From the NCBI RefSeq assembly GCF_002835465.1, contig NZ_PIZM01000002.1:248001-312000 (forward strand): a stretch of 64,000 bases of DNA. Direction: 5' to 3'. The position numbers and the translations under genes were made by a program. This document shows, piece after piece, positions 1 to 64,000 of the stretch; position 1 is the stretch's first letter, and every line of letters begins with the position of its first letter. This DNA is from Psychromonas sp. psych-6C06 (GTDB taxonomy: Bacteria > Pseudomonadota > Gammaproteobacteria > Enterobacterales > Psychromonadaceae). The notes under the pieces were generated by a model that ran no database searches, was not told where the DNA came from, and saw nothing but the letters and a program-made list of their open reading frames with translations.

Positions 1-710
1 TTGTCGCACGAGGTCCTAAATCACTTCAAACACTACGTTTTGTAAAAGGACTAGGAGAGAGTGCAAAGATCATTCTGGGTAATCATGATCTGCACCTTCT
101 TGCGACTTGGCAAGGATTACATAAACCGAAAAAGGGCGATAAACTAGAAGATCTGTTAAATGCGCCTGATTGTGAAACATTACTGCAATGGTTAAGACAG
201 CAACCACTCTTATTACGCCATCCTAAGTTTAATTTTGTTATGGTGCATGCAGGCATTTCACCACAATGGACTATTGAGCAAGCAGAAGCATTAGCCCGTG
301 AAGTTGAAATAGAACTGCATGGTAGCGAGTTTAAAGGGCTATTGCATAAAATGTATGGTAATCACCCCAATAGCTGGTCTGAATCATTACAGGGTGAGCA
401 ACGTCTTCGCTTCATTATCAATGCCTTTACACGCATGCGTTACTGCTTTTTAGATGGCTCGTTAGAGTTTAAAAATAAACTTAACCCTGAAAATACCGAT
501 CGCAGTGTCATGAAGCCTTGGTTCGAAATTGCAACGCGTGATCACGATAGCCCAATACTTTTTGGTCATTGGGCGGCCCTGATGGGAAAGGTAAACACGC
601 AGGGAGTATATGCGCTGGATACTGGATGTGTATGGGGTAACAGTTTAACGATGCTCCGCTGGGAAGATAAAAAAAGATTTTCACTTGCCTGTACATTACG
701 TGGTAATTAA
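1..710 (+). CDS. apaH: Diadenosine tetraphosphatase ApaH (5' truncated by window edge)
   Basis: Symmetrical Ap4A hydrolase of the calcineurin-like metallophosphatase family, which splits diadenosine tetraphosphate into two ADP. The reading frame is open from base 3, upstream of the first internal ATG at 240. It contains the GNHDLHLLA metal-binding motif near base 80 and a VMVHAGISP motif at 238, both typical of ApaH. About 235 residues are visible, so only the N-terminal phosphatase motif is missing. Its stop overlaps the stop of the convergent diguanylate cyclase gene by 4 bp. folA lies nearby, as in other gammaproteobacteria, although here one gene intervenes. Confidence 0.95.
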   Translation, partial: VARGPKSLQTLRFVKGLGESAKIILGNHDLHLLATWQGLHKPKKGDKLEDLLNAPDCETLLQWLRQQPLLLRHPKFNFVMVHAGISPQWTIEQAEALAREVEIELHGSEFKGLLHKMYGNHPNSWSESLQGEQRLRFIINAFTRMRYCFLDGSLEFKNKLNPENTDRSVMKPWFEIATRDHDSPILFGHWAALMGKVNTQGVYALDTGCVWGNSLTMLRWEDKKRFSLACTLRGN

Positions 711-1981
711 GGGTTAATAGACTCAAATAATACCATTTGATTACGACCATTTTCTTTAGCTTGATAGAGCGCTTTATCAGCCAAGCTTAGTGCAGACTCA
801 AGATTTTCAGATTCACTAGTACACAGTCCTATACTCGCAGTAACCTTTAATTTAAAACCATCGTTGAGTAGGTAAATATCACCTTCAATTTTAGCGCGCA
901 GTGCTGATAATTTAGTTTCAATTGCCTTAAAGTCATTATCAACGAGTAAAAAACAAAACTCCTCACCACCAAATCGGGCTGCTAGATGATTATTGTTAGT
1001 GGCAAATTCATTCGCTATTTGTGCACCAAGTTGACGAAGTACAATATCACCAGCATCATGCCCGTAATTATCATTTACTTTTTTAAAGTAATCGATATCC
1101 AGTAATGCAACACCAACATATTGCTCTTTAGACTTAAATCGAGAAAAAATTTCATCTCCCAACTCGAAAAAATGCCCGCGATTATACAATCCAGTCAAAA
1201 AGTCCCTGGTCGCTAAAAACTTTAATTTCTTAATGTGTTCTAGGAGTTCCATATTTTGATTAATTCGACAGAAAAATTCCTCTTCAAGAAATGGCTTGTT
1301 AATAAAGTCACTTCCTCCCAACTTTAAAAAATGTGCCGATAGTTGATTATTACCGAAAGCTGACATACCAATAATTGCCATTTGCTGGCTACTATACGAA
1401 CGGCGGAGTGTTGTCGTTAAGGCTAAACCATCCATATTTGGCATATTAAAGTCGGTCAATACTAAACTTATATTGGGGTTGTGTTTTACTTTTTCTATTG
1501 CATCTAATCCGTCAATAGCCTCAATCACATGAAACTGGTAGATCACCAAAAGGTGCTTGATGTAGGTACGAACACTTAGGGAGTCATCAACCACCAAAAC
1601 ATCTATCTTACTATTACGCCTTAACTGACATAGCAAAGAGACCACATATTCAACATTAGCGGGCCCCTCTTTAAGCACGTAATCAACAATGCCTTTGGTG
1701 TAAATTTTTTTACGGAAGTTATCGTCTAATTTACCTGTAAAGATAATAGCGGGTATATTATGCCCCAACACAAAATCAATCACTTCTCCATTGGGGGCAT
1801 CGGGAAGATTTACATCTAATAAACTGGCAAAAAATTGATGCTTATTTTCAGCCAGTAAGTGTTTTAAGTCAGCAAAGCTTTCGACAGCAATAACTTCAAA
1901 ACCACCATTCGCTTCAATGCTCCGCTTCAATATTCGCGTAAACATAACACTATCTTCAACCACTAAAATTTTTTTCAGCAT
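707..1981 (-). CDS. Response regulator with two receiver domains and a GGDEF diguanylate cyclase domain
   Basis: A PleD-like architecture of 424 residues. Receiver 1 spans about residues 3-120 with acceptor D56. Receiver 2 spans about 126-245 with D177 in VLTDFNMP and a conserved KP at 229-230. The GGDEF domain spans about 260-420, with the active-site motif GGEEF at 338-342 and RDFLTGLYNR at its start. It should make cyclic di-GMP when phosphorylated or dimerised. No RxxD inhibitory site is visible just before GGEEF, so product feedback may be absent. No kinase gene is adjacent. It sits between apaH and folA, which are usually close neighbours, so it looks inserted into a conserved pair. Confidence 0.9.
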   Translation of the reverse strand: MLKKILVVEDSVMFTRILKRSIEANGGFEVIAVESFADLKHLLAENKHQFFASLLDVNLPDAPNGEVIDFVLGHNIPAIIFTGKLDDNFRKKIYTKGIVDYVLKEGPANVEYVVSLLCQLRRNSKIDVLVVDDSLSVRTYIKHLLVIYQFHVIEAIDGLDAIEKVKHNPNISLVLTDFNMPNMDGLALTTTLRRSYSSQQMAIIGMSAFGNNQLSAHFLKLGGSDFINKPFLEEEFFCRINQNMELLEHIKKLKFLATRDFLTGLYNRGHFFELGDEIFSRFKSKEQYVGVALLDIDYFKKVNDNYGHDAGDIVLRQLGAQIANEFATNNNHLAARFGGEEFCFLLVDNDFKAIETKLSALRAKIEGDIYLLNDGFKLKVTASIGLCTSESENLESALSLADKALYQAKENGRNQMVLFESINP

Positions 1982-2039
1982 CTGCTTTTTATTATCACCT
2001 TAAGTTACTTTTTAAGTAAACATAGAACCGTTTCAGTGG

Positions 2040-2528
2040 TTATTCACGATCTAATGTAACAAACTGATAGTTGTAACCATTTTTTTCATCTTTTGTATGA
2101 GACTGTTGCTCAACTTGACGCCATTTTGCGCTTTTTATGTAATCCGGAAAGTAAGTATCTCCCTTAGTTTCTAGATCAATAAAGGTTAAATATAATCGGT
2201 CAGCTTGTACTAAAAACTGTTCATAAATAGTTGCGCCACCAATTATCATAACTTCCTCTATATTTCCCAACAATTGAATTGCTTGCTCGAGCGTTTGCAC
2301 ACAATCGACGCCTTCTATTTGCAAGCTTTCATCACGGGTTATAACGATGTTTTGACGGCCGGGTAATGGGCGACCAATAGATTGATAGGTTTTACGTCCC
2401 ATGATCACAGGCTTACCTAATGTTACACGTTTAAAAAATTGTAGATCAGCCGGTAAGTGCCATGGCATTTTATTATCTAAGCCAATAACGCGGTTATTTG
2501 CCATAGCGGCAATCATAGAGACTCTCAT
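2040..2528 (-). CDS. folA: Dihydrofolate reductase
   Basis: NADPH-dependent reduction of dihydrofolate to tetrahydrofolate. The 162-residue product begins MRVSMIAAMANNRVIG and carries the family motifs MPWHLPADLQFFKR, GKPVIMGRKTYQSIG and IIGGATIYEQF. A longer frame reaches 2573, but the start at 2528 matches the family N-terminus and has AAGGAAT just upstream. The divergent DUF2333 frame begins close by, so the two promoters must share a short region. Confidence 0.96.
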   Translation of the reverse strand: MRVSMIAAMANNRVIGLDNKMPWHLPADLQFFKRVTLGKPVIMGRKTYQSIGRPLPGRQNIVITRDESLQIEGVDCVQTLEQAIQLLGNIEEVMIIGGATIYEQFLVQADRLYLTFIDLETKGDTYFPDYIKSAKWRQVEQQSHTKDEKNGYNYQFVTLDRE

Positions 2529-2658
2529 ACTATTCCTTGCAATAAAAAATGATAAATTGTGCAACATTAGCAAATAAATTGTTTAAATGATGCATAAAAC
2601 TTTAAGCAACGTTATGATTAAAAGACCTATGTATATTTTTTTAAAATGGAAAATCATT

Positions 2659-3642
2659 ATGTTAGGAAAGAAAACCGTTATTAGTGGGCTCTCTGTCATC
2701 ACACTCATCCTTTGGTTGATCTCTATTTGGTGGGGATGGATGCCAAGTTCCTATGATGTCAAACAGAAGACAAATGAAACAGCACAGCTTAATAATGAAA
2801 ACCAAGTTGCGGGTTATACAACGACTTCAACGCTCATTGATATCACCGAATGGTTAATCACCAAACCAGGTGGTTTTATTTCTAACGATATGACCCCACC
2901 AGGCATATTAATGGATAATATGCCGGCCTTTGAATATGGCGTATTAGAGCAAGCACGCGATTTAGCACTGGCAATGCGTCTTAGTTTTAGTCGCTCTCAG
3001 TCCCAATCCAAGGGTGATAAAGATTTAGAAACCGCGCAAAGCAAGCTCAACATTTCCCATAAAAGCTGGCAGTTACCTAGCGCCGAAAATGAGTATGGAG
3101 ATGCGATCAAGGCGCTCAAAAGCTATAGAAGCCGTTTGGTATCTCAAGATAACCGTGATGCACAGTTTTATACTCGCGCAGATAACCTCGGTGCATGGCT
3201 AAGAGAAGTTGAAAAAAGACTTGGTTCTATTTCACAGGAACTCAGTGCAAGTGTTGGTTATGATAGGTTCGATACCACACTATCCGGCGATCCTACCGCG
3301 AAACAATCGACTGCGACCTCAAAGCAGCTTATCGTTAAAACATCATGGTGGAAAATTGATGATGTTTTTTATGAAAGCCGTGGTGCAACATGGGCAATAT
3401 TACACTTTTTAAAAGCAGTTGAAGTCGACTTTGCTGACGTACTTGAAAAGAAAAATGCACAAGCAAGTTTAAAACAAATTATTCGAGATTTAGAGTCCAC
3501 ACAAGATCCAGTTTGGACACCAATGATACTTAATGGCAGTGGATTTGGTTTACTAGCAAATCATTCCTTAGTCATGGCAAATTATGTTTCTCGCGCGAAT
3601 GCAGCGTTAATTGACCTACGAAGTTTACTTGAGCAAGGCTAA
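2659..3642 (+). CDS. DUF2333 family inner-membrane-anchored protein
   Basis: A 327-residue protein with one N-terminal membrane segment (about residues 9-27) followed by a soluble, probably periplasmic domain. It has the DUF2333 signature PGGFISNDMTPPGILMDNMP and the following stretch about a polar-helix EQARDLALAMR. The function of the family is unknown. In-frame ATGs occur at 2587 and 2629. I prefer 2659 because it places the hydrophobic anchor at the N-terminus, but the ribosome site there is weak. It is probably co-transcribed with the four-helix membrane protein that follows 63 bp later. Confidence 0.8.
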   Translation: MLGKKTVISGLSVITLILWLISIWWGWMPSSYDVKQKTNETAQLNNENQVAGYTTTSTLIDITEWLITKPGGFISNDMTPPGILMDNMPAFEYGVLEQARDLALAMRLSFSRSQSQSKGDKDLETAQSKLNISHKSWQLPSAENEYGDAIKALKSYRSRLVSQDNRDAQFYTRADNLGAWLREVEKRLGSISQELSASVGYDRFDTTLSGDPTAKQSTATSKQLIVKTSWWKIDDVFYESRGATWAILHFLKAVEVDFADVLEKKNAQASLKQIIRDLESTQDPVWTPMILNGSGFGLLANHSLVMANYVSRANAALIDLRSLLEQG

Positions 3643-3705
3643 TACCGTTTAGGCGTATCAACTTATCAACACAATAGTTAAATGAACATATTTAAGGAAA
3701 AATAA

Positions 3706-4131
3706 ATGAAAGGAGCAGGTGGCAGTTCTGGAGGAATCGGGCACTTTTTTATTGGTTTACTCATGATGTGCGGTGGCTTTTACCTGCTACTTAATGCTAT
3801 TACTGTCACCTCTAGTTTTGGAATGGGCTCAAGGCTGTATAGTGTAAATACATTTGGCACTAATATCGGCCTGACAACAGGTATGGTGCTCATACCGTTT
3901 ATGTTTGGTATCGGGCTTATTTTTTATAACGCCAAGAACATACTCGGATGGCTACTTTCAATATGCTCAATTACAGCATTAATTTTTGGCGTGATCTCAT
4001 CGATTCGTTTTAGCTTACGCACAATGACATCTTTTGACTTAATCGTTATATTGGTGCTGGCAGTTGGTGGTTTAGGTCTCTTTCTACGTTCACTGAAAAC
4101 CATCGAAAGAGATAATACAAACGAGCGCTAA
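3706..4131 (+). CDS. Small multi-pass membrane protein of unknown function
   Basis: A 141-residue protein with a Gly/Ser-rich N-terminus and about four hydrophobic segments (roughly residues 11-32, 58-75, 80-100 and 110-128). The charged C-terminal tail ends in an RDNTNER-like sequence. AAGGA lies 7-8 bases before the ATG. I do not recognise the family. It follows the DUF2333 gene on the same strand and ends just before a strong terminator, so the two probably form a short operon. Confidence 0.7.
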   Translation: MKGAGGSSGGIGHFFIGLLMMCGGFYLLLNAITVTSSFGMGSRLYSVNTFGTNIGLTTGMVLIPFMFGIGLIFYNAKNILGWLLSICSITALIFGVISSIRFSLRTMTSFDLIVILVLAVGGLGLFLRSLKTIERDNTNER

Positions 4132-4153
4132 ACTTTTCTAAGCAATAAAGATA

Positions 4154-4181
4154 AAAAAACCGTTTATTAAAACGGTTTTTA
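4154..4181. terminator. Bidirectional intrinsic terminator
   Basis: AAAAACCGTTT and AAACGGTTTTT form an A/T-flanked hairpin with U tracts on both strands. It lies between the convergent membrane-protein and SEC-C genes and can serve both. Confidence 0.85.
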
Positions 4182-4183
4182 TC

Positions 4184-4519
4184 TTAGCCACAACACTTTT
4201 TATATTTTTTACCGCTACCACAGGAGCAGGGATCATTACGTTTAGGTGTTTTCGCAAAGGTAGTCGTTTGCGGTTTATTTAAAAAACCAGTTAACTCGAC
4301 AATATTTTCCTCTTGTTTTTCATCAACGGTAATATCAGCAAATAATTGATTTTCTTCTAAAATAGCTTCTACTTCGACTTTTCTTTCCTGTGTTGGTACT
4401 GTTAGTGAAAAAGGAGACTGTTGCGACCCAGATTTAATGGCGCGTTTCGTATTAAAACCATAGCTTGAATGCTTAGGTTTCTTCTCTTTTTTTCCTTTAA
4501 AGAAAAATTTATCAGACAT
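4184..4519 (-). CDS. SEC-C metal-binding motif protein (PBPRA1643-like family)
   Basis: A 111-residue basic protein ending in [19 protein letters not shown], the SEC-C zinc-binding motif also found at the SecA C-terminus. The N-terminus [20 protein letters not shown] resembles the small SWIM/SEC-C family described in Photobacterium and Vibrio (PBPRA1643 type). The middle is acidic and low in complexity. The role is unknown, and association with ribosomes or SecB is only inferred from other SEC-C proteins. An overlapping longer frame on the same strand (4402-4602) is not coding. Confidence 0.8.
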
Positions 4520-4549
4520 TGTTTGTTCCTCATATTAATTGAGCGCAGT

Positions 4550-5014
4550 TTATACGATCGGCCTGCCTCGGTAAATGAGTATTGATGGTAAGGCAAGCCC
4601 AAAGCTTAAAGCCCCTAAAATAAACAATGTTTTTAAGCCATTTTCAGTGACGATTTGCATCACTTCAACCGTGTAGCCAGCTGTATTGAGCTCAACTAAA
4701 CCAATCATGGTGGTAAAGGCAAAGCTGCCGGGGATCATTGGGATCACCGAAGCCACCGTAAACACAGGTCGTGGAATTAATCTTTTTCGAGACCAATATA
4801 ACCCGAGGAACCCCATTGAGCTTGAAGCAGCCAATGTTGCCCATTCGATATGCATCCCTAAATCCATGAGTAAGAATCGCAAAGAATGCGCAAATGCACC
4901 GCCGACAGCACAGTAGATAAGCATTTTTTTAGGCACATTAAATACCATAGCGAATCCTACAGCAGGGACAGCTGCAAACATTGCATCAATTAAAATTAGT
5001 TTTATCAGTTCCAT
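4550..5014 (-). CDS. yjjB: YjjB-type subunit of a ThrE/succinate exporter
   Basis: A 154-residue integral membrane protein with four to five hydrophobic helices, matching the short ThrE_2 (DUF3815) half of split threonine/serine exporter proteins. In E. coli the YjjP-YjjB pair exports succinate. The chosen ATG at 5014 overlaps the yjjP stop codon (TAATG), so translation is coupled. An ATG three codons earlier at 5023 is also possible. GGGGTGG just upstream could serve either start. Confidence 0.85.
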   Translation of the reverse strand: MELIKLILIDAMFAAVPAVGFAMVFNVPKKMLIYCAVGGAFAHSLRFLLMDLGMHIEWATLAASSSMGFLGLYWSRKRLIPRPVFTVASVIPMIPGSFAFTTMIGLVELNTAGYTVEVMQIVTENGLKTLFILGALSFGLALPSILIYRGRPIV

Positions 5015-5787
5015 TATAACCACCCCGACACGCCAGTTAGCGTCATTGATGCGACAATGCCGATCGCGACACTAATGCTTAATAAAGTGGCAAACACCCA
5101 ACGCGCAATACCCGTACTAATATGCCCCTTTAACATATCTGAAACCGCATTAATTAATGGAAATCCAGGCACCAACAGTAACACTGAAGCCGCCATCGCA
5201 ATTTGCGGATTATCACCAAACTCATAGACAACACCAATACTGGCAATTGAAGTCGCAACAAAAGCAGCTAAAGCAAAGTTAACAAAGGGATTATGGTGCC
5301 GATGTGCAAGCTCTTGGCGTATTATCATTGCTCCCGCTGAGGCAAAGAATGTTGTGATATAAGCTGGCCAATCTCCCCCGAAAAAATGGCTAAAACTGGC
5401 GCAAGAAAAACCGATCATCAACACAACTAACCAACGATTATATTTATAAGGTGTTAATCTATTTAAGCGCTCTTTGACTTGGGTCGCGTCGAGTAAGCTT
5501 TTTTCCAACATCACACAGATGCGTAACACTTCACATACCATCTGCATATTAATACCACGATCATAGCAACGTCGGGTAGTTGTGACGCAATGCCCCTCAA
5601 ATAAGCTGGTAATAACAATGGCATCGGAACTAACTGAAAGCTCAATGCTTTGCGCTCCTAATGCAACACCGATCCGCTGCGTAGTTTGTTCAACAAGACG
5701 GCTTTCTGCACCATGTTGATGTAAAATCTGACCCGCTTTAACGGCAATACGCGTCAGTTCAGTTTGCGCTTCTGGGGTTAAACTCAT
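5014..5787 (-). CDS. yjjP: YjjP-type subunit of a ThrE/succinate exporter
   Basis: A 257-residue protein. The N-terminal soluble portion (about 1-115) contains the ThrE-family segment HGAESRLVEQTTQRIGVALG, and about five membrane helices follow. It should form the larger half of the split ThrE-like exporter with the overlapping downstream yjjB. The substrate is probably a small organic acid or amino acid, and succinate export is the only characterised example (E. coli). The segment VPGFPLINAVSDMLKGH is typical of the family. Confidence 0.88.
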   Translation of the reverse strand: MSLTPEAQTELTRIAVKAGQILHQHGAESRLVEQTTQRIGVALGAQSIELSVSSDAIVITSLFEGHCVTTTRRCYDRGINMQMVCEVLRICVMLEKSLLDATQVKERLNRLTPYKYNRWLVVLMIGFSCASFSHFFGGDWPAYITTFFASAGAMIIRQELAHRHHNPFVNFALAAFVATSIASIGVVYEFGDNPQIAMAASVLLLVPGFPLINAVSDMLKGHISTGIARWVFATLLSISVAIGIVASMTLTGVSGWL

Positions 5788-5875
5788 TACAAGAGTGATC
5801 CTACTGATGAAAAAATAAGATCATAACGGTAAGGTGGAATAATTCTTTGTTTTTTATCACAGAAAATGGAGGAAG

Positions 5876-5911
5876 GTTAAAAAAATTAGCACTGTTGCTA
5901 AAAACAGTGCT
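5876..5911 (-). terminator. Intrinsic terminator of the MTHFR-like gene
   Basis: A 9-bp perfect stem AGCACTGTT/AACAGTGCT (5888-5911) is followed on the minus strand by AATTTTTTTAACC. It lies 30 bp after the MTHFR-like stop. Confidence 0.85.
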
Positions 5912-5940
5912 GTAGCAGTTTCGCTGGCTTAGTGATTGGC

Positions 5941-6897
5941 TTAGATTTGTGATTCAGCTAATTTTAAATCTAACGTCGCTTTAAGTAACTTAAATAAAAG
6001 AATAGCAGCATCAATCTCCTCTTTACGATTAGTTAAACTTTCAATATTCAAACCAAATGGAATATCGAGAGGTAAGCACGCTTGTAAAATCTGTTCAAAA
6101 TTATTACGGTTAATCATTAATGATTCTTTAAGCGGATTATCCGACGCTAAAATGCGTAACTTAGTCGCTTCTGGAACTGAGATTCCGAGCCATTCGATAA
6201 ACTCTAATGTTTTAGCACTACCGCAAGGTGAAAAGGTTAACACAATACGCTTAGGCTTAACCCCATCCGCCTTACACTGAGAAGCATATCGCGTTAGCAG
6301 ATCAATCGTTGCCTGCGCATTATAAACGGCTTGCGAAATAAAAAACTCACAGCCTTTTTCAACTTTATTAGCTAAACGAAGGTGCTCATCGCCTTTACTC
6401 ACATGGCGCTCCGCAATCGTCACACCACCTAAGTGAAAATCTAAATTATGCTCTTGTAAAACCCCATAAGCATCATTTAGGGAAAGTTTGATTTCACCAT
6501 CTGCAGATGGACTACCCACCAGCACAATATCGCGTACAGAAAACTGATGCCAAGCGTCACTTAACCAAGCAGAAAAATCAGCGCCGTCACGTTGTGAAAC
6601 ACTTTTATAGGTGATCACAGGCTTATGGCATTTATCGTGTAAGAGCTTTGAATACAAGCGCGAGTCATGGGTATATTTGAAAGGAAAGGGGCGAGGTTTA
6701 TCAATACGAGAAGTTTCATCTTGAATGTCGTAAACAATCAAACCATCGTAATCTATCTCATCTAAACGATTCAACAATTTATCGGCAATACCTGACACCA
6801 ACTCAATATCTGTATCTTGCTTGGGTGGCGTAGTGCCAATAAAATATACGCCCTGCTTAGGATCGCTCGATTTGCTTTTTAAGATAGAGTCAGCCAT
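5941..6897 (-). CDS. Methylenetetrahydrofolate reductase-like protein
   Basis: A 318-residue protein of the MTHFR/FAD-linked oxidoreductase superfamily. Features include the N-terminal YFIGTTPPKQD (in place of the MetF FEFFPP segment), VLVGSPSADGEIKLSLNDAYG, LGGVTIAERH and GCEFFISQAVYNAQATIDLL. The last resembles the MetF GADFFITQxxFD region. It is clearly divergent from canonical MetF and stands alone without methionine genes, so a dedicated role in one-carbon metabolism is uncertain. It is followed by its own terminator and transcribed divergently from rsmE. Confidence 0.75.
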   Translation of the reverse strand: MADSILKSKSSDPKQGVYFIGTTPPKQDTDIELVSGIADKLLNRLDEIDYDGLIVYDIQDETSRIDKPRPFPFKYTHDSRLYSKLLHDKCHKPVITYKSVSQRDGADFSAWLSDAWHQFSVRDIVLVGSPSADGEIKLSLNDAYGVLQEHNLDFHLGGVTIAERHVSKGDEHLRLANKVEKGCEFFISQAVYNAQATIDLLTRYASQCKADGVKPKRIVLTFSPCGSAKTLEFIEWLGISVPEATKLRILASDNPLKESLMINRNNFEQILQACLPLDIPFGLNIESLTNRKEEIDAAILLFKLLKATLDLKLAESQI

Positions 6898-7064
6898 ACA
6901 TATTTCCTAGAAAAAAGAGAACCTAAATTGTCGCATACAACCCTATTGCCATACAAGGTAGAAAGCTTTAGCGATAACGTTAAAAAGTAATAAGCGTTAG
7001 TTTTCAATCAACATTTCACGTTATACTAAGCCATTATGAGTTAACAGTTAACAGTGCTAAAACT

Positions 7065-7793
7065 ATGCGACAGCCAAGATTTTACGACCCACAACCATTA
7101 TGTATCAACCAAACCGTTATCCTCGGTGATGATGCGACGCAACATATTCGTGTATTGCGACTTAAAGTCGATACCACAATCACGCTTTTTAACGGTCAAG
7201 GTGGTGAGTTTCATGCCACACTCATCGACGTACAAAAGCGAAGTTGTAATGTGCATATCGATAGCTTTCATGAAACAAATAATGAAAGTCCGTTACACCT
7301 GCATTTAGGGCAGGTAATTTCACGTGGCGATCGCATGGAGTTTGTCATTCAAAAAGCGGTTGAGCTGGGCGTCAATGAAATAACACCATTAATCAGTGAA
7401 CGTTGTGGCGTGAAAGTTAATCAAGAGCGAATGGCTAAAAAACAGCAACAATGGCAAAAAATAGCCATTGCGGCTTGTGAGCAATCAGGGCGTAATATTG
7501 TGCCCGTTATCCATGAAACACAGCAACTTGTTGATTGGTGCTCAAACAGCAGTGATGCTGTTAAATTGACACTTCACCCACGCGCAAAATATTCAATCAA
7601 TACGTTACCCGATAAACTGCAAAACATTGCATTGTTAATTGGCCCTGAAGGTGGCTTTAGCGATCAAGAGATACAATTGACAGAAACGCTTAACTTTACA
7701 GAAACACTGCTCGGTCCACGTATTTTACGTACTGAAACGGCAGCACTAACCGCTATTACTGCATTACAATGTCGCTTTGGCGATCTAGCTTAA
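7065..7793 (+). CDS. rsmE: 16S rRNA (uracil-1498-N3)-methyltransferase RsmE
   Basis: A 242-residue SPOUT-family methyltransferase that methylates U1498 of 16S rRNA. The N-terminal PUA-like domain starts MRQPRFYDPQPL, with QHIRVLRLK following. The C-terminal trefoil-knot SAM site carries LIGPEGGFSDQEI and LGPRILRTETA. The start at 7065 agrees with the family. It precedes gshB by 9 bp, the same order as in E. coli. Confidence 0.96.
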   Translation: MRQPRFYDPQPLCINQTVILGDDATQHIRVLRLKVDTTITLFNGQGGEFHATLIDVQKRSCNVHIDSFHETNNESPLHLHLGQVISRGDRMEFVIQKAVELGVNEITPLISERCGVKVNQERMAKKQQQWQKIAIAACEQSGRNIVPVIHETQQLVDWCSNSSDAVKLTLHPRAKYSINTLPDKLQNIALLIGPEGGFSDQEIQLTETLNFTETLLGPRILRTETAALTAITALQCRFGDLA

Positions 7794-7802
7794 GGATTTA
7801 AA

Positions 7803-8750
7803 ATGACTATAAAAATCGGGATCGTGATGGATCCAATCAAAGATGTAAAAATTCATAAAGATTCAAGTTTTGCGATGCTCCTTGAAGCGCAATCGCGTGG
7901 CTGGGAGCTTTATTATATGGAGATGAAAGACCTCTATTTAGACGATGGACGCAGTTTTGCAACGACTCAGAAACTGACCGTACAACGCGATGCAGACAAT
8001 TTTTATCAACTTGAAGCAGCGGTTGACCATCCTCTTGCTGATTTGGATGCGGTTTTAATGCGTAAAGATCCCCCCTTTGATACCGAATACGTTTATGCAA
8101 CCTATATGCTAGAGCGTGCTGAAGATGAAGGGTGTTTAATCGTTAATAAACCACAAAGCCTGCGTGATGCCAATGAAAAGCTCTTTACTGCATGGTTTAG
8201 CGAGTTTACCCCGACAACTTTAGTGACACGCAGTAGTGCAAAAATTCGTGCATTCCATGAAAAACATAAAGACGTGATCTTAAAGCCACTTGATGGCATG
8301 GGTGGCGCATCAATTTTCCGTATAAAAGAGAAAGACGCAAACCTCGGTGTAATCATTGAAACATTAACAGAGCATGAAAGCCGATACTGCATGGCACAAG
8401 CTTTTATCCCAGACATTAAAGATGGTGATAAACGTATCTTAATCGTTGATGGTGAGCCGATGCCCTACTCTTTAGCCCGTATTCCAGCTAAGGGTGAAAC
8501 ACGTGGTAACTTAGCAGCCGGTGGTCGTGGTGTTGCGCAACCTCTTTCTGAGTCAGATTGGCATATTGCCAATACTATTGGACCCGTGTTAAAAGAAAAA
8601 GGTCTTATTTTTGTAGGACTTGATGTCATTGGCGATAAAGTCACTGAAATTAACGTCACTAGCCCAACCTGTATACAAGAGATAGATAACGCTTACGGTA
8701 CAAACATTGCAGGTAAATTAATGGATGCAATTGAAAAACGCGTTCGATAA
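7803..8750 (+). CDS. gshB: Glutathione synthetase
   Basis: ATP-grasp ligase that joins glycine to gamma-glutamylcysteine. The 315 residues match E. coli GshB in length. Motifs include KIGIVMDPI at the N-terminus, VLMRKDPPFDTEYVYATYML, KPLDGMGGASIF, RILIVDGEPMPYSLARIP and VTEINVTSPTCIQEID. AAGGA lies directly before the start. It is in an apparent rsmE-gshB-yqgE-ruvX operon. Confidence 0.97.
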   Translation: MTIKIGIVMDPIKDVKIHKDSSFAMLLEAQSRGWELYYMEMKDLYLDDGRSFATTQKLTVQRDADNFYQLEAAVDHPLADLDAVLMRKDPPFDTEYVYATYMLERAEDEGCLIVNKPQSLRDANEKLFTAWFSEFTPTTLVTRSSAKIRAFHEKHKDVILKPLDGMGGASIFRIKEKDANLGVIIETLTEHESRYCMAQAFIPDIKDGDKRILIVDGEPMPYSLARIPAKGETRGNLAAGGRGVAQPLSESDWHIANTIGPVLKEKGLIFVGLDVIGDKVTEINVTSPTCIQEIDNAYGTNIAGKLMDAIEKRVR

Positions 8751-8760
8751 TTCACAATAA

Positions 8761-8787
8761 GTTGCCATACTTATTATGTATGGCAAC
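8761..8787 (+). other. Intercistronic hairpin between gshB and yqgE
   Basis: A perfect 10-bp inverted repeat GTTGCCATAC/GTATGGCAAC with a 7-nt loop ends 4 bases before the yqgE ribosome site AAGGAGA. No U tract follows, so it is not a classic terminator. It may act in mRNA processing or stability. Confidence 0.6.
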
Positions 8788-8802
8788 CCCAAGGAGATTC
8801 AC

Positions 8803-9468
8803 ATGACTGATAATAAAAATAATAGCAGTGACTCTAAACAAGATTCTCATGATGCACATGACACCTATGAAATTGATGATATCTGCGTTGATAGCGATAA
8901 GACAGAGGTCATTAACACTTTAAAGAATCATTTCTTAATTGCGATGCCGGCACTGACTGACCCCTACTTTAAAAAGTCAGTCGTTTATCTCTGTGAGCAT
9001 GATGCAGAGGGTGCAATGGGATTTATTATTAACTTCCCAGTCAAACTCACAGTGCAAGAATTACTGAAAAATGTAGAAACGATCAAACATCAACCAGAGC
9101 CACCGCTTACAAATCCGGTGTTTTTAGGTGGTCCACTGGAACTAGAGCGTGGCTTTGTATTACACAGTCCACTGGATGATAATTCACAAAGTACCGCGCT
9201 CAATGATCAACTATTAATGTCTAACTCCAATATAGTGTTATCTACTCTTGGTACCGAAAATGAACCACAAAAGTACATGGTGACCTTAGGTTATGCAAGC
9301 TGGAGCGCTGGGCAGCTTGAACAAGAGATGAATGATAATCATTGGCTCACCATTGAGAGTGAAAATGAGATCATCTTTAATACGCCCGTCGAAAAACGCT
9401 GGAGTGAATCTTTACAGCGCTTAGGCATTACTCCCGAGCAATTAACCACCTCAAGTGGCCATGCTTAA
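8803..9468 (+). CDS. yqgE: UPF0301 (AlgH/YqgE) family protein
   Basis: A 221-residue protein. The YqgE core begins around residue 45 ([20 protein letters not shown]) and continues with [27 protein letters not shown] and [14 protein letters not shown]. The first 40 residues are an acidic, Ser/Asp/His-rich extension, longer than in E. coli YqgE. The biochemical function is unknown. I chose the ATG at 8803 because AAGGAGA lies 7 bases upstream, over an in-frame ATG at 8776 inside the preceding hairpin. Confidence 0.92.
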
Positions 9469-9488
9469 CAGCAGGTATAATAATTACT

Positions 9489-9929
9489 ATGACTATATCC
9501 CAAGCCCCAAAAGCATTACTTGGATTTGATTTTGGCACCAAAAGTATTGGTGTCGCAACGGGCCAAATGATAACTGCAACCGCACAACCTATTCATGCAA
9601 TTAAAGCTAATGATGGTATCCCTAATTGGGAAACTGTCGAAAAAGTGATTAAAGAGTGGCAACCCGATCTGGTGGTGGTTGGCTTACCACTTAATATGGA
9701 TGGGACAGAGCAAGCAATCACGCAACGCGCTAAAAAATTTGCTAACCGTCTTAATGGCCGATTTGGCGTCACGATCGCTTTACAGGATGAGCGCCTAACA
9801 ACGGCCAGTGCTAAAGAGTTTATTTTTGAGCGCGGTGGTTTTAAAGCATTAGACAAGGGCAAAGTAGACAGCGTCTCCGCTGCCTTAATATTAGAAAGCT
9901 GGATGGAAAGTTATTACGATCAGGCTTGA
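9489..9929 (+). CDS. ruvX: Putative pre-16S rRNA nuclease RuvX/YqgF
   Basis: A 146-residue RNase H-fold nuclease involved in maturing the 5' end of 16S rRNA. It has [17 protein letters not shown] with the first catalytic Asp, [26 protein letters not shown] with the catalytic Glu, and [14 protein letters not shown] with the last Asp. Its stop overlaps the convergent hemerythrin stop by 10 bp. It is the last gene of the rsmE-gshB-yqgE-ruvX run. Confidence 0.96.
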
Positions 9930-10465
9930 TGTTGATTAATTCGTTCAGCTAGGCTTTTATACTCCTCGCTAATATTATCGCCAAACAGTGGATCATCATA
10001 ATGATTATGTTGCCACTGTTGTTCAAGATTAAGCCAATCATCTGCTGATAAACTGTTTTTAATATCAGGTAAAATTTGTGATTCTTCGTACATAAGGTGG
10101 ACGGCTTGCATTTCAACAAACTCCGATAATTTTTCAATCAACTGATCTTTAGGCACAATAGCATCCAATAACACCATTTCAACTAACTCATCTAGCGCAA
10201 TAGTCACCTCTTTTATTTTCTTATGCTCTCGCGCTAAACGATTAGCAACTTCATCTGGTACAACACGATATTTCAGATAATAGGCATAAATCAGATCTTC
10301 CATCGGATGATGGTATTTATCAGCGTAGTTTCGTAAATAATTGATCATCGCTTTTACTAAACGGAAATCAACTTTTTCATCATTCTCTAATAGGTTAATT
10401 TTTTTACGTAAAATTCTTAGTAACTGATTAATATTGCGATGATCATTATGAATAGTTTCTAGCAT
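9920..10465 (-). CDS. Hemerythrin-domain protein
   Basis: A 181-residue all-helical protein of the hemerythrin/HHE cation-binding family. Likely diiron ligands include the N-terminal H in [15 protein letters not shown] around residues 52-57, H in AREHKKIKE and HLMYEES around residues 123-129. The family binds O2 or NO or helps iron-sulphur repair; YtfE is a relative, but this protein lacks the YtfE cysteine-bearing N-terminal domain. It is a single gene convergent with ruvX. Confidence 0.85.
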
Positions 10466-10539
10466 ATTAGATTCTCATGATTAGAATAGATGCCCAGTAT
10501 AATGACTCCAAAATAAAAAAACTCTGGGCTAAATCAAAC

Positions 10540-11190
10540 TTACCAATTGATCTTATTTTCACCTTTATTGAGTAATATCTCATTAACCGATTTAAAATGA
10601 TCACAGCCTAAAAAGCCACGATAAGCTGATAATGGTGATGGGTGTGTTGATTTCAATACATGATGTTTAGTTGTATCAATCAAACGCCCTTTCTTGTGTG
10701 CATAACTTCCCCACAGTAAAAAAATAATATTCGATTGTGTTTCGCTAATCTGTTTAATGACATTATCAGTAAAGGTTTCCCAGCCCTGATTGGCATGGCT
10801 CCCGGCATTACTTTTTTCAACGCTTAATACTGCATTTAATAATAATACTCCCTGCTCAGCCCAATGGGTTAAATTTCCTGATTCAGGGGGCACAAAACCA
10901 TCAACACTAGATGCTAACTCTTTATATATATTGCGTAGTGAAGGGGGAATTTTTACTCCATCCGGTACTGAAAAGCTTAAACCATGCGCTTGACCTTCTC
11001 CGTGATAGGGATCTTGTCCTAAAATTACAACTTTAATTTTTTCTAACGGTGTTAGTTTTAATGCATTGAAATACAAAGCTTCGCTTGGGTATATCTTTTT
11101 CCCCTGTTTTTTTTCATTTTCTAAGAAAATAGTCAGCGCTTGATAATAAGATTTATTCTGCTCTAAGTTAATAAACATTTCCCAGTTCAT
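10540..11190 (-). CDS. ung: Uracil-DNA glycosylase
   Basis: Family 1 UDG that removes uracil from DNA. The 216-residue protein has the water-activating loop GQDPYHG with catalytic D60, GVLLLNAVLSVE, and the leucine-intercalation loop HPSPLSAYRGF with catalytic His. FLLWGSYAHKKG is also typical. The length fits the bacterial enzyme. Upstream lies the shared regulatory region with divergent grcA. Confidence 0.97.
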   Translation of the reverse strand: MNWEMFINLEQNKSYYQALTIFLENEKKQGKKIYPSEALYFNALKLTPLEKIKVVILGQDPYHGEGQAHGLSFSVPDGVKIPPSLRNIYKELASSVDGFVPPESGNLTHWAEQGVLLLNAVLSVEKSNAGSHANQGWETFTDNVIKQISETQSNIIFLLWGSYAHKKGRLIDTTKHHVLKSTHPSPLSAYRGFLGCDHFKSVNEILLNKGENKINW

Positions 11191-11259
11191 TTTTGTTCCT
11201 TACTTTTAGTTTATTGACAAATATAACACATAAGCAATTGTTAAATAATAACTTTACAT

Positions 11260-11274
11260 TAACAAATAATTAAC
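11260..11274 (-). promoter_or_regulatory. Candidate ArcA box in the ung-grcA intergenic region
   Basis: The minus strand reads GTTAATTATTTGTTA, close to the ArcA direct-repeat consensus GTTAATTAAATGTTA. It lies about 70 bp before ung and about 190 bp before the predicted grcA start site. E. coli grcA is known to respond to ArcA and FNR. AT-rich context makes chance matches likely. Confidence 0.4.
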
Positions 11275-11412
11275 ATTACACTATGATGTATTATTACATC
11301 GCGCAAAATTGACCTAAAACAAAGCCTTATTTAGCAAAAGATCCTATTATAAAAATAACATTGATACTGGACAATAAAGCGCCAATTAATCCATACAAAA
11401 AATATGTGATTA

Positions 11413-11456
11413 TTGATTTACATCAAGCAAAGTTGGCCATATAATCACTGTAGATT
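11413..11456 (+). promoter_or_regulatory. FNR box and class II promoter of grcA
   Basis: TTGATTTACATCAA at 11413-11426 is a perfect match to TTGAT-N4-ATCAA. A TGTAGATT extended -10-like element lies at 11449-11456, which would place the box near -41.5. That is the geometry of FNR-activated class II promoters. The rest of the stretch 11191-11412 holds only AT-rich sequence, the ArcA-like site and a GATGTA/TACATC palindrome at 11285-11300. Confidence 0.8.
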
Positions 11457-11540
11457 TATTAAACGCAGTTTGTAATTTTTGTTTAAATGTTACTAAACTG
11501 TAATTTTATTACATACATTGGACTAATAAAGGAGCACAAC

Positions 11541-11921
11541 ATGGCTTTTGGTATTCAAATTACGAAATCTGACAATGCATCTCTTCTTAACTCATTTTGG
11601 TTATTAGATGAAGCAAATGCTCAAGCGCGTTGTTTATGTGTTAAAGATAATGCATTTGAAGAAGATCAAGTGATTGCAATTGCAGACCTTGGCAACATCG
11701 AATATAAAGAAGTTGCAGTGCAAGCACCAGCAGCACAGGAAGGTGGTCAGCATTTAAATGTGAATGTACTACGTCGTGAAACACTTCAAGACGCAATCGA
11801 TCACCCAGAGAAATACCCACAGTTAACTATTCGTGTATCTGGTTACGCAGTTCGTTTTAACTCTTTAACTAAAGAGCAAAAAGCTGACGTAATGGCACGT
11901 ACATTTACTGAATCTCTATAA
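11541..11921 (+). CDS. grcA: Autonomous glycyl radical cofactor GrcA (YfiD)
   Basis: A 126-residue protein equivalent to the C-terminal glycyl-radical domain of pyruvate formate-lyase, able to restore oxygen-damaged PFL. The radical site is G101 in [12 protein letters not shown] chose the ATG at 11541 with AAAGGAG upstream. The open frame extends to 11487, but that part is leader. It is a single-gene unit with an FNR-type promoter upstream and a strong terminator downstream. Confidence 0.96.
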
Positions 11922-11963
11922 ATTACTAAAGCTAGCAACGTGGAGTACACGTTGATCTTTTTC

Positions 11964-12002
11964 AAAACGCCCAGTTAGCTAATAACTGGGCGTTTTTTAT
12001 TT
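11964..12002 (+). terminator. Intrinsic terminator of grcA
   Basis: An 11-bp stem AACGCCCAGTT/AACTGGGCGTT (11966-11994) with a 7-nt loop is followed by TTTTATTTT. Confidence 0.93.
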
Positions 12003-12058
12003 TAAGGATATTTATAAATATCAGACTCTTAGTTGTCTCCGTAGCAACAATGATTTAC

Positions 12059-12072
12059 TGTGAAATATCACA
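12059..12072. promoter_or_regulatory. Palindrome upstream of the aldehyde dehydrogenase gene
   Basis: TGTGAAATATCACA is a perfect TGTGA-N4-TCACA palindrome 30 bp before the start codon. CRP sites use N6 between these half-sites and FNR sites use TTGAT arms, so the cognate regulator is unclear. Confidence 0.35.
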
Positions 12073-12102
12073 TCAAGCCTCATAAATATACGGAGAAGGA
12101 TT

Positions 12103-13548
12103 ATGGCCGAAAATAGCTATACGCCAGAGCACGATAAAGCGCAGCAAATAAAGCTAGATCATTGCTTAAGCAAACAGCAACAACATTTCAAATTACAACC
12201 TTATCCGAGTTTAACTGATCGCTTAGACGACTTAAAAAAATTAAAGGGCGCCCTGCTCCGTTATCAAACTCCTCTTTTACAGGCGATGAGTGATGACTTT
12301 GGTCACCGTAGTTACCATGATAGTAAGATGGGTGATCTTTTACCCACCATTACGGGCATAAACTACACACTCAAGCGATTAAAAAAATGGATGAAACCAA
12401 ATAAACGCCATGTAGGTACTTTATTCCAACCAGGTCAAGCATTTGTCAGTTATCAACCAATAGGTGTAATTGGCATCATTGCGCCATGGAACTACCCACT
12501 TTTTTTAGCGCTTGGCCCACTCACGACTGCATTAGCGACGGGCAATAGAGCAATGATTAAAATGTCTGAGTTCACGCCACGTACCAATCAAATCGTTAAA
12601 CAGATGCTAGCGAGTATTTTCAGTGAAGTTCAAGTCGCCCTATTTACTGGCGGAGTCGCCGTCGCAGAGCATTTTTCAAAGCAGCCCTTTGACCACCTTA
12701 TATTTACCGGTTCAACGGCAGTGGGGAAAAAGGTAATGCAAGCAGCATCAGCTAATTTAACCCCAGTTACGCTAGAATTAGGTGGCAAGTCACCAACGAT
12801 TATTGCTGATGATATTTCACTTGATGATGCAGTCAGTCGATTTATATTTGGTAAAACAGTTAATGCAGGGCAAACCTGCGTTGCTCCCGATTATATTTTA
12901 TGTCCCGCTGAAAAAGTTGAAGCATTGCAAAAGACGATTGCCAAACAATTTAATCGTATGTATCCAACGATAGCAAACAATGATGATTATACTGCGATCA
13001 TTAATTCGCAACAATTAGCGCGTTTAACGGGACTCATCGAGGATGCACGTGATAAAGGCGCGACAGTGATCCACATAGGCGATGATGCTCTGAAAGACTG
13101 TGTGGCAAAGGGTAAGTTAACACTCACTTTAATAACGCAAGTGAATGCCGATATGGCTGTTATGCAAGATGAAATATTCGGACCTATTTTACCGATTGTC
13201 AGTTATGACCACATCGACAACGCTATCCAATATATTAATGAGCGCCCAACTCCCCTCGCACTTTACCTATGTAGCCACGACAAACTACTACAGCAAAAAG
13301 TATTGCAAAATACCCAATCCGGTGGCGTTTGCCTCAATGATGCCACCGTACACGTAGCACAAGATGATCTTCCTTTTGGCGGAGTTGGTCAGTCTGGTAT
13401 GGGGCGTTATCATGGCCATGAAGGTTTTATCACCTTTTCTAATGCTAAAAGTGTTTTTAAAAAAGGTAAAATAAACACAACAAAATCTGCCTTTCCACCG
13501 ACGGGTAAATTAATCCACAAATTAATTTACAGGCTGTTTATTCGTTAA
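12103..13548 (+). CDS. Coniferyl-aldehyde-dehydrogenase-like aldehyde dehydrogenase
   Basis: A 481-residue NAD(P)-dependent aldehyde dehydrogenase. Catalytic Cys259 lies in NAGQTCVAPDY and Glu225 in TLELGGKSP. The cofactor segment is GVIGIIAPWNYPLFLALGPL, and FTGSTAVGKKVM is conserved. A hydrophobic or basic C-terminal tail (LIHKLIYRLFIR) and the overall style match the CalB/coniferyl aldehyde dehydrogenase branch, which also contains fatty-aldehyde enzymes. The true substrate cannot be read from sequence. It is a single gene behind the grcA terminator, with its own upstream region. Confidence 0.88.
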   Translation: MAENSYTPEHDKAQQIKLDHCLSKQQQHFKLQPYPSLTDRLDDLKKLKGALLRYQTPLLQAMSDDFGHRSYHDSKMGDLLPTITGINYTLKRLKKWMKPNKRHVGTLFQPGQAFVSYQPIGVIGIIAPWNYPLFLALGPLTTALATGNRAMIKMSEFTPRTNQIVKQMLASIFSEVQVALFTGGVAVAEHFSKQPFDHLIFTGSTAVGKKVMQAASANLTPVTLELGGKSPTIIADDISLDDAVSRFIFGKTVNAGQTCVAPDYILCPAEKVEALQKTIAKQFNRMYPTIANNDDYTAIINSQQLARLTGLIEDARDKGATVIHIGDDALKDCVAKGKLTLTLITQVNADMAVMQDEIFGPILPIVSYDHIDNAIQYINERPTPLALYLCSHDKLLQQKVLQNTQSGGVCLNDATVHVAQDDLPFGGVGQSGMGRYHGHEGFITFSNAKSVFKKGKINTTKSAFPPTGKLIHKLIYRLFIR

Positions 13549-13720
13549 TCGATAAACAGTCACGTTTTATTAATCGCTTACTGACAATACTTTTCTAGAT
13601 AAGTAGTCAGTTGTAAAATTGCAGATCTTTTTCCCCTTAACTATCGTATTGTTTAGTTCGTAAACCGATTAGGGGAAACATATCAATTTTAAACATTTTA
13701 GCGAAGATGCTATAAAGCAG

Positions 13721-14371
13721 ATGCCCGAACGTTTTCGAGCACACTTTATAAACAGTTTATCTGGCTTTAAAAGCGCCAATTTAATTGCCACGCAGGACAA
13801 GGATGGTAATACTAACCTCGCTATCATAAGTTCAGTTGTGCACCTCGGTACAAACCCTGCGTTAGTGGGCTTTGTGATGCGCCCAGATAATAATGCGCGC
13901 CATACTCTCAATAATATTATCGCAACCAAAAGTTACACCATTAATCAAGTATCGCAACCCTTCTATCAACAGGCACATCAAACTTCTGCACGATATGGTA
14001 AATACGAAAGTGAATTCTCACACTGCAACTTATCAACCAATTACATTGATAATATTGAAGCCCCTTTTGTTGAGCAGAGCCAATTAAAATACGCAGTGAA
14101 CTTAAAGCAAATAATTCCTATTGAATTAAACAACACACAATTCATTATTGGTCAAATAGAGCATGTTATTTGTGCTGATGAGGCCATACAAGATGATGGC
14201 TATATTGATATTGAGTCATTACAAACCGTAAGCGTTTCCGGCATCGATAGTTACCACAAAAATCAACGTTTAAATCGATTAAGTTACGCTAAAAAGGGGG
14301 TAGAAAATAAACCCTTACTAGTAAATGGAGCCACTTATATTGGAGGAAAAAGCGATGAAAGCAACAATTAA
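13721..14371 (+). CDS. Flavin reductase-like FMN-binding split-barrel protein
   Basis: A flavin-reductase-like domain protein: FKSANLIATQDKDGNTNLAI, LVGFVMRPDNNARHTLNNI and a C-terminal GIDSYHKNQRLNRLSYAKKG. From the first ATG it has 216 residues. The same frame continues 13 codons upstream to 13682 and encodes INFKHFSEDAIKQ, which looks like the natural N-terminus. AGGGGA at 13671-13676 sits in front of that segment, but no ATG, GTG, TTG or CTG occurs there. The true start may therefore be the ATC at 13682. It leads a compact run with the DUF3429, DUF393 and SDR genes. Confidence 0.8.
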   Translation: MPERFRAHFINSLSGFKSANLIATQDKDGNTNLAIISSVVHLGTNPALVGFVMRPDNNARHTLNNIIATKSYTINQVSQPFYQQAHQTSARYGKYESEFSHCNLSTNYIDNIEAPFVEQSQLKYAVNLKQIIPIELNNTQFIIGQIEHVICADEAIQDDGYIDIESLQTVSVSGIDSYHKNQRLNRLSYAKKGVENKPLLVNGATYIGGKSDESNN

Positions 14372-14798
14372 AAGCTGGCAATGGCTTGGGTATCTAGGAT
14401 TATTACCCTTTGTGGGTTGCTTATGGCTATTTAAGTTATTTGAGCAAAACACAATTAGCAACATGCTATTTAATCCCCAACAAGCATTTCAGTTTTATAG
14501 TGTTATTATCCTGACTTTTCTCGCTGGCACCCTGTGGCGTAAAGATCCTAATACGACTTATTCGGCTACCCAGATAACCAGTAATCTATTTTGCTTATAT
14601 GCCTACATATGGCTATTTATGCCACTTTATTATTCGCTGATATTCTTACCTGTAGGCTATTTAAGCTTACTTATTGCAGAGTATATGCTCAATAAAAATA
14701 GAGAAATGCTGTGGTTTACTCCCTACTTTACCATGCGTTTAACATTAACCTTTGTGGTGCTCATCTTACATGCGGTAGCATTTCTGGCATGGTTTTAA
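14355..14798 (+). CDS. DUF3429 membrane protein
   Basis: A 147-residue protein with about four to five membrane helices and the DUF3429-like segments LGYLGLLPFVGCLW and FYSVIILTFLAGTLWRKD. The start at 14355 has GGAGG at 14342-14346. It overlaps the 3' end of the flavin reductase gene by 17 bp, so the two are translationally linked. The function is unknown. The family commonly sits near flavin reductase, DUF393 and SDR genes in marine gammaproteobacteria. Confidence 0.82.
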   Translation: MKATIKSWQWLGYLGLLPFVGCLWLFKLFEQNTISNMLFNPQQAFQFYSVIILTFLAGTLWRKDPNTTYSATQITSNLFCLYAYIWLFMPLYYSLIFLPVGYLSLLIAEYMLNKNREMLWFTPYFTMRLTLTFVVLILHAVAFLAWF

Positions 14799-14825
14799 TG
14801 GATAACGCTGCTTAAGGAGCAAAAG

Positions 14826-15260
14826 ATGAAAAATGATAAACTGACCATATTTTACGATGGTAAATGTCCATTATGTAGCCTAGAGATGCAAAAACTTAAA
14901 CGGGCAGACAAGTACAATCGAATCATTTTAGAAGATATTCATCAACCAGAGTTTCGCACCCGATTTCCAGAAATTAGCGTCACTAAAGCACTACAAATTT
15001 TACATGGTTTATACCAAGGCAAACAGTTACTTGCTTTAGATGTTACTCATCGAGCATGGTCACTGGTCGGAAAAGGGGTCTGGGTTGCCCCACTACAGTT
15101 TCCTGTGATTAAACAGGTTTCACACCAAGCTTATTTATTACTGGCAAATTATCGCTATCCTATTTCTCAATTTATCTCACAGCGCTTTTCAATCGGTACT
15201 AAGCGTTGCTCAACAGGAACTTGTTATGGAAATCCAAACAACACTGATCATCGGCGCTAA
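14826..15260 (+). CDS. DUF393 (DCC family) thiol-disulfide-oxidoreductase-like protein
   Basis: A 144-residue protein with the DCC signature LTIFYDGKCPLCSLEMQKL, a CxxC in a thioredoxin-like context. The family is annotated as a predicted thiol-disulfide oxidoreductase, but its role is unproven. Its last 35 bases overlap the start of the SDR gene, so the two are translationally coupled. AAGGAG lies before the ATG. Confidence 0.88.
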   Translation: MKNDKLTIFYDGKCPLCSLEMQKLKRADKYNRIILEDIHQPEFRTRFPEISVTKALQILHGLYQGKQLLALDVTHRAWSLVGKGVWVAPLQFPVIKQVSHQAYLLLANYRYPISQFISQRFSIGTKRCSTGTCYGNPNNTDHRR

Positions 15261-15960
15261 TAGCGGAATTGCAAAGGCGTTAGCACGTAAAATGACGACT
15301 CATGACAACCAAAAAATAGTGCTAGTTAGTCGTAACCTCGACTATTACCAACAAACAATGTTTGCCAGTAGCCAACAAATTTTGATTGAGAATTATGATG
15401 AAGAATCGATTAAAAGTGCATTACAACAACTTCATAAAATACAACACGCACCGATAACACAAGTATTTATTTGCCTTGGCGTACTGCACACAGCGACCAT
15501 AAAGCCAGAAAAAGCACTATCTCAATTTTCAGCAAAGAGCATGATGTCAGTCATGAATAGTAATGCCTTGACGCCACTGATATGGTTACAACACCTTATT
15601 CCACAAGTTGCATCTAAACAGGCTGTAAAAATAACTTTTTTTAGTGCTCGTGTTGGCAGTATTCGAGACAATAAACTTGGAGGCTGGTATAGCTATCGCG
15701 CCTCTAAAGCTGCGCTTAATATGTTACTAAAATCAGCATCTATTGAGTTGGGCAGAAGCAATAAAAACATTAAACTTATCTCTTTTCACCCAGGTACAAC
15801 AGACACACCACTTTCTCAGCCTTTTCAGAAAAATGTGCCTGCAGAAAAACTATTCAGTACTGATTTTGTGGCTGAGCAACTTTTACAATTAGTTGAAAAA
15901 ATTGAAGTAGATGGTCAACTTAGCTTTATTGATTGGCAGGGCAAAGAGATACCTTGGTGA
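15226..15960 (+). CDS. Short-chain dehydrogenase/reductase
   Basis: A 244-residue classical SDR. The Rossmann nucleotide motif is IIGANSGIAKALA (residues 8-20), with the catalytic triad S140 in FFSARVGS and Y157/K161 in YSYRASK. PGTTDTPLS follows as in CsgA-like or YbbO-like SDRs. The substrate is unknown. It is the last of the four tightly packed genes starting with the flavin reductase. Confidence 0.9.
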   Translation: MEIQTTLIIGANSGIAKALARKMTTHDNQKIVLVSRNLDYYQQTMFASSQQILIENYDEESIKSALQQLHKIQHAPITQVFICLGVLHTATIKPEKALSQFSAKSMMSVMNSNALTPLIWLQHLIPQVASKQAVKITFFSARVGSIRDNKLGGWYSYRASKAALNMLLKSASIELGRSNKNIKLISFHPGTTDTPLSQPFQKNVPAEKLFSTDFVAEQLLQLVEKIEVDGQLSFIDWQGKEIPW

Positions 15961-16018
15961 TACAAGATTAGATTGTTCAAAAAAATTACCTTTAGAAAGT
16001 ATGATTTACACCTGCTTT

Positions 16019-16531
16019 TTAAAGGTGTAAAAACTTAACCTGATAGACATCTAAACTAAAGACCTTTTCACATTTAGGTGCAATTAAAAAGCCAATTTCA
16101 GTGATATTCTCAGCCTTCAAAGCAGGTGCGTCGGTAATTATTTTTCCTCTTAGCGAAGCGCTAAAATCAGCTAATTTAAATAGCAACTGTTGCCGTTTTC
16201 CTACAATAGTTTGAAAATCTATTTTATAAACCGATTGAGGGTCTAATAAAGTGTTGCTTACAACAGTTCGCATCCTCAGTTGGTAACTATTTCCATCTCC
16301 GTCAATGTCGATAGCCACCGCATTCAATTGTTTATCTAATGGGGGTAACTTTCTATAACTGCTTGTAAAGCCGCCATTATTTTCTATTTTTACACGTCCG
16401 AAAAAACATATACTTTGTGCTTTTTGAACAGTATTTCCGGTTGATAGTCCTCCCATCACACTATCGTTAATAATGCGCCAAGACTGCATATCTGATTGAT
16501 CAAAAATAAAATCTCGGTAAATTTTATTCAT
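16019..16531 (-). CDS. CIA30-family protein
   Basis: A 170-residue protein of the complex I intermediate-associated protein 30 (CIA30) fold, a galactose-binding-like beta sandwich. The signature segments are WRIINDSVMGGLSTG near residue 18 and ENNGGFTSSYRKLP near residue 51. In mitochondria CIA30 helps assemble complex I, but bacterial members have no established role. Its start overlaps the upstream 332-residue gene by 8 bp. A short hairpin (TTTACACCT/AGGTGTAAA) spans its stop codon. Confidence 0.85.
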   Translation of the reverse strand: MNKIYRDFIFDQSDMQSWRIINDSVMGGLSTGNTVQKAQSICFFGRVKIENNGGFTSSYRKLPPLDKQLNAVAIDIDGDGNSYQLRMRTVVSNTLLDPQSVYKIDFQTIVGKRQQLLFKLADFSASLRGKIITDAPALKAENITEIGFLIAPKCEKVFSLDVYQVKFLHL

Positions 16532-17522
16532 GCTTATCGATGCTCTGACTAGGCTTTAAATTAAACTGCTTAAGAATCGCACTATGCTTTTCAGCTAAAG
16601 CGCCCTGTTTTACAGGTGGAATACGTCTTTGATCAACTTCGTAATTACTTTTCTTAAACTCATCTGAAAAGTGTGCAGATAATTCATGCTTCCGGGTCTG
16701 CTGTGAAAGATCTGCGATATCTACAATATCAATGGCAGGATCGAACCGGTGGAAACCTCGATAACTAAAATGTTTATCTACGTGTGCATCACTTAATCGA
16801 ATAAATTCATCCATTAATGCACGACTAAGCGCATTAACCGAAAGATCTGATACTTGAAGGTATAAACGTACACCTGCTAACTCATCAAGACTACTTTGCT
16901 CACTTTGTATTACATCAATATCCACTAGCCATAAACCATTAGCGCGTTGCTCAAGACAGTGCAAAAACAGCTGACAGTTATCATAATCAATCGCTTTTAA
17001 TACGCGCTTAACATGTTCAGCTTCATCTACCTGTAGCGCAGTATCAGGTAAATTTTGTTTTTCTTTGTAATACTCAGCCATTAGCGGAAGATCAATGTGC
17101 GTATTAAATGGTGTGGTAATACTGTCATTCATTGACAGCTTAAATAACTCTCGAACTTCATGTTCACGGGATTTTTTGATCGCCAAAAACACAGTCTGAA
17201 TGACCTCTGAAGTAGATAACTCCGGTTCAACGCGCCATTTTCGGCCAAATAATAACTTTAATTTATTGAGATCTGCTCCCTTATGATAATTATCATGACC
17301 AACGACACCAACTTGCAAGTAAATATCTTCACCGCTATTTGCGACAAAAACCACATATCTCGGGTCATACTCTATGTCACAGATTAATGACTCAACACTG
17401 TCTAAGGTATGATGATAGGTTAAGTAATGTTGTGGAATGCAGTATTGACCATTATTCAATTGCACTAAAGGTGCTTTTGGCATCACCTTTTCACCTAACC
17501 GTAATGGAACTTCTTTGGTCAT
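16524..17522 (-). CDS. Conserved-looking protein of unknown function, coupled to the CIA30 gene
   Basis: A 332-residue soluble, acidic protein without a signal peptide or membrane segment. I do not recognise a domain. The N-terminal third has a beta-rich pattern (YVVFVANSGEDIYLQVGVVGHDNY in two pieces). The middle and C-terminus are helical and charged. AAGGAAA lies ahead of the ATG. Its 8-bp overlap with the CIA30 gene suggests a joint function. Confidence 0.7.
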   Translation of the reverse strand: MTKEVPLRLGEKVMPKAPLVQLNNGQYCIPQHYLTYHHTLDSVESLICDIEYDPRYVVFVANSGEDIYLQVGVVGHDNYHKGADLNKLKLLFGRKWRVEPELSTSEVIQTVFLAIKKSREHEVRELFKLSMNDSITTPFNTHIDLPLMAEYYKEKQNLPDTALQVDEAEHVKRVLKAIDYDNCQLFLHCLEQRANGLWLVDIDVIQSEQSSLDELAGVRLYLQVSDLSVNALSRALMDEFIRLSDAHVDKHFSYRGFHRFDPAIDIVDIADLSQQTRKHELSAHFSDEFKKSNYEVDQRRIPPVKQGALAEKHSAILKQFNLKPSQSIDKHE

Positions 17523-17651
17523 TTGTGTTTCCTTTAGCTACTGATATAAGCAGTTATACGCAACACAATCCAAATTAGTTCACTCTAGCCAGATTATTGA
17601 TGATAATTAATCTGCTTTATACCTATCTAGCCTAAGTTCGGGATAAGAAAA

Positions 17652-17959
17652 ATGAGACAATATCGCTATTTAGGCGGGTTGCTGTTTTAATTACGCAAAA
17701 CTAACGGCACCGTATATTAAAAATCACATTGTTAATGGCATCAGCTTTTAAAGGTGATTTGGAAATACTCAAGCTGTTATTAACTTATGGTGGTGATATA
17801 AAGCTAAAAAACAATAGCAATATGACCCTGCGTGATTGGGCATTAATGCTCAAAAGAGATGAAGTGCTTAAACATATAGAGAACCTTTACGGTAAAACAG
17901 AAGCCCCTCTCCACGCATCAAAAACCTATTGCGCTTTACACGACTTGGGTTGTAGCTAA
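17652..17959 (+). pseudogene. Remnant of a secreted ankyrin-repeat protein
   Basis: The frame at 17735-17959 encodes ankyrin-like repeats: LLMASAFKGDLEILKLLL, YGGDIKLKNNSNMTLRDWA and a trailing HIENLY, then a Cys-containing tail. It has no convincing start, since the in-frame TTG at 17729 and ATG at 17735 fall inside the first repeat. Upstream at 17652 a different frame begins MRQYRYLGGLLF and stops at once, like a signal-peptide start cut off from its protein. I infer that the middle has been lost by deletion and frameshift. A short real gene cannot be excluded. Confidence 0.5.
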
Positions 17960-18093
17960 TGAGAACTAAATTTAGTCATGCGACATAGTGTTTAAAAGTA
18001 ATGATTAAGCATCGTATAGTAAGTTATCTTTTATGAAAGATGAAAGTTGCTCCTTATCATTGCTGTATATTATCCTGCTTAATAAGATAATTT

Positions 18094-18258
18094 TAATACC
18101 AATTCCATTAAGTATGTGATCTAAATTTAACGCAGGGAAAATGGCTTAACTCAAGGCGTAAGTTGATGTAAATGGTTGTTCCCTTTGCGAAACTTACAAC
18201 GTGGAAATAAGTTATTTTAACCAGTTAAATAGATCAGCTTTTACTGGAATTGGTATAA
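18094..18258 (+). repeat. Dispersed palindromic repeat, family A, copy 1
   Basis: A 165-bp element bounded by TAATACCAATTCCA and TGGAATTGGTATAA, inverted termini of about 13 bp. It shares internal blocks with the other copies: ACGCAGG, CTCAAGGCG, GATGTAAATGGTTGTTC and TAAGTTATTTTAACCAGT. It has no coding capacity and lies in the 325-bp gap before the DsbA-like gene, where I see nothing else. Confidence 0.85.
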
Positions 18259-18290
18259 GTTTCCTCGTGCAAACAATTGGATAAATGTTT

Positions 18291-18929
18291 ATGTCAGATA
18301 CTTCATCAAACTCAATACAGCTATATTATGTTTATGACCCGATGTGCAGTTGGTGCTGGGGTTATAGGCCAACCTGGCTAGCACTAAAAAAAGCACTACA
18401 AACAGAGTTCCCAAACATTCAGATTCAATATCGTGTAGGCGGTTTAGCGCCTGACTCTGAGCATGAAATGCCACAAGATATGCAACACTTTCTGCAGCAA
18501 ACTTGGCATAAGATAGCAGCACAACTCGGCACAACATTTAACTTCGACTTCTGGCAACAATGTACTCCAAGGCGTTCAACCTATCCCGCTTGCCGTGCTT
18601 GCTTAATTGCCAGAAAATCAGGCCATGAAGAGCAGATGATTTTAGCGATTCAACACGCCTATTACCTTCAAGCTCAAAACCCTTCCGACAGTGACACGCT
18701 GATGGCACTTGCCGCTAAGCTCGGTTTAAATCAGCACGACTTTAGTCAAGCATTACACGCCCCTTTGATTGAGCAACAACTACAAACAGAAATAGAATCC
18801 GTGCGCCAACTACCGATTCAAGGGTTTCCTTCGTTAGTATTAACGGTGAATGGCCAACATCATGCGATTTCCATCGATTATCATCACTGGCAAAATAGTT
18901 TTAATGAAATAGTGGCTTTATACCATTAA
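18291..18929 (+). CDS. DsbA-family (FrnE-like) thioredoxin-fold protein
   Basis: A 212-residue protein without a signal peptide, so probably cytoplasmic. The CSWC redox motif in YDPMCSWCWGYRP lies near residues 19-22. A helical insertion follows, and the cis-Pro region is IQGFPSLVL near residue 180. Additional cysteines lie in YPACRACLIARK. It resembles the DsbA-family/FrnE branch. The ATG at 18285 two codons earlier is equally possible. The stop codon falls within the first bases of a family A repeat (copy 2). Confidence 0.85.
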   Translation: MSDTSSNSIQLYYVYDPMCSWCWGYRPTWLALKKALQTEFPNIQIQYRVGGLAPDSEHEMPQDMQHFLQQTWHKIAAQLGTTFNFDFWQQCTPRRSTYPACRACLIARKSGHEEQMILAIQHAYYLQAQNPSDSDTLMALAAKLGLNQHDFSQALHAPLIEQQLQTEIESVRQLPIQGFPSLVLTVNGQHHAISIDYHHWQNSFNEIVALYH

Positions 18930-19086
18930 TCGAATTAAGTATGTGCTCTAAATTTACGCAGAAAAAGTGACTTAACCCAAGGCAAATATTAACGTAGCAC
19001 ATTGTTTTTTTTGATAAAGATTAAGGAAAGAGGTAAGTTGCTTTAATCGCTAAAATAGATCAGCTATTCATCTCGTTTGCTATTAG
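18920..19086 (+). repeat. Dispersed palindromic repeat, family A, copy 2 (degenerate)
   Basis: Begins TATACCATTAATCGAATTAAGTATGTG and retains CTTAACCCAAGGC, AGGTAAGTTGCTTTAA and AAATAGATCAGCTATTC in the same order as the other copies. The right terminus is degraded (TTTGCTATTAG). It overlaps the last codons of the DsbA-like gene. Confidence 0.7.
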
Positions 19087-19110
19087 TTGAGCCACCAAGT
19101 TAAGTTTATA

Positions 19111-19148
19111 AAAAAAGGGGCATTGCAAACTCGCAATGCCCCTTTTAA
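19111..19148 (-). terminator. Intrinsic terminator of the BicA-like transporter gene
   Basis: A 14-bp stem AAAAGGGGCATTGC/GCAATGCCCCTTTT with a 6-nt loop is followed on the minus strand by TTTATAAAC. It is 15 bp past the transporter stop. Confidence 0.92.
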
Positions 19149-19162
19149 AAGCCACTAATCAA

Positions 19163-20824
19163 TTAAGCGGTCAGCGTTTGCCCCTCAACATACTGTAAAG
19201 AAGCGCGTAATGCCTTTTCACGTGATGAAAAGTTATTACTATGATGAATTAACTCTAGCACGTGACACTTCTCTAATTGTTGGCTAGTTTGCTGATGTGG
19301 GCAGACTAACAACACTTCACAATTGGCATCTAAGGCATCTTTTACTGCATTCTCAAGCGCAAGTCCAACAGTGACATCTATCATTGGCACATCAGTTAAA
19401 TCTAAAATCATCACTTGATAATCAGCAATACTCGTATGTTGACGCGAGATAGCTTTGGAGACACTAAAGATCATCGGCCCAGATAGATAGAAAAATAACA
19501 CCTGGCCATTAGTTTTATCCAAGATAACACGTTCATTTTTACTTAATGGCACATCATTTTCATCGGCATCACTGATCGCTTTAACCTTACGCGCTTGTTC
19601 ACGACTCAGCTGCTCAATGATAATAATGTTAGAGATAAATACCCCTAAACCAACCGCTACAATTAAATCAACAAAAACAGTTAAGAACATTACCCCGTAC
19701 ATCACCGCCATACCCTGCAAGCTGACTTTGTGAGCGCGTTGGATAAAACTCCAATCTAATATGTTAAAACCAACATACACCGCAATACCTGCTAATACCG
19801 CCATTGGAATCGGCTCAGTTAAGCCTCCAGCAACCAATACCACTAATGCTAAAACCAATGCACGTACGATACCTGAAACGGGTGAACGCGCGCCTACTTG
19901 AATATTGGTCACGGTTCCCATTGTTGCTCCTGCACCTGGTAATGCACCAAATAGTCCCGAAAGCATATTAGCAATACCTTGACCACGTAACTCTTTATCA
20001 GAATCATGTTCTTTACGTGTTAATGAATCGCCAATAACAGCAGTCAACAGGGTATCAATACAGCCAAGAGTTCCCAAAACAAGCGCATCAACGACCATAG
20101 TAGTAAACATTTCAGCATTAAAATGAGGAATAACTAACGAAGGTAAACCAGCAGGAATTTCACCAATTCGGCGAATACTATCAGTATCAAATAGGAACAC
20201 TGATAATAACGTCACCGCGACTAATGCAACCAATTGCGCTGGCACATATTTACGGAATTTGTTAGGGAAGAAAAAGAGCACAGCTAAAGTCAAAAGCCCC
20301 AATATGAGCTCACTGAACTTAATATTAGCAAACAGCTCCGGAATCGAGGTAAGAGTACCAATAACCCCGCCAGCTGGTGCTGCATGCCCTAATAGGGGCG
20401 ACAGCTGTAAGATAATAAGGATGACACCAATACCAGACATAAACCCAGAAATAACACTATAGGGCATCAGTGTGACATATTTACCCAGCTTGAGCGTCCC
20501 TAACAATATTTGGAACGCACCAGCCATCATCACGACAGTAAAAGACATCGCCATACCCGTTTCAGGATATTTTGCCATCATACCAGTCAACACTGCAGTC
20601 ATAATCACCGTCATCGGCCCGGTTGGCTCAGAGATTAACGTATTTGAGCCACCAAATAGCGCAGCAAAAAAGCCCACCATAATAGCGCCCCAAAGCCCTG
20701 CCTCAGCACCAGCTCCGGAGGCAACGCCAAATGCAAGGGCCAACGGTAAAGAGATGATTGCCGTAGTAACACCACCAAACAGATCACCCTTTAGATTAAT
20801 ATTTTCAAAACGATTTCCAAACAA
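19163..20824 (-). CDS. BicA-like SulP-family anion (bicarbonate) transporter
   Basis: A 553-residue inner-membrane SulP transporter with about 12 to 14 helices and a C-terminal STAS domain (about residues 435-545). It contains ALAFGVASGAGAEAGLWGAI, LISEPTGPMTVIMTAVL, GKYVTLMPYSVISGFMSGIG, ALVLGTLGCIDTLLTAVIGD and GAGATMGTVTNIQ. All of these closely follow cyanobacterial BicA as I recall it, rather than the sulphate permeases. Sodium-coupled bicarbonate uptake is therefore the best guess, though SulP substrates vary. No carbonic anhydrase gene is next to it. It is surrounded by dispersed repeats. Confidence 0.85.
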   Translation of the reverse strand: MFGNRFENINLKGDLFGGVTTAIISLPLALAFGVASGAGAEAGLWGAIMVGFFAALFGGSNTLISEPTGPMTVIMTAVLTGMMAKYPETGMAMSFTVVMMAGAFQILLGTLKLGKYVTLMPYSVISGFMSGIGVILIILQLSPLLGHAAPAGGVIGTLTSIPELFANIKFSELILGLLTLAVLFFFPNKFRKYVPAQLVALVAVTLLSVFLFDTDSIRRIGEIPAGLPSLVIPHFNAEMFTTMVVDALVLGTLGCIDTLLTAVIGDSLTRKEHDSDKELRGQGIANMLSGLFGALPGAGATMGTVTNIQVGARSPVSGIVRALVLALVVLVAGGLTEPIPMAVLAGIAVYVGFNILDWSFIQRAHKVSLQGMAVMYGVMFLTVFVDLIVAVGLGVFISNIIIIEQLSREQARKVKAISDADENDVPLSKNERVILDKTNGQVLFFYLSGPMIFSVSKAISRQHTSIADYQVMILDLTDVPMIDVTVGLALENAVKDALDANCEVLLVCPHQQTSQQLEKCHVLELIHHSNNFSSREKALRASLQYVEGQTLTA

Positions 20825-20940
20825 GAGTTAATCCTCCACAGTCCGTGTAACAACAGATAATAGCTATCTAATTAAGTTTACTTATCTAAATTTTATTCGG
20901 GAAAATCAAGCAAATTGCTGTCTTTGAGAAATGGAGTTGT

Positions 20941-21106
20941 TTATACCAAACTAAGTAAATAGCTGAATTATTTTACTGGTTAAAATAACTTATCTCTTCG
21001 TTGAAATTTTCGCAAAGGGGACAAGCATTTACGTCAAACTTCACCTTGAGTTAAATCATTTTTCCTGAACAAAATTTAGTTCACATACTTAATTCGATTG
21101 GTATTA
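20941..21106 (-). repeat. Dispersed palindromic repeat, family A, copy 3 (inverted orientation)
   Basis: Read on the minus strand it starts TAATACCAATCGAATTAAG and contains TTTAACTCAAGG, GACGTAAATGCTTGTCCC and ATAAGTTATTTTAACCAGT, then ends TTTGGTATA. It is opposite in orientation to the other copies. It lies about 120 bp upstream of the transporter start. Confidence 0.85.
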
Positions 21107-21149
21107 CTCTCTCTCAGCATGACAAAGCGATTAATTATAATTTTTCTTT

Positions 21150-21215
21150 TGAAAAACTTATAACGCAGCAATAAGTTATTTTCGAACAACAAATAGATCT
21201 GCTATTTATTCAGAG
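21150..21215 (+). repeat. Partial family A repeat (right half)
   Basis: AAACTTATAACGCAGCAATAAG, followed by TTATTTTCGAACAACAAATAGATCTGCTATTTATTC in the same order, resembles the right half of copy 1 (AAACTTACAACGTGGAAATAAG and so on). The left half is missing. Confidence 0.5.
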
Positions 21216-21377
21216 GAATAAATATAACACTAGGTTCACAAGTGAGTGCCGAAACGAGTATAAACAGAATAGTGTTAATTTACTAAAACTATCTTAACCA
21301 ATTAATAACGTATCGTTATAAGGCACCTCAATCTTTCCAACTTCTCTTTGTCGTTATCAGCTTATAGCAATAGTCTT

Positions 21378-21574
21378 TAACCTCAATTCTGGTTAATGGA
21401 AGCGTTATAGCGTTTAAAATCATCCTGTTGCTGCTTTTATAATACAGCGCCGTTAGTTTTGTGTAATTCAAGGTAAATTATCGTCGCAATAACGGGTTAT
21501 TGGTAGATGATTTAACGCCGAAATTCGCGCAAATAGTGGTATTGTATCGATTTGCTTATCCAGAACTGAGGTTA
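21378..21574. repeat. Noncoding segment bounded by 15-bp inverted repeats
   Basis: TAACCTCAATTCTGG at 21378-21392 and CCAGAACTGAGGTTA at 21560-21574 are inverted repeats with one mismatch, enclosing about 167 bp without an open frame. It could be a miniature element or an IS remnant. No second copy is seen in the window. Apart from this and the repeats, the gap 20825-22124 shows nothing I can name. Confidence 0.4.
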
Positions 21575-21591
21575 TTCGGAAAGGTTTGGGA

Positions 21592-21756
21592 TTATACCAA
21601 TTCCACTAATATAGTGTTCAAATTTTACGCAGGAAAAAGGAGGTAGCACAAGGCGAAAGTTACAGTAAATATTTGTTCTATTTGTAAAACTTTTAACGCA
21701 GAGATAGCTTATTTTAACCAGTAAAAAGGATCGATTATTTAATGGATTTGGTCTTA
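21592..21756 (+). repeat. Dispersed palindromic repeat, family A, copy 4
   Basis: Begins TTATACCAATTCCACTAATA and ends AATGGATTTGGTCTTA. Internal blocks ACGCAGGAAAAAG, CACAAGGCG and AGCTTATTTTAACCAGTA are shared. It is fused at its right end to a family B segment. Confidence 0.85.
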
Positions 21757-21883
21757 CATAGGAAAATTTAAATTACCAAAGTGTAAGGTGCAGAAGTAAG
21801 TTATTTCCCCTTAAAGACTCACAATACAGGTACTGTAAATTTTAACAAAAAAACTGTCTGCCTTTTAATTTTTTTGGTATTAA
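21757..21883 (+). repeat. Dispersed repeat, family B, copy 1 (5' truncated)
   Basis: From ATAGGAAAATTT through GTGCAGAAGTAAGTT, ACAGGTACTGTAAATTTTAAC and TTTTTTTGGTATTAA, it parallels the copy at 56306-56460. It starts exactly where copy 4 of family A ends, sharing TTAC, so the pair looks like a chimera. Confidence 0.75.
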
Positions 21884-22074
21884 TATGCATGCGGAACAGA
21901 CTCTACATGCTATAGATATTCCACATAAATAGTCGAAAAAGTAAAAAAATATAATCAATGCAGCCGAAGGTTTAACAGACCAAGTCTGATATTTTTACAC
22001 GGTTAATGAATCGCTTTTTTCTAGCGGAGATGACATTACAGGGTGAGAGATATAAGAAAATTTACACTTGCAGA

Positions 22075-22118
22075 AAATAAACACTAAAAATGGCTACAAG
22101 TAAATCGCCATTTTTAGT
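22075..22118 (-). terminator. Intrinsic terminator of tesB
   Basis: A 12-bp stem ACTAAAAATGGC/GCCATTTTTAGT (22083-22118) is followed on the minus strand by GTTTATTTTC, just past the tesB stop. Confidence 0.75.
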
Positions 22119-22124
22119 ATTCCA

Positions 22125-23000
22125 TTACGCCTGTTTTGGCACCCTCTTCTTACGAATAAGTCCCTCTTGTATAGTTGAAGCGACTAATAATCCATCTCGG
22201 GTAAAAAATTGACCGCGCACTAAACCACGACCATCAGAAGCAACAGTGCTTTCAACTGCATATAAAAGCCAATCATCCAAACGAAAATCATGATGAAACC
22301 ACATTGAATGATCAACCGTTACCACTTGCATACCAGGGGTTAAAAAAGACACCCCATGTGGCTGAAGCGCTGTTGGTAAAAAGTTAAAATCTGAGGCATA
22401 AGCTAAAAGATAGCGGTGTATGCGCAAGTCATTTGGCATTTTACCATTCGCTTTAAACCAGACTAAACGTTTAGGAGGCTCTACTTCTGGCTCAACAGGG
22501 TGCACAAAAGTTACAGGACGCATTTCTATTGGCTTTTCACATACCAGTTTGTCACGAATATTATCGGGTAACATATCAGTATGAATGAGCGCCATGTCTT
22601 GCTCTGAAATCAGTGCTTCTGGATCAGGCGCACTAGGCATACTATCTTGATGTTCAAAGCCTTTTTCACGCGCTTTAAAAGAAGCAGTCATATAGAAAAT
22701 TGCTTTACCATCTTGAATTGCTTTAATACGTCGTGCTGAAAGGCTTCGTCCATCACGAATACGTTCAACATCATAAACAATAGGTCGGTCTGTTTTACCT
22801 GCACGTAAAAAGTAAGAGTGGAAAGAGTGTACTTGATGTCCTTCACACACAGTCTCTTTAGCTGCAGAAATAGCCTGTCCCATCACCTGTCCACCAAAGA
22901 CAAGGCCTAACCCAAGGTCTTGGCTCTGCCCACGAAATAGATTCTCCTCTAGCTTCTCTAAACTAAGCTGACTGAGTAAATCATTTAATACTTTTCCCAT
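22125..23000 (-). CDS. tesB: Acyl-CoA thioesterase II
   Basis: A 291-residue double-hotdog thioesterase that hydrolyses medium- and long-chain acyl-CoA. Motifs include [50 protein letters not shown]-like [21 protein letters not shown], and the C-terminal [22 protein letters not shown] with catalytic Asp. The start at 23000 has GGAGAACTAAAG ahead and fits the E. coli length. The open frame continues to 23051 through the thr terminator, which is not coding. Confidence 0.95.
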
Positions 23001-23015
23001 CTTTAGTTCTCCGCA

Positions 23016-23046
23016 AAAAGAAAAAGGGCGTAAAACGCCCTTAAAA
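23016..23046 (-). terminator. Intrinsic terminator of the thrABC operon
   Basis: Stem AAGGGCG/CGCCCTT (23024-23042) is followed on the minus strand by TTTTTCTTTTTG. It lies between the thrC stop and the tesB ribosome site. Confidence 0.88.
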
Positions 23047-23074
23047 TTCATGAAAGCCGTTTATTTATAAACGA

Positions 23075-24352
23075 TTATAGTGCCATTAATAATGCACGCA
23101 CTTGTGCAAAATCAACCGGCATCTCTTTAGAAAGTAAGTCTAAATCAGCACGTGAAGCTAATGCTTCTGGAATGAAAATATCACGCCCTAAGATCTCTTC
23201 AACACTCTCTTTAAATTTGGCAGGGTGAGCAGTACATAGGAACAAGCCTGTTTCGCCCTCTTTAAGCTGCTTTGTTAATTCACTGTATGCAATTGCACCA
23301 TGCGGTTCACATTCATAACCGAGTTTGTCCATCGCAACTAAGGTTTCTTTCGTTTCCGCATCGCTTAATTTACCGTAACCTAACTCGCTTAACGACCAAC
23401 CTTTTACTTTAAATAACTCTTCAATACGTGGCCAGTTGTTTGGTGCACTAACGTCCATTGCATTTGACAGCGTCGGAATAGTCGCTTTTGGCGTCCAAGC
23501 TTCACCTGCTAGGTAACGTGGCACAGTATCGTTTTCGTTGGTAGCAGCAATAAAACGTTTAATCGGTAAGCCTAATGCTTTTGCTAATAGTCCAGCTGTT
23601 AAATCACCAAAGTTACCACTTGGTACTGAAACCACTAACGCTTTACGCTGCGCTTCATCTAACTGAGCAAAGGCTTCAAAGTAGTAACAAATTTGTGCAA
23701 CAAGGCGACTGATATTAATTGAATTTGCAGAGTTAAGGCCAATCGCTTGTTTAAGCTCTTGGTCGTCAAATGCTTGCTTAACCATCGCCTGACAATCATC
23801 AAAGGTACCTTCGATTGCAATGGTTGTAATATTTTTGCCTAACGTACAAAATAGTTTCTCTTGTAGTGGGCTAATTTTACCTTTCGGGTAAAGAATCACG
23901 ACATCGATGTTTTCCATTTCATAAAAAGCATGTGCAACCGCAGCACCTGTATCGCCAGAGGTTGCCGTTAAAATAGTGATTTTTCCGTTATCTTTAAACG
24001 AAGCAAGACATTGCGCCATGAAGCGACCACCAAAGTCTTTAAATGCAAGCGTAGGACCGTGGAAAAGCTCTAGTGCATTGATGTTATCAGTTACTTTCTT
24101 AACCGGTGCTTCAAAGGTAAATGCCTGTGAAACAATACTGTTAACTGTTTCTTTACTTAGCTCATCACCAATAAGGTGCGATAAAATTTCTGTTGAACGG
24201 TCAACCAAATTCATTTTAAGTAGCGCGTCAATATCAGCAAGTGGAGTGATGGTGTCAGGAAAAAATAACCCCTGTCCACGACCTAGGCCCTGTTTTACGG
24301 CCTGTTGAAAATTAACTTGTTCGCTGTTATCTGAGATGTTGTATAAATTCAT
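23075..24352 (-). CDS. thrC: Threonine synthase
   Basis: PLP enzyme that converts O-phosphohomoserine to threonine. It has 425 residues. The PLP lysine lies in [18 protein letters not shown], followed by [18 protein letters not shown] and a phosphate-binding [14 protein letters not shown] loop. The N-terminal MNLYNISDN matches the E. coli type. Its ATG overlaps the thrB stop by 4 bp. It is the last gene of thrABC. Confidence 0.97.
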
Positions 24353-25305
24353 AGTTCTGTTCCTAACACGCGCGCACCTTGTTCATCAAGGTGGCAAATA
24401 TGACAAAATCCTTCATCGTTTTGAAGGAAGTTTTCCGTTAACCAATTCTGTAAAGATTGAGCTTGAGTCAAGTCAGTCATCACTGCAAATACAGTAGGAC
24501 CTGATCCTGAAATACCCATCGCTAAAGCACCACTTTGATCTGCAAACTGACGCGCTTCTTTAAAGCCAGGGATAAGCTGTGAACGATATGGTTCTGCAAT
24601 CACATCCTTAAGCATTTTTGAAGCAAGTTCAGGTTGATTGCTGTGGCAAGCATGCACAAAAGCGCCTAAACGACGACCGTAAGTTAAGGTTTCACTCAAA
24701 CGATACTGCGCAGGTAAGATATCACGAGCAGCAGCCGTTGAGATAGTGATTCCCGGATACGCAACCACCCAATACCACTGTTTAAATGAAGGGATTTTTT
24801 GACTAATAATGTCGCCTTCATTAATCATCAGTTGCATGCCACCTAAATAACATGGGGCAACATTATCGTAATGTACGCCACCACTGATAATTCCTTCCAT
24901 CTCACCCATAATAGCCAGCATAACTGTTTCATCTAGCGGGTGCTTATGCAGTGCATTTAATGCCTCTAACGCAGCAACAATGGAGCTTGAGCTTGAGCCT
25001 AAACCGCTACCAACAGGTAGGTTTTTTTCAAGAGTAATATCGACGTTTAATAGCTTTGTATCTGTTTTTAATAACGCTTCTTTAAACGCTAAGTAGCAAT
25101 CATAAACAATGTTCTTTTTGGGATCGGTTGGTAATTTATGCGCAAAACGACCAACACAGTCAAAGCTAAACGCTTCACTGCCTTCGCAAATTTTTACGCG
25201 ATCACCTAATTGCTGGCCATCGATAGGTGTTAATGCGCCACCTAATACATCAAAACCAACACTGACATTTGCTGTTGAAGCGGGTGCGTAAACGACAAGA
25301 GACAT
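24349..25305 (-). CDS. thrB: Homoserine kinase
   Basis: GHMP-family kinase that makes O-phosphohomoserine. The 318-residue protein starts [20 protein letters not shown]. The GHMP glycine-rich motif is [20 protein letters not shown], and the C-terminal [16 protein letters not shown] is typical. I chose the ATG at 25305 with AGGAG upstream, although the open frame runs to 25326 inside thrA. It is 2 bp past the thrA stop and overlaps thrC. Confidence 0.97.
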
Positions 25306-25307
25306 AT

Positions 25308-27767
25308 TTAAAACTCCTGTTTCCAATTCAGCGTACGTAGTACATCAGCGAATACGCCAGCAGCTGTTACTTCTGTACCTGCGCCGTAACCACGTAATAC
25401 TAATGGGATCGGTTGGTAATATTGGCTATAAAACGCTAAGGCATTCTCGCCATCTTTTACTTTATTTAATGGGTCGTCTGCATCAACGGCTTCGATGCTA
25501 CATTTACATTTACCATCAACGATACTACCGATGTAACGTAACACTTGATTCTTCTCATCCGCTTTTGCTTGTAACTCTTTAAAGTAAGCATCGGCTTCTG
25601 GTAAACGTGCCATAAATTCATCAGCAGTGCCTGAGTCATCAAAACCAGGTGGTAATGCCTGTTGAATTTCAACATCATCTAATGAGATTTCCATACCCGC
25701 TTCACGTGCAAGAATAAGTAATTTACGCGCTACATCCGTTCCACTTAAATCATCACGCGGATCAGGCTCAGTGAAGCCCATTGCGCGAGCTTCAGCCGTT
25801 ACTTCAGAGAATGACTTGCCATCATCTAACTTACCGAAGATAAATGATAATGAACCCGATAAAATACCGTTAAATTTAACTAATTGGTCACCCGCATTGA
25901 ATAGGTTCTGCATGTTTTCAATAACTGGTAGACCGGCACCTACGTTGGTATCGTAAAGGAACTTACGACGTTTCATTAAGGCTGTTAAACGTAACTGATG
26001 GTAGTAATCCATGCTACTTGTATTGGCTTTTTTGTTTGCCGTTACTACGTGGAAACCCGCACCTAAAAAGTCAACATAACGGGCTGCGATAGCATCGTTA
26101 CTTGTACAATCAACAATCACAGGGTTAATGATATGAGAATCATTGACTAAACCTTGCATTTTTGAAAGAGAAAGTGGCTCTGTTGCATCTTTTAACAGAT
26201 CGCGCCAATTGGTTAGCTCAATGCCTTTTTCATCCATTAGCATCGCGCGACTGTTTGCCACACCACATACGCGAATATTGACGTTACGCTGTGCCAAATA
26301 CTCTTTTTGACGATGGATTTGATCAACTAATGCACCACCAACACCACCACAGCCAATTAGGAATAGGTCAATGTATTGTGTGCTACTAAAGAAACACTGG
26401 TGACACGCGATAACCGCTTCTTGAGATTTTTTATTTGAAACAACCGCAGAAATAGAACGCTCTTCAGAAGAGGTTGCAATCGCTGTTACGTTAATAGACG
26501 CTTGGTTTAACGCCATTAAGAAACGTGCTGCAACACCTTTAGTGCTTTTAATGCCATCACCAACTAGCGAGACAATTGCTTGGTCACGGACAACAGTAAT
26601 TGGCTCGAGTAGTTTATTATCGAACTCTAATGCGAACTCTTCTTCCAAAACGGCAACAGTTTTATCGGTATCAACATCGTGAATACCAAAGCTTAAGCTG
26701 TACTCTGAAGAAGATTGACTGATTAAAATCAGAGAAACGCCAGATCGTGAAATAGTGGTAAAGATACGGCCAGCCATACCAACAATACCTTTCATACCTG
26801 CACCAGAGATGCTGATCATGGTGATATTTTTAAGGTCTGAAATCCCCTTTACGTATAATTTATCGTCTACTTCACCACCAATTAAAGTACCAGGAGCTTG
26901 TGGGTTATTGGTATTTTTAATCAAACATGGAATATGATGCTGAGAGATAGGTGCAATCGTTTTTGGATGCAATACTTTAGCACCGAAATAGGAAAGCTCC
27001 ATCGCTTCTGCATAACTTAATGAGTCCAATAATTTTGCATCTTTAACTAAACGCGGGTCGCAACTGTAAACACCATCTACATCAGTCCAAATTTCGCAAC
27101 ATTCTGCTTTTAAGCAAGCTGCTAATACTGCTGCAGAGTAATCAGAACCATTACGGCCTAAGACTAGTGTTTCACCTTCTGCATTACCTGCAGTAAAGCC
27201 AGGCATCAAGTATATAGCGCCTTTAACAATCTCTTCTGCTTCAAATAATGCACGAGATGCTTCAATATCGATTTGCGCTTCTAAGTAACCGCCTTTTTTC
27301 GCCAATAGTTTTTGTTGAGGCACGATCACTTCAACTGTGTGCCCTTTGGCGATTAATAGCTGTTTCATGCAAGCGATACTTAACAACTCACCTTTGCTTA
27401 AGATTTGCGCTTCGATACTAGCAGGACATTGCGATAAAAGGCGTACACCTTCTAGCAGGTCGCTTAAATGCTTTAGTTCACGTTCGAAAATGGTTCTTAA
27501 AAGATCATCAGCAAGTTCAGAATAGGTGCTTTTAAGGCCTTTAATAAGATCGGCAAAGATACGTTGAATATCAGTCAAATGGGTTTCAGCTGATAATCCG
27601 TTACTGGTTTTTTCTACCACGGCAACAAGATTATTAGTGACACCTGCTGGCGCAGATAACACTAAAGCAATTTGAGACTGCTGTTGATTGTTAATAACAA
27701 TATCAGCAACTTGATTAAAACGTTCGGCATTTGCTAACGATGTGCCGCCAAATTTAAGTACGCGCAT
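25308..27767 (-). CDS. thrA: Bifunctional aspartokinase I/homoserine dehydrogenase I
   Basis: An 819-residue fusion, the same length class as E. coli ThrA. The aspartokinase domain (about 1-290) starts [17 protein letters not shown] and has [17 protein letters not shown]. Two ACT regulatory domains follow (about 315-460; [34 protein letters not shown]). The homoserine dehydrogenase domain (about 465-819) has [15 protein letters not shown] and [17 protein letters not shown]. It should be feedback-inhibited by threonine. A terminator hairpin just upstream suggests attenuation, but no Thr-rich leader is present. Confidence 0.98.
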
Positions 27768-27790
27768 TTAAAGAATTCCTGCTCTCTATA

Positions 27791-27824
27791 ATAAAAAACC
27801 CGCAAATAGGCGCGGGTTTTAAAA
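27791..27824 (-). terminator. Terminator/attenuator hairpin before thrA
   Basis: Minus strand: AAAACCCGC, an 8-nt loop, then GCGGGTTTTTTATT. It ends about 25 bp before the thrA start and lies in its leader. This is the position of the thr attenuator in enteric bacteria. Confidence 0.8.
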
Positions 27825-27830
27825 GGTTAT

Positions 27831-27920
27831 TTATCTCATTAATTTAACGATGTATGCAGCTTGTTTATAAAAAACAGCGGCAACAGGACTAAATTGATGA
27901 AATAAACGGCTAAATAACAT
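27831..27920 (-). CDS. 29-codon upstream ORF in the thrA leader (candidate leader peptide)
   Basis: ATG at 27920 to TAA at 27831, ending about 10 bases before the attenuator-like hairpin. It encodes MLFSRLFHQFSPVAAVFY followed by KQAAYIVKLMR. It contains no Thr codon and one Ile codon, so it does not look like thrL (a Thr/Ile-rich peptide in E. coli). The ribosome site is poor (GAG about 10 bases upstream). It may be a chance frame. Confidence 0.3.
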   Translation of the reverse strand: MLFSRLFHQFSPVAAVFYKQAAYIVKLMR

Positions 27921-28032
27921 GTTAATTAAACTCAACACAAGTAAAAAAGAGAGGGCATTGTAGCAAAGCTTTTGAGAGTGTTAAACAATTCGCTACTTAA
28001 TATGCTTATTTTAAAGCATCAAAAGAATCAGG

Positions 28033-28046
28033 TTGATTCATATCAA
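28033..28046. promoter_or_regulatory. Perfect FNR-type box between thrA and arcA
   Basis: TTGATTCATATCAA matches TTGAT-N4-ATCAA exactly. It is about 266 bp from the thrA start and 422 bp from the arcA start. arcA is FNR-activated in E. coli, so arcA is the more likely target. Otherwise the 700-bp stretch 27768-28467 holds the thr leader, a second FNR-like site and AT-rich sequence. Confidence 0.6.
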
Positions 28047-28182
28047 TGAACAATCTCTAAAACCCAGCGTAACAGACAATCTAGTTGTTATCTTAATGTT
28101 AACTATTTATAGTAACCAGCATTAAAATAAGACCATTTAAACGGTAGCTATCACACTTATTTAGCGCACTAGCAAAGCAGAT

Positions 28183-28196
28183 GCGATTTACATCAA
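28183..28196. promoter_or_regulatory. FNR-like box upstream of arcA
   Basis: GCGATTTACATCAA keeps one perfect half-site (ATCAA) and three of five bases of the other. The same spacer TTAC occurs in the perfect grcA box. It is about 272 bp before arcA. Confidence 0.45.
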
Positions 28197-28467
28197 ATAA
28201 AAAGCAAAAAATGTAAATGAATTGTTTAATTATTTAACGAAGATAAAGTAATCGTAAAATACAAAATAATAAATATCGTTATCAGCACATTGAAGAAAAC
28301 AATTAGCAGATACTCAAGCGACATTAGAAAATGATTAAGCCCGATAAAAGAGGCTTAAAAATAACTGTTATCGTACCATCGGCACTTAAGCCAACTAAAA
28401 CAGTCTCATAATGGTATCGCTTCAATGGGCTTAATAGCGCATCAAGAATTTAAATTAGGAGAAAACC

Positions 28468-29184
28468 ATGTCGACAGCCAATATACTCATTGTTGAAGAT
28501 GAGCTAGTGACTCGCAACACACTAAAAAGCGTTTTTGAAGCAGAAGGTTATAAAGTGTTTGAAGCAAATGATGGTAATGAAATGCATACCGTGATTAGTG
28601 AAAACAACATTAACCTGATTATCATGGATATCAATCTGCCCGGTAAAAATGGTCTATTACTGGCAAGAGAGTTACGTGAAATTCAAGCTATTCCTCTTAT
28701 CTTTTTAACCGGTCGTGATAACGAAGTAGATAAAATTCTCGGTCTGGAAATTGGTGCCGATGATTACATCACTAAGCCCTTTAACCCACGCGAATTAACT
28801 ATTCGTACACGTAACCTGCTAACACGCACCATGCAAGATAATCTCTATTTTGAAGAGGTACGTCAGAAAGTTGAAAATTATAAGTTTAATGGTTGGACCT
28901 TAGAGATTGATAGTCGCTCATTGATCAGTCCACTGGGAGATCTATTTAAACTACCACGCAGTGAGTTTCGTGCGATGCTACATTTCATTGAAAACCCAGG
29001 TAAGATTCAAACTCGTGCCGACTTATTAATGAAAATGACCGGCCGAGAGTTAAAAGCGCATGATCGTACCGTTGATGTCACTATTCGCCGTATTCGTAAG
29101 CATTTCGAAAGTGTCCCAGAGGGTTCAGAAATTATCGCAACCATTCACGGTGAAGGCTACCGTTTCTGTGGTGAGCTCGATTAA
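28468..29184 (+). CDS. arcA: Aerobic respiration control response regulator ArcA
   Basis: A 238-residue OmpR-family regulator that represses aerobic and adjusts fermentative genes when phosphorylated by ArcB. The receiver domain has [14 protein letters not shown], phospho-acceptor D54 in [13 protein letters not shown] and the [11 protein letters not shown] segment. The C-terminal winged helix ends [16 protein letters not shown] and [13 protein letters not shown]. Length and sequence match E. coli ArcA. AGGAGAAAACC lies before the ATG. The arcB gene is not in the window. Confidence 0.97.
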
Positions 29185-29203
29185 GTAAACAGAAACAATC
29201 ACG

Positions 29204-29231
29204 AAGGCGCTTTTACAGCGCCTATTTTATT
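29204..29231 (+). terminator. Intrinsic terminator of arcA
   Basis: AGGCGC/GCGCCT stem with a 7-nt loop (29205-29223) is followed by ATTTTATTCT. It overlaps the stop of the convergent 80-residue membrane protein gene. Confidence 0.7.
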
Positions 29232-29469
29232 CTGGATTAGTCGCATACCAATAGTCGAGTAACGCTTGGCCATAAACTACCTCGACATTCATCTGCTTAA
29301 AAATCAACATCGAAAACCAGACACAGCCAATAATCCCGCCAAAAATAAACAGTTTGTGTCGATTAGTCTCATCTTCAATGACAATGCTTACCACCACTAA
29401 GTACAGCGGTGCAAAGACAAAAACTAACATAATAATCCAAAACGCATAATTAACCTGATTCATAAACAC
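29227..29469 (-). CDS. Small two-helix membrane protein, paralogue of the protein at 41759-42001
   Basis: An 80-residue protein with two membrane helices (about residues 8-28 and 40-58) separated by a charged IEDETNRHK loop. The C-terminus contains GQALLDYWYATNPE. It aligns end to end with the 80-residue product at 41759-42001: NYxxW at the start, ED-E in the loop, QMN-E after helix 2 and G-x-x-(I/L)LD-W near the end. The function is unknown. The two paralogues flank the triple-permease operon. Confidence 0.75.
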   Translation of the reverse strand: MFMNQVNYAFWIIMLVFVFAPLYLVVVSIVIEDETNRHKLFIFGGIIGCVWFSMLIFKQMNVEVVYGQALLDYWYATNPE

Positions 29470-29731
29470 TCGCTCTTTGTCAGACTCTTAAACTATGAGA
29501 TCAGTTTATGCATGGGAAACAGCTTAAAAGATCACATAACAAAAGCATATCGATGTAAGCATCGCAGTTTTGATTAAAAATGCTCAAATGTAATAATCCT
29601 GCTAATTTTGCGTGGTTCAAAGCAGATAATCGCAACAGTCGCGGTCGATGAGTCGATGAGTCGATTATTAAACTAAGAAAGGCGCGCCAACAGTGTAGTT
29701 ATTGCATTAAAAATTCAGAGTGGAAGTTAGC

Positions 29732-31042
29732 TTACTGAGGTTGTTTATGACAGGGAAGTATGATGGTCGCAACCGCACCGGGGGCATTGTCATTATTCTC
29801 CAGTGTCAGCTCTCCTCCATGCGCTTCAATAATTTGTCGACTGAGTAACAGACCAATACCACTGCCCTGTTTTTTAGTTGAATAGAGCGGCACAAACAGG
29901 TTCTTGGTATTAGCTATCCCTGTACCGTTATCTGTAACAGTTAATGACAATACCTGCTCGTTGAGCTGAAAGTCCACCAGCACCCTGCCCTGTTGTTTCT
30001 GTTTGTGGTCAGTCGCTTCTAGCGCATTTTTTAAAAGGTTGATAAACACCTGCTCAAGCAACGTTGGGTCCAATTGCATTTCACATTTCAACTCAGTGCA
30101 TAACGCAAGACGTGGATCATTAAGCAATGCAATGCAACGGGCCAGCATTTCATTCACCGCGATGGATTGCAGCTTAGGCACCGGAAGATGGGTAAATTGT
30201 CGGTAGCTTTTGATAAAAGATTCTAAGCTTTTAGCGCGTTGCTCTATTAACTGTAACCCTTCTAATAGATCTTCATCTTCACCCACAGCACATTGCATCG
30301 ACTGACTAATCGATGCGATTGGCGTTAAACTATTATTTATCTCATGACTTAAAACACGTAATAGGTTTTTCCAAGCCTTTAACTCTTCAGCACGTAATAG
30401 ATGACTAACATCGGTAATGAAATACAGTTGAAACGCTTCGCCTTTATCAAAAAACTGCTCCTGAACACATTGCCAGCGCCCCTTTGCATTAGGGAATGAA
30501 TAACTAATCGGCTCATCTAAGGGTTGTTGAAAAAGTTTACGAATACCTAATGTGCTCGTCGACAACCCGACTAAACCATCGGCGGTAATAAACAGAGAAT
30601 TAGCTTTCTCATTCGCCAGCGTAATAGTGCTGGACGGATCTGCAGCGATGATCGCGACATCGATATTAGACACGATTTTCTGCAATAACAGCTGACTACT
30701 TTTATTACTTTGTTGTTGAAAGTAGGCGTGATCAATCAACTCATTAATCGCCTTGGCTAACTCAGAAAAACCATCATCATTAAACAAGCGCAGTTTTTGG
30801 CTAACATCTCCCTCTTTAACTGCGAGCACCATATTAGAAAATACATTAAGGCGCGCCTGCAATTTAGTGACCAACGTATAGGAAAGAAAGGCATATATGG
30901 CGAGCAACGTCACACTACTAAGCACAATCGGTAACCAAGAGATATTGGCATACCAAAGTATCATTGGTAGTAAAATAAGCGCAGGCAGGCTAATCAATAA
31001 CAGTGTTAATTTCAAGCGGGGTACAAGCGCACTAAAGTTCAT
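29732..31042 (-). CDS. NtrB/NtrY-like membrane sensor histidine kinase
   Basis: A 436-residue kinase with two membrane helices (about 12-30 and 36-56), a HAMP-like linker (about 60-110), a PAS-like region (about 120-215) and a kinase core. The phospho-acceptor is H233 in RVLSHEINNSLTPI. The ATP-binding boxes are NLLKNALEA, DNGTGI and GSGIGLLLSRQI. The periplasmic loop between the helices is nearly absent, so it may sense within the membrane or cytoplasm. It follows the sigma-54 response regulator with no gap, so the two form a two-component pair. It is the last gene of the ten-gene operon. Confidence 0.92.
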   Translation of the reverse strand: MNFSALVPRLKLTLLLISLPALILLPMILWYANISWLPIVLSSVTLLAIYAFLSYTLVTKLQARLNVFSNMVLAVKEGDVSQKLRLFNDDGFSELAKAINELIDHAYFQQQSNKSSQLLLQKIVSNIDVAIIAADPSSTITLANEKANSLFITADGLVGLSTSTLGIRKLFQQPLDEPISYSFPNAKGRWQCVQEQFFDKGEAFQLYFITDVSHLLRAEELKAWKNLLRVLSHEINNSLTPIASISQSMQCAVGEDEDLLEGLQLIEQRAKSLESFIKSYRQFTHLPVPKLQSIAVNEMLARCIALLNDPRLALCTELKCEMQLDPTLLEQVFINLLKNALEATDHKQKQQGRVLVDFQLNEQVLSLTVTDNGTGIANTKNLFVPLYSTKKQGSGIGLLLSRQIIEAHGGELTLENNDNAPGAVATIILPCHKQPQ

Positions 31043-32428
31043 CTACAAACCTAACTTATCAAGGCGACGATAGAATGCACTGCGACTTAAATCTAGTGAT
31101 TTAGCCGCCGAGGAAGCGCAACCTGAAAAAGCGTTCAAACGCGATGAAATTACCTTTCGCTCTATCTCTACAAGGGTTTTATCCGTAAAGGAGGCATCAA
31201 TGTTGTCACAGGCTTGATTGGTATCACTAGCACTATTTGTTAGCATTAGATGCTCTACCTCGATACTCTCAGTCGCAAGCAAAACAGCGCGCTCTATAGT
31301 ATGTGAAAGCTCACGGACATTACCCGGCCAACGATATTGCTGTAGTTGTTGTAACGCTTCGGCGCTTAATGTGGGTTTGGCTTTGTGGTAGCGTTTGGCG
31401 GTTTGCTCAATGAAGTCTTGCGTTAATAAAACAATATCTTCTTGGCGCTCGCGTAACGCTGGTACATGTAATACTAAGGTGTTCAAACGAAACATGAGAT
31501 CTTGCCTAAACTCCCCCGATTCGACCAAGGCTTGTAAATCGCCATTGGTGGCGCTAATCAAACGAAAGTTAGTCTGTTGTGTTTGGCTAGAGCCAACGCG
31601 CTCAAACTGTTTTTCCTCTAATACACGCAGTAATTTTGCCTGTTGAGTAAGGGGAACATTGGCAATTTCATCTAAAAATAACGTGCCTTGATCTGCTAAT
31701 TCAAAACGCCCGATACGGTTCTCTTTGGCATCGGTAAAAGCCCCTTTAATATGCCCAAACATCTCACTTTCAAACAGCGTTTCTGGGATACTACCCATAT
31801 TCACACTGACTAAAGGTTGCTTTGCTCGAAGAGAGAGTTGATGGATGAAGTTTACTAACATACTTTTACCCGTACCATTTTCTCCGGTCAGTAAAATATT
31901 AATATCAGTAACCGAAAACTGCTCAAGCTGGCACATTAACTGTTTCATCGGCGCAGAGTGTGCGATAGGTTTTAACGCTTCATTTCGCCCCAACTCCGAT
32001 TTTAAGAGCTGATTTTCAGCACTTAAACGATTACTTTGTCGGCTTTTGGCCGCCAATAACAATTGTTGATTGAGGATAGAAATTAAGCGTTCGTTATCCC
32101 AAGGTTTTTGCACAAAATCACTGGCGCCTAATTGCATTGCAACCACTGCAATCTCAATACTTGCCCAACCGGTCATCACCACAATCGGCAGTTCATCATC
32201 GAGCTTTTTGATCGCTTTAATCAAGGTTAAACCTTCATCGCCCGAGGTAGTATCTTGCTCATAATTGAGATCCATTAACACCAGATCAAAGCGCTCTTTT
32301 TTTACAAAAAATAACACTTCCTGTGGTGTATGGGCAAAAGTGACATCATAGGGCTGGCTTTTAAATAAAAACCGTAGACTAGTTAGAATGCCTTGATCAT
32401 CATCGGCGACCAATATTTTTTTAATCAT
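31043..32428 (-). CDS. Sigma-54-dependent response regulator (NtrC family)
   Basis: A 461-residue activator. The receiver domain has acceptor D53 in LVLMDLNYE. The AAA+ domain (about 150-385) has Walker A TGENGTGKS, Walker B TLFLDEIANVP and a sigma-54 contact loop written GAFTDA instead of the usual GAFTGA. The C-terminal Fis-type helix-turn-helix (about 420-461) has CASSAAKSLDLSRSAFYRRL. I infer that it activates the two sigma-54 promoters at 42627 and 43227 through the paired TCCCA-N4-TGrrA sites. It is co-transcribed with its kinase and the ABC system. Confidence 0.93.
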   Translation of the reverse strand: MIKKILVADDDQGILTSLRFLFKSQPYDVTFAHTPQEVLFFVKKERFDLVLMDLNYEQDTTSGDEGLTLIKAIKKLDDELPIVVMTGWASIEIAVVAMQLGASDFVQKPWDNERLISILNQQLLLAAKSRQSNRLSAENQLLKSELGRNEALKPIAHSAPMKQLMCQLEQFSVTDINILLTGENGTGKSMLVNFIHQLSLRAKQPLVSVNMGSIPETLFESEMFGHIKGAFTDAKENRIGRFELADQGTLFLDEIANVPLTQQAKLLRVLEEKQFERVGSSQTQQTNFRLISATNGDLQALVESGEFRQDLMFRLNTLVLHVPALRERQEDIVLLTQDFIEQTAKRYHKAKPTLSAEALQQLQQYRWPGNVRELSHTIERAVLLATESIEVEHLMLTNSASDTNQACDNIDASFTDKTLVEIERKVISSRLNAFSGCASSAAKSLDLSRSAFYRRLDKLGL

Positions 32429-32460
32429 TATTCATCCTTAAACAAGTAGTTCGCGCATTA

Positions 32461-34872
32461 TTAGTCAGCACGAAGGTGCGCTGAGGGCGTTAACTTTAAT
32501 ACTTTCCATAACGCCGTAAAAACAGCAAATACAATCACCATAAACAAGACAACAAACACACCTAATAGATTCAATAACATATCTGATGGAGAGGTAATAA
32601 ACGTCGCTAATTTCCAATAACAAAAGAGTGTGCCTGCGATCCCCCCCACCAATAAAGCAATAAACTGATCCCACATGGTGGTGCGTAAAAAGAGCTTCAC
32701 AACCTGCCCATTACTGGCGCCAATTGAACGCCTTATGGCAATATCGCGCTGTTTTTGATTAACGCTGTTGACGGTGACACCATAAATACCCGCCCCCGCT
32801 AATAATAACGAAATCGCCCCTAACAGGGTAAACAGTCGTGATGAAAATTCGATGCTACTCGAATAAACGGCTAATAGGGCGCGATAATTCATGCTATAAA
32901 ATTGTGGCACTTCAGGATCCACTGCAAACATCTGTTGCTCGATACTGGCTAATAGGTCATCTGCATTGCCTTGAAAGCTGAGCGCAAACTGGTAATAGCT
33001 ATAATTATATTGTTTGATAGGGACGTACACGCCCCCTAATTTTGATAAATTGCCAAAAGAAACGCCATGACGAATATCGGCAACCAAACCAACAATCAAA
33101 GCCTTAGGGCTTTCTTCAAAATCTTCTAATACAATGGTTTTACCAATAACATCCTCATTGGGCCACAATGTATCGGCTAACGTTTGGCTAATAATGGCGA
33201 CTAAGGGTTGGTTTTGATCATCACCCGTATTGAAGTGACGTCCTGCCAACAATGGAATATTGGTCATCGTTAACATGTCTTCATCAATAAAAGCACTGTT
33301 GGCGTAGATTGGGCCACCGGATAAGGTTTGATCACGTGCATGTACGCGAGAAACCCAAGCATTGGTTCCGGGCAAAGTCGAAGAAAAAGCCACCTTGTCC
33401 ACCGCCGGCAATGCAAGCAGCTTGCTCTTTAAGTCATCAATATACCGGCTTCGTTTAGATTGAGAATCAAATTTTTTGAGCGGTAAATAAAGCATGCTGG
33501 TATAAAGATTATCACTGAGATACTGCTCATCGGTCTTAGAAGAGTATTGAATATTAACCAGCAGTAATAATGCAATGGTTAAAATAAATGCCGACACACC
33601 GACCTCTACTTTTAATAGGTGACGGCTCAATAGGACCACATAATAATTGGTCGCCCCAGGGCCTGATTTTCTCAGTAGTTCATTAAATCTTGCCCCACTT
33701 GCTTTGATGCCAGGTAAAACACCGCTTAGCAATACAACGCTAATAATCACCGAAGCGGTAATATACAAATTAAACGGTGCTAAAGTAAAATCAAGCCAAT
33801 AAGGCGCACCAGCATAATCAAAACTCGCAAAATAAACATTCGTTAACTGTAGCGCCCAGGTGACGATCAGTAATGCTAATCCACCAGCTACCAATGTCAA
33901 AAGTAAACTTGGCCATGTCATTTGCATCACCAAACGCAATTTTGGCGCCCCTAAAGCTCGGCGCATCGCGGTTTCACGACTATATTCAACCGACTTTGAA
34001 AGCAGTAAGGCACTGACATTTAAAATCGTTAATAACAGTAAAAACAAAGCACAAAAAATAAGTGCCCACATGCCCGCCATTAACTCTTGTCCTATGTATT
34101 CCTTCTGAAAGGTTTCTACATAGGCATTAATACCATAACTGGTTTTAGGAAATTTTTGGGCAATGCTTTTCATTAGTTTACTAACGTCGTCATTAGCAGC
34201 AGCCATTGAAATACCTGTTTTCAGCTTCGCCACCGCAGTTTGATACCACCACTCATCATCACCACGAATCAATAACTCACGTTTAATCGGTAACCACAAC
34301 TGTGTGTATCCCGGAAAACTATACCCCTTCGCCATCACACCAACAATTTTCGCTTGCTCTGAATTAACCGCAATTAAACTGCCTAGCGCTTGCTTACCAT
34401 CAGCATAATATCGTTGCCATAACTCATAACTAATCATTGCCACTAAAGGTGCGCCAGCAACCGCATCTTGGTCAGTAAAGGTTCTCCCTAAAAACGGGGC
34501 AATATTAGTTATCTTGAATACATCGGGTTCAACACTGCTGGCAAAGTGCGCGTAAGTTTTATCATCAATTGCGACGTTCGCCCGATAACTACCAATCAGC
34601 CCAGACTCAGCAAAGCTTTGACTCTGCTCGACGATATCAACCACATCAACATCAATTAGGCTAGAGCCAAATCGTTGACCATCAATCTCTTTGCCCAGCA
34701 ATACGATTTTATCGCCCCCCTCAAAGGGTAATGCTTTAAATGCCAAGGCGTGAACAAAGCTAAATATGTATAAACTAATCGCTAAACCAAAGGTCATCAC
34801 CAGTAGTAACAAACCACTAAAACCAGGGGATTTGAATATTAAACGTAGTGCATACTTTAAATCGTTAAACAT
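32461..34872 (-). CDS. MacB/FtsX-type ABC permease, third of three tandem paralogues
   Basis: An 803-residue permease with a duplicated MacB-PCD plus FtsX plan. A first helix lies at about residues 18-42, a periplasmic domain at about 45-265, and three helices at about 270-400. A second half follows with one helix near 425-445, a periplasmic domain of about 240 residues and three C-terminal helices. The FtsX segments ALLLSKSVEYSRETAMRRALG and DIAIRRSIGASNGQVVKLFL are conserved in both halves. It is more diverged than the other two. Such type VII ABC permeases usually transmit force across the envelope rather than move substrate through the membrane. The substrate is unknown. Confidence 0.88.
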   Translation of the reverse strand: MFNDLKYALRLIFKSPGFSGLLLLVMTFGLAISLYIFSFVHALAFKALPFEGGDKIVLLGKEIDGQRFGSSLIDVDVVDIVEQSQSFAESGLIGSYRANVAIDDKTYAHFASSVEPDVFKITNIAPFLGRTFTDQDAVAGAPLVAMISYELWQRYYADGKQALGSLIAVNSEQAKIVGVMAKGYSFPGYTQLWLPIKRELLIRGDDEWWYQTAVAKLKTGISMAAANDDVSKLMKSIAQKFPKTSYGINAYVETFQKEYIGQELMAGMWALIFCALFLLLLTILNVSALLLSKSVEYSRETAMRRALGAPKLRLVMQMTWPSLLLTLVAGGLALLIVTWALQLTNVYFASFDYAGAPYWLDFTLAPFNLYITASVIISVVLLSGVLPGIKASGARFNELLRKSGPGATNYYVVLLSRHLLKVEVGVSAFILTIALLLLVNIQYSSKTDEQYLSDNLYTSMLYLPLKKFDSQSKRSRYIDDLKSKLLALPAVDKVAFSSTLPGTNAWVSRVHARDQTLSGGPIYANSAFIDEDMLTMTNIPLLAGRHFNTGDDQNQPLVAIISQTLADTLWPNEDVIGKTIVLEDFEESPKALIVGLVADIRHGVSFGNLSKLGGVYVPIKQYNYSYYQFALSFQGNADDLLASIEQQMFAVDPEVPQFYSMNYRALLAVYSSSIEFSSRLFTLLGAISLLLAGAGIYGVTVNSVNQKQRDIAIRRSIGASNGQVVKLFLRTTMWDQFIALLVGGIAGTLFCYWKLATFITSPSDMLLNLLGVFVVLFMVIVFAVFTALWKVLKLTPSAHLRAD

Positions 34873-34883
34873 CGTACATATCC

Positions 34884-37283
34884 TTATTCAGCGCGTAAGG
34901 CATAGGCGGGGTTATGCTTTAACACCTTTAATAGTGGCACCGTGACAGCAATACAAATAACCCCCATAAATAGAACCACCACCGCTAAAAAAAGCGCAAG
35001 CATTAATGGCGTTGTCATCACAAAGTCAGCCAAAAACAGATAACAAATTACGTAGGCAAGCACGACACCGCTGATCAAGCTTAATAATAATTGTCTACTC
35101 ACTTGACCGATAAAATGAATGACCAACTGTCGTTTTGTCGCCCCAAGCGCACGACGAACACCGATTTCCCGTAAACGTTGCCTGATACCATTAGCAGTAA
35201 CACCATATATCCCTAAACCCACTAATATCAGTGCAACTAATGCTATTAACACAAATAATTGTGAGCCTAACATCAGCTGTAGCATGTTATTTCCTAAAAC
35301 CTGCTCATAGGGCATGATATTAAAAGCGGCATTATCAGGGTCAAGCTCAAATAAGGTACTGTTGATCTGTTTGATCATCGCTTCTTGGTCTCCCGAAAAA
35401 GCCACCATTACTTGATTAGAAAGGGTGTTGAATTGATTATTAAGCAAGTAAATTCCCCCTTCATCGGCCGTTGCAGAGAGTATGTTGCCATGCTCAATAT
35501 CTTTGATCACCCCAATCACCTTAAGCCAAGCATGATATTCGATACGTTTGCCAATGGGAGATTCACCAGGCCATAACCTTTGTGCAAGCAGATCACTGAT
35601 CACCACAACGCCCTGCGTATCAGATTGATCTGATGGTTCAAATAACCGCCCTATAATGGGCTCAATATTCAACAGAGAAAAAAGATCCTGACTCACAAAC
35701 ACAGTATTGGCATAAACAGGTGCGCTATCTTTCGCTCTACCAACCACATTTACCTCGCTGACCCAAGCTAGCTGGCCAGGCATTGAAGAGCCAATCGCCA
35801 CGTTTGTAACATTCTCTAACGCTTCAATTTTTTGTTCTAACTCGCGAAGCGCTTCAGCGCGCACATTTGGCAATTGGAAAGGCCCTAATGGAAGTTCGAG
35901 GCTAATACTAAGCAGTTTACTTTTATTAAACTGATGTAACGCGTGGTTACTCTGTAACGTGTTAAACACAAACATAAATGAAACAATCAACACCATGGTT
36001 GATAACGCCACCTCTACCTTAATAAGCACACTACTCAATTTGCCAATGCGGTAATTTATTGCACCACGAGCGCCGATATGTAAAATATTGCTAAAGTGCC
36101 CACTGGTCGCTTTGAAACTCGGTAAGACACCGGCAATAAAAAATGTGCTAAGCACAAAGGCAAGGGTGATTAACAACAGGGTGCTATCGATAGAAAATAT
36201 CCACCAATATAGGAATTGGCTATCGATAAAGGTACTGATAATAGAATGTGTATAGGTCAGTGTCCACGAGACAATCAATAGTGCTAATGCGCCACTAATA
36301 AAGCAAACAATGATGCTTTCCCATAACATCAGCATGATCAAACGATATCGAGGAGCCCCCACCGCGCGACGAATAGCGATGTCATTGGTGCGCTCAAGCG
36401 CCTTAGAAAATAATAAACTCCCCACGTTAATAGCACTCAATAACAGTAACAACAGCGCTCCGACACTGAGTGCATAGACGGCAATGATTCCCTGTTGACC
36501 AAGCGCTTGTTTGGGTAGGGTTTCGACATATATACCCACATCAGACTGAGTTTCAGGGTGATAATGAAAGCGCGATATTTCCGACATAATAGCGCTAACA
36601 TCTTGGTTTGCCATAGCAGTTGAAACATTAGCTTTTAATTTCGCAATTGCCCCTAAATAGGTGAACTTACCACGCTCAATCAAGGAGCGATCAAAGGCAT
36701 ACCAAATATCGATATTCAATGGAAAACGATACCCTTCTGGCATGACCCCAACCACCGTAATGAACTGATTGTTTACGTTGATTTTTTTTCCAATAACATA
36801 TTTATCGAAGGAAAAATGCGTTTTCCATAGGCGATAACTGATCACCACATTGGGCGGTGCCTTATGCTCAATATCACATTTTTGTAAGGTTCGCCCCAGT
36901 ACAGGTAAGGCCTGTGTAAGTTCAAACAGTCCCGGATCTACTTTTAGCCCTTGTAATCGCTTTGAAGTCGAGCCTTTATTAAGCGTCAATCCGACATACT
37001 CATAAAACAGCAAAGTGGCAAAACTCTGGTTTTTTTCATCTATTTCTAGCAGATCAGAAGCTAAAATTTCGCCACCTGTTAAACGCATGCCATTAAGCGC
37101 TTTATCTACAACAACCACCCTTTCACTTTGCGCAAAAGGAAGGGGCTTAAACACCAACGTATTCACTAATGAAGCGATGTAAATAGAGATGCTCAAGCCA
37201 GCGGTCATCATTGCAATCACAAACAACGTAAAGGCAGGAGCTCGATAAAATCGTCGTAATGCGTATCGTAAATCGCTAAGCAT
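34884..37283 (-). CDS. MacB/FtsX-type ABC permease, second of three tandem paralogues
   Basis: A 799-residue paralogue of the flanking permeases, with the same eight-helix duplicated layout and the motifs SLLFSKALERTNDIAIRRAVG and LREIGVRRALGATKRQLVIHF. It is closest to the permease at 37292-39688 (shared WW-FSID, ATSG-F and IKVE-ALS segments in the centre), which points to a tandem duplication. It lies 8 bp after that gene and 11 bp before the next. All three copies keep both halves intact, so none looks decayed. Confidence 0.88.
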   Translation of the reverse strand: MLSDLRYALRRFYRAPAFTLFVIAMMTAGLSISIYIASLVNTLVFKPLPFAQSERVVVVDKALNGMRLTGGEILASDLLEIDEKNQSFATLLFYEYVGLTLNKGSTSKRLQGLKVDPGLFELTQALPVLGRTLQKCDIEHKAPPNVVISYRLWKTHFSFDKYVIGKKINVNNQFITVVGVMPEGYRFPLNIDIWYAFDRSLIERGKFTYLGAIAKLKANVSTAMANQDVSAIMSEISRFHYHPETQSDVGIYVETLPKQALGQQGIIAVYALSVGALLLLLLSAINVGSLLFSKALERTNDIAIRRAVGAPRYRLIMLMLWESIIVCFISGALALLIVSWTLTYTHSIISTFIDSQFLYWWIFSIDSTLLLITLAFVLSTFFIAGVLPSFKATSGHFSNILHIGARGAINYRIGKLSSVLIKVEVALSTMVLIVSFMFVFNTLQSNHALHQFNKSKLLSISLELPLGPFQLPNVRAEALRELEQKIEALENVTNVAIGSSMPGQLAWVSEVNVVGRAKDSAPVYANTVFVSQDLFSLLNIEPIIGRLFEPSDQSDTQGVVVISDLLAQRLWPGESPIGKRIEYHAWLKVIGVIKDIEHGNILSATADEGGIYLLNNQFNTLSNQVMVAFSGDQEAMIKQINSTLFELDPDNAAFNIMPYEQVLGNNMLQLMLGSQLFVLIALVALILVGLGIYGVTANGIRQRLREIGVRRALGATKRQLVIHFIGQVSRQLLLSLISGVVLAYVICYLFLADFVMTTPLMLALFLAVVVLFMGVICIAVTVPLLKVLKHNPAYALRAE

Positions 37284-37291
37284 TTATCACT

Positions 37292-39688
37292 TTACTCCGC
37301 ACGCAACGCAAAGGCAGGTTGTTTTTTTAATATTCCCAGGAGCGGAATAATCACGGCGCAGGCTATCACCACAACAATAATGGTGACCACCGCCACTAAG
37401 ATAATCAGCATTATCTTCTGGTCGACTAAAAAAGTGCTTAGTAGGTAGTAACAGATTAACAGCGCAGCGAACAAACCGAGACTGAGGCCAATAAGCAACT
37501 GGCCGATCATTTTCTTAATGAAATACAATATGACCTGAGCCTTGCTTGCCCCTAATGCACGACGAATACCGATTTCACGCAAACGTTGGTTAATGCTGTT
37601 AGCGGTGACGCCATAGATACCAGAGGCGGCTAAAATCAGCGCGACAAAGGCTAAAATAGCAAACAGTTGCGAGCCAAACATCATCGCCGTTAAGTTTTTA
37701 TCTAACATGCTTTGGTAGGGCATTAAATTAAATGCGGGCACATTATCATCAATCTTATATAACACACGACTTACCTGTTCAATGAGCGCGGCTTGATCAC
37801 CATTAAACTGCACCAATACGGTATTAAAAGTACTACTTGCTTGGCTGTTAATGAGATAAATACCCCCCTCCTTCGATGAACTATAATGGGATATTCCGTG
37901 ATCGATATGGGCAATCACGCCGATCACTTCTACCTGTGCATTGTTAATATTGGGTAAGCCCACACGTTTACCAATCGCTGATTCATTTGGCCAAAGTTTT
38001 TCGGCAAGGGAGTTACTAACGACCACCATTAACCTTTCACTCTGTATGTCTGCGAGTTCAAACAAACGTCCTTCAAGCGGGGTGATGTTAAGTAGTGCAA
38101 AAATATCATGGTTAACAAATACAGTATTAGCAAAAACTTGCTCTAAAAGATGCCCTTCTCCAGCTCGATTTACCTCAGTAACCCAAGCAAGATTTCCGGG
38201 GATAGATGATCCCATTGCAACATTTTCTACACTTGCTAATTGCTCAAGTTGCGTTTCAACGCGACGTAAAAAACGTTGTCGTTGATCCAAGTGTTGGTAA
38301 TCGTGATAGGGTAAGTGGAGTGTGAAAGTTAATAAGTTATTTTCATCAAACTGATGTAAGTGCTGGTTACTTTGTAGCGTGTTAATGACAAACATGGCCG
38401 AGACCACCAAGATCATCGCAGAAAGCGCAATCTCAACTTTAATCAATACTTTACTTATTTTCCCTACCCGCTGGTTAGTCGCACCACGACCTCCTTGGCG
38501 TAAAATATCGTTGAATTGCCCACTTGTTGCTTTCCAACAGGGTAAAAACCCAGCAATAAAAATGGTACTTAATACGATTATAATCGTCGCAATAATGGTG
38601 TCATTGTCAATCGAGAATACCCACCAATACAGTGGTTTGTTGTAGCTTATCTTTGTAAAAATGGGGTTAGTAAGCTGCAATGCCCAAGCTGCAATCAACA
38701 AAGCTAACACACCGCTGATAGAACAAATAATCACACTTTCCCATAACATCTGCATGACCAAGCGGTAACGTGGCGCCCCTAATGCACAGCGAATAGCGGT
38801 TTCGTTCGCGCGCTCAAGTGCTTTCGATAATAATAAACTGCCAACATTCACACAACTAAGGAGTAAAACAAAGAACGCAGCCCCAATAAGCGCATAAATA
38901 GCCGGCATCGTCTGGCTACCGAGCGCTTGTTTTTGTAGGGTATCGACATAGGCGCTAACACCGTAATTACTTTCGGGGTATTGCTGCGATAGTTGAAGCA
39001 TAATGCTAGCAATCTCTTTATTAGCTGTACTTAATGAGATCTGAGGCTTTAAGTTAGCAATGCCGGCAACATTAAAGTCAGTACCACGCTTAATATAATC
39101 GCGCTCAAGAGCAAACCAGATATCGGCGTTATATGGAAAGCTATATCCTTCAGGCATCACCCCTACCACAGTCATGGTTTGGTTATTAACCTGTAATGTT
39201 TTACCAATAACCGCCGCGTCTAAGGCAAAATAATCCAGCCATAACTGATAACTAATCATGGCATTATCACGGCTGGTATCCTTTTTTTGTAGCAAACGCC
39301 CGAGCAAGGGTAAGGTATTGGTTAACTCTATTCCGCCCGGTTCGATGTTAATCGCCTGTATCCGTTTGGCGGTTTGCTCAATACTAATATTGGCATAAAA
39401 CTGTTGATAGATAATAAGCGTATCAAAACTATTACTGCGTTGGCTGATTTCGAGTAGATCTGCTCCCTGCAATTGAGAGCCTGCAAACTGCATTCCGTGT
39501 AACATTTTATCGATTACGACGATATTTTCGCTGTCAGGAAAGGGCAAGTTTTTAAAAACCAAAGTATTCATGAATGATGCCATGTAGATACTAATGCTTA
39601 AACCACAGGTCATCACCGTTAATACTAATGCCGTAAAAGCAGGGGCTTTATACAGCAAACGTAAGGCATATCTGAAATCATTCCACAT
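37292..39688 (-). CDS. MacB/FtsX-type ABC permease, first of three tandem paralogues
   Basis: A 798-residue permease that starts MWNDFRYALRLLYKAPAF and has FtsX segments LLLSKALERANETAIRCALG and LREIGIRRALGASKAQVILYF. Helices are near residues 18-40, 270-290, 322-345, 375-395, 425-445, 680-702, 728-750 and 762-785. It follows the ATPase gene by 9 bp and precedes the second permease by 8 bp. A single ATPase is available to all three permeases, so they may assemble as alternative or mixed dimers. Confidence 0.88.
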   Translation of the reverse strand: MWNDFRYALRLLYKAPAFTALVLTVMTCGLSISIYMASFMNTLVFKNLPFPDSENIVVIDKMLHGMQFAGSQLQGADLLEISQRSNSFDTLIIYQQFYANISIEQTAKRIQAINIEPGGIELTNTLPLLGRLLQKKDTSRDNAMISYQLWLDYFALDAAVIGKTLQVNNQTMTVVGVMPEGYSFPYNADIWFALERDYIKRGTDFNVAGIANLKPQISLSTANKEIASIMLQLSQQYPESNYGVSAYVDTLQKQALGSQTMPAIYALIGAAFFVLLLSCVNVGSLLLSKALERANETAIRCALGAPRYRLVMQMLWESVIICSISGVLALLIAAWALQLTNPIFTKISYNKPLYWWVFSIDNDTIIATIIIVLSTIFIAGFLPCWKATSGQFNDILRQGGRGATNQRVGKISKVLIKVEIALSAMILVVSAMFVINTLQSNQHLHQFDENNLLTFTLHLPYHDYQHLDQRQRFLRRVETQLEQLASVENVAMGSSIPGNLAWVTEVNRAGEGHLLEQVFANTVFVNHDIFALLNITPLEGRLFELADIQSERLMVVVSNSLAEKLWPNESAIGKRVGLPNINNAQVEVIGVIAHIDHGISHYSSSKEGGIYLINSQASSTFNTVLVQFNGDQAALIEQVSRVLYKIDDNVPAFNLMPYQSMLDKNLTAMMFGSQLFAILAFVALILAASGIYGVTANSINQRLREIGIRRALGASKAQVILYFIKKMIGQLLIGLSLGLFAALLICYYLLSTFLVDQKIMLIILVAVVTIIVVVIACAVIIPLLGILKKQPAFALRAE

Positions 39689-39697
39689 AATTGTCTG

Positions 39698-40423
39698 TTA
39701 CGCTTTTTTTGTTTGTAATTTAGCATCGTCCACGAGCTTGCCATCAAACAACTCAATCACACGCTGTGCAAGGTGAGCGTTAGCAGTATCATGGGTTACC
39801 ATGCAAATCGTTGCCCCCTGTTCGTGTAATGATTTAAATAAAGACATCACCGCTTGCGCATTTTTAGAGTCTAAGTTACCCGTCGGCTCATCGGCAAAAA
39901 TGATCGAAGGAGAGCCGACAATGGCACGAGCGACGGCAACACGTTGCTGCTGCCCCCCCGACAGTTGTGACGGATAATGAAAAACGCGATTACCCATGTT
40001 CACTTTACTCAACGCTTCATACACTTTTTCTTTTATTTCACGCGCAGAAAACTCTTTTCGGTAGGTTAAGGGTAAGGCGACATTCTCTTCGACGGTCAAA
40101 TCACTGATTAAGTTAAAAGACTGAAACACAAACCCCATCTCTTTATTACGTAATTTGGCTTTTTCGCTTGCCGACAGGGTATTAACGGACTGCCCCTTTA
40201 AGAAAAACTCGCCTTCGGTGCAATCATCTAATAACCCCATAATAGATAAAAGCGTCGATTTACCACAGCCAGATGGGCCTGCAATCGATACAAATTCTCC
40301 CTCTAAAATTTGCAAATTTATTGTTGATAACGCGTGTGTTTCAAGCTCTTGGGTATAAAAAACTTTACTGCTATTACATAACTTTATTAGTGGCTTGTCT
40401 GCAACTTTACTCATATTCTTCAT
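39698..40423 (-). CDS. ABC transporter ATPase (MacB/LolD type)
   Basis: A 241-residue ATPase with Walker A GPSGCGKST, Q-loop FVFQSFNLIS, signature LSGGQQQRVAVARAI, Walker B IIFADEPTGNLDS and the switch His in MVTHD. The N-terminal KVFYTQELETHALSTINL is typical of the LolD/MacB/FtsE group that pairs with FtsX-like permeases. It is the only ATPase in the operon and must energise the three permeases downstream. The first ATG at 40423 or the one three codons later could be used. Confidence 0.93.
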   Translation of the reverse strand: MKNMSKVADKPLIKLCNSSKVFYTQELETHALSTINLQILEGEFVSIAGPSGCGKSTLLSIMGLLDDCTEGEFFLKGQSVNTLSASEKAKLRNKEMGFVFQSFNLISDLTVEENVALPLTYRKEFSAREIKEKVYEALSKVNMGNRVFHYPSQLSGGQQQRVAVARAIVGSPSIIFADEPTGNLDSKNAQAVMSLFKSLHEQGATICMVTHDTANAHLAQRVIELFDGKLVDDAKLQTKKA

Positions 40424-40490
40424 CCTTAAATTCTGTACAGTACGTCTATTATTTTTATTTTATCTGTTTCATTTTTGTATCGTATTGGCT

Positions 40491-41747
40491 TTACATTATG
40501 TTAATGGTGCGATGCTGACGCCAAGCTGAACTATCGGAGATAATCACTCTATCTCCGCGTTTCAAGCCCGCTTCCAAGGCGATTTCAGAGAGTGAAGCTT
40601 GTCCGAACTGCACATTAATGGCATCAGCAAACTGCCCATCGTCGCTGAGTTTATAAACGCGATTAGTACTACTTTTTTTGACAAACACTGGCCGACGTAC
40701 AAACAGGGTGTTATCGATTTGGGTGATCGTTATACTGGCCTCTATCGACATATCGGGCCTTGCATCGGGGCTTAATTCCCCCTGTACATCCACATCGACC
40801 AAAACAATGCCTTGATCTACAGAGGGGGCAATTCGGCTAACAATACCGGTTAATGGATAGTTAAGCGTATTAATATTTACGTGCTGACCAATAATCACCT
40901 GGCGCACATCTGACTCAGCAACTTCAAGCTGTGCGTACAGCTCATTTTGTTTACTCAATAGCGATAGATCACTGCCAATATTAATGCGCTGACCAAGCTT
41001 AACCGGAACCTGTTGCACGGTGCCGTCGAGGGTCGCTTTCACCTGTAACGCATCCACATCCTGCACGGCGCGTTTTAAAGTATTTGCTAATAGTCGTCGA
41101 TTGGCTTGATTGGCATTTTGCTGCGCGCTGCGGTTTTCTTTCATCTGCAATAAACGACGTTGCTCATTTTTCCATGATTTCGCTAATTGCGTCACCTCAA
41201 GCTGTGAACGCTGATAATCGATGCGAGAAATTGTATTGTTACCTTTTTCAAGTAACTTAGTTTCAGCTTCCAATTTTAACTTCGCACTGTCATAGGCCAT
41301 TTTGGCCTCTGAAATTAGTAGGACTTGATCGAGTAGCTTAGAAGCAAGCGCGACTTGATCTGCCTTATGTTGCGCAGTGAGCGCTTCAAGCTGCCATTTT
41401 AGCGTTTCTACCGATTGCACCAATTTACGATTTTCCAGGTGTAATAAAATATCGCCCTGTTGCACGGTATCACCCGGTTTGACATATATTTTTTCAACTC
41501 GTCCTGCCACCTGTGAGGCAACCCAGCGTTCATTGGCAGAGAGCAAGCGCCCGGAGCCTCTTACACGAATGGTAAAATCGCCCTGCTCAACCGAGGCAAT
41601 TATCAGCGAGTCACGTTGCACACTAAACTGCCCATAGTGACGATTAACAAGCAGGTAACTCATCACCAGTAGCAAGAGAGATATCAGACTCCATAAAACG
41701 ATTTTTAGGACGCGATAATTTTTTTTAGGCGCGCGAATAATATCCAT
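40491..41747 (-). CDS. HlyD/MacA-type periplasmic adaptor protein
   Basis: A 418-residue membrane-fusion protein. One N-terminal helix (about 14-34) is followed by a split biotinyl-lipoyl domain (GRVEKIYVKPGDTVQQGDIL and a second half near 235-260), and a long coiled coil (about 100-215). The beta-barrel region contains LNYPLTGIVSRIAPSVDQG, and the membrane-proximal part ends near the stop. It should bridge the ABC permease to an outer-membrane channel such as TolC. No TolC gene is in the window. It lies 11 bp after the 80-residue membrane protein. Confidence 0.92.
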   Translation of the reverse strand: MDIIRAPKKNYRVLKIVLWSLISLLLLVMSYLLVNRHYGQFSVQRDSLIIASVEQGDFTIRVRGSGRLLSANERWVASQVAGRVEKIYVKPGDTVQQGDILLHLENRKLVQSVETLKWQLEALTAQHKADQVALASKLLDQVLLISEAKMAYDSAKLKLEAETKLLEKGNNTISRIDYQRSQLEVTQLAKSWKNEQRRLLQMKENRSAQQNANQANRRLLANTLKRAVQDVDALQVKATLDGTVQQVPVKLGQRINIGSDLSLLSKQNELYAQLEVAESDVRQVIIGQHVNINTLNYPLTGIVSRIAPSVDQGIVLVDVDVQGELSPDARPDMSIEASITITQIDNTLFVRRPVFVKKSSTNRVYKLSDDGQFADAINVQFGQASLSEIALEAGLKRGDRVIISDSSAWRQHRTINIM

Positions 41748-41758
41748 TTATCGTGTTT

Positions 41759-42001
41759 CTATTTCAGTTCATTATTGTTTTCAAACCAAGCGTCTAATAT
41801 GTCTTTACCAAATAGGAACTCTTCATTCATTTGCAGATATAGTAAGACAGAGAAAATGATCACTCCCCAAATGGCTCCCCAAATCAAAAAGCGTTTACGG
41901 ATCTCTTCATCTTCAACCAGTACAAAAGCGCCCACGAAATAACAGGGAAAAACCATAAAAATCATGATCAACATCCAAAGCGTGTAATTACTTCCATTCA
42001 T
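41759..42001 (-). CDS. Small two-helix membrane protein, paralogue of the protein at 29227-29469
   Basis: An 80-residue protein with helices at about 7-29 and 41-58, a VEDEEIRKR loop and a C-terminal GKDILDAWFENNNELK. It matches the gene on the other side of the permease operon along its whole length. It sits 11 bp before the adaptor gene, inside the operon, so it is likely part of the envelope machinery. The function is unknown. Confidence 0.78.
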   Translation of the reverse strand: MNGSNYTLWMLIMIFMVFPCYFVGAFVLVEDEEIRKRFLIWGAIWGVIIFSVLLYLQMNEEFLFGKDILDAWFENNNELK

Positions 42002-42035
42002 TATCTTATCCCTCCCGCTTAACTATTAAGCGCAT

Positions 42036-42302
42036 TTACGAAAAACGAAAATAACTCGCAATCGCGCCTAGTACAACAATACAGCTAACAAAGAGGTGTG
42101 ATGTTGCAAATTCACTTAAACTGTCGATATTAACTTGATTAGTGTGCTTGAGCGCTTCGGTTTTATTTTTAGCTTGCACCACATCACCAATGCGTTCAAA
42201 ACCCTGTTCGATTAATTGATACTTTTCTTCTATAAATGACGGGCTATCAATCTCTAAGACCACTGCCACTTGCTGTTTTTTATATAATTGATAATTGCTC
42301 AT
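42036..42302 (-). CDS. Small tail-anchored protein in the sigma-54 operon
   Basis: An 88-residue protein beginning MSNYQLYKKQQVAVVLEID, with a charged middle and one C-terminal helix (about 66-84, HLFVSCIVVLGAIASYF). The open frame extends to 42425, but AAGGAAAACCTA before the ATG at 42302 and the overlap of the longer form with the upstream gene favour the short product. I do not recognise the family. It is the second gene of the ten-gene operon. Confidence 0.65.
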   Translation of the reverse strand: MSNYQLYKKQQVAVVLEIDSPSFIEEKYQLIEQGFERIGDVVQAKNKTEALKHTNQVNIDSLSEFATSHLFVSCIVVLGAIASYFRFS

Positions 42303-42354
42303 TAGGTTTTCCTTTTTAACTATTTCAAATGTCTGTCGCATTAGTGTTTTACGT

Positions 42355-42582
42355 TTAAGAAGGGCCGACACCACCGGATGTACCGCCACTAGCATGAAGA
42401 TCACTGCTATCATGTGATACCTCACTAAAATTAAGTCGCCCTTTAATTGCCATTATTGCTAAGGGCAAAAATATGAGTGACCCTAACGCGATAATAATCG
42501 CCAGTGCCACATTGCCACTAACAAACAGATACACAATGAAAGCGAACAGTGATAAACCAAGAAAGCTGATAAATATTTTCAC
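42355..42582 (-). CDS. Small two-helix membrane protein, first gene of the sigma-54 operon
   Basis: A 75-residue protein with two hydrophobic stretches (about 3-23 and 25-47) and a Ser/Gly-rich polar tail (HASGGTSGGVGPS). The start is GTG at 42582 with GGGAG 8 bases upstream. The predicted sigma-54 transcription start lies about 33 bp before it. The function is unknown. Its position makes it the lead product of the operon. Confidence 0.68.
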   Translation of the reverse strand: MKIFISFLGLSLFAFIVYLFVSGNVALAIIIALGSLIFLPLAIMAIKGRLNFSEVSHDSSDLHASGGTSGGVGPS

Positions 42583-42626
42583 GCAATACTCCCTATATAA
42601 GTTGCCTAAAATGACATATTATAATT

Positions 42627-42642
42627 TGCAAAAAGCAGACCA
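42627..42642 (-). promoter_or_regulatory. Sigma-54 promoter of the triple-permease operon
   Basis: The minus strand reads TGGTCTGCTTTTTGCA. It has the invariant GG and GC separated by 10 bases and the preferred TTGCA at -12. It is placed 45 bp before the first gene of an operon that itself encodes a sigma-54 activator. Confidence 0.75.
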
Positions 42643-42705
42643 AAACATAACGCATTGAAAATAAAGTTATTTTATATTGTTTCATGTTGTATTAACGATT
42701 TAACA

Positions 42706-42741
42706 TCCCATTAATGAAACATTAAAATCCCAATAATGGGA
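42706..42741. promoter_or_regulatory. Paired upstream activator sites for the operon promoter
   Basis: TCCCATTAATGAAA at 42706-42719 and TCCCAATAATGGGA at 42728-42741, 22 bp apart. The second is a perfect TCCCA-N4-TGGGA palindrome. They begin 64 bp upstream of the sigma-54 promoter, the usual position of enhancer-binding protein sites. The same motif pair occurs at 43304-43338. Confidence 0.7.
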
Positions 42742-42813
42742 AAACCCGCCTCGCTTATAGAATAGATTCCAGAGTCGATTACATGATGCTGTGTTTATCG
42801 CTGTTATTGTGCG

Positions 42814-43185
42814 CTAATACAGCTGGATGGGATGAATCGTTGAAAGCATCTGCGGTTTTTTAGCAATAAAATTAAAGTTACCTGACAAAGGCTCCTTCAC
42901 CACCACCCTACCATTTGCTTCATTACTTAAATGTCCCTGTTTTATAGCAGCTTTGGCTTTACACTGTTTTTCTTGTCGCCAAACGGGATCAATCGATGAT
43001 CCACGCATAATCTCTTCGCTGATTGCCCTTGCATAGTCACAACATTGGCGAGCTGTGAAAGTAGTTTCTTGATTTAACTGATTAGCTTGCGCTGTAATAA
43101 TATAGTGCGGATTCGATTGCGCAGCGCCTGTTACCAACAAGCTATTTATGCAGATTAGGCTAGCGACAACAGTGAGCTTATTCAT
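42814..43185 (-). CDS. Small secreted protein under a sigma-54 promoter
   Basis: A 123-residue protein with a signal peptide (MNKLTVVASLICINSLLVTG, cleavage probably near residue 24) and a mature part with CC and C residues (RQCCDYARAISEEIM, EKQCKAKAA). No family is recognised. AAGGGA lies before the ATG. It has its own sigma-54 promoter with paired activator sites of the same type as the operon, so I infer that it belongs to the same response, for instance as a sensor accessory or effector in the periplasm. Confidence 0.7.
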   Translation of the reverse strand: MNKLTVVASLICINSLLVTGAAQSNPHYIITAQANQLNQETTFTARQCCDYARAISEEIMRGSSIDPVWRQEKQCKAKAAIKQGHLSNEANGRVVVKEPLSGNFNFIAKKPQMLSTIHPIQLY

Positions 43186-43226
43186 ATTTTCCCTTTATAA
43201 TATTCGATATACAAAGGGGTAACATG

Positions 43227-43242
43227 AGCAACAAGTGTTCCA
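43227..43242 (-). promoter_or_regulatory. Sigma-54 promoter of the small secreted protein gene
   Basis: The minus strand reads TGGAACACTTGTTGCT, close to the consensus TGGCAC-N5-TTGCW, with GG-N10-GC intact. The gene starts about 42 bp downstream. Confidence 0.8.
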
Positions 43243-43303
43243 AACCTCAGGCAATTGATTTTAAAGGGTTATTTTTAATTCGACTTTCTGGTGGAAGTTT
43301 TTG

Positions 43304-43338
43304 TCCCAATAATGAATCGTTAATTCCCATTTATGAGA
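43304..43338. promoter_or_regulatory. Paired upstream activator sites for the secreted protein promoter
   Basis: TCCCAATAATGAAT at 43304-43317 and TCCCATTTATGAGA at 43325-43338, 21 bp apart, beginning 62 bp upstream of the sigma-54 promoter. Motif, orientation and spacing copy the pair at 42706-42741. Confidence 0.7.
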
Positions 43339-43376
43339 ATATTTATTGGTATGATAGATAGTTTTCGGCAGGCAGG

Positions 43377-43853
43377 TTAATAGATTTCCATCACCTCATA
43401 ATGAATCGTCTTGCTGGCAATATTAATCGTAATCTCTTGCCCTACTTCAGCTTGATTAATAGCAGCGCCTAGTGGCGAACTCGCCGTCACCACCACCACT
43501 GTTTTATCTGCAAAATTAATACTTAAACCACCCGCCGTCGGTGCAAAGAACAACCACTTTTCATGATCGTTATCATCTAATAATCTTACCAGTGCACCCG
43601 CTGATACCTTCGTTGGTAGGTTATTAATATTAAGCGCTTTAAAAGCGTTAATATCCTGCGCACATTGCTCAACACGCACCGATTGCCCATGGGCTAAATA
43701 GGATGCTTCCAGCGCTAAGGTATCGTATTGGTTCTCGGCAACATTCTCATTATCAGTCGCGGTATCATAGGCCCGTTTAGCTGCATCAACCGCGCATTGA
43801 TGCACCTCTTCTAAGGTAGCTAATAATCGCTTTAATAATAATTTTTTATTCAT
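43377..43853 (-). CDS. GreA/GreB-family transcription factor-like protein
   Basis: A 158-residue protein. The N-terminal half is helical (LLKRLLATLEEVHQCAVDAAKRA), reminiscent of the Gre coiled coil. The C-terminal half matches the GreAB C-terminal domain: WLFFAPTAGGLSINF, VVTASSPLGAAINQAEVGQEI and a final IHYEVMEIY. This pattern is common in stand-alone GreAB-domain proteins of marine gammaproteobacteria. It may act on RNA polymerase but is not GreA or GreB itself. Start at 43853, AGGTG about 9 bases upstream. Confidence 0.8.
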   Translation of the reverse strand: MNKKLLLKRLLATLEEVHQCAVDAAKRAYDTATDNENVAENQYDTLALEASYLAHGQSVRVEQCAQDINAFKALNINNLPTKVSAGALVRLLDDNDHEKWLFFAPTAGGLSINFADKTVVVVTASSPLGAAINQAEVGQEITINIASKTIHYEVMEIY

Positions 43854-44034
43854 GATAAACACCTAACAGGGTAATGATGGAATGTTACTTAGATAGGTGA
43901 ATATGATGCCGATAAAAGCCTAACAACAACACCAAACTTTGCGATATGTAAGCACGCCACTGATTGTATGCACAGATTTGAGTATTTTATTTTAGGTATA
44001 AAAAACTAGCTAAAAACTGGATTATTTAAAAAAT

Positions 44035-44085
44035 AGCGCCCGGAGCGAAACTTGAACTCGCACGCCATTGATCGCATGCACAGAT
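44035..44085 (-). other. tRNA-Leu 3'-half fragment 1
   Basis: GCGCCCGGAGCGAAACTTGA and ACTCGCACGCCATTGATC, in sequence, correspond to the acceptor 3' strand, T arm and variable arm of the adjacent tRNA-Leu with few changes. The CCA-coding TGG and the 5' half are missing, so no tRNA can form. Confidence 0.8.
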
Positions 44086-44144
44086 TTGAGTATTTTATTT
44101 TAGGTATAAAAAACTAGCTAAAAACTGGATTATTTAAAAAAATA

Positions 44145-44195
44145 ACGCCCGGAGCGAGACTTTAACTCGCACGCAATAAATGATGCACAGATTTT
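44145..44195 (-). other. tRNA-Leu 3'-half fragment 2
   Basis: ACGCCCGGAGCGAGACTTTA followed by ACTCGCACGCAATAAATG repeats the tRNA-Leu acceptor, T-arm and variable-arm sequence. It lies one repeat period from fragment 1 and lacks the 5' half. Confidence 0.8.
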
Positions 44196-44213
44196 TAAAT
44201 TTAATTTATTTTA

Positions 44214-44249
44214 AGCAAAAAAAAAGCCTCGTAACAATACGAGGCTTTT
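44214..44249 (-). terminator. Intrinsic terminator of the tRNA operon
   Basis: Stem AAAAGCCTCGTA/TACGAGGCTTTT with a 4-nt loop, followed on the minus strand by a run of T. It lies 7 bp after the tRNA-Leu 3' end. Confidence 0.92.
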
Positions 44250-44255
44250 CTAAAA

Positions 44256-44341
44256 TGGTGCCCGGAGCGAGACTTGAACTCGCACGCACAGAATGCACAA
44301 GATTTTAAATCTTGGGTGTCTACCGATTCCACCATCCGGGC
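44256..44341 (-). tRNA. leuZ: tRNA-Leu (UAA)
   Basis: An 86-nt class II tRNA with GCCCGGA acceptor strand, an anticodon stem CAAGA/TCTTG around loop TTTAAAA (anticodon UAA), a variable arm, the T loop GTTCAAGTC and an encoded CCA. It is third in the glyW-cysT-leuZ operon, as in E. coli. Fragments of its 3' half recur downstream. Confidence 0.97.
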
Positions 44342-44355
44342 AAAACTTTAAAACT

Positions 44356-44429
44356 TGGAGGCGGAACCCGGAGTCGAACCGAGATAGATGGATTTGCAAT
44401 CCACTGCATGGCCACTCTGCCATTCCGCC
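44356..44429 (-). tRNA. cysT: tRNA-Cys (GCA)
   Basis: A 74-nt tRNA from GGCGGAATGGCAGAGTGG to TCCGCCTCCA. Anticodon loop TTGCAAA gives GCA, with U73 typical of Cys tRNA. It is the middle gene of the operon. Confidence 0.97.
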
Positions 44430-44445
44430 AAAATTTATTTTTAAA

Positions 44446-44520
44446 TGGAGCGGCACAAGAGGTTCGAACTCTTGACCCCAACCTTGGCAAGGTTGTGCTC
44501 TACCACTGAGCTAGTGCCGC
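44446..44520 (-). tRNA. glyW: tRNA-Gly (GCC)
   Basis: A 75-nt tRNA from GCGGCACTAGCTCAGTGG to GTGCCGCTCCA. Anticodon loop TTGCCAA gives GCC. It is the first tRNA after the promoter. Confidence 0.97.
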
Positions 44521-44577
44521 ATCTTCATTTAATATCGAAACAGAAACGCTTAACGTTTTCCCTTTCGATGTGGGCGC

Positions 44578-44605
44578 ATTTTAGAGACTTTCTGATTTGA
44601 GTCAA
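44578..44605 (-). promoter_or_regulatory. Stable-RNA promoter of the tRNA operon
   Basis: Minus strand: TTGACT, a 16-bp spacer, TAAAAT, then the GC-rich discriminator GCGCCC. This is the pattern of stringently controlled tRNA promoters. It lies between pgsA and glyW. Confidence 0.85.
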
Positions 44606-44674
44606 CACCCTTTGTCACTTTTTTTACTAATTATTAACTGTTCGCTGTTTTTTCAGCCTAAACGATTATTTATT

Positions 44675-45223
44675 CTACTTTTGATTGCTTAATGCAGGCC
44701 AAGCTGCTTTTAAATAAACCACCATTGACCAAAGCGTTAATATGGTCGCAATAAACATAAACGCAAATCCAGCCCACTCCATCTCTTCTGAGTATTGCCA
44801 AATCAGTAAAAATAACGCCATCATCTGCGAAAAGGTTTTAATTTTTCCAATTCGTGAAACCGCAACACTGGCACGCTGGCCAATCTCTGCCATCCATTCA
44901 CGCAAGGCTGAAATGACAATTTCACGACAGATCATGATCATGGCAGGTATTGCTATCCAAATGCTCGCGTAATGCTCAACAATCATAACCAAAGATACGG
45001 CTACCATTATTTTATCTGCAACGGGGTCTAAGAATGCACCAAAGGGAGTTGATTGATTTAACTTTCTTGCAAGGTAGCCGTCTAAAACATCAGTGATGCC
45101 TGCAAGCCAAAAAATAAATGCGGCCATTGGCGCTGCCCAGACTACCGGAAGGTAATATACGATGACGAAAACGGGAATCAATAGAATTCGAAATCCGGTT
45201 AAAATATTGGGAATATTAATCAT
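44675..45223 (-). CDS. pgsA: CDP-diacylglycerol-glycerol-3-phosphate 3-phosphatidyltransferase
   Basis: An inner-membrane enzyme of phosphatidylglycerol synthesis, 182 residues as in E. coli. The CDP-alcohol phosphotransferase motif spans residues 45-68: DVLDGYLARKLNQ, then GAFLDPVADK with the catalytic Asp residues. About four to five helices are present. The N-terminus MINIPNILTGFRILLIPVFV is typical. The uvrC-pgsA-glyW-cysT-leuZ order matches enteric bacteria. Confidence 0.96.
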   Translation of the reverse strand: MINIPNILTGFRILLIPVFVIVYYLPVVWAAPMAAFIFWLAGITDVLDGYLARKLNQSTPFGAFLDPVADKIMVAVSLVMIVEHYASIWIAIPAMIMICREIVISALREWMAEIGQRASVAVSRIGKIKTFSQMMALFLLIWQYSEEMEWAGFAFMFIATILTLWSMVVYLKAAWPALSNQK

Positions 45224-45297
45224 TAAAAAATCCTTGCTGTCGAAAAGCTATTTTTGCATTTTATTGTTCGCGAATGCAAATAGTTCCCTATTATTTA

Positions 45298-47133
45298 TTA
45301 AGGCATATTCAGTGCTTCATGAATATTTTCCGCTAATGAAGCGCTAATACCATTAATTTTAGCTAATTCATCAATACTGGCAGCTTTTACCCCCTGCAAT
45401 CCACCAAAGTGATTTAATAATAATTGACGGCGTTTTGCGCCAACACCTGGGATCCCTTCTAATGAACTCGTTCGACGCTTTTTATCACGTTGGCCACGAT
45501 GCCCCGTAATAGCAAAGCGATGTGATTCATCACGAATTTGTTGAATAAGGTGTAATGCTGGCGAATCTGCTGGGATTTCTAATATTTCATGGCTATCTGC
45601 TAATATCAGCGTTTCCAGCCCCGCTTTTCGCGTCACCCCCTTTGCAATACCAATTAGTAGAGGGTATTTTTCGGTAAAATTTTCTGAAAGCGAGCTAATA
45701 ATTGTTTCAGCTTGATTGAGTTGCCCAAGACCACCATCAATAAAAATGATATCGGGGATATTTTCAATGCTTTGTTTTTCTCTAAAGCGCCTCTCTAGTA
45801 CCTGCCCCATCGCAGCATAATCATCACCCGGTGTAATACCACTGATATTAAAACGTCGATAGGCCGACTTTTTAGCCCCTTCACGATCAAACACTACACA
45901 GGAAGCGACGGTTTTTTCTCCCATCATGTGTGAAATATCGTAACACTCCATACGCTTGATAGGCTCTATTAACTCCAGCTTTTCTTCGAGCAACTGATAA
46001 CGTTGTCGGACATTATTTTTTTGGCTTAGATGTGTTTGTAGAGCCACTGTAGCATTACGTTTAGCCAATTTTACAAATTTTGCCCGCTCACCACGCATCT
46101 CCACCTTTAATGTGGTTTTATAACCACAATATTCGCTAAATAAATCCGTAAAGGTAAATCGATCTGCAAAGTCTTCGCTGAGTAATATCTCTTTCGGAAT
46201 GGCACGCCCATTCTGTCCAGAAAGATAAAACTGGCTTAAAAAGGAGGTAAGCACCTCTTCAGCATTAGAGTTTTTAGGCACTTTAGGGAAGTAGTTTCGG
46301 CTGCCTAGAATACGGCCTTGACGAACAAAAAGAAGATGAAAACTAGCAACCCCTCCTTCATATACAAAACCTAAAACATCAAGCTGTTCAATATCGCCAC
46401 TCACCCACTGTTGCTCTTGTACTTTTTTCAGGGATTGAATTTGATCCCGTCGCAGTGCAGCCTTTTCAAACGCTAATGTTTCACTGGCGGTTTCCATCTC
46501 TTCTATTAATACATCAATCACTCGCTGGCTTTTGCCCAACAAGAACTCTGAGGCTAACTCAACTTGATGTGCATATTCCGACTCTTCCATGGCATTAACA
46601 CAGGGTCCAAGACAACGTTTAAGCTGATACTGTAAACAGGGACGAGAGCGGTTGGCATAGTAACTATCTTCACACTGGCGTATAGGAAATAGCTTTTGCA
46701 TCAAATGTAAACTTTCTCGCACCGCTCCACCGCTCGGATAAGGTCCGAAATAAGTACCTTTTCGTTTACGGTTTTGGGAACGCACTAATGTTAATTGAGG
46801 GTGTTTGTGATCACTTAAAAATAGATAAGGGTAAGATTTATCATCACGCAATAGCACATTGTATTTTGGCATATATTGTTTAATGAAATTATGCTCTAAA
46901 ATTAATGCTTCTGTTTCAGTATGCGTGACAGTCACTTCAATATTCGCGATATGGCTGACCAGCGCAAGCGTTTTTGGATGTTTTTGTGTGAGACTAAAAT
47001 AACTACTAAGGCGCTTTTTCAGGTTTTTAGCTTTGCCCACATAAATAATAGTATTTTTACTATCAAACATGCGATACACACCCGGTTCAGTGGTGACTGT
47101 TTTTAAGAATTGTTCTGCGCAGAATTGACTCAT
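45298..47133 (-). CDS. uvrC: UvrABC system protein C
   Basis: The dual-incision nuclease subunit of nucleotide excision repair, 611 residues. The GIY-YIG domain is at the N-terminus ([27 protein letters not shown]). A UVR motif follows near 200-235 ([17 protein letters not shown]). The UvrC_C endonuclease domain has [18 protein letters not shown] and [15 protein letters not shown]. Helix-hairpin-helix motifs close the protein ([19 protein letters not shown]). Its likely ribosome site GAGGTG is part of a terminator-like hairpin. Confidence 0.97.
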
Positions 47134-47157
47134 AAAAAAAAGGCACCTCGTGGCGCC
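47134..47157 (-). terminator. Terminator-like hairpin overlapping the uvrC ribosome site
   Basis: Minus strand: GGCGCC, loop ACGA, GGTGCC, then eight T directly before the uvrC ATG. It sits between uvrY and uvrC. The 3' arm with its flank (GAGGTG) is the only ribosome-site-like sequence before uvrC. Confidence 0.65.
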
Positions 47158-47209
47158 ATCTCTATATGCAGTGCGTTAACACACTGCGATAAATATTATT
47201 TACCCTTTT

Positions 47210-47854
47210 TTATAGCGTATCGGCATCTAACATACCGTAACGAATCGCTAAATGAGTAAGCTCTACATCACCATTCACACCCAATTTATCAAATAAGCGA
47301 TAGCGGTAACTGTTGATTGTTTTGGGGCTTAGGCTTAATTGCTCTGAGATATCCACAACACGTTGCCCTTTGGTGATCATCATCATGATTTGTAACTCAC
47401 GCTCAGAAAGCACACTAAAAGGATCATCTGAAACAGGCGATATTTGAGATAAAGCCATCTGCTGTGCAATTTCAGGTGCTAAATAACGCTGTCCAGCATT
47501 AACAGCACGAATCGCAGCAAGTACTTCATCAGGACCTGCGGCTTTACTTAAATAACCAGCGGCACCAGCTTGCATTACTTTTGAAGGGAATGGATTTTCC
47601 GTATGCATGGTTAACATGATAATTTTGATATCTTCATTAATACGCAAAATACGATGCATTGCATCTAAGCCACCAATACCTGGCATATTAATGTCCATTA
47701 ACACAACATCAGGGTGGTTACTACGGCACCATTTTACGGCATCTTCACCACTTTCAGCTTCACCAATTACTTTCATGCCTCGAACATCATCAATGATACG
47801 GCTTATTCCTGTACGTACTAATTCATGGTCATCGACCAGCAGGATATTTATCAA
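47210..47854 (-). CDS. uvrY: UvrY/GacA/SirA-type response regulator
   Basis: A 214-residue NarL/FixJ-type regulator, partner of BarA and activator of csr small RNAs in relatives. The receiver begins INILLVDDHELVRTGISRII with acceptor Asp in VVLMDINMPGIGG. The C-terminal LuxR-type helix-turn-helix is LSERELQIMMMITKGQRVVD and SLSPKTINSYRYRLFDKLGV. I place the start at the TTG at 47854, which matches the UvrY N-terminus and has GGAG 8-9 bases upstream, rather than an in-frame ATG at 47869 or 47929. The downstream uvrC neighbour supports the name. Confidence 0.94.
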   Translation of the reverse strand: MINILLVDDHELVRTGISRIIDDVRGMKVIGEAESGEDAVKWCRSNHPDVVLMDINMPGIGGLDAMHRILRINEDIKIIMLTMHTENPFPSKVMQAGAAGYLSKAAGPDEVLAAIRAVNAGQRYLAPEIAQQMALSQISPVSDDPFSVLSERELQIMMMITKGQRVVDISEQLSLSPKTINSYRYRLFDKLGVNGDVELTHLAIRYGMLDADTL

Positions 47855-48295
47855 AATTCTTCTCCGCATTACTTGTGCACCATAGCAACAAGTAAAAATT
47901 TTTAAGGTCTTGATAATAACGAAAACCAAGCCTTTTTAAAATCAAAAAACATCAGCTCACAGAGCAATTTATTTTTAATTACGTTAAGTATAAGTGAGTT
48001 AATGCATTAACTAGGTGAATGTAACATAAAATATAAAATAAAATAACAAAAAGAAAAGTCAGTTTTATGTAACTAACTGTATAAAAAGGGATTTAAAAAG
48101 ATAACCAGAGAAATATTATTAAAGTAAAGTCAGTGCAAAATTAACAATAATATTTTTAATATCAAAAGTGAAGGAGCTTTGATTTGAGAGAGAGTAATTA
48201 ACGAGTATTGTGGATCAGTTTTTCATTAAGTCTATTAGCCTCGATTTTTAGAGCGCCACGCAATGTTCATCAAAAGAGTGGCGTATAAAGAAGGG
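47855..48295. other. AT-rich intergenic region without a recognised gene
   Basis: About 440 bp between uvrY and the GlyGly-CTERM gene. It must contain the uvrY promoter. A CGCCAC/GTGGCG pairing near 48254-48285 could be a weak terminator for the GlyGly-CTERM gene. No other feature is seen on either strand. Confidence 0.5.
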
Positions 48296-49552
48296 TTAAA
48301 AAACATCGCGCCTACGAAAATAAAATAAGATTAATGTAAACACCCAAAAACTACCAATTGCACCACCAGAGGTTGTTGTAGTGCTTGGCTCATTTTTTTC
48401 CTGTGGCTTCTTTGAATTATCCACAATGAGAGGCTCTTCAACATTATTAAACATCACATCATTAACAACCACACCACCCGATGTAATATCGGCAAGTGTC
48501 AATGTACTACTATTTATCACCTCCCCGCTTTGCGTAACAATATTTTGATTCAAAAGCCCCCCGTCGAGGGTTACCAAACTACCAGCGGCTAAGGTAATAT
48601 AATTCTTGCTATTATCAGTTCCCTTTACTGAAGTAACTAAGCTATCATCCCCCCCACCAACATTAATAATGTCGATAAGATCGCCCCCTGTTGCAAAACT
48701 AAATGTATCCGTTTTACTACCTCCAACTAATGTTTCAATATTGCTAAAGCACATTAGCAGTGTTTCATTTTCACTAGAAATATTACCTTTATTTTCAGCA
48801 TTAATCTCCCATACCGTATTTTGATTTGGACCAATGATTTTATCGCGACCAGCCTCACCATCAATACAGGCTATCGAGCCTATTATTGGCTTATCGTTCC
48901 TCAATGCTTCAACCCTGAAGGTGTCATCCCCAACGCTGCCAGTCACGGCTTCAACACCTTCAACCTCAAGCCCAATCTGTTCAATTTGTAACGTTTTTGG
49001 ATTTAATAAATATGTATAACCAGGTAAGGCAACATTACTTTTTAATGTATCTAATGAAATTAAAAAATGTGATTTTTGTCCATTTAAGGTGAATGTGCCA
49101 AAAGCTTCAGCAATGGATATATTTTCAGGGAAATAATTAAAAGAGATTAAAAATGACATAGGTGCAAGGATTTGGCTCGTTCCATCGACAAAACTCACGG
49201 CTAATTCTTCGCCTAAATTATTTATCGCCATGTATACTGTTTCACCCGAGCCCCTAGTCGCCATTAAGCCAATAGTTTGCGATTCACTTCCACTGGCTAA
49301 CTCTAATGTAGCGTAATCCTCTCCAACAACAGACTCTGCCAGTAGTTGCCAATCCTGAGCAGATAGAGTGACATTATCTGAAGCAAGGATCAGAGTGGTT
49401 AAGCTTGAAAGGGTTGTTATAACTCTGTTTTGTTGTGTTTCCAATGGTGCAACAGCATGCGCGCTAAACATGAACAATATGGGAAATAATCCCAGTAACC
49501 TTCCCCCATATTCTATAAAACAACTTTTCTTAAAACTTACGCGTGTTCCCAT
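48296..49552 (-). CDS. Exported protein with a GlyGly-CTERM (rhombosortase) sorting signal
   Basis: A 418-residue protein. The N-terminal hydrophobic segment (about 18-34) ends in AHA, a likely signal peptide. The mature part is acidic and rich in Gly, Asn, Ser and Thr, with beta-repeat segments such as GGSKTDTFSFATGGD and VGGGDDSLVTSV. The C-terminus has a Thr/Ser linker, SGGAIGS, a membrane helix (WVFTLILFYF) and RRR. That is the GlyGly-CTERM tripartite signal processed by rhombosortase in type II-secreting bacteria. The specific role is unknown, and surface display is inferred. Confidence 0.78.
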   Translation of the reverse strand: MGTRVSFKKSCFIEYGGRLLGLFPILFMFSAHAVAPLETQQNRVITTLSSLTTLILASDNVTLSAQDWQLLAESVVGEDYATLELASGSESQTIGLMATRGSGETVYMAINNLGEELAVSFVDGTSQILAPMSFLISFNYFPENISIAEAFGTFTLNGQKSHFLISLDTLKSNVALPGYTYLLNPKTLQIEQIGLEVEGVEAVTGSVGDDTFRVEALRNDKPIIGSIACIDGEAGRDKIIGPNQNTVWEINAENKGNISSENETLLMCFSNIETLVGGSKTDTFSFATGGDLIDIINVGGGDDSLVTSVKGTDNSKNYITLAAGSLVTLDGGLLNQNIVTQSGEVINSSTLTLADITSGGVVVNDVMFNNVEEPLIVDNSKKPQEKNEPSTTTTSGGAIGSFWVFTLILFYFRRRDVF

Positions 49553-49669
49553 TGCAGAATTTCTCCATTTTAAATTTTATTATATGGCCCATTAATACTT
49601 TGAGCGCACAAGCATAATTCATCTAAATTCCTAAAAATATCGACTTACGACTTTAGATTCTTAGATAAG

Positions 49670-50263
49670 CTACTTGTTATATTGCATCGGTACAAAACGA
49701 TAATGACCTGTAATTTTATACTCAAAAATCATATCTTCGACTTTTGGTCCGAGGCCTATATTATGAACTATCAAAGGGTTGCCTGTTATAGGATCCACCT
49801 TATCGATAACCATACCGATATGAGGTAAATTACCCGGTAACATCCATGTGACGATATCTCCTGTAGAATAATCTGATTTATTACCAGTGACTTTAAAGCT
49901 TTCACCATGCCTTGCAAAAAAAGTTTGTAAATTTGGAACTCGGCGATGATCTATATTTTTGTCTGTTGAACTTAAACCCCATATTCTCTTCGAGGGATAG
50001 AGGGAAAAGTGAGACTTCATATCTTCATGAACAAGCTTTTGTAAATCAGTACCTAATGCTCGATACGCTCTTATTATCACATCCGTACAGACGCCGATCT
50101 CACTTGGTACATCACCATTAGGGTAATTAATTGCGATATACGAACCATCATAGATAACATCATGCTTTGTTCTTTCGATTAAACTAGACACAATCTCGTG
50201 ATTAAATTCAGAAGCTTGAAGGCTAGCACTTAGCAATAACAAAAGAATGACAATTTTTTTCAT
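49670..50263 (-). CDS. DUF1287 family exported protein
   Basis: A 197-residue protein with a signal peptide (MKKIVILLLLLSASLQA). It carries the DUF1287 features GVCTDVIIRAYRALG with a conserved Cys, DIVTWMLPGNLPHIGMVID with a conserved His, and VHNIGLGPKVEDMIFEYKITGHYRF. The Cys and His arrangement suggests an NlpC/P60-like cysteine peptidase or amidase fold, but the activity is unproven. I prefer the ATG at 50263 because the signal peptide then begins properly and GGTGGA precedes it. Confidence 0.87.
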   Translation of the reverse strand: MKKIVILLLLLSASLQASEFNHEIVSSLIERTKHDVIYDGSYIAINYPNGDVPSEIGVCTDVIIRAYRALGTDLQKLVHEDMKSHFSLYPSKRIWGLSSTDKNIDHRRVPNLQTFFARHGESFKVTGNKSDYSTGDIVTWMLPGNLPHIGMVIDKVDPITGNPLIVHNIGLGPKVEDMIFEYKITGHYRFVPMQYNK

Positions 50264-50508
50264 AACGTTCCACCAAGCCTTAAACGAAAAATCAAACACA
50301 AAAGACAAATAATTTACATTTTACATAGAATACAAGGAAAGTAAGTAGCAGACACGAAATATATTGCCAAGTAGATCAGATAGTTAAATGGATTGGTATG
50401 TTCTGAAATTAATAAGACGATTTTAACTTGGTGGATAGCTTGCGATACAAGCAAGCATTAACTTCTCTTTAGACACACAGAGCAGGAGTCTTTGAGCTGA
50501 TAGATAGC

Positions 50509-50547
50509 AAAAAGGCACTAACCGTAAAAACAGTTAGTGCCTTTTTT
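50509..50547 (-). terminator. Terminator of tRNA-Ser copy 1
   Basis: GGCACTAAC/GTTAGTGCC stem (50514-50541), U tract on the minus strand, directly after the tRNA. Confidence 0.88.
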
Positions 50548-50551
50548 AATG

Positions 50552-50642
50552 TGGCGGAGGAGGAGAGATTTGAACTCTCGGAGAGCTATTAACCCTCGCT
50601 GGTTTTCAAGACCAGTGCATTCAGCCGCTCTGCCACCCCTCC
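50552..50642 (-). tRNA. tRNA-Ser (UGA), copy 1
   Basis: A 91-nt class II tRNA, GGAGGGGTGGCAGAGCGG to CCTCCGCCA, anticodon loop CTTGAAA giving UGA, long variable arm and encoded CCA. It is identical to copy 2. Confidence 0.97.
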
Positions 50643-50656
50643 GCAGAACGAGGCGA

Positions 50657-50686
50657 ATAATACCGACTTAAGGGGTTGCTTGTAAA
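50657..50686 (-). promoter_or_regulatory. Promoter of tRNA-Ser copy 1
   Basis: Minus strand TTTACA, 18-bp spacer, TATTAT, then TCGCCTCG as a GC-rich discriminator. The -10 block is shared with copy 2. Confidence 0.6.
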
Positions 50687-50869
50687 GTAAAAGTTTTAAT
50701 TTGAAAACTGTTTGCTCGAATATCAAACAACCATAGTAAAAAAAGGGCTAAATACTGCAAAATGAGAGTGGAGCCTGGTACCAAGCGAATAACACTAATA
50801 CGATTAATTTATTCATCGAATAACAGAATAGGTAACGAGATGCCGTTTTTTATCCGAATAGCTAAAAAG

Positions 50870-50907
50870 CAAAAAGGCACTAACTGTAAACAGTTAGTGC
50901 CTTTTTT
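50870..50907 (-). terminator. Terminator of tRNA-Ser copy 2
   Basis: GGCACTAACTG/CAGTTAGTGCC stem (50876-50901) with T tract on the minus strand. Confidence 0.88.
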
Positions 50908-50911
50908 AATG

Positions 50912-51002
50912 TGGCGGAGGAGGAGAGATTTGAACTCTCGGAGAGCTATTAACCCTCGCTGGTTTTCAAGACCAGTGCATTCAGCCGCTCTGCCACCCCT
51001 CC
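50912..51002 (-). tRNA. tRNA-Ser (UGA), copy 2
   Basis: The same 91-nt sequence as copy 1, 360 bp away, with the same terminator type and the same flank CCGCAGAACGAGGCGAATAA. It looks like a recent tandem duplication. Confidence 0.97.
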
Positions 51003-51016
51003 GCAGAACGAGGCGA

Positions 51017-51046
51017 ATAATACCGACAACCGCATAAACTTGTAAA
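51017..51046 (-). promoter_or_regulatory. Promoter of tRNA-Ser copy 2
   Basis: Minus strand TTTACA, 18-bp spacer of different sequence, TATTAT and TCGCCTCG. Conservation of these blocks and not the spacer supports the assignment. Confidence 0.6.
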
Positions 51047-51116
51047 GTTAAAAATAACAAAAAAAAACTGTTTGCCGAATAATCCAACAAACAGTTTAAA
51101 TATACATCAACAGGGT

Positions 51117-51758
51117 TTACTTAAAGTGGTTTGAATGTGCTTCAGGGTGCTGCTCAGCATGACATTCAAACAAGTATTCAGCCAGTGCGGCTAATACGGT
51201 ATCATCAGTAGATTTTCCTAATGAATAAGCAACTGTTTTATTATCTACTCTGCGAATCTGTGAACCAGATATAGCTAATCGTTCACGATTAGGCAGTTGC
51301 AGATAAATGTTATGCAGTTGTTCTGGGAACTCTGCTTCCTCTTCATCATCAATAAGCAAAGAGATACCAGACGCAGACAGATCTTTAATTTGATAATGTA
51401 GCTCTTCGCCCTCTTCATTCACCAAAGAAATAGTTTTATCCGCCGGTAAACGCCATGAGCGTAATTGATCACCCGTTTCAAAAATTTTCGGAGACTTAAG
51501 GCTCATGCTAAAATTAGCGAAATCGCCCATTTTCATCTGTACAGGAAAAACTAAGTGGTGATTACCGTAATTAGCCACCAACTGAAGATCATCAGCTAAC
51601 CCCAACTGAAACAGTAAAGCGTCCTTGCCGCTGGTCCCACCAATATCATACTCTAGATTTTTCTTGTCGCTTTCCGACTCTTCAATATCCATGATCATTT
51701 CAGATAACAATTTAAATTCAGCGTCACTTACTTGCAGTTCTTTTGTATCATCGGCCAT
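51117..51758 (-). CDS. PilZ-domain protein
   Basis: A 213-residue cytoplasmic protein. A C-terminal PilZ domain (about residues 95-200) includes LVNEEGEELHYQIKDLSASG and ISLLID, the D-x-S-x-x-G part of the c-di-GMP site. The upstream arginine pair is RSWR, shorter than the usual RxxxR, so binding is likely but not certain. The N-terminal part resembles a YcgR-like flagellar-brake domain. The ATG at 51758 has GGAGG 4 bases upstream. The open frame to 51956 is leader. It could respond to the diguanylate cyclase at 707-1981. Confidence 0.82.
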   Translation of the reverse strand: MADDTKELQVSDAEFKLLSEMIMDIEESESDKKNLEYDIGGTSGKDALLFQLGLADDLQLVANYGNHHLVFPVQMKMGDFANFSMSLKSPKIFETGDQLRSWRLPADKTISLVNEEGEELHYQIKDLSASGISLLIDDEEEAEFPEQLHNIYLQLPNRERLAISGSQIRRVDNKTVAYSLGKSTDDTVLAALAEYLFECHAEQHPEAHSNHFK

Positions 51759-51888
51759 AGGGCCTCCATCATTCTGTACTTGAAAAATATATTTGGCTAC
51801 TTTACGACAAATCAAACAATAATTAAGCAATAAATTACATAATTTGACCTTTTGTCTCCAAAAAATGTATTTCGAGGTTAAAAAATAG

Positions 51889-54650
<2,762 letters not shown>

Positions 54651-54688
54651 CCCTTCAGCCTTCCCTATTTCTATTTATAAGGCTAATT

Positions 54689-55210
54689 ATGAAAACGTTA
54701 CTTAACGCTTTTAAAACACTCATCATACTTTCCTCTCTCTTACTTTTATCCGGTTGTGGGTTTCATTTAAAACATAATGATGGTTTAGTTGAAAAATACC
54801 CACAAATTCTCTTACAAAGCGCCTCCAACAGTGAATTAACACGCTTAATTAAACTCAGGTTACGTGGTGCTGGCATTGAGTTAGTTAACACCCCTTCTGA
54901 TGATGTCGCTATTTTAAAAGTCGGTGGAGAACGTCGCTCTTCACGCACTATCTCTCTGTATTCAAATGCACAAAATGCAGAGCAAGAATTAGGTTATAAC
55001 CTTAGTTACTCTATACAAAGTCCCGGCTATGAAGCACAAGACTTTAGCGTAAACCTTTATCGTGACTTCTTAGATAACCCCGCTCAGGCACTTGCTAAAT
55101 CTCGGGAAGCAGAGCTATTAACACGAGAGCTTCGTGCCATTGCTGCCGATCATATTATTAATACTATGCTTAGTTTAGATAATAAAAATAGTGCAGCAAT
55201 AGACAACTAG
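54689..55210 (+). CDS. lptE: LPS-assembly lipoprotein LptE
   Basis: A 173-residue outer-membrane lipoprotein that plugs LptD and helps place lipopolysaccharide on the cell surface. The signal peptide ends with lipobox LLSGC near residue 23, followed by GFHLK as in E. coli LptE (RlpB). It lies between leuS and holA, the conserved order. Confidence 0.94.
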   Translation: MKTLLNAFKTLIILSSLLLLSGCGFHLKHNDGLVEKYPQILLQSASNSELTRLIKLRLRGAGIELVNTPSDDVAILKVGGERRSSRTISLYSNAQNAEQELGYNLSYSIQSPGYEAQDFSVNLYRDFLDNPAQALAKSREAELLTRELRAIAADHIINTMLSLDNKNSAAIDN

Positions 55211-55222
55211 GCAGTGAAATAG

Positions 55223-56221
55223 ATGCGCATCTACCCAGAGCAACTTAAACAACATATTAAGCAACAACTACCTCGTTGTATTCTTCTTTTTGGCGATGAG
55301 CCTTTGCTGACGCTAGAAGCAGAAGACCTGATCAAACAGGTTGCGAAATCTCAAGGCTATCTGGAAACATTTAGCTTTAGCCTTGATGGAAATTTTGATA
55401 AAGATAGCATCTATTCTCACCTACAAAGCTTATCGCTATTTTCTGAAAAAAAGATATTGTCGCTAACGCTCTCTAAAACCAGCAAAGAAAGCACTGCTTT
55501 TTTACGCGAGATTGCGCCACTTTTAAACGATGATATTTTATTACTTTTACAAGGCCCTAAGCTTAATAATCAACAGCTAAACGGAGCTTGGTTTAAGGGA
55601 TTAGAACAACAGGGGGTATTTGTAGTCACTAACGCCCCCTTACCGCAGCATTTCCCACAATGGATTTATCAACGCTTAAAGTCACTCGCGCTAAACGCGA
55701 ACAAAGAAGTCATCGATTTTCTTTGCGTGCACTTTGAAGGTAATCTTTTAGCGGCTAAACAAGAGTTTGAAAAACTCGCATTGTTATATCCAAAGCAAAC
55801 CCTCAACCTGCATCAAGTTGAGCAATCAATCACCACTCATAATCACTTCTCGATTTTTCAATGGCTAGACAGCTTATTGGAAGGTGATAAAGTACGCAGC
55901 CAACGCATTTTAAAGCAACTGAAAGCAGAAGGTACAGAGCTGTTACTGCTTAGCGCAACCCTAAGCAGTGAGATACAAAAACTCCTCAAATTAAGCTATC
56001 AAGAAAAAAGCACCCCACTCGCGCAGTTACTTAATCAACAGCAGCCGAAAATTTGGGCAAGCAAGCAAGCTCTAATGAGTAAAGCGTTGAAGCGCTTAAA
56101 TACGCGACAATTAGAGCAACTTATCATTCAGTGTGCAGAGTTAGAGATCATAGTAAAAGTTGAAAATAGCGCAGATGATTGGCAAAAGCTGACATTAATA
56201 GCAAGTGCATTTTATGCATAA
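55223..56221 (+). CDS. holA: DNA polymerase III subunit delta
   Basis: The clamp-loader delta subunit, which opens the beta clamp. It has 332 residues. The N-terminus MRIYPEQLKQHIKQQLPRCI with LLFGDEPLLTLEAEDLIKQ is characteristic, and SLFSEKKILSLTL carries the clamp-binding region. The start is 12 bp past lptE. In most relatives nadD follows, but here nadD is near 63.4 kb. Confidence 0.95.
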   Translation: MRIYPEQLKQHIKQQLPRCILLFGDEPLLTLEAEDLIKQVAKSQGYLETFSFSLDGNFDKDSIYSHLQSLSLFSEKKILSLTLSKTSKESTAFLREIAPLLNDDILLLLQGPKLNNQQLNGAWFKGLEQQGVFVVTNAPLPQHFPQWIYQRLKSLALNANKEVIDFLCVHFEGNLLAAKQEFEKLALLYPKQTLNLHQVEQSITTHNHFSIFQWLDSLLEGDKVRSQRILKQLKAEGTELLLLSATLSSEIQKLLKLSYQEKSTPLAQLLNQQQPKIWASKQALMSKALKRLNTRQLEQLIIQCAELEIIVKVENSADDWQKLTLIASAFYA

Positions 56222-56305
56222 TTTATTTAAAGTTAAGTCTTCTTTAATAAAACGATTGGTATAAGCAAGATGACTCACTACTTTGATGTTTCGCTATTAT
56301 AGCAA

Positions 56306-56460
56306 TGGAAATTAGAAAGTGATCTCGTATTACGTAGGAAAGGTTTGTACTACCAAGGCGTGATATGCAGAAGTTAGTTGTTCTCCCTTCAAAACTCACA
56401 CCACAGGTAGTGTAAATTTTAACAAGTAGGACTGATCACCTTTTTAATTCTTTTGGTATT
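56306..56460 (+). repeat. Dispersed repeat, family B, copy 2
   Basis: The region from ATTAGAAAGTGATCTCGTATTACG through TACCAAGGCG, TGCAGAAGTTAG and CAGGTAGTGTAAATTTTAAC to TTTTGGTATT matches the copy at 21757-21883. Its left part (AGTGATC, ATTACGTAGGA) also aligns with family A, so B is a diverged relative. The left boundary is approximate. Confidence 0.7.
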
Positions 56461-56623
56461 ATACCAATTCCGCTAATATAGTGATCAAATATTACGCAGG
56501 AAAAAGTAGTTAATTCAAGGCGAAAATTGATGTAAATGGTTGTTCACTTTACGAAATTTTTAACGCTGAAATAGCTTCTTTTAACCAGTGAGATTGATCA
56601 GTTATTTAGTGGATTTGGTATTA
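56459..56623 (+). repeat. Dispersed palindromic repeat, family A, copy 5
   Basis: Begins TTATACCAATTCCGCTAATA and ends TAGTGGATTTGGTATTA. The first and last 25 bases are imperfect inverted repeats (GTGATCA and TGATCAGT inside). Shared blocks are TACGCAGGAAAAAG, TTCAAGGCG, TTGATGTAAATGGTTGTTC and TTTTAACCAGT. It directly follows family B copy 2. Apart from these repeats and the fklB terminator, the gap 56222-56739 is empty. Confidence 0.87.
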
Positions 56624-56633
56624 CTGCGGGTAT

Positions 56634-56669
56634 AAAAAAGCCCCTGCATACCAAGTAAACAGAGGCTTT
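56634..56669 (-). terminator. Intrinsic terminator, probably of fklB
   Basis: AAAGCCCCTG/CAGAGGCTTT stem with one mismatch, T-rich tract on the minus strand. A second perfect 9-bp hairpin (AGTGACTTG/CAAGTCACT) lies at 56678-56704 between it and fklB. Confidence 0.7.
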
Positions 56670-56739
56670 ATCAAGTAAGTGACTTGATAGCAAAACAAGT
56701 CACTAAAATTGCCACTTACCTTATAAGTGATAACTCACT

Positions 56740-57360
56740 TTATTTGATTGCTAATAGCTCAACTTCAAATACTAGTGTTGAATGTGGGCCAATAGCTGCA
56801 CCAGCACCACGTTCACCGTATGCAAGTTCAGATGGAATTGCTAATTTGAATTTCGAACCAACAGGCATTAATTGTAATGCTTCAGTCCAACCAGCGATAA
56901 CACCGCCTACAGGGAACTCTGCAGGTTGACCACGTTCAACTGAACTATCAAATACAGTGCCATCGATTAGAGAACCGTGGTAATGAACGCTTACTGTAGA
57001 TTCTGCAGTTGGTTTTTCGCCTTCACCCATCGTAATTACTTCGTATTGAAGACCAGAATCAGTTACCTGAACGCCCTCTTTCTTGGCATTTTCAGCTAAG
57101 AATTCAGCGCCAGCAGCACCTAAAATTTTAGCTTGCTCTGCAGCGGCTTCTTGCATACGTGCAGAAATAGTTTGAAATGCAGCTTGAAGCTCTTCTTGAG
57201 AAACTTTACTTTCTGCGCCAGCAAATGCATCAGCAATACCCGCAGCAACAGCAGAGATATCTAAGCCTTCAAATGGTTGTGCGCGAAGTTGCTCGCCCAT
57301 TTGTAGACCAATACCGTAGCTTGCTTGTAGTTCTTGAGTGTTTAATTGTAGTTCAGACAT
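56740..57360 (-). CDS. fklB: FKBP-type peptidyl-prolyl cis-trans isomerase FklB
   Basis: A 206-residue rotamase that speeds prolyl isomerisation in protein folding. The N-terminal dimerisation helices (about 5-95; ASYGIGLQMGEQLRAQPFEG) are followed by an FKBP domain with VSVHYHGSLIDGTVFDSS, VIAGWTEALQLMPVGSKFKL and the typical AYGERGAG and STLVFEVELL ending. There is no signal peptide, so it is the cytoplasmic FklB and not FkpA. Confidence 0.94.
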   Translation of the reverse strand: MSELQLNTQELQASYGIGLQMGEQLRAQPFEGLDISAVAAGIADAFAGAESKVSQEELQAAFQTISARMQEAAAEQAKILGAAGAEFLAENAKKEGVQVTDSGLQYEVITMGEGEKPTAESTVSVHYHGSLIDGTVFDSSVERGQPAEFPVGGVIAGWTEALQLMPVGSKFKLAIPSELAYGERGAGAAIGPHSTLVFEVELLAIK

Positions 57361-57441
57361 GTTTCTCTCTTTTCATTTTAAGTGTTAGATAATTAATAGA
57401 TGGGGAGCAAAATTAACTTTTAAAGGGTTATTTAAAATTAT

Positions 57442-58011
57442 TTACGTTTTTATTGTTTTTATTGTTTTTATTTGCTGAGCAATACCAGCTGTCACCACCG
57501 TCACATGATTAGCCAAGCTAGCGACCTGTTGGTTAAGCTCTCCTAACTTATCAGCATAAACACGCATCAACTTAGTTTCACCAATCAGCCCACATCCTAC
57601 CTCTCCTGTGACAATAATGATAGGAGCCTGCAATGTTTGGAGTTGTTGAATAAACTGTTGTTTAATCTGTTCATACTCGGCTACACAGCGCTTTAAAGGC
57701 TTATCTTGAGAAAGATACCAGCCTACCCAAGTTGATAAACATTCAATTAATATAGGCTGTTTAGACGAACCATAGTGCTGTAAAAAATGCGCTAATGTTT
57801 TAGATTGATAATCAAGTTCACAAGTAATGATGTTTCGATCGCGATGCAGTTGATGCCTAGCTATACGGCATTTGGTTTCTTCGCCAAGCGCAAGACTGGT
57901 GGCGATATAGATAGCATGTTCTTGATCAGAGTCTTCTCGCCATTGCGTTAACAAGTTTTCAGCTACCGCACTTTTACCACTTCGTACACCACCAATCACT
58001 AAATGTTTCAT
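57442..58011 (-). CDS. cobU: Adenosylcobinamide kinase/guanylyltransferase
   Basis: A 189-residue CobU/CobP enzyme of cobalamin nucleotide-loop assembly and salvage. The P-loop is GGVRSGKS at residues 6-13, and ILIECLSTWVGWYLS and VTGEVGCGLI are family motifs. The ATG at 58011 has AAAGGAAAG before it. It stands alone, with no other cob gene in the window. The C-terminus is a 9-bp repeat encoding IKT three times. A terminator for dnaJ ends just before its ribosome site. Confidence 0.9.
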   Translation of the reverse strand: MKHLVIGGVRSGKSAVAENLLTQWREDSDQEHAIYIATSLALGEETKCRIARHQLHRDRNIITCELDYQSKTLAHFLQHYGSSKQPILIECLSTWVGWYLSQDKPLKRCVAEYEQIKQQFIQQLQTLQAPIIIVTGEVGCGLIGETKLMRVYADKLGELNQQVASLANHVTVVTAGIAQQIKTIKTIKT

Positions 58012-58029
58012 TTGCTTTCCTTTTAAAGG

Positions 58030-58062
58030 ATAAAAAAATACCATCACAAGGATGGTATTTTT
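58030..58062 (-). terminator. Intrinsic terminator of dnaK-dnaJ
   Basis: 10-bp perfect stem AAATACCATC/GATGGTATTT (58036-58060), followed on the minus strand by TTTTTTTATCC. It ends about 20 bp before cobU. Confidence 0.88.
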
Positions 58063-58189
58063 AATAGTAATCAAAATATGCACTTATTTAGCAGCCATTA
58101 CAAAATAATTTACGCTAAATGTTCAAAAAACTAAAATGACGAGTTATTTTTGAAAATATAAGCACAAGTAATTTTTGAGCACCCCTTAC

Positions 58190-59317
58190 TTATTTGCTTA
58201 AATCATCAAAAAAGTTTTTTAAATGATTTAAAAAACCATCTGATTTTGGTTTATGCTTTTTCGGGCTTGAAGAACAAGTCGTTTCAAACTCTTTGAGTAA
58301 CTCACGTTGCTTAGCAGAAAGTTTCACAGGCGTTTCAACAATCACTTTACACATTAAGTCGCCAGTTGTGTGACTACGTACTGATTTAACCCCTTTATTA
58401 CGCATACGGTACATACGGCCAGTTTGCGTTTCTGCCGAGATTTTAAGTTTTACACGGCCATCAAGGGTCGGTACTTCAATCTCACCACCCAGTGCAGCTT
58501 CGGTGAAACTGATCGGCACTTCACAGTATAGGTTATTACCATCACGCACAAACACTTCATGCTCAAGCACGTTCATTTGTACGTATAAATCGCCTGCAGG
58601 TGCGCCATGCTCACCAGCTTCCCCTTCACCACTCAAGCGAATACGATCCCCTGTATCAACGCCAGCAGGGATTTTTACATTAAGCTTTTTACTGCTTTCG
58701 TAACGTCCTTCACCATGGCATTTATTACAAGGATCAGTAATTATCTTACCTTTACCACGACAAGTCGGACAGGTTTGGTTTACCGCAAAGAAACCTTGTC
58801 GCATCTGTACTTGACCTTGGCCATGACAGGTACCACATGTTTTACTTTCTGTCCCTTTCTTGGCGCCAGAGCCATTACATTGTTCACAGTGAACCAGTGT
58901 CGGGATCTCAATCTCTTTAGAGATACCATGTACAGCTTCTTCAAGCGTGAGTTCCATATTGTAGCGAAGATCTGAACCCTGTTGTGCTCGTTGCTGACCA
59001 CCACGTCCACGACCTCCGCCAAAGATATCACCAAAGATATCGCCAAACTGATCGCCGAAGTCACCACCACCAAAGCCTCCTTGGCCTTGTTGGTTAACGC
59101 CTTCATGACCATATTGGTCAAACGCTGCTTTTTTGTTTGGATCGCTAAGAATCTCGTATGCTTCTTTTACTTCCTTGAATTTCTCTTCAAGCGCATCATC
59201 CCCTTTCGTTCTATCCGGGTGATATTTCATTGCAAGGCGCTTATACGCCTTTTTAATTTCTTTATCTGTTGCGCTACGGCTAATACCAAGCACTTCATAA
59301 CAATCACGTTTTGACAT
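58190..59317 (-). CDS. dnaJ: Chaperone protein DnaJ
   Basis: A 375-residue Hsp40 co-chaperone. The J domain (1-70) has the HPD tripeptide in [11 protein letters not shown] Gly/Phe region (about 75-115) includes repeats of [10 protein letters not shown]. Four CxxCxGxG zinc motifs span about 145-210 ([32 protein letters not shown]). The C-terminal substrate domains follow. It is transcribed after dnaK with a 229-bp gap containing two large hairpins. Confidence 0.97.
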
Positions 59318-59366
59318 TTTTAGTTCTCAAACCTTTTATACAAATCACAGTAAGTGGCAGGACTAA

Positions 59367-59469
59367 GCCATTTATGTTTACTACAAATCCAAGTAGTAAG
59401 CTTAAATGGCAACGACCAACGTATTTACCATACAATAACGCGGATTATAGAGAACTCTATAACCCGCGT
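59367..59469 (-). other. Two long hairpins in the dnaK-dnaJ intergenic region
   Basis: The first hairpin has 18-nt arms at 59367-59384 and 59393-59410 with two mismatches. The second has 15-nt arms at 59438-59452 and 59455-59469 with one mismatch and a very short loop. Neither has a U tract. They may process or stabilise dnaK mRNA and set the DnaK to DnaJ ratio. Confidence 0.7.
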
Positions 59470-59546
59470 CATTCATTAAATAATGAACCTACCTTTTATC
59501 TACAGCGCCCTCTTAGCGATAGCGCATTAAAGTAGAGGCGAGTTAA

Positions 59547-61463
59547 TTACTTTTTATCGTCTTTCACTTCTTCAAACTCAGCATCAACGATATCATCATC
59601 TTGCTTTGCTTGCGCTTCAGGTTGCTCAGCACCGGCTTCACCAGCTTGTGCTTTTTGTTGTGCAATTTCAGCTAGTTTTTGTGACGCTTCTGCAAGTGCA
59701 GTTGTTTTCGCTTCAATTGCTTCTTTATCTTCACCTTTAGTCGCTTCTTCAAGGTCCTTTAAAGCAGCTTCAATTTTCTCTTTCTCATCTGCAGGAAGTG
59801 CATCACCAGCTTCTTCGATCTGTTTCTTAGTTGCATGAACCATTGCATCAGCTTGGTTACGAGCAGTTACTACTTCTTCGAAAGCTTTATCAGCTTCAGC
59901 ATTTGCTTCAGCATCTTGAACCATTTGTTCAATCTCTTCATCGCTTAAACCAGAGCTAGATTTGATCGTAATTTTTTGCTCTTGGTTAGTATCTTTATCT
60001 TTAGCAGATACGTGTAAGATACCATCAGCATCCATATCGAATGTTACTTCGATTTGTGGCGTACCACGTGTTGCCGCACGAATACCTTCAAGGTTGAATT
60101 GACCTAGAGATTTGTTATCACTCGCACGTTTACGCTCACCTTGTAAAATGTGGATTGTTACCGCGCTTTGGTTATCTTCAGCCGTTGAGAATGTTTGCGA
60201 TTGTTTCGTTGGGATAGTTGTATTTTTGTCGATAACCTTAGTCATCACACTACCCATTGTTTCAATACCCATTGATAACGGAGTCACGTCTAATAATAGA
60301 ACGTCAGTTTTGTCACCAGAAAGTACTGCACCTTGAATCGCAGCACCCATTGCAACTGCTTCATCAGGGTTAACATCTTTACGTGCTTCTTTACCAAAGA
60401 ACTCTGCAACTGCTTTTTGTACTAATGGCATACGTGTTTGACCACCAACCAAAATTACATCGTTAATTTCACCAACAGAAAGATCAGCATCTTTCAGAGC
60501 GATACGCAGAGGCTCAAGTGTTGCTTTAACCATGTCTTCAACTAAAGACTCAAGCTTAGAACGTGTAATTTTAACATTCAGATGTTTAGGGCCTGTTGCA
60601 TCTGCAGTGATGTAAGGCAGGTTAATTTCTGTTTGTTGTGCAGAAGAAAGTTCAATTTTCGCTTTTTCAGCTGCTTCTTTAACACGTTGCATCGCAAGTG
60701 GATCGTTGGTTAGATCGAAACTTTGCTCATCTTTAAATTGTTGAACGATGTAGTTGATTAGACGGTTATCGAAATCTTCACCACCTAAATGCGTATCACC
60801 GTTTGTTGCTAATACTTCAAATGTTTTTTCGCCATCTACTTCATCAATTTCGATGATTGAGATATCGAATGTACCACCACCTAAGTCGTATACAGCAACG
60901 GTGCTGTCGCCTTTTGCATTGTTAACACCGTATGCAAATGCAGCTGCTGTAGGCTCATTGATGATACGTTTAACATCAAGACCTGCGATACGACCAGCAT
61001 CTTTCGTTGCTTGGCGTTGTGAGTCATTGAAGTAAGCAGGTACGGTAATTACTGCACCAGTAACTTTCTCACCGAGGTAATCTTCGGCAGTTTTCTTCAT
61101 TTTCTTTAATACTTCAGCAGAAATTTGCGGCGGCGCCATTTTTTCACCGTGCGCTTCTACCCATGCATCACCGTTATCTGCTTTGATGATTTGGTAAGGC
61201 ATGATTTTAAGGTCACGTTGCACTTCTTCATCTTCAAAACGACGACCGATAAGACGCTTAATTGCGAAAAGTGTATTTTTAGGATTCGTTACAGACTGAC
61301 GTTTAGCAGGTTGTCCTACTAATGTTTCGCCATCGGTGTAAGCGATGATTGAAGGAGTGGTACGCTCACCTTCTGCATTTTCAATAATTTTAGCTACATC
61401 ACCATCCAATACAGATACACATGAATTAGTTGTACCTAAGTCAATACCGATAATTTTACCCAT
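59547..61463 (-). CDS. dnaK: Chaperone protein DnaK
   Basis: A 638-residue Hsp70. The ATPase domain has [32 protein letters not shown] and [10 protein letters not shown]. The substrate domain contains [18 protein letters not shown] Gln/Glu/Ala-rich tail ends in [11 protein letters not shown], as in E. coli. The ATG at 61463 has GGAG upstream, and the five extra codons of the open frame are not used. A sigma-32 promoter lies 90-120 bp before it. Confidence 0.98.
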
Positions 61464-61553
61464 TTTATTTCTCCACACTTTATATGTTTTGTTTGGTTAA
61501 TGGCTTCGCTTTTTAACATGATGTTTTAAGCTTTTGCCCTTAAGATAGTTAAT

Positions 61554-61583
61554 ATATGAGGGGCTATTTTTTACTTTCAAGGG
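61554..61583 (-). promoter_or_regulatory. Sigma-32 heat-shock promoter of dnaK
   Basis: Minus strand: CCCTTGAAA, a 12-bp spacer, then CCCCTCATAT. This matches the heat-shock consensus CTTGAA-N13-15-CCCCAT at most positions. Confidence 0.82.
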
Positions 61584-61611
61584 AAAATAGTAAAAAAAAT
61601 TGATTTATTTT

Positions 61612-61646
61612 AAAAATAAAAAAAGGCACTTAAATAAGTGCCTTTA
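61612..61646 (-). terminator. Intrinsic terminator of grpE
   Basis: 11-bp stem AAAGGCACTTA/TAAGTGCCTTT followed on the minus strand by TTTTTATTTT. It separates grpE from the dnaK promoter. Confidence 0.9.
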
Positions 61647-61671
61647 ACGGTAACGCTGTTTTACTTTCTAA

Positions 61672-62304
61672 CTACGCAGAAGCAACCATTACCATTGCTG
61701 GGCGGATAATCTGCCCGTTGTATTCGTAACCTTTTTGCATAACAACAACTACTTCGTTGGCAGCTTTGCCTTCGATTTTTTGCTGGCTAACAATTTGGTG
61801 TTTGTCAGGATTCGCTTGCTCACCCACTGGGTTAATTTGCATAATCCCCACTTTTGCAAATGAGTCGATCATTGATTTAAGCGTCAGTTCAACACCTTCC
61901 GCCATTTTAGCTAATGCTTCATTATCTTTATCGATATGGCTTACCGCCATTTCCAATGAATCTGCAACGGGTAAAAGCTCTTCCGTAAAGCGCTTCAGTG
62001 TGCGTTTTACTTTGCTTTCTGCATCAATGCCCGCTTTACGAATTTCATTTTTAATAGCCGCTTGCTTTAGCGCTTCTTGAGCGGCTAACTCTTTTTCAGT
62101 AGCGGCTAATTTTTCTTCTGTAAGTGCTAATTTCTTGCCTAGCTCTTCGATCATATTCGCTTCTTGCTCAGTTGGCTCCTCAACCTCTTCTGGCTCAACT
62201 AATTCAGCTTCTACAGTAGATTCTGTCTCAGTCACGGTTTCTTGCTCTTCACCTAATACGGTTTCAATCGCTTCTTCAACACTTACTTTCTGTTCTTCGC
62301 TCAT
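61672..62304 (-). CDS. grpE: Nucleotide exchange factor GrpE
   Basis: A 210-residue DnaK nucleotide exchange factor. An acidic Glu/Thr-rich N-terminus (about 1-55) leads into a long coiled coil (about 55-120), and the beta domain carries HQIVSQQKIEGKAANEVVVV and MQKGYEYNGQIIRPAMV. It has its own sigma-32 promoter and is divergent from nadK, as in E. coli. Here dnaK and dnaJ follow directly. Confidence 0.97.
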   Translation of the reverse strand: MSEEQKVSVEEAIETVLGEEQETVTETESTVEAELVEPEEVEEPTEQEANMIEELGKKLALTEEKLAATEKELAAQEALKQAAIKNEIRKAGIDAESKVKRTLKRFTEELLPVADSLEMAVSHIDKDNEALAKMAEGVELTLKSMIDSFAKVGIMQINPVGEQANPDKHQIVSQQKIEGKAANEVVVVMQKGYEYNGQIIRPAMVMVASA

Positions 62305-62347
62305 TTTTTAATCCTAATCTGCTATAAATTGAAAATTTTATAGGGGT

Positions 62348-62378
62348 ATTATGGGGATTCAAACAATAGTTTCAAGTG
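62348..62378 (-). promoter_or_regulatory. Sigma-32 heat-shock promoter of grpE
   Basis: Minus strand: CACTTGAAA, 13-bp spacer, CCCCATAAT. It is close to a perfect sigma-32 consensus, about 45-75 bp before the grpE start. Confidence 0.88.
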
Positions 62379-62444
62379 TGTTAATAAAATCATTTAAACA
62401 AGTTATACTTGTTGTTATCTAAACGCTTTATTAATAAGGTTATT

Positions 62445-63344
62445 ATGAGCACTTCACAAACTGATTTCAGTGAATTTAAAACCATTGGTTTGATTGCCAA
62501 AGCACAGCATGCAGGGGCACAACAAACGTTACAATCGCTTTACGATTTTTTACAACAAAAAGGCCTCACAGTGATTGTTGATAAACGTGTAGCCTCTGAA
62601 ATCGATGCCCAGAAAGTCGTTAGTAATAACCTAGTGGGTATCGGCAAGTCCTGTGATTTAGCCATAGTGATCGGCGGTGATGGCTATATGCTTGGAGCTG
62701 CACGTGTTTTATCTCGCTTTGATATTGCAGTAATTGGTGTCAACAGAGGCAACTTAGGCTTTTTAACGGATCTTGATCCTGACGATTTTGAAGCACCTCT
62801 TTCAGAAGTACTTTCAGGAAAATACCTAGTCGAAAAACGTTTTTTATTAGAAGCGCAAGTGCATAGCCATGGTCATATGAAAAGTCGCAATACCGCCGTT
62901 AATGAAGCAGTGCTTCACCCAGACAAAATTGCACATATGATCGAGTTTGAAGTGTATGTTGACGATAACTTTATGCTAAACCAGCGTGCTGATGGGTTGA
63001 TTATTTCCACTCCAACTGGTTCAACTGCTTATTCGCTTTCTGGTGGAGGTCCTATTTTAACGCCAAACTTGGATGCCATTAGCCTACTGCCTATGTTTCC
63101 GCATGCACTCAATAGTCGCCCAATTGTCATCGATGCGAACAGCACGGTACGTTTGAAAATTGCGGAAAGCAATAATTCTGAAATGCAAATTAGTTGTGAT
63201 AGCCATGTGAACTTATCAGTATTACCCGGTGATGAAGTCCTGATCACAAAGACCGCCCACCAGCTAAAATTAGTACACCCTAAAAACTATAACTACTTCC
63301 ATGTATTACAGAATAAACTGGGGTGGGGAAATAAATTTTTCTAA
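62445..63344 (+). CDS. nadK: NAD kinase
   Basis: A 299-residue ATP-dependent NAD kinase making NADP. The GGDG motif is in [16 protein letters not shown], followed by [19 protein letters not shown]. The NE-motif is [10 protein letters not shown], and the conserved glycine-rich segment is [16 protein letters not shown]. The ATG at 62445 has AAGGT upstream. The open frame continues to 62409 with a TTG, which is not needed. It is followed 35 bp later by nadD on the same strand. Confidence 0.97.
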
Positions 63345-63379
63345 TTATCTAACGTCACTCAATAGTAAGGCAGATTAAC

Positions 63380-64000
63380 GTGCAGTCACCAGCAATTGGC
63401 TTTTTAGGTGGTAGTTTTGATCCCATTCATAACGGACACCTGCTACCCGCTATCGAGGTAGCACAGCAACTACAATTACAAACACTATTCCTGATGCCAA
63501 ATCATATCGCGCCACATAAAGCAACTAGCCACTGTAGCGCGACGCAACGTGCAACAATGGTTTCTTTAGCAATTAAGACTACCCCTACCCTCCACATTGA
63601 TACTCGCGAACTTAAGCGCGATTCAGCGAGTTACACCTTTGAAACATTAAAGGAGATCCGTACTGACTACCCCGATTCTCCAATCTGTTTCATCATGGGA
63701 ATGGATTCATTACTTAGTTTTGATAGTTGGTATCAATGGCAAGTTATTCTTGATTACTGCCACCTTGTTGTGTGTGCTCGCCCAGGCTGGAAGGGTGAAT
63801 TTAATAGCAATATACAAGCCTTATTAAATGCTCATCAAACCGTTGAGGTGGCCGACTTACATCTTTTTAAATCGGGCAAAATTTATTTTCAACAAACCGT
63901 GCAGTTTGATATCTCATCGACACAAATTCGCCATAATATAAAACACGATATCAGTATTAAAGAATTAGTACCTAAACAAGTTGCCGACTATATTTACCAG
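63380..64000 (+). CDS. nadD: Nicotinate-nucleotide adenylyltransferase (3' truncated by window edge)
   Basis: Joins nicotinate mononucleotide and ATP to deamido-NAD. The GTG start at 63380 has AAGG about 10 bases upstream. The product begins VQSPAIGFLGGSFDPIHNGHL, the nucleotidyltransferase GxFDPxHxGH motif, and contains PNHIAPHK and near the right edge DISSTQIRHNI, the ISSTxIR motif. The 207 codons seen are nearly the whole protein, and no stop occurs before 64000. Relatives have it after holA; here it is paired with nadK. Confidence 0.94.
   Translation, partial: MQSPAIGFLGGSFDPIHNGHLLPAIEVAQQLQLQTLFLMPNHIAPHKATSHCSATQRATMVSLAIKTTPTLHIDTRELKRDSASYTFETLKEIRTDYPDSPICFIMGMDSLLSFDSWYQWQVILDYCHLVVCARPGWKGEFNSNIQALLNAHQTVEVADLHLFKSGKIYFQQTVQFDISSTQIRHNIKHDISIKELVPKQVADYIYQ

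Follow-up and report, generated by a model that had tools for sequence, protein, structure and literature searches.

Paired TCCCA-N4-TGGGA sites ahead of sigma-54-type promoters as putative operators of a VfmH-like response regulator in Psychromonas

A 64,000-nucleotide stretch of contig NZ_PIZM01000002.1 from Psychromonas sp. psych-6C06, hereafter called the window, contains two minus-strand promoters of the GG-N10-GC type (P1 and P2), each preceded by two sites resembling TCCCA-N4-TGGGA. This arrangement raises the question of which protein, if any, the sites serve. Re-reading of the coordinates placed both promoters and all four sites at the positions given by an earlier sequence-only reading. 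It also confirmed the spacing of 22 bp between the sites at P1 and 21 bp at P2, and the perfect palindrome, which is the distal site of P1. The downstream genes had likewise been assigned correctly: P1 leads into an operon ending in a response regulator and a kinase, and P2 into a small protein with an apparent signal peptide (Table 1). All four sites match CATWAWTGGGA in the gene direction, the promoter-side half TGGGA being constant and the opposite half variable.

Table 1. Promoters, putative operators, IHF-like boxes and genes (window positions unless a contig is named; operator sequences in gene direction)
Feature	Position	Strand	Remarks
P1 promoter, sigma-54 type	42627..42642	-	TGGTCTGCTTTTTGCA; drives the transporter/two-component operon
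P1 IHF-like box	42648..42660	-	TTTCAATGCGTTA; 8/9 defined positions of WATCAANNNNTTR
P1 proximal putative operator	42706..42719	-	TTTCATTAATGGGA
P1 distal putative operator	42728..42741	-	TCCCATTATTGGGA; perfect palindrome
P2 promoter, sigma-54 type	43227..43242	-	TGGAACACTTGTTGCT; ahead of the gene for the 123-aa secreted protein
P2 IHF-like box	43248..43260	-	AATCAATTGCCTG; 8/9 defined positions
P2 proximal putative operator	43304..43317	-	ATTCATTATTGGGA
P2 distal putative operator	43325..43338	-	TCTCATAAATGGGA
123-aa protein	42814..43185	-	P2 target; apparent signal peptide (our reading); separate gene upstream of the operon
75-aa small membrane protein	42355..42582	-	First gene past P1; no Pfam/NCBIfam family
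88-aa small protein	42036..42302	-	No Pfam family
80-aa membrane protein	41759..42001	-	No Pfam/NCBIfam family above cut-off
HlyD/MacA-type periplasmic adaptor	40491..41747	-	PF16576, PF13437; TIGR01730 above cut-off
ABC ATPase, DarD/LolD-like	39698..40423	-	PF00005; best equivalog DarD, 260 bits, below cut-off of 375
Permease 1	37292..39688	-	MacB_PCD and FtsX domains
Permease 2	34884..37283	-	MacB_PCD and FtsX domains
Permease 3	32461..34872	-	MacB_PCD and FtsX domains; ADOP-like, 486 bits, below cut-off of 622
NtrC-type response regulator	31043..32428	-	REC, sigma-54 AAA+, Fis HTH; proposed owner of the sites
Sensor histidine kinase	29732..31042	-	Last gene of the operon
C19 promoter	C19		Before a 484-aa beta-lactamase-family lipoprotein (PF00144; lipoprotein by our reading)
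C11 promoter	C11		Before an M16 peptidase lipoprotein (lipoprotein by our reading)
C8 promoter	C8, near 54.4 kb		Precedes the gene for a 104-aa membrane protein (our reading)
C8 promoter	C8, near 132.7 kb		Precedes the gene for a 212-aa protein anchored N-terminally (our reading)

Promoters were scored on an ad hoc -24/-12 scale for sigma-54, on which P1 and P2 reached 25.0 and 26.5, respectively; a score of 25 was attained at 12 of the 275,826 positions of the strain's own genome that were checked. Sigma-70 promoters in the region were at chance level. Within the 64-kb window, TCCCA-N4-TGGGA with at most two mismatches was observed 14 times against 14.6 expected, and TGG-N8-TTGC 14 times against 10.3. 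Lone sites and lone GG-N10-GC matches are at chance frequency, whereas the combination and the pair exceed it.

This excess became apparent in the whole genome (3.72 Mb in 32 contigs, the window lying within contig C2), in which a sigma-54 gene was found. Its UvrC shares 86% identity with those of Psychromonas aquimarina and P. ossibalaenae, and 93-94% with the three nearest matches, which places the host in Psychromonas or near it. P1 and P2 are the only two places with the pair CATNNNTGGGA-N9..24-CATNNNTGGGA, which is absent from the reversed control. A slightly looser pair yielded five occurrences, again against none in the control, each of the five being accompanied, in the same slot, by a sigma-54-like promoter scoring 23-26.5. 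Perfect sites located 45-75 bp before TGG-N9-TGC gave three matches in this genome, including a new one on contig C11 (control 0), and ten places in seven genomes when 27 genomes were scanned (control 1), of which those on G303 C3 and in G403 are not known targets. A half-site combined with a promoter was found four times (control 0); three of these matches belong to the six-promoter set described below, and the fourth sits inside an apparent kinase gene.

A composite scan, covering 1.327 Mb of the 3.72 Mb (36%) with the six loci included, returned exactly six places with a pair score of at least 15/20, all of them at 16 or above, and none in the reversed control at 15 or above. At a pair score of at least 14/20 there were eight places versus one in the control; the candidate promoters numbered 4609 versus 2561 in the control. 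The six places comprise P1, P2 and four further promoters on contigs C8, C11 and C19 (Table 1), and each carries an IHF-like box matching at least seven of nine positions. Their geometry is shared: the distal site lies 97-100 bp and the proximal site 76-78 bp before the GG, giving a spacing of 21-23 bp, or about two helical turns. A simpler scan for TGGGA-N57..65-promoter found 12 places (control 4), including all six promoters; of the six places outside the set, three lie beyond the 1.327 Mb of the composite scan. The claim that the equal geometry of P1 and P2 exceeds chance was therefore upheld by the empty controls of the pair scans and by the composite scan, and the four additional promoters of the same build bear out the predicted regulon at the level of the sequence. 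Singly, CATWAWTGGGA occurs 13 times in the genome versus 18 times in the reversed control. For lack of enrichment we rejected a global-regulator site; what stands out is solely the occurrence of the sites in phased pairs.

Two observations were made at the C8 targets. The 104-aa protein (L236:10571-10885) gave a sub-threshold AgrB match (18.8 of 23 bits), probably by chance, and broken frames that look transposase-like by eye adjoin the 132.7-kb promoter (L237, ~9.0-9.7 kb).

All six promoters bear the IHF-like box at one fixed offset, with 7-9 of the nine positions of WATCAANNNNTTR, which we took as an ad hoc IHF consensus. The best mean score of the six was reached by 0 of 1000 shuffles. Singly, the C8a box is the sole one that stands out: the P1 box alone is not significant (equalled in 81 of 300 shuffles), and the P2 box was equalled in 35 of 300. 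In 18 relatives the box is weak, with a best mean of 5.0/9 at one base off.

The ten closely spaced minus-strand genes that follow P1, with gaps of at most ~70 bp, were treated as one operon. It encodes, in order, three small membrane or anchored proteins, an HlyD-type adaptor, an ABC ATPase, three MacB/FtsX-type permeases, the regulator and the kinase. The start of the 88-aa protein was picked by eye; the ORF called mechanically spans 42036-42425. Adaptor and regulator lie ~4.4-4.9 kb apart in 39 of 52 related operons (range 2.2-7.7 kb) versus 9.3 kb here, so the permeases have probably been duplicated. The 123-aa P2 protein showed no relative but itself among ~5.8 billion proteins searched, and no Pfam, NCBIfam or PADLOC family.

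The regulator exceeds the cut-offs of PF00072, PF00158 and PF02954, carries a GAFTDA loop in its AAA+ domain and has the recognition helix SRSAFYRR. GAFTDA in place of the sigma-contact loop GAFTGA was found in all nine of the closest aligned regulators and in 49 of the 52 operons, with GSFTDA in one and the loop unread in two. The available part of a regulome paper lists GAFTDA among the loop variants expected to stay active (PMC4641369). In PADLOC, the regulator matched CARF-AAA-HTH (RtcR-type) models alone, across the AAA and HTH part. We do not claim a defence system.

Conservation of the sites in relatives that keep the operon had been set beforehand as the test that could overturn the sequence-only reading. 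A single-protein scan with the adaptor gave no match in named genomes, in which 80 loci were found with an alignment of regulators. The adaptor is present in 46 of 394 genomes of the order, and a strict double palindrome in two of the 394, each time in the ~190 bp ahead of the adaptor gene, with none in the control; the closest orthologues are 82-84% identical. Sites together with a sigma-54-like promoter were detected in 25 of the 80 named-genome loci, among them those of Photobacterium, where the pair is spaced by 22 bp, and of Thalassotalea, Pseudomonas, Rahnella, Serratia, Dickeya and Lonsdalea. No fewer than four of these 25 (L111, L124, L141, L148) appear to be chance matches. No site with a promoter was seen in the four loci of Pseudoalteromonas (L091, L093, L098, L099).

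From 139 loci, we obtained 66 with a regulator downstream of the adaptor (52 after removal of near-copies) and 27 without one; the other loci, including both from Dickeya, were excluded for lack of an adaptor match, less than 150 bp upstream or less than 7 kb downstream. When all palindromes were counted without prior choice, TCCCA-N4-TGGGA was the commonest perfect dyad with 5-bp arms upstream of the adaptor. The perfect form occurs in 14 of the 52 operons with a regulator versus one of the 27 without. Allowing one mismatch, the site was present in 20 of the 22 operons whose regulator has the helix S[AT][FY]YRR, the class to which the window regulator belongs, versus one of the 30 others, in which the helices include SGYYRR, SALYRR and NSLYRR (Fisher p 3.6e-11). 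The background at the same tolerance was 23 of 688 equal-length windows tiled over the same loci. Conservation thus held, both as the top dyad of the 52 operons and in its tracking of the helix. The exceptions are L076, with a site and the helix SALYRR, and L171 and L178, with SAFYRR and no site within one mismatch.

On a regulator tree built without the fragment L161, the site label needs 5 changes versus 16.5 in shuffles. The association of helix and site is clustered on this tree, so that it comprises five independent pairs, of which three to four agree and none disagrees (sign test p 0.125-0.25, not significant on its own). Pairs scoring at least 16/20 were found in 19 of the 22 S[AT][FY]YRR operons, counted as the best pair per locus without a null, and 17 of these 19 are spaced by 22, 33-34 or 41-42 bp. 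These spacings are near whole helix turns and vary by lineage. For the SGYYRR/SGFYRR group of eight loci (L156, L157, L158, L160, L098, L099, L169, L173), we detected neither the site nor a strong sigma-54 promoter up to 1.5 kb upstream of the adaptor, and no alternative dyad in more than two of the eight. Sites, phase, promoters, co-occurrence and the helix association are evidence at the sequence level. The sequence-only reading had proposed the site as the regulator's binding motif, and its tracking of the recognition helix supports this proposal; binding itself we infer.

The closest studied system is the Vfm quorum-sensing system of Dickeya, whose VfmH is homologous to the window regulator. 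In D. oryzae and D. undicola (L084, L086), the corresponding regulators share 53-54% identity with that of the window and adjoin kinase and ABC genes. The site had been called new-looking. This description stands insofar as we found no published TCCCA-N4-TGGGA operator in a literature that was covered thinly for subscription journals; the system is less unknown than had been thought, its regulator being a VfmH homologue. According to the available part of a review, VfmH shows in vitro binding to the promoters of vfmE and vfmA but does not regulate vfmFGHIJ (PMC7912708). We assigned vfmA and vfmE in the two loci from the published gene order. In both Dickeya genomes, a perfect site lies 65 bp before the vfmE promoter, and L086 has a pair 22 bp apart there. 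Upstream of vfmA, the pairs are 21 bp apart and weaker (6 and 9, or 7 and 8, matches of 10), with no GG-N10-GC in the expected slot. The two 21-kb loci contain five and seven sites with at least 8/10 matches.

VfmH has the GAFTDA loop and is needed for vfmE transcription, as stated in the accessible text of a 2023 study, which describes a VfmH pull-down without sigma-54 and leaves the role of sigma-54 open (PMC10714721). As the promoters are conserved, we argue that VfmH acts through sigma-54. The VfmG permease has been proposed as a co-sensor in the part of another paper available to us (PMC9306890), a model that would fit the window operon with its three permeases. The systems also differ. 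The adaptor gene is unmatched in the two Dickeya loci, and the window operon has three permeases; the AraC-type VfmE has no relative in the window or in the stretches of the four other promoters (L222, L236, L237, L238); and, unlike Vfm, the regulon of this genome extends to lipoprotein hydrolases.

Other known systems are more distant. GlrR/QseF is likewise a sigma-54 response regulator with dyad operators, given as TGTC-N10-GACA in the accessible part of the source (PMC8745638). A sequence TGTCCCA-N4-TGGGACA would fit both consensuses, but none of the 12 own-genome sites, judged by eye, has both outer halves TGTC and GACA, and the window regulator scored 291 of 763 bits for GlrR, under the equivalog cut-off. 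Its best NCBIfam model is PrsR of the PEP-CTERM/exosortase system PrsR/PrsK (TIGR02915; 354.8 bits, under the cut-off of 502.6). In comparison with the darobactin exporter DarBCD, the best ATPase model was DarD (260 of 375), while DarC reached 63 of 450, both below cut-off.

No close regulator was found in the 23 other genomes of the genus: ranked by E-value, the top match shares 41% identity, and matches of up to 49% identity span the AAA+ part alone. The pair pattern occurs in these genomes at seven places in five genomes (reversed control 3), and none of the seven has a sigma-54 score of at least 21 within 220 bp in either direction. In one genome, G004, thrABC and the response regulator of window positions 28468-29184 are collinear with 78-83% DNA identity, and a frame with an end that looks transposase-like by eye takes the place of the operon. 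There, between an arcA-like gene and aroC (L264, G004:C18, ~14.3-15.6 kb), a relic-like site pair persists, and after it comes a P1-like stretch that lacks a good -24/-12 match; the local alignment score was 65 versus at most 28 in 200 shuffles. Four M16 orthologues were identified in the genus; three lack the sites, and the fourth, from G004, retains a weaker pair in the corresponding position but no promoter match. These features are suggestive of the G004 site pairs being relics of a lost operon. Elsewhere in the genus scan, G011 has a site pair 22 bp apart upstream of a gene that looks pnuC-like by eye, with an IHF-like box and no good -12 element (L253/L266, G011:C246).

Could the sites belong to another DNA-binding protein, with the regulator acting elsewhere or only via its AAA+ domain? 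L170 (G303:C8) has an adaptor operon preceded by two perfect sites at a spacing of 33 bp, with no regulator in the stretch examined, on a contig that ends ~2 kb upstream. In Pseudomonas, Rahnella and Dickeya, a divergent gene for an AraC-type regulator starts from the same region. However, AraC relatives (tblastn, E up to 1e-6) were found in 12 of the 144 sequences searched, and are absent from the window and from the site-bearing loci of Photobacterium (L074/L075) and Thalassotalea (L077/L083). Site presence instead follows the recognition helix of the response regulator (20/22 versus 1/30), and VfmH itself binds vfmE and vfmA according to the available part of the review (PMC7912708). We therefore regard ownership by a different protein as unlikely.

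The palindromes might also act as RNA hairpins, that is, as terminators or attenuators, rather than as operators. The perfect palindrome at P1 is followed by TTTT and resembles a terminator for the P2 transcript, a configuration found once versus 1.1 times expected in shuffles. In all six cases a fixed distance separates the sites from the promoter downstream of them, and sites such as those of C11 and C19 have no subsequent T run, which makes a hairpin role very improbable. A repeated short motif beside chance GG-N10-GC matches would agree with the chance frequency of the single elements in the window. Against this, the reversed controls of the pair scans were 0, the composite scan set six promoters apart with a control of 0 at equal score, and other genera carry the motif ahead of the same operon. 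Chance was rejected by the genome-wide reversed controls, and we consider its probability negligible.

The four sites are thus very probably operators for the response regulator whose gene comes late in the operon, through which it would activate sigma-54 promoters in a self-amplifying regulon. The site pairs most likely serve as docking sites from which this sensor-controlled regulator switches on its own transporter operon and several exported proteins. The whole is best read as a classical sigma-54 enhancer-binding-protein regulon with a newly recognised operator and a regulator from a little-studied, widespread group. Binding, phosphorylation, IHF bending, activation, feedback and the signal are steps that we infer. 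The kinase would phosphorylate the regulator, dimers of which would occupy both sites on one face of the DNA and assemble into an AAA+ ring. This ring may reach the sigma-54 polymerase across the IHF bend, and ATP hydrolysis would then start transcription. The response is expected to amplify itself because P1 heads the operon with the regulator and the kinase; the self-amplifying regulon of the sequence-only reading fits this gene content, as a regulator within its own operon predicts a positive loop.

The regulon products comprise an ABC exporter with a periplasmic adaptor, two lipoprotein hydrolases (M16 and beta-lactamase family) and several small proteins that are exported or sit in the membrane. 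With the exception of the ATPase, the regulator and the kinase, all look like envelope or exported proteins in our reading; most likely, therefore, the regulon responds at the cell envelope to a compound from outside the cell that the exporter handles. The two hydrolases hint that this compound is perhaps a peptide.

A broader and tentative idea, which we hold to be rather less probable than not, is that a VfmH-type module of exporter, kinase and GAFTDA sigma-54 regulator is widespread in Gammaproteobacteria, and in Acidobacteriota with altered operators, where it senses and answers a secreted peptide or small molecule. A permease would act as co-sensor, and TCCCA-N4-TGGGA would be an operator code set by helix residues. 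If true, such a code would make regulons, and perhaps signals, readable from genomes. The candidate operator is specific and testable for a broad, little-studied group of sigma-54 response regulators that includes VfmH, and it makes testable the GAFTDA/sigma-54 question for VfmH-type regulators that the accessible text of the 2023 study left open (PMC10714721). A discrete six-promoter regulon of a marine bacterium was derived from sequence alone; in it, an orphan exporter is joined by two lipoprotein hydrolases and by small exported proteins. The relatives offer a natural series in which changes of the recognition helix accompany the absence of the operator.

Several features around the operon and at distant loci were noted in passing. 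Directly upstream of P2, a 161-aa protein (43377-43862, minus strand) has a GreA/GreB C-terminal domain (28.1 versus a Pfam cut-off of 26.9 bits). A 418-aa secreted-looking protein (48296-49552, minus strand) combines a glycine-rich stretch, a hydrophobic segment and an RRRD tail, which look by eye like a sorting signal; it had no NCBIfam match. Two tRNA genes (44259-44429, minus strand) lie near the upstream side of the operon, and Rfam found nothing else nearby; tRNA genes are a common setting for acquired DNA. The 80-aa membrane proteins at 29227-29469 and 41759-42001 (both minus strand) are paralogues with 38% identity over 78 residues, and their genes sit on either side of the exporter and two-component genes. 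In the Acidobacteriota locus L095 (~2.9-3.1 kb), a pair spaced by 32 bp and a sigma-54-like promoter lie 7 kb away from the regulator, ahead of genes for another ABC ATPase and permease. In L229 (G303:C3:120351), a perfect site 45-75 bp before TGG-N9-TGC lies 315 bp before a frame resembling, by eye, an anaerobic ribonucleotide reductase.
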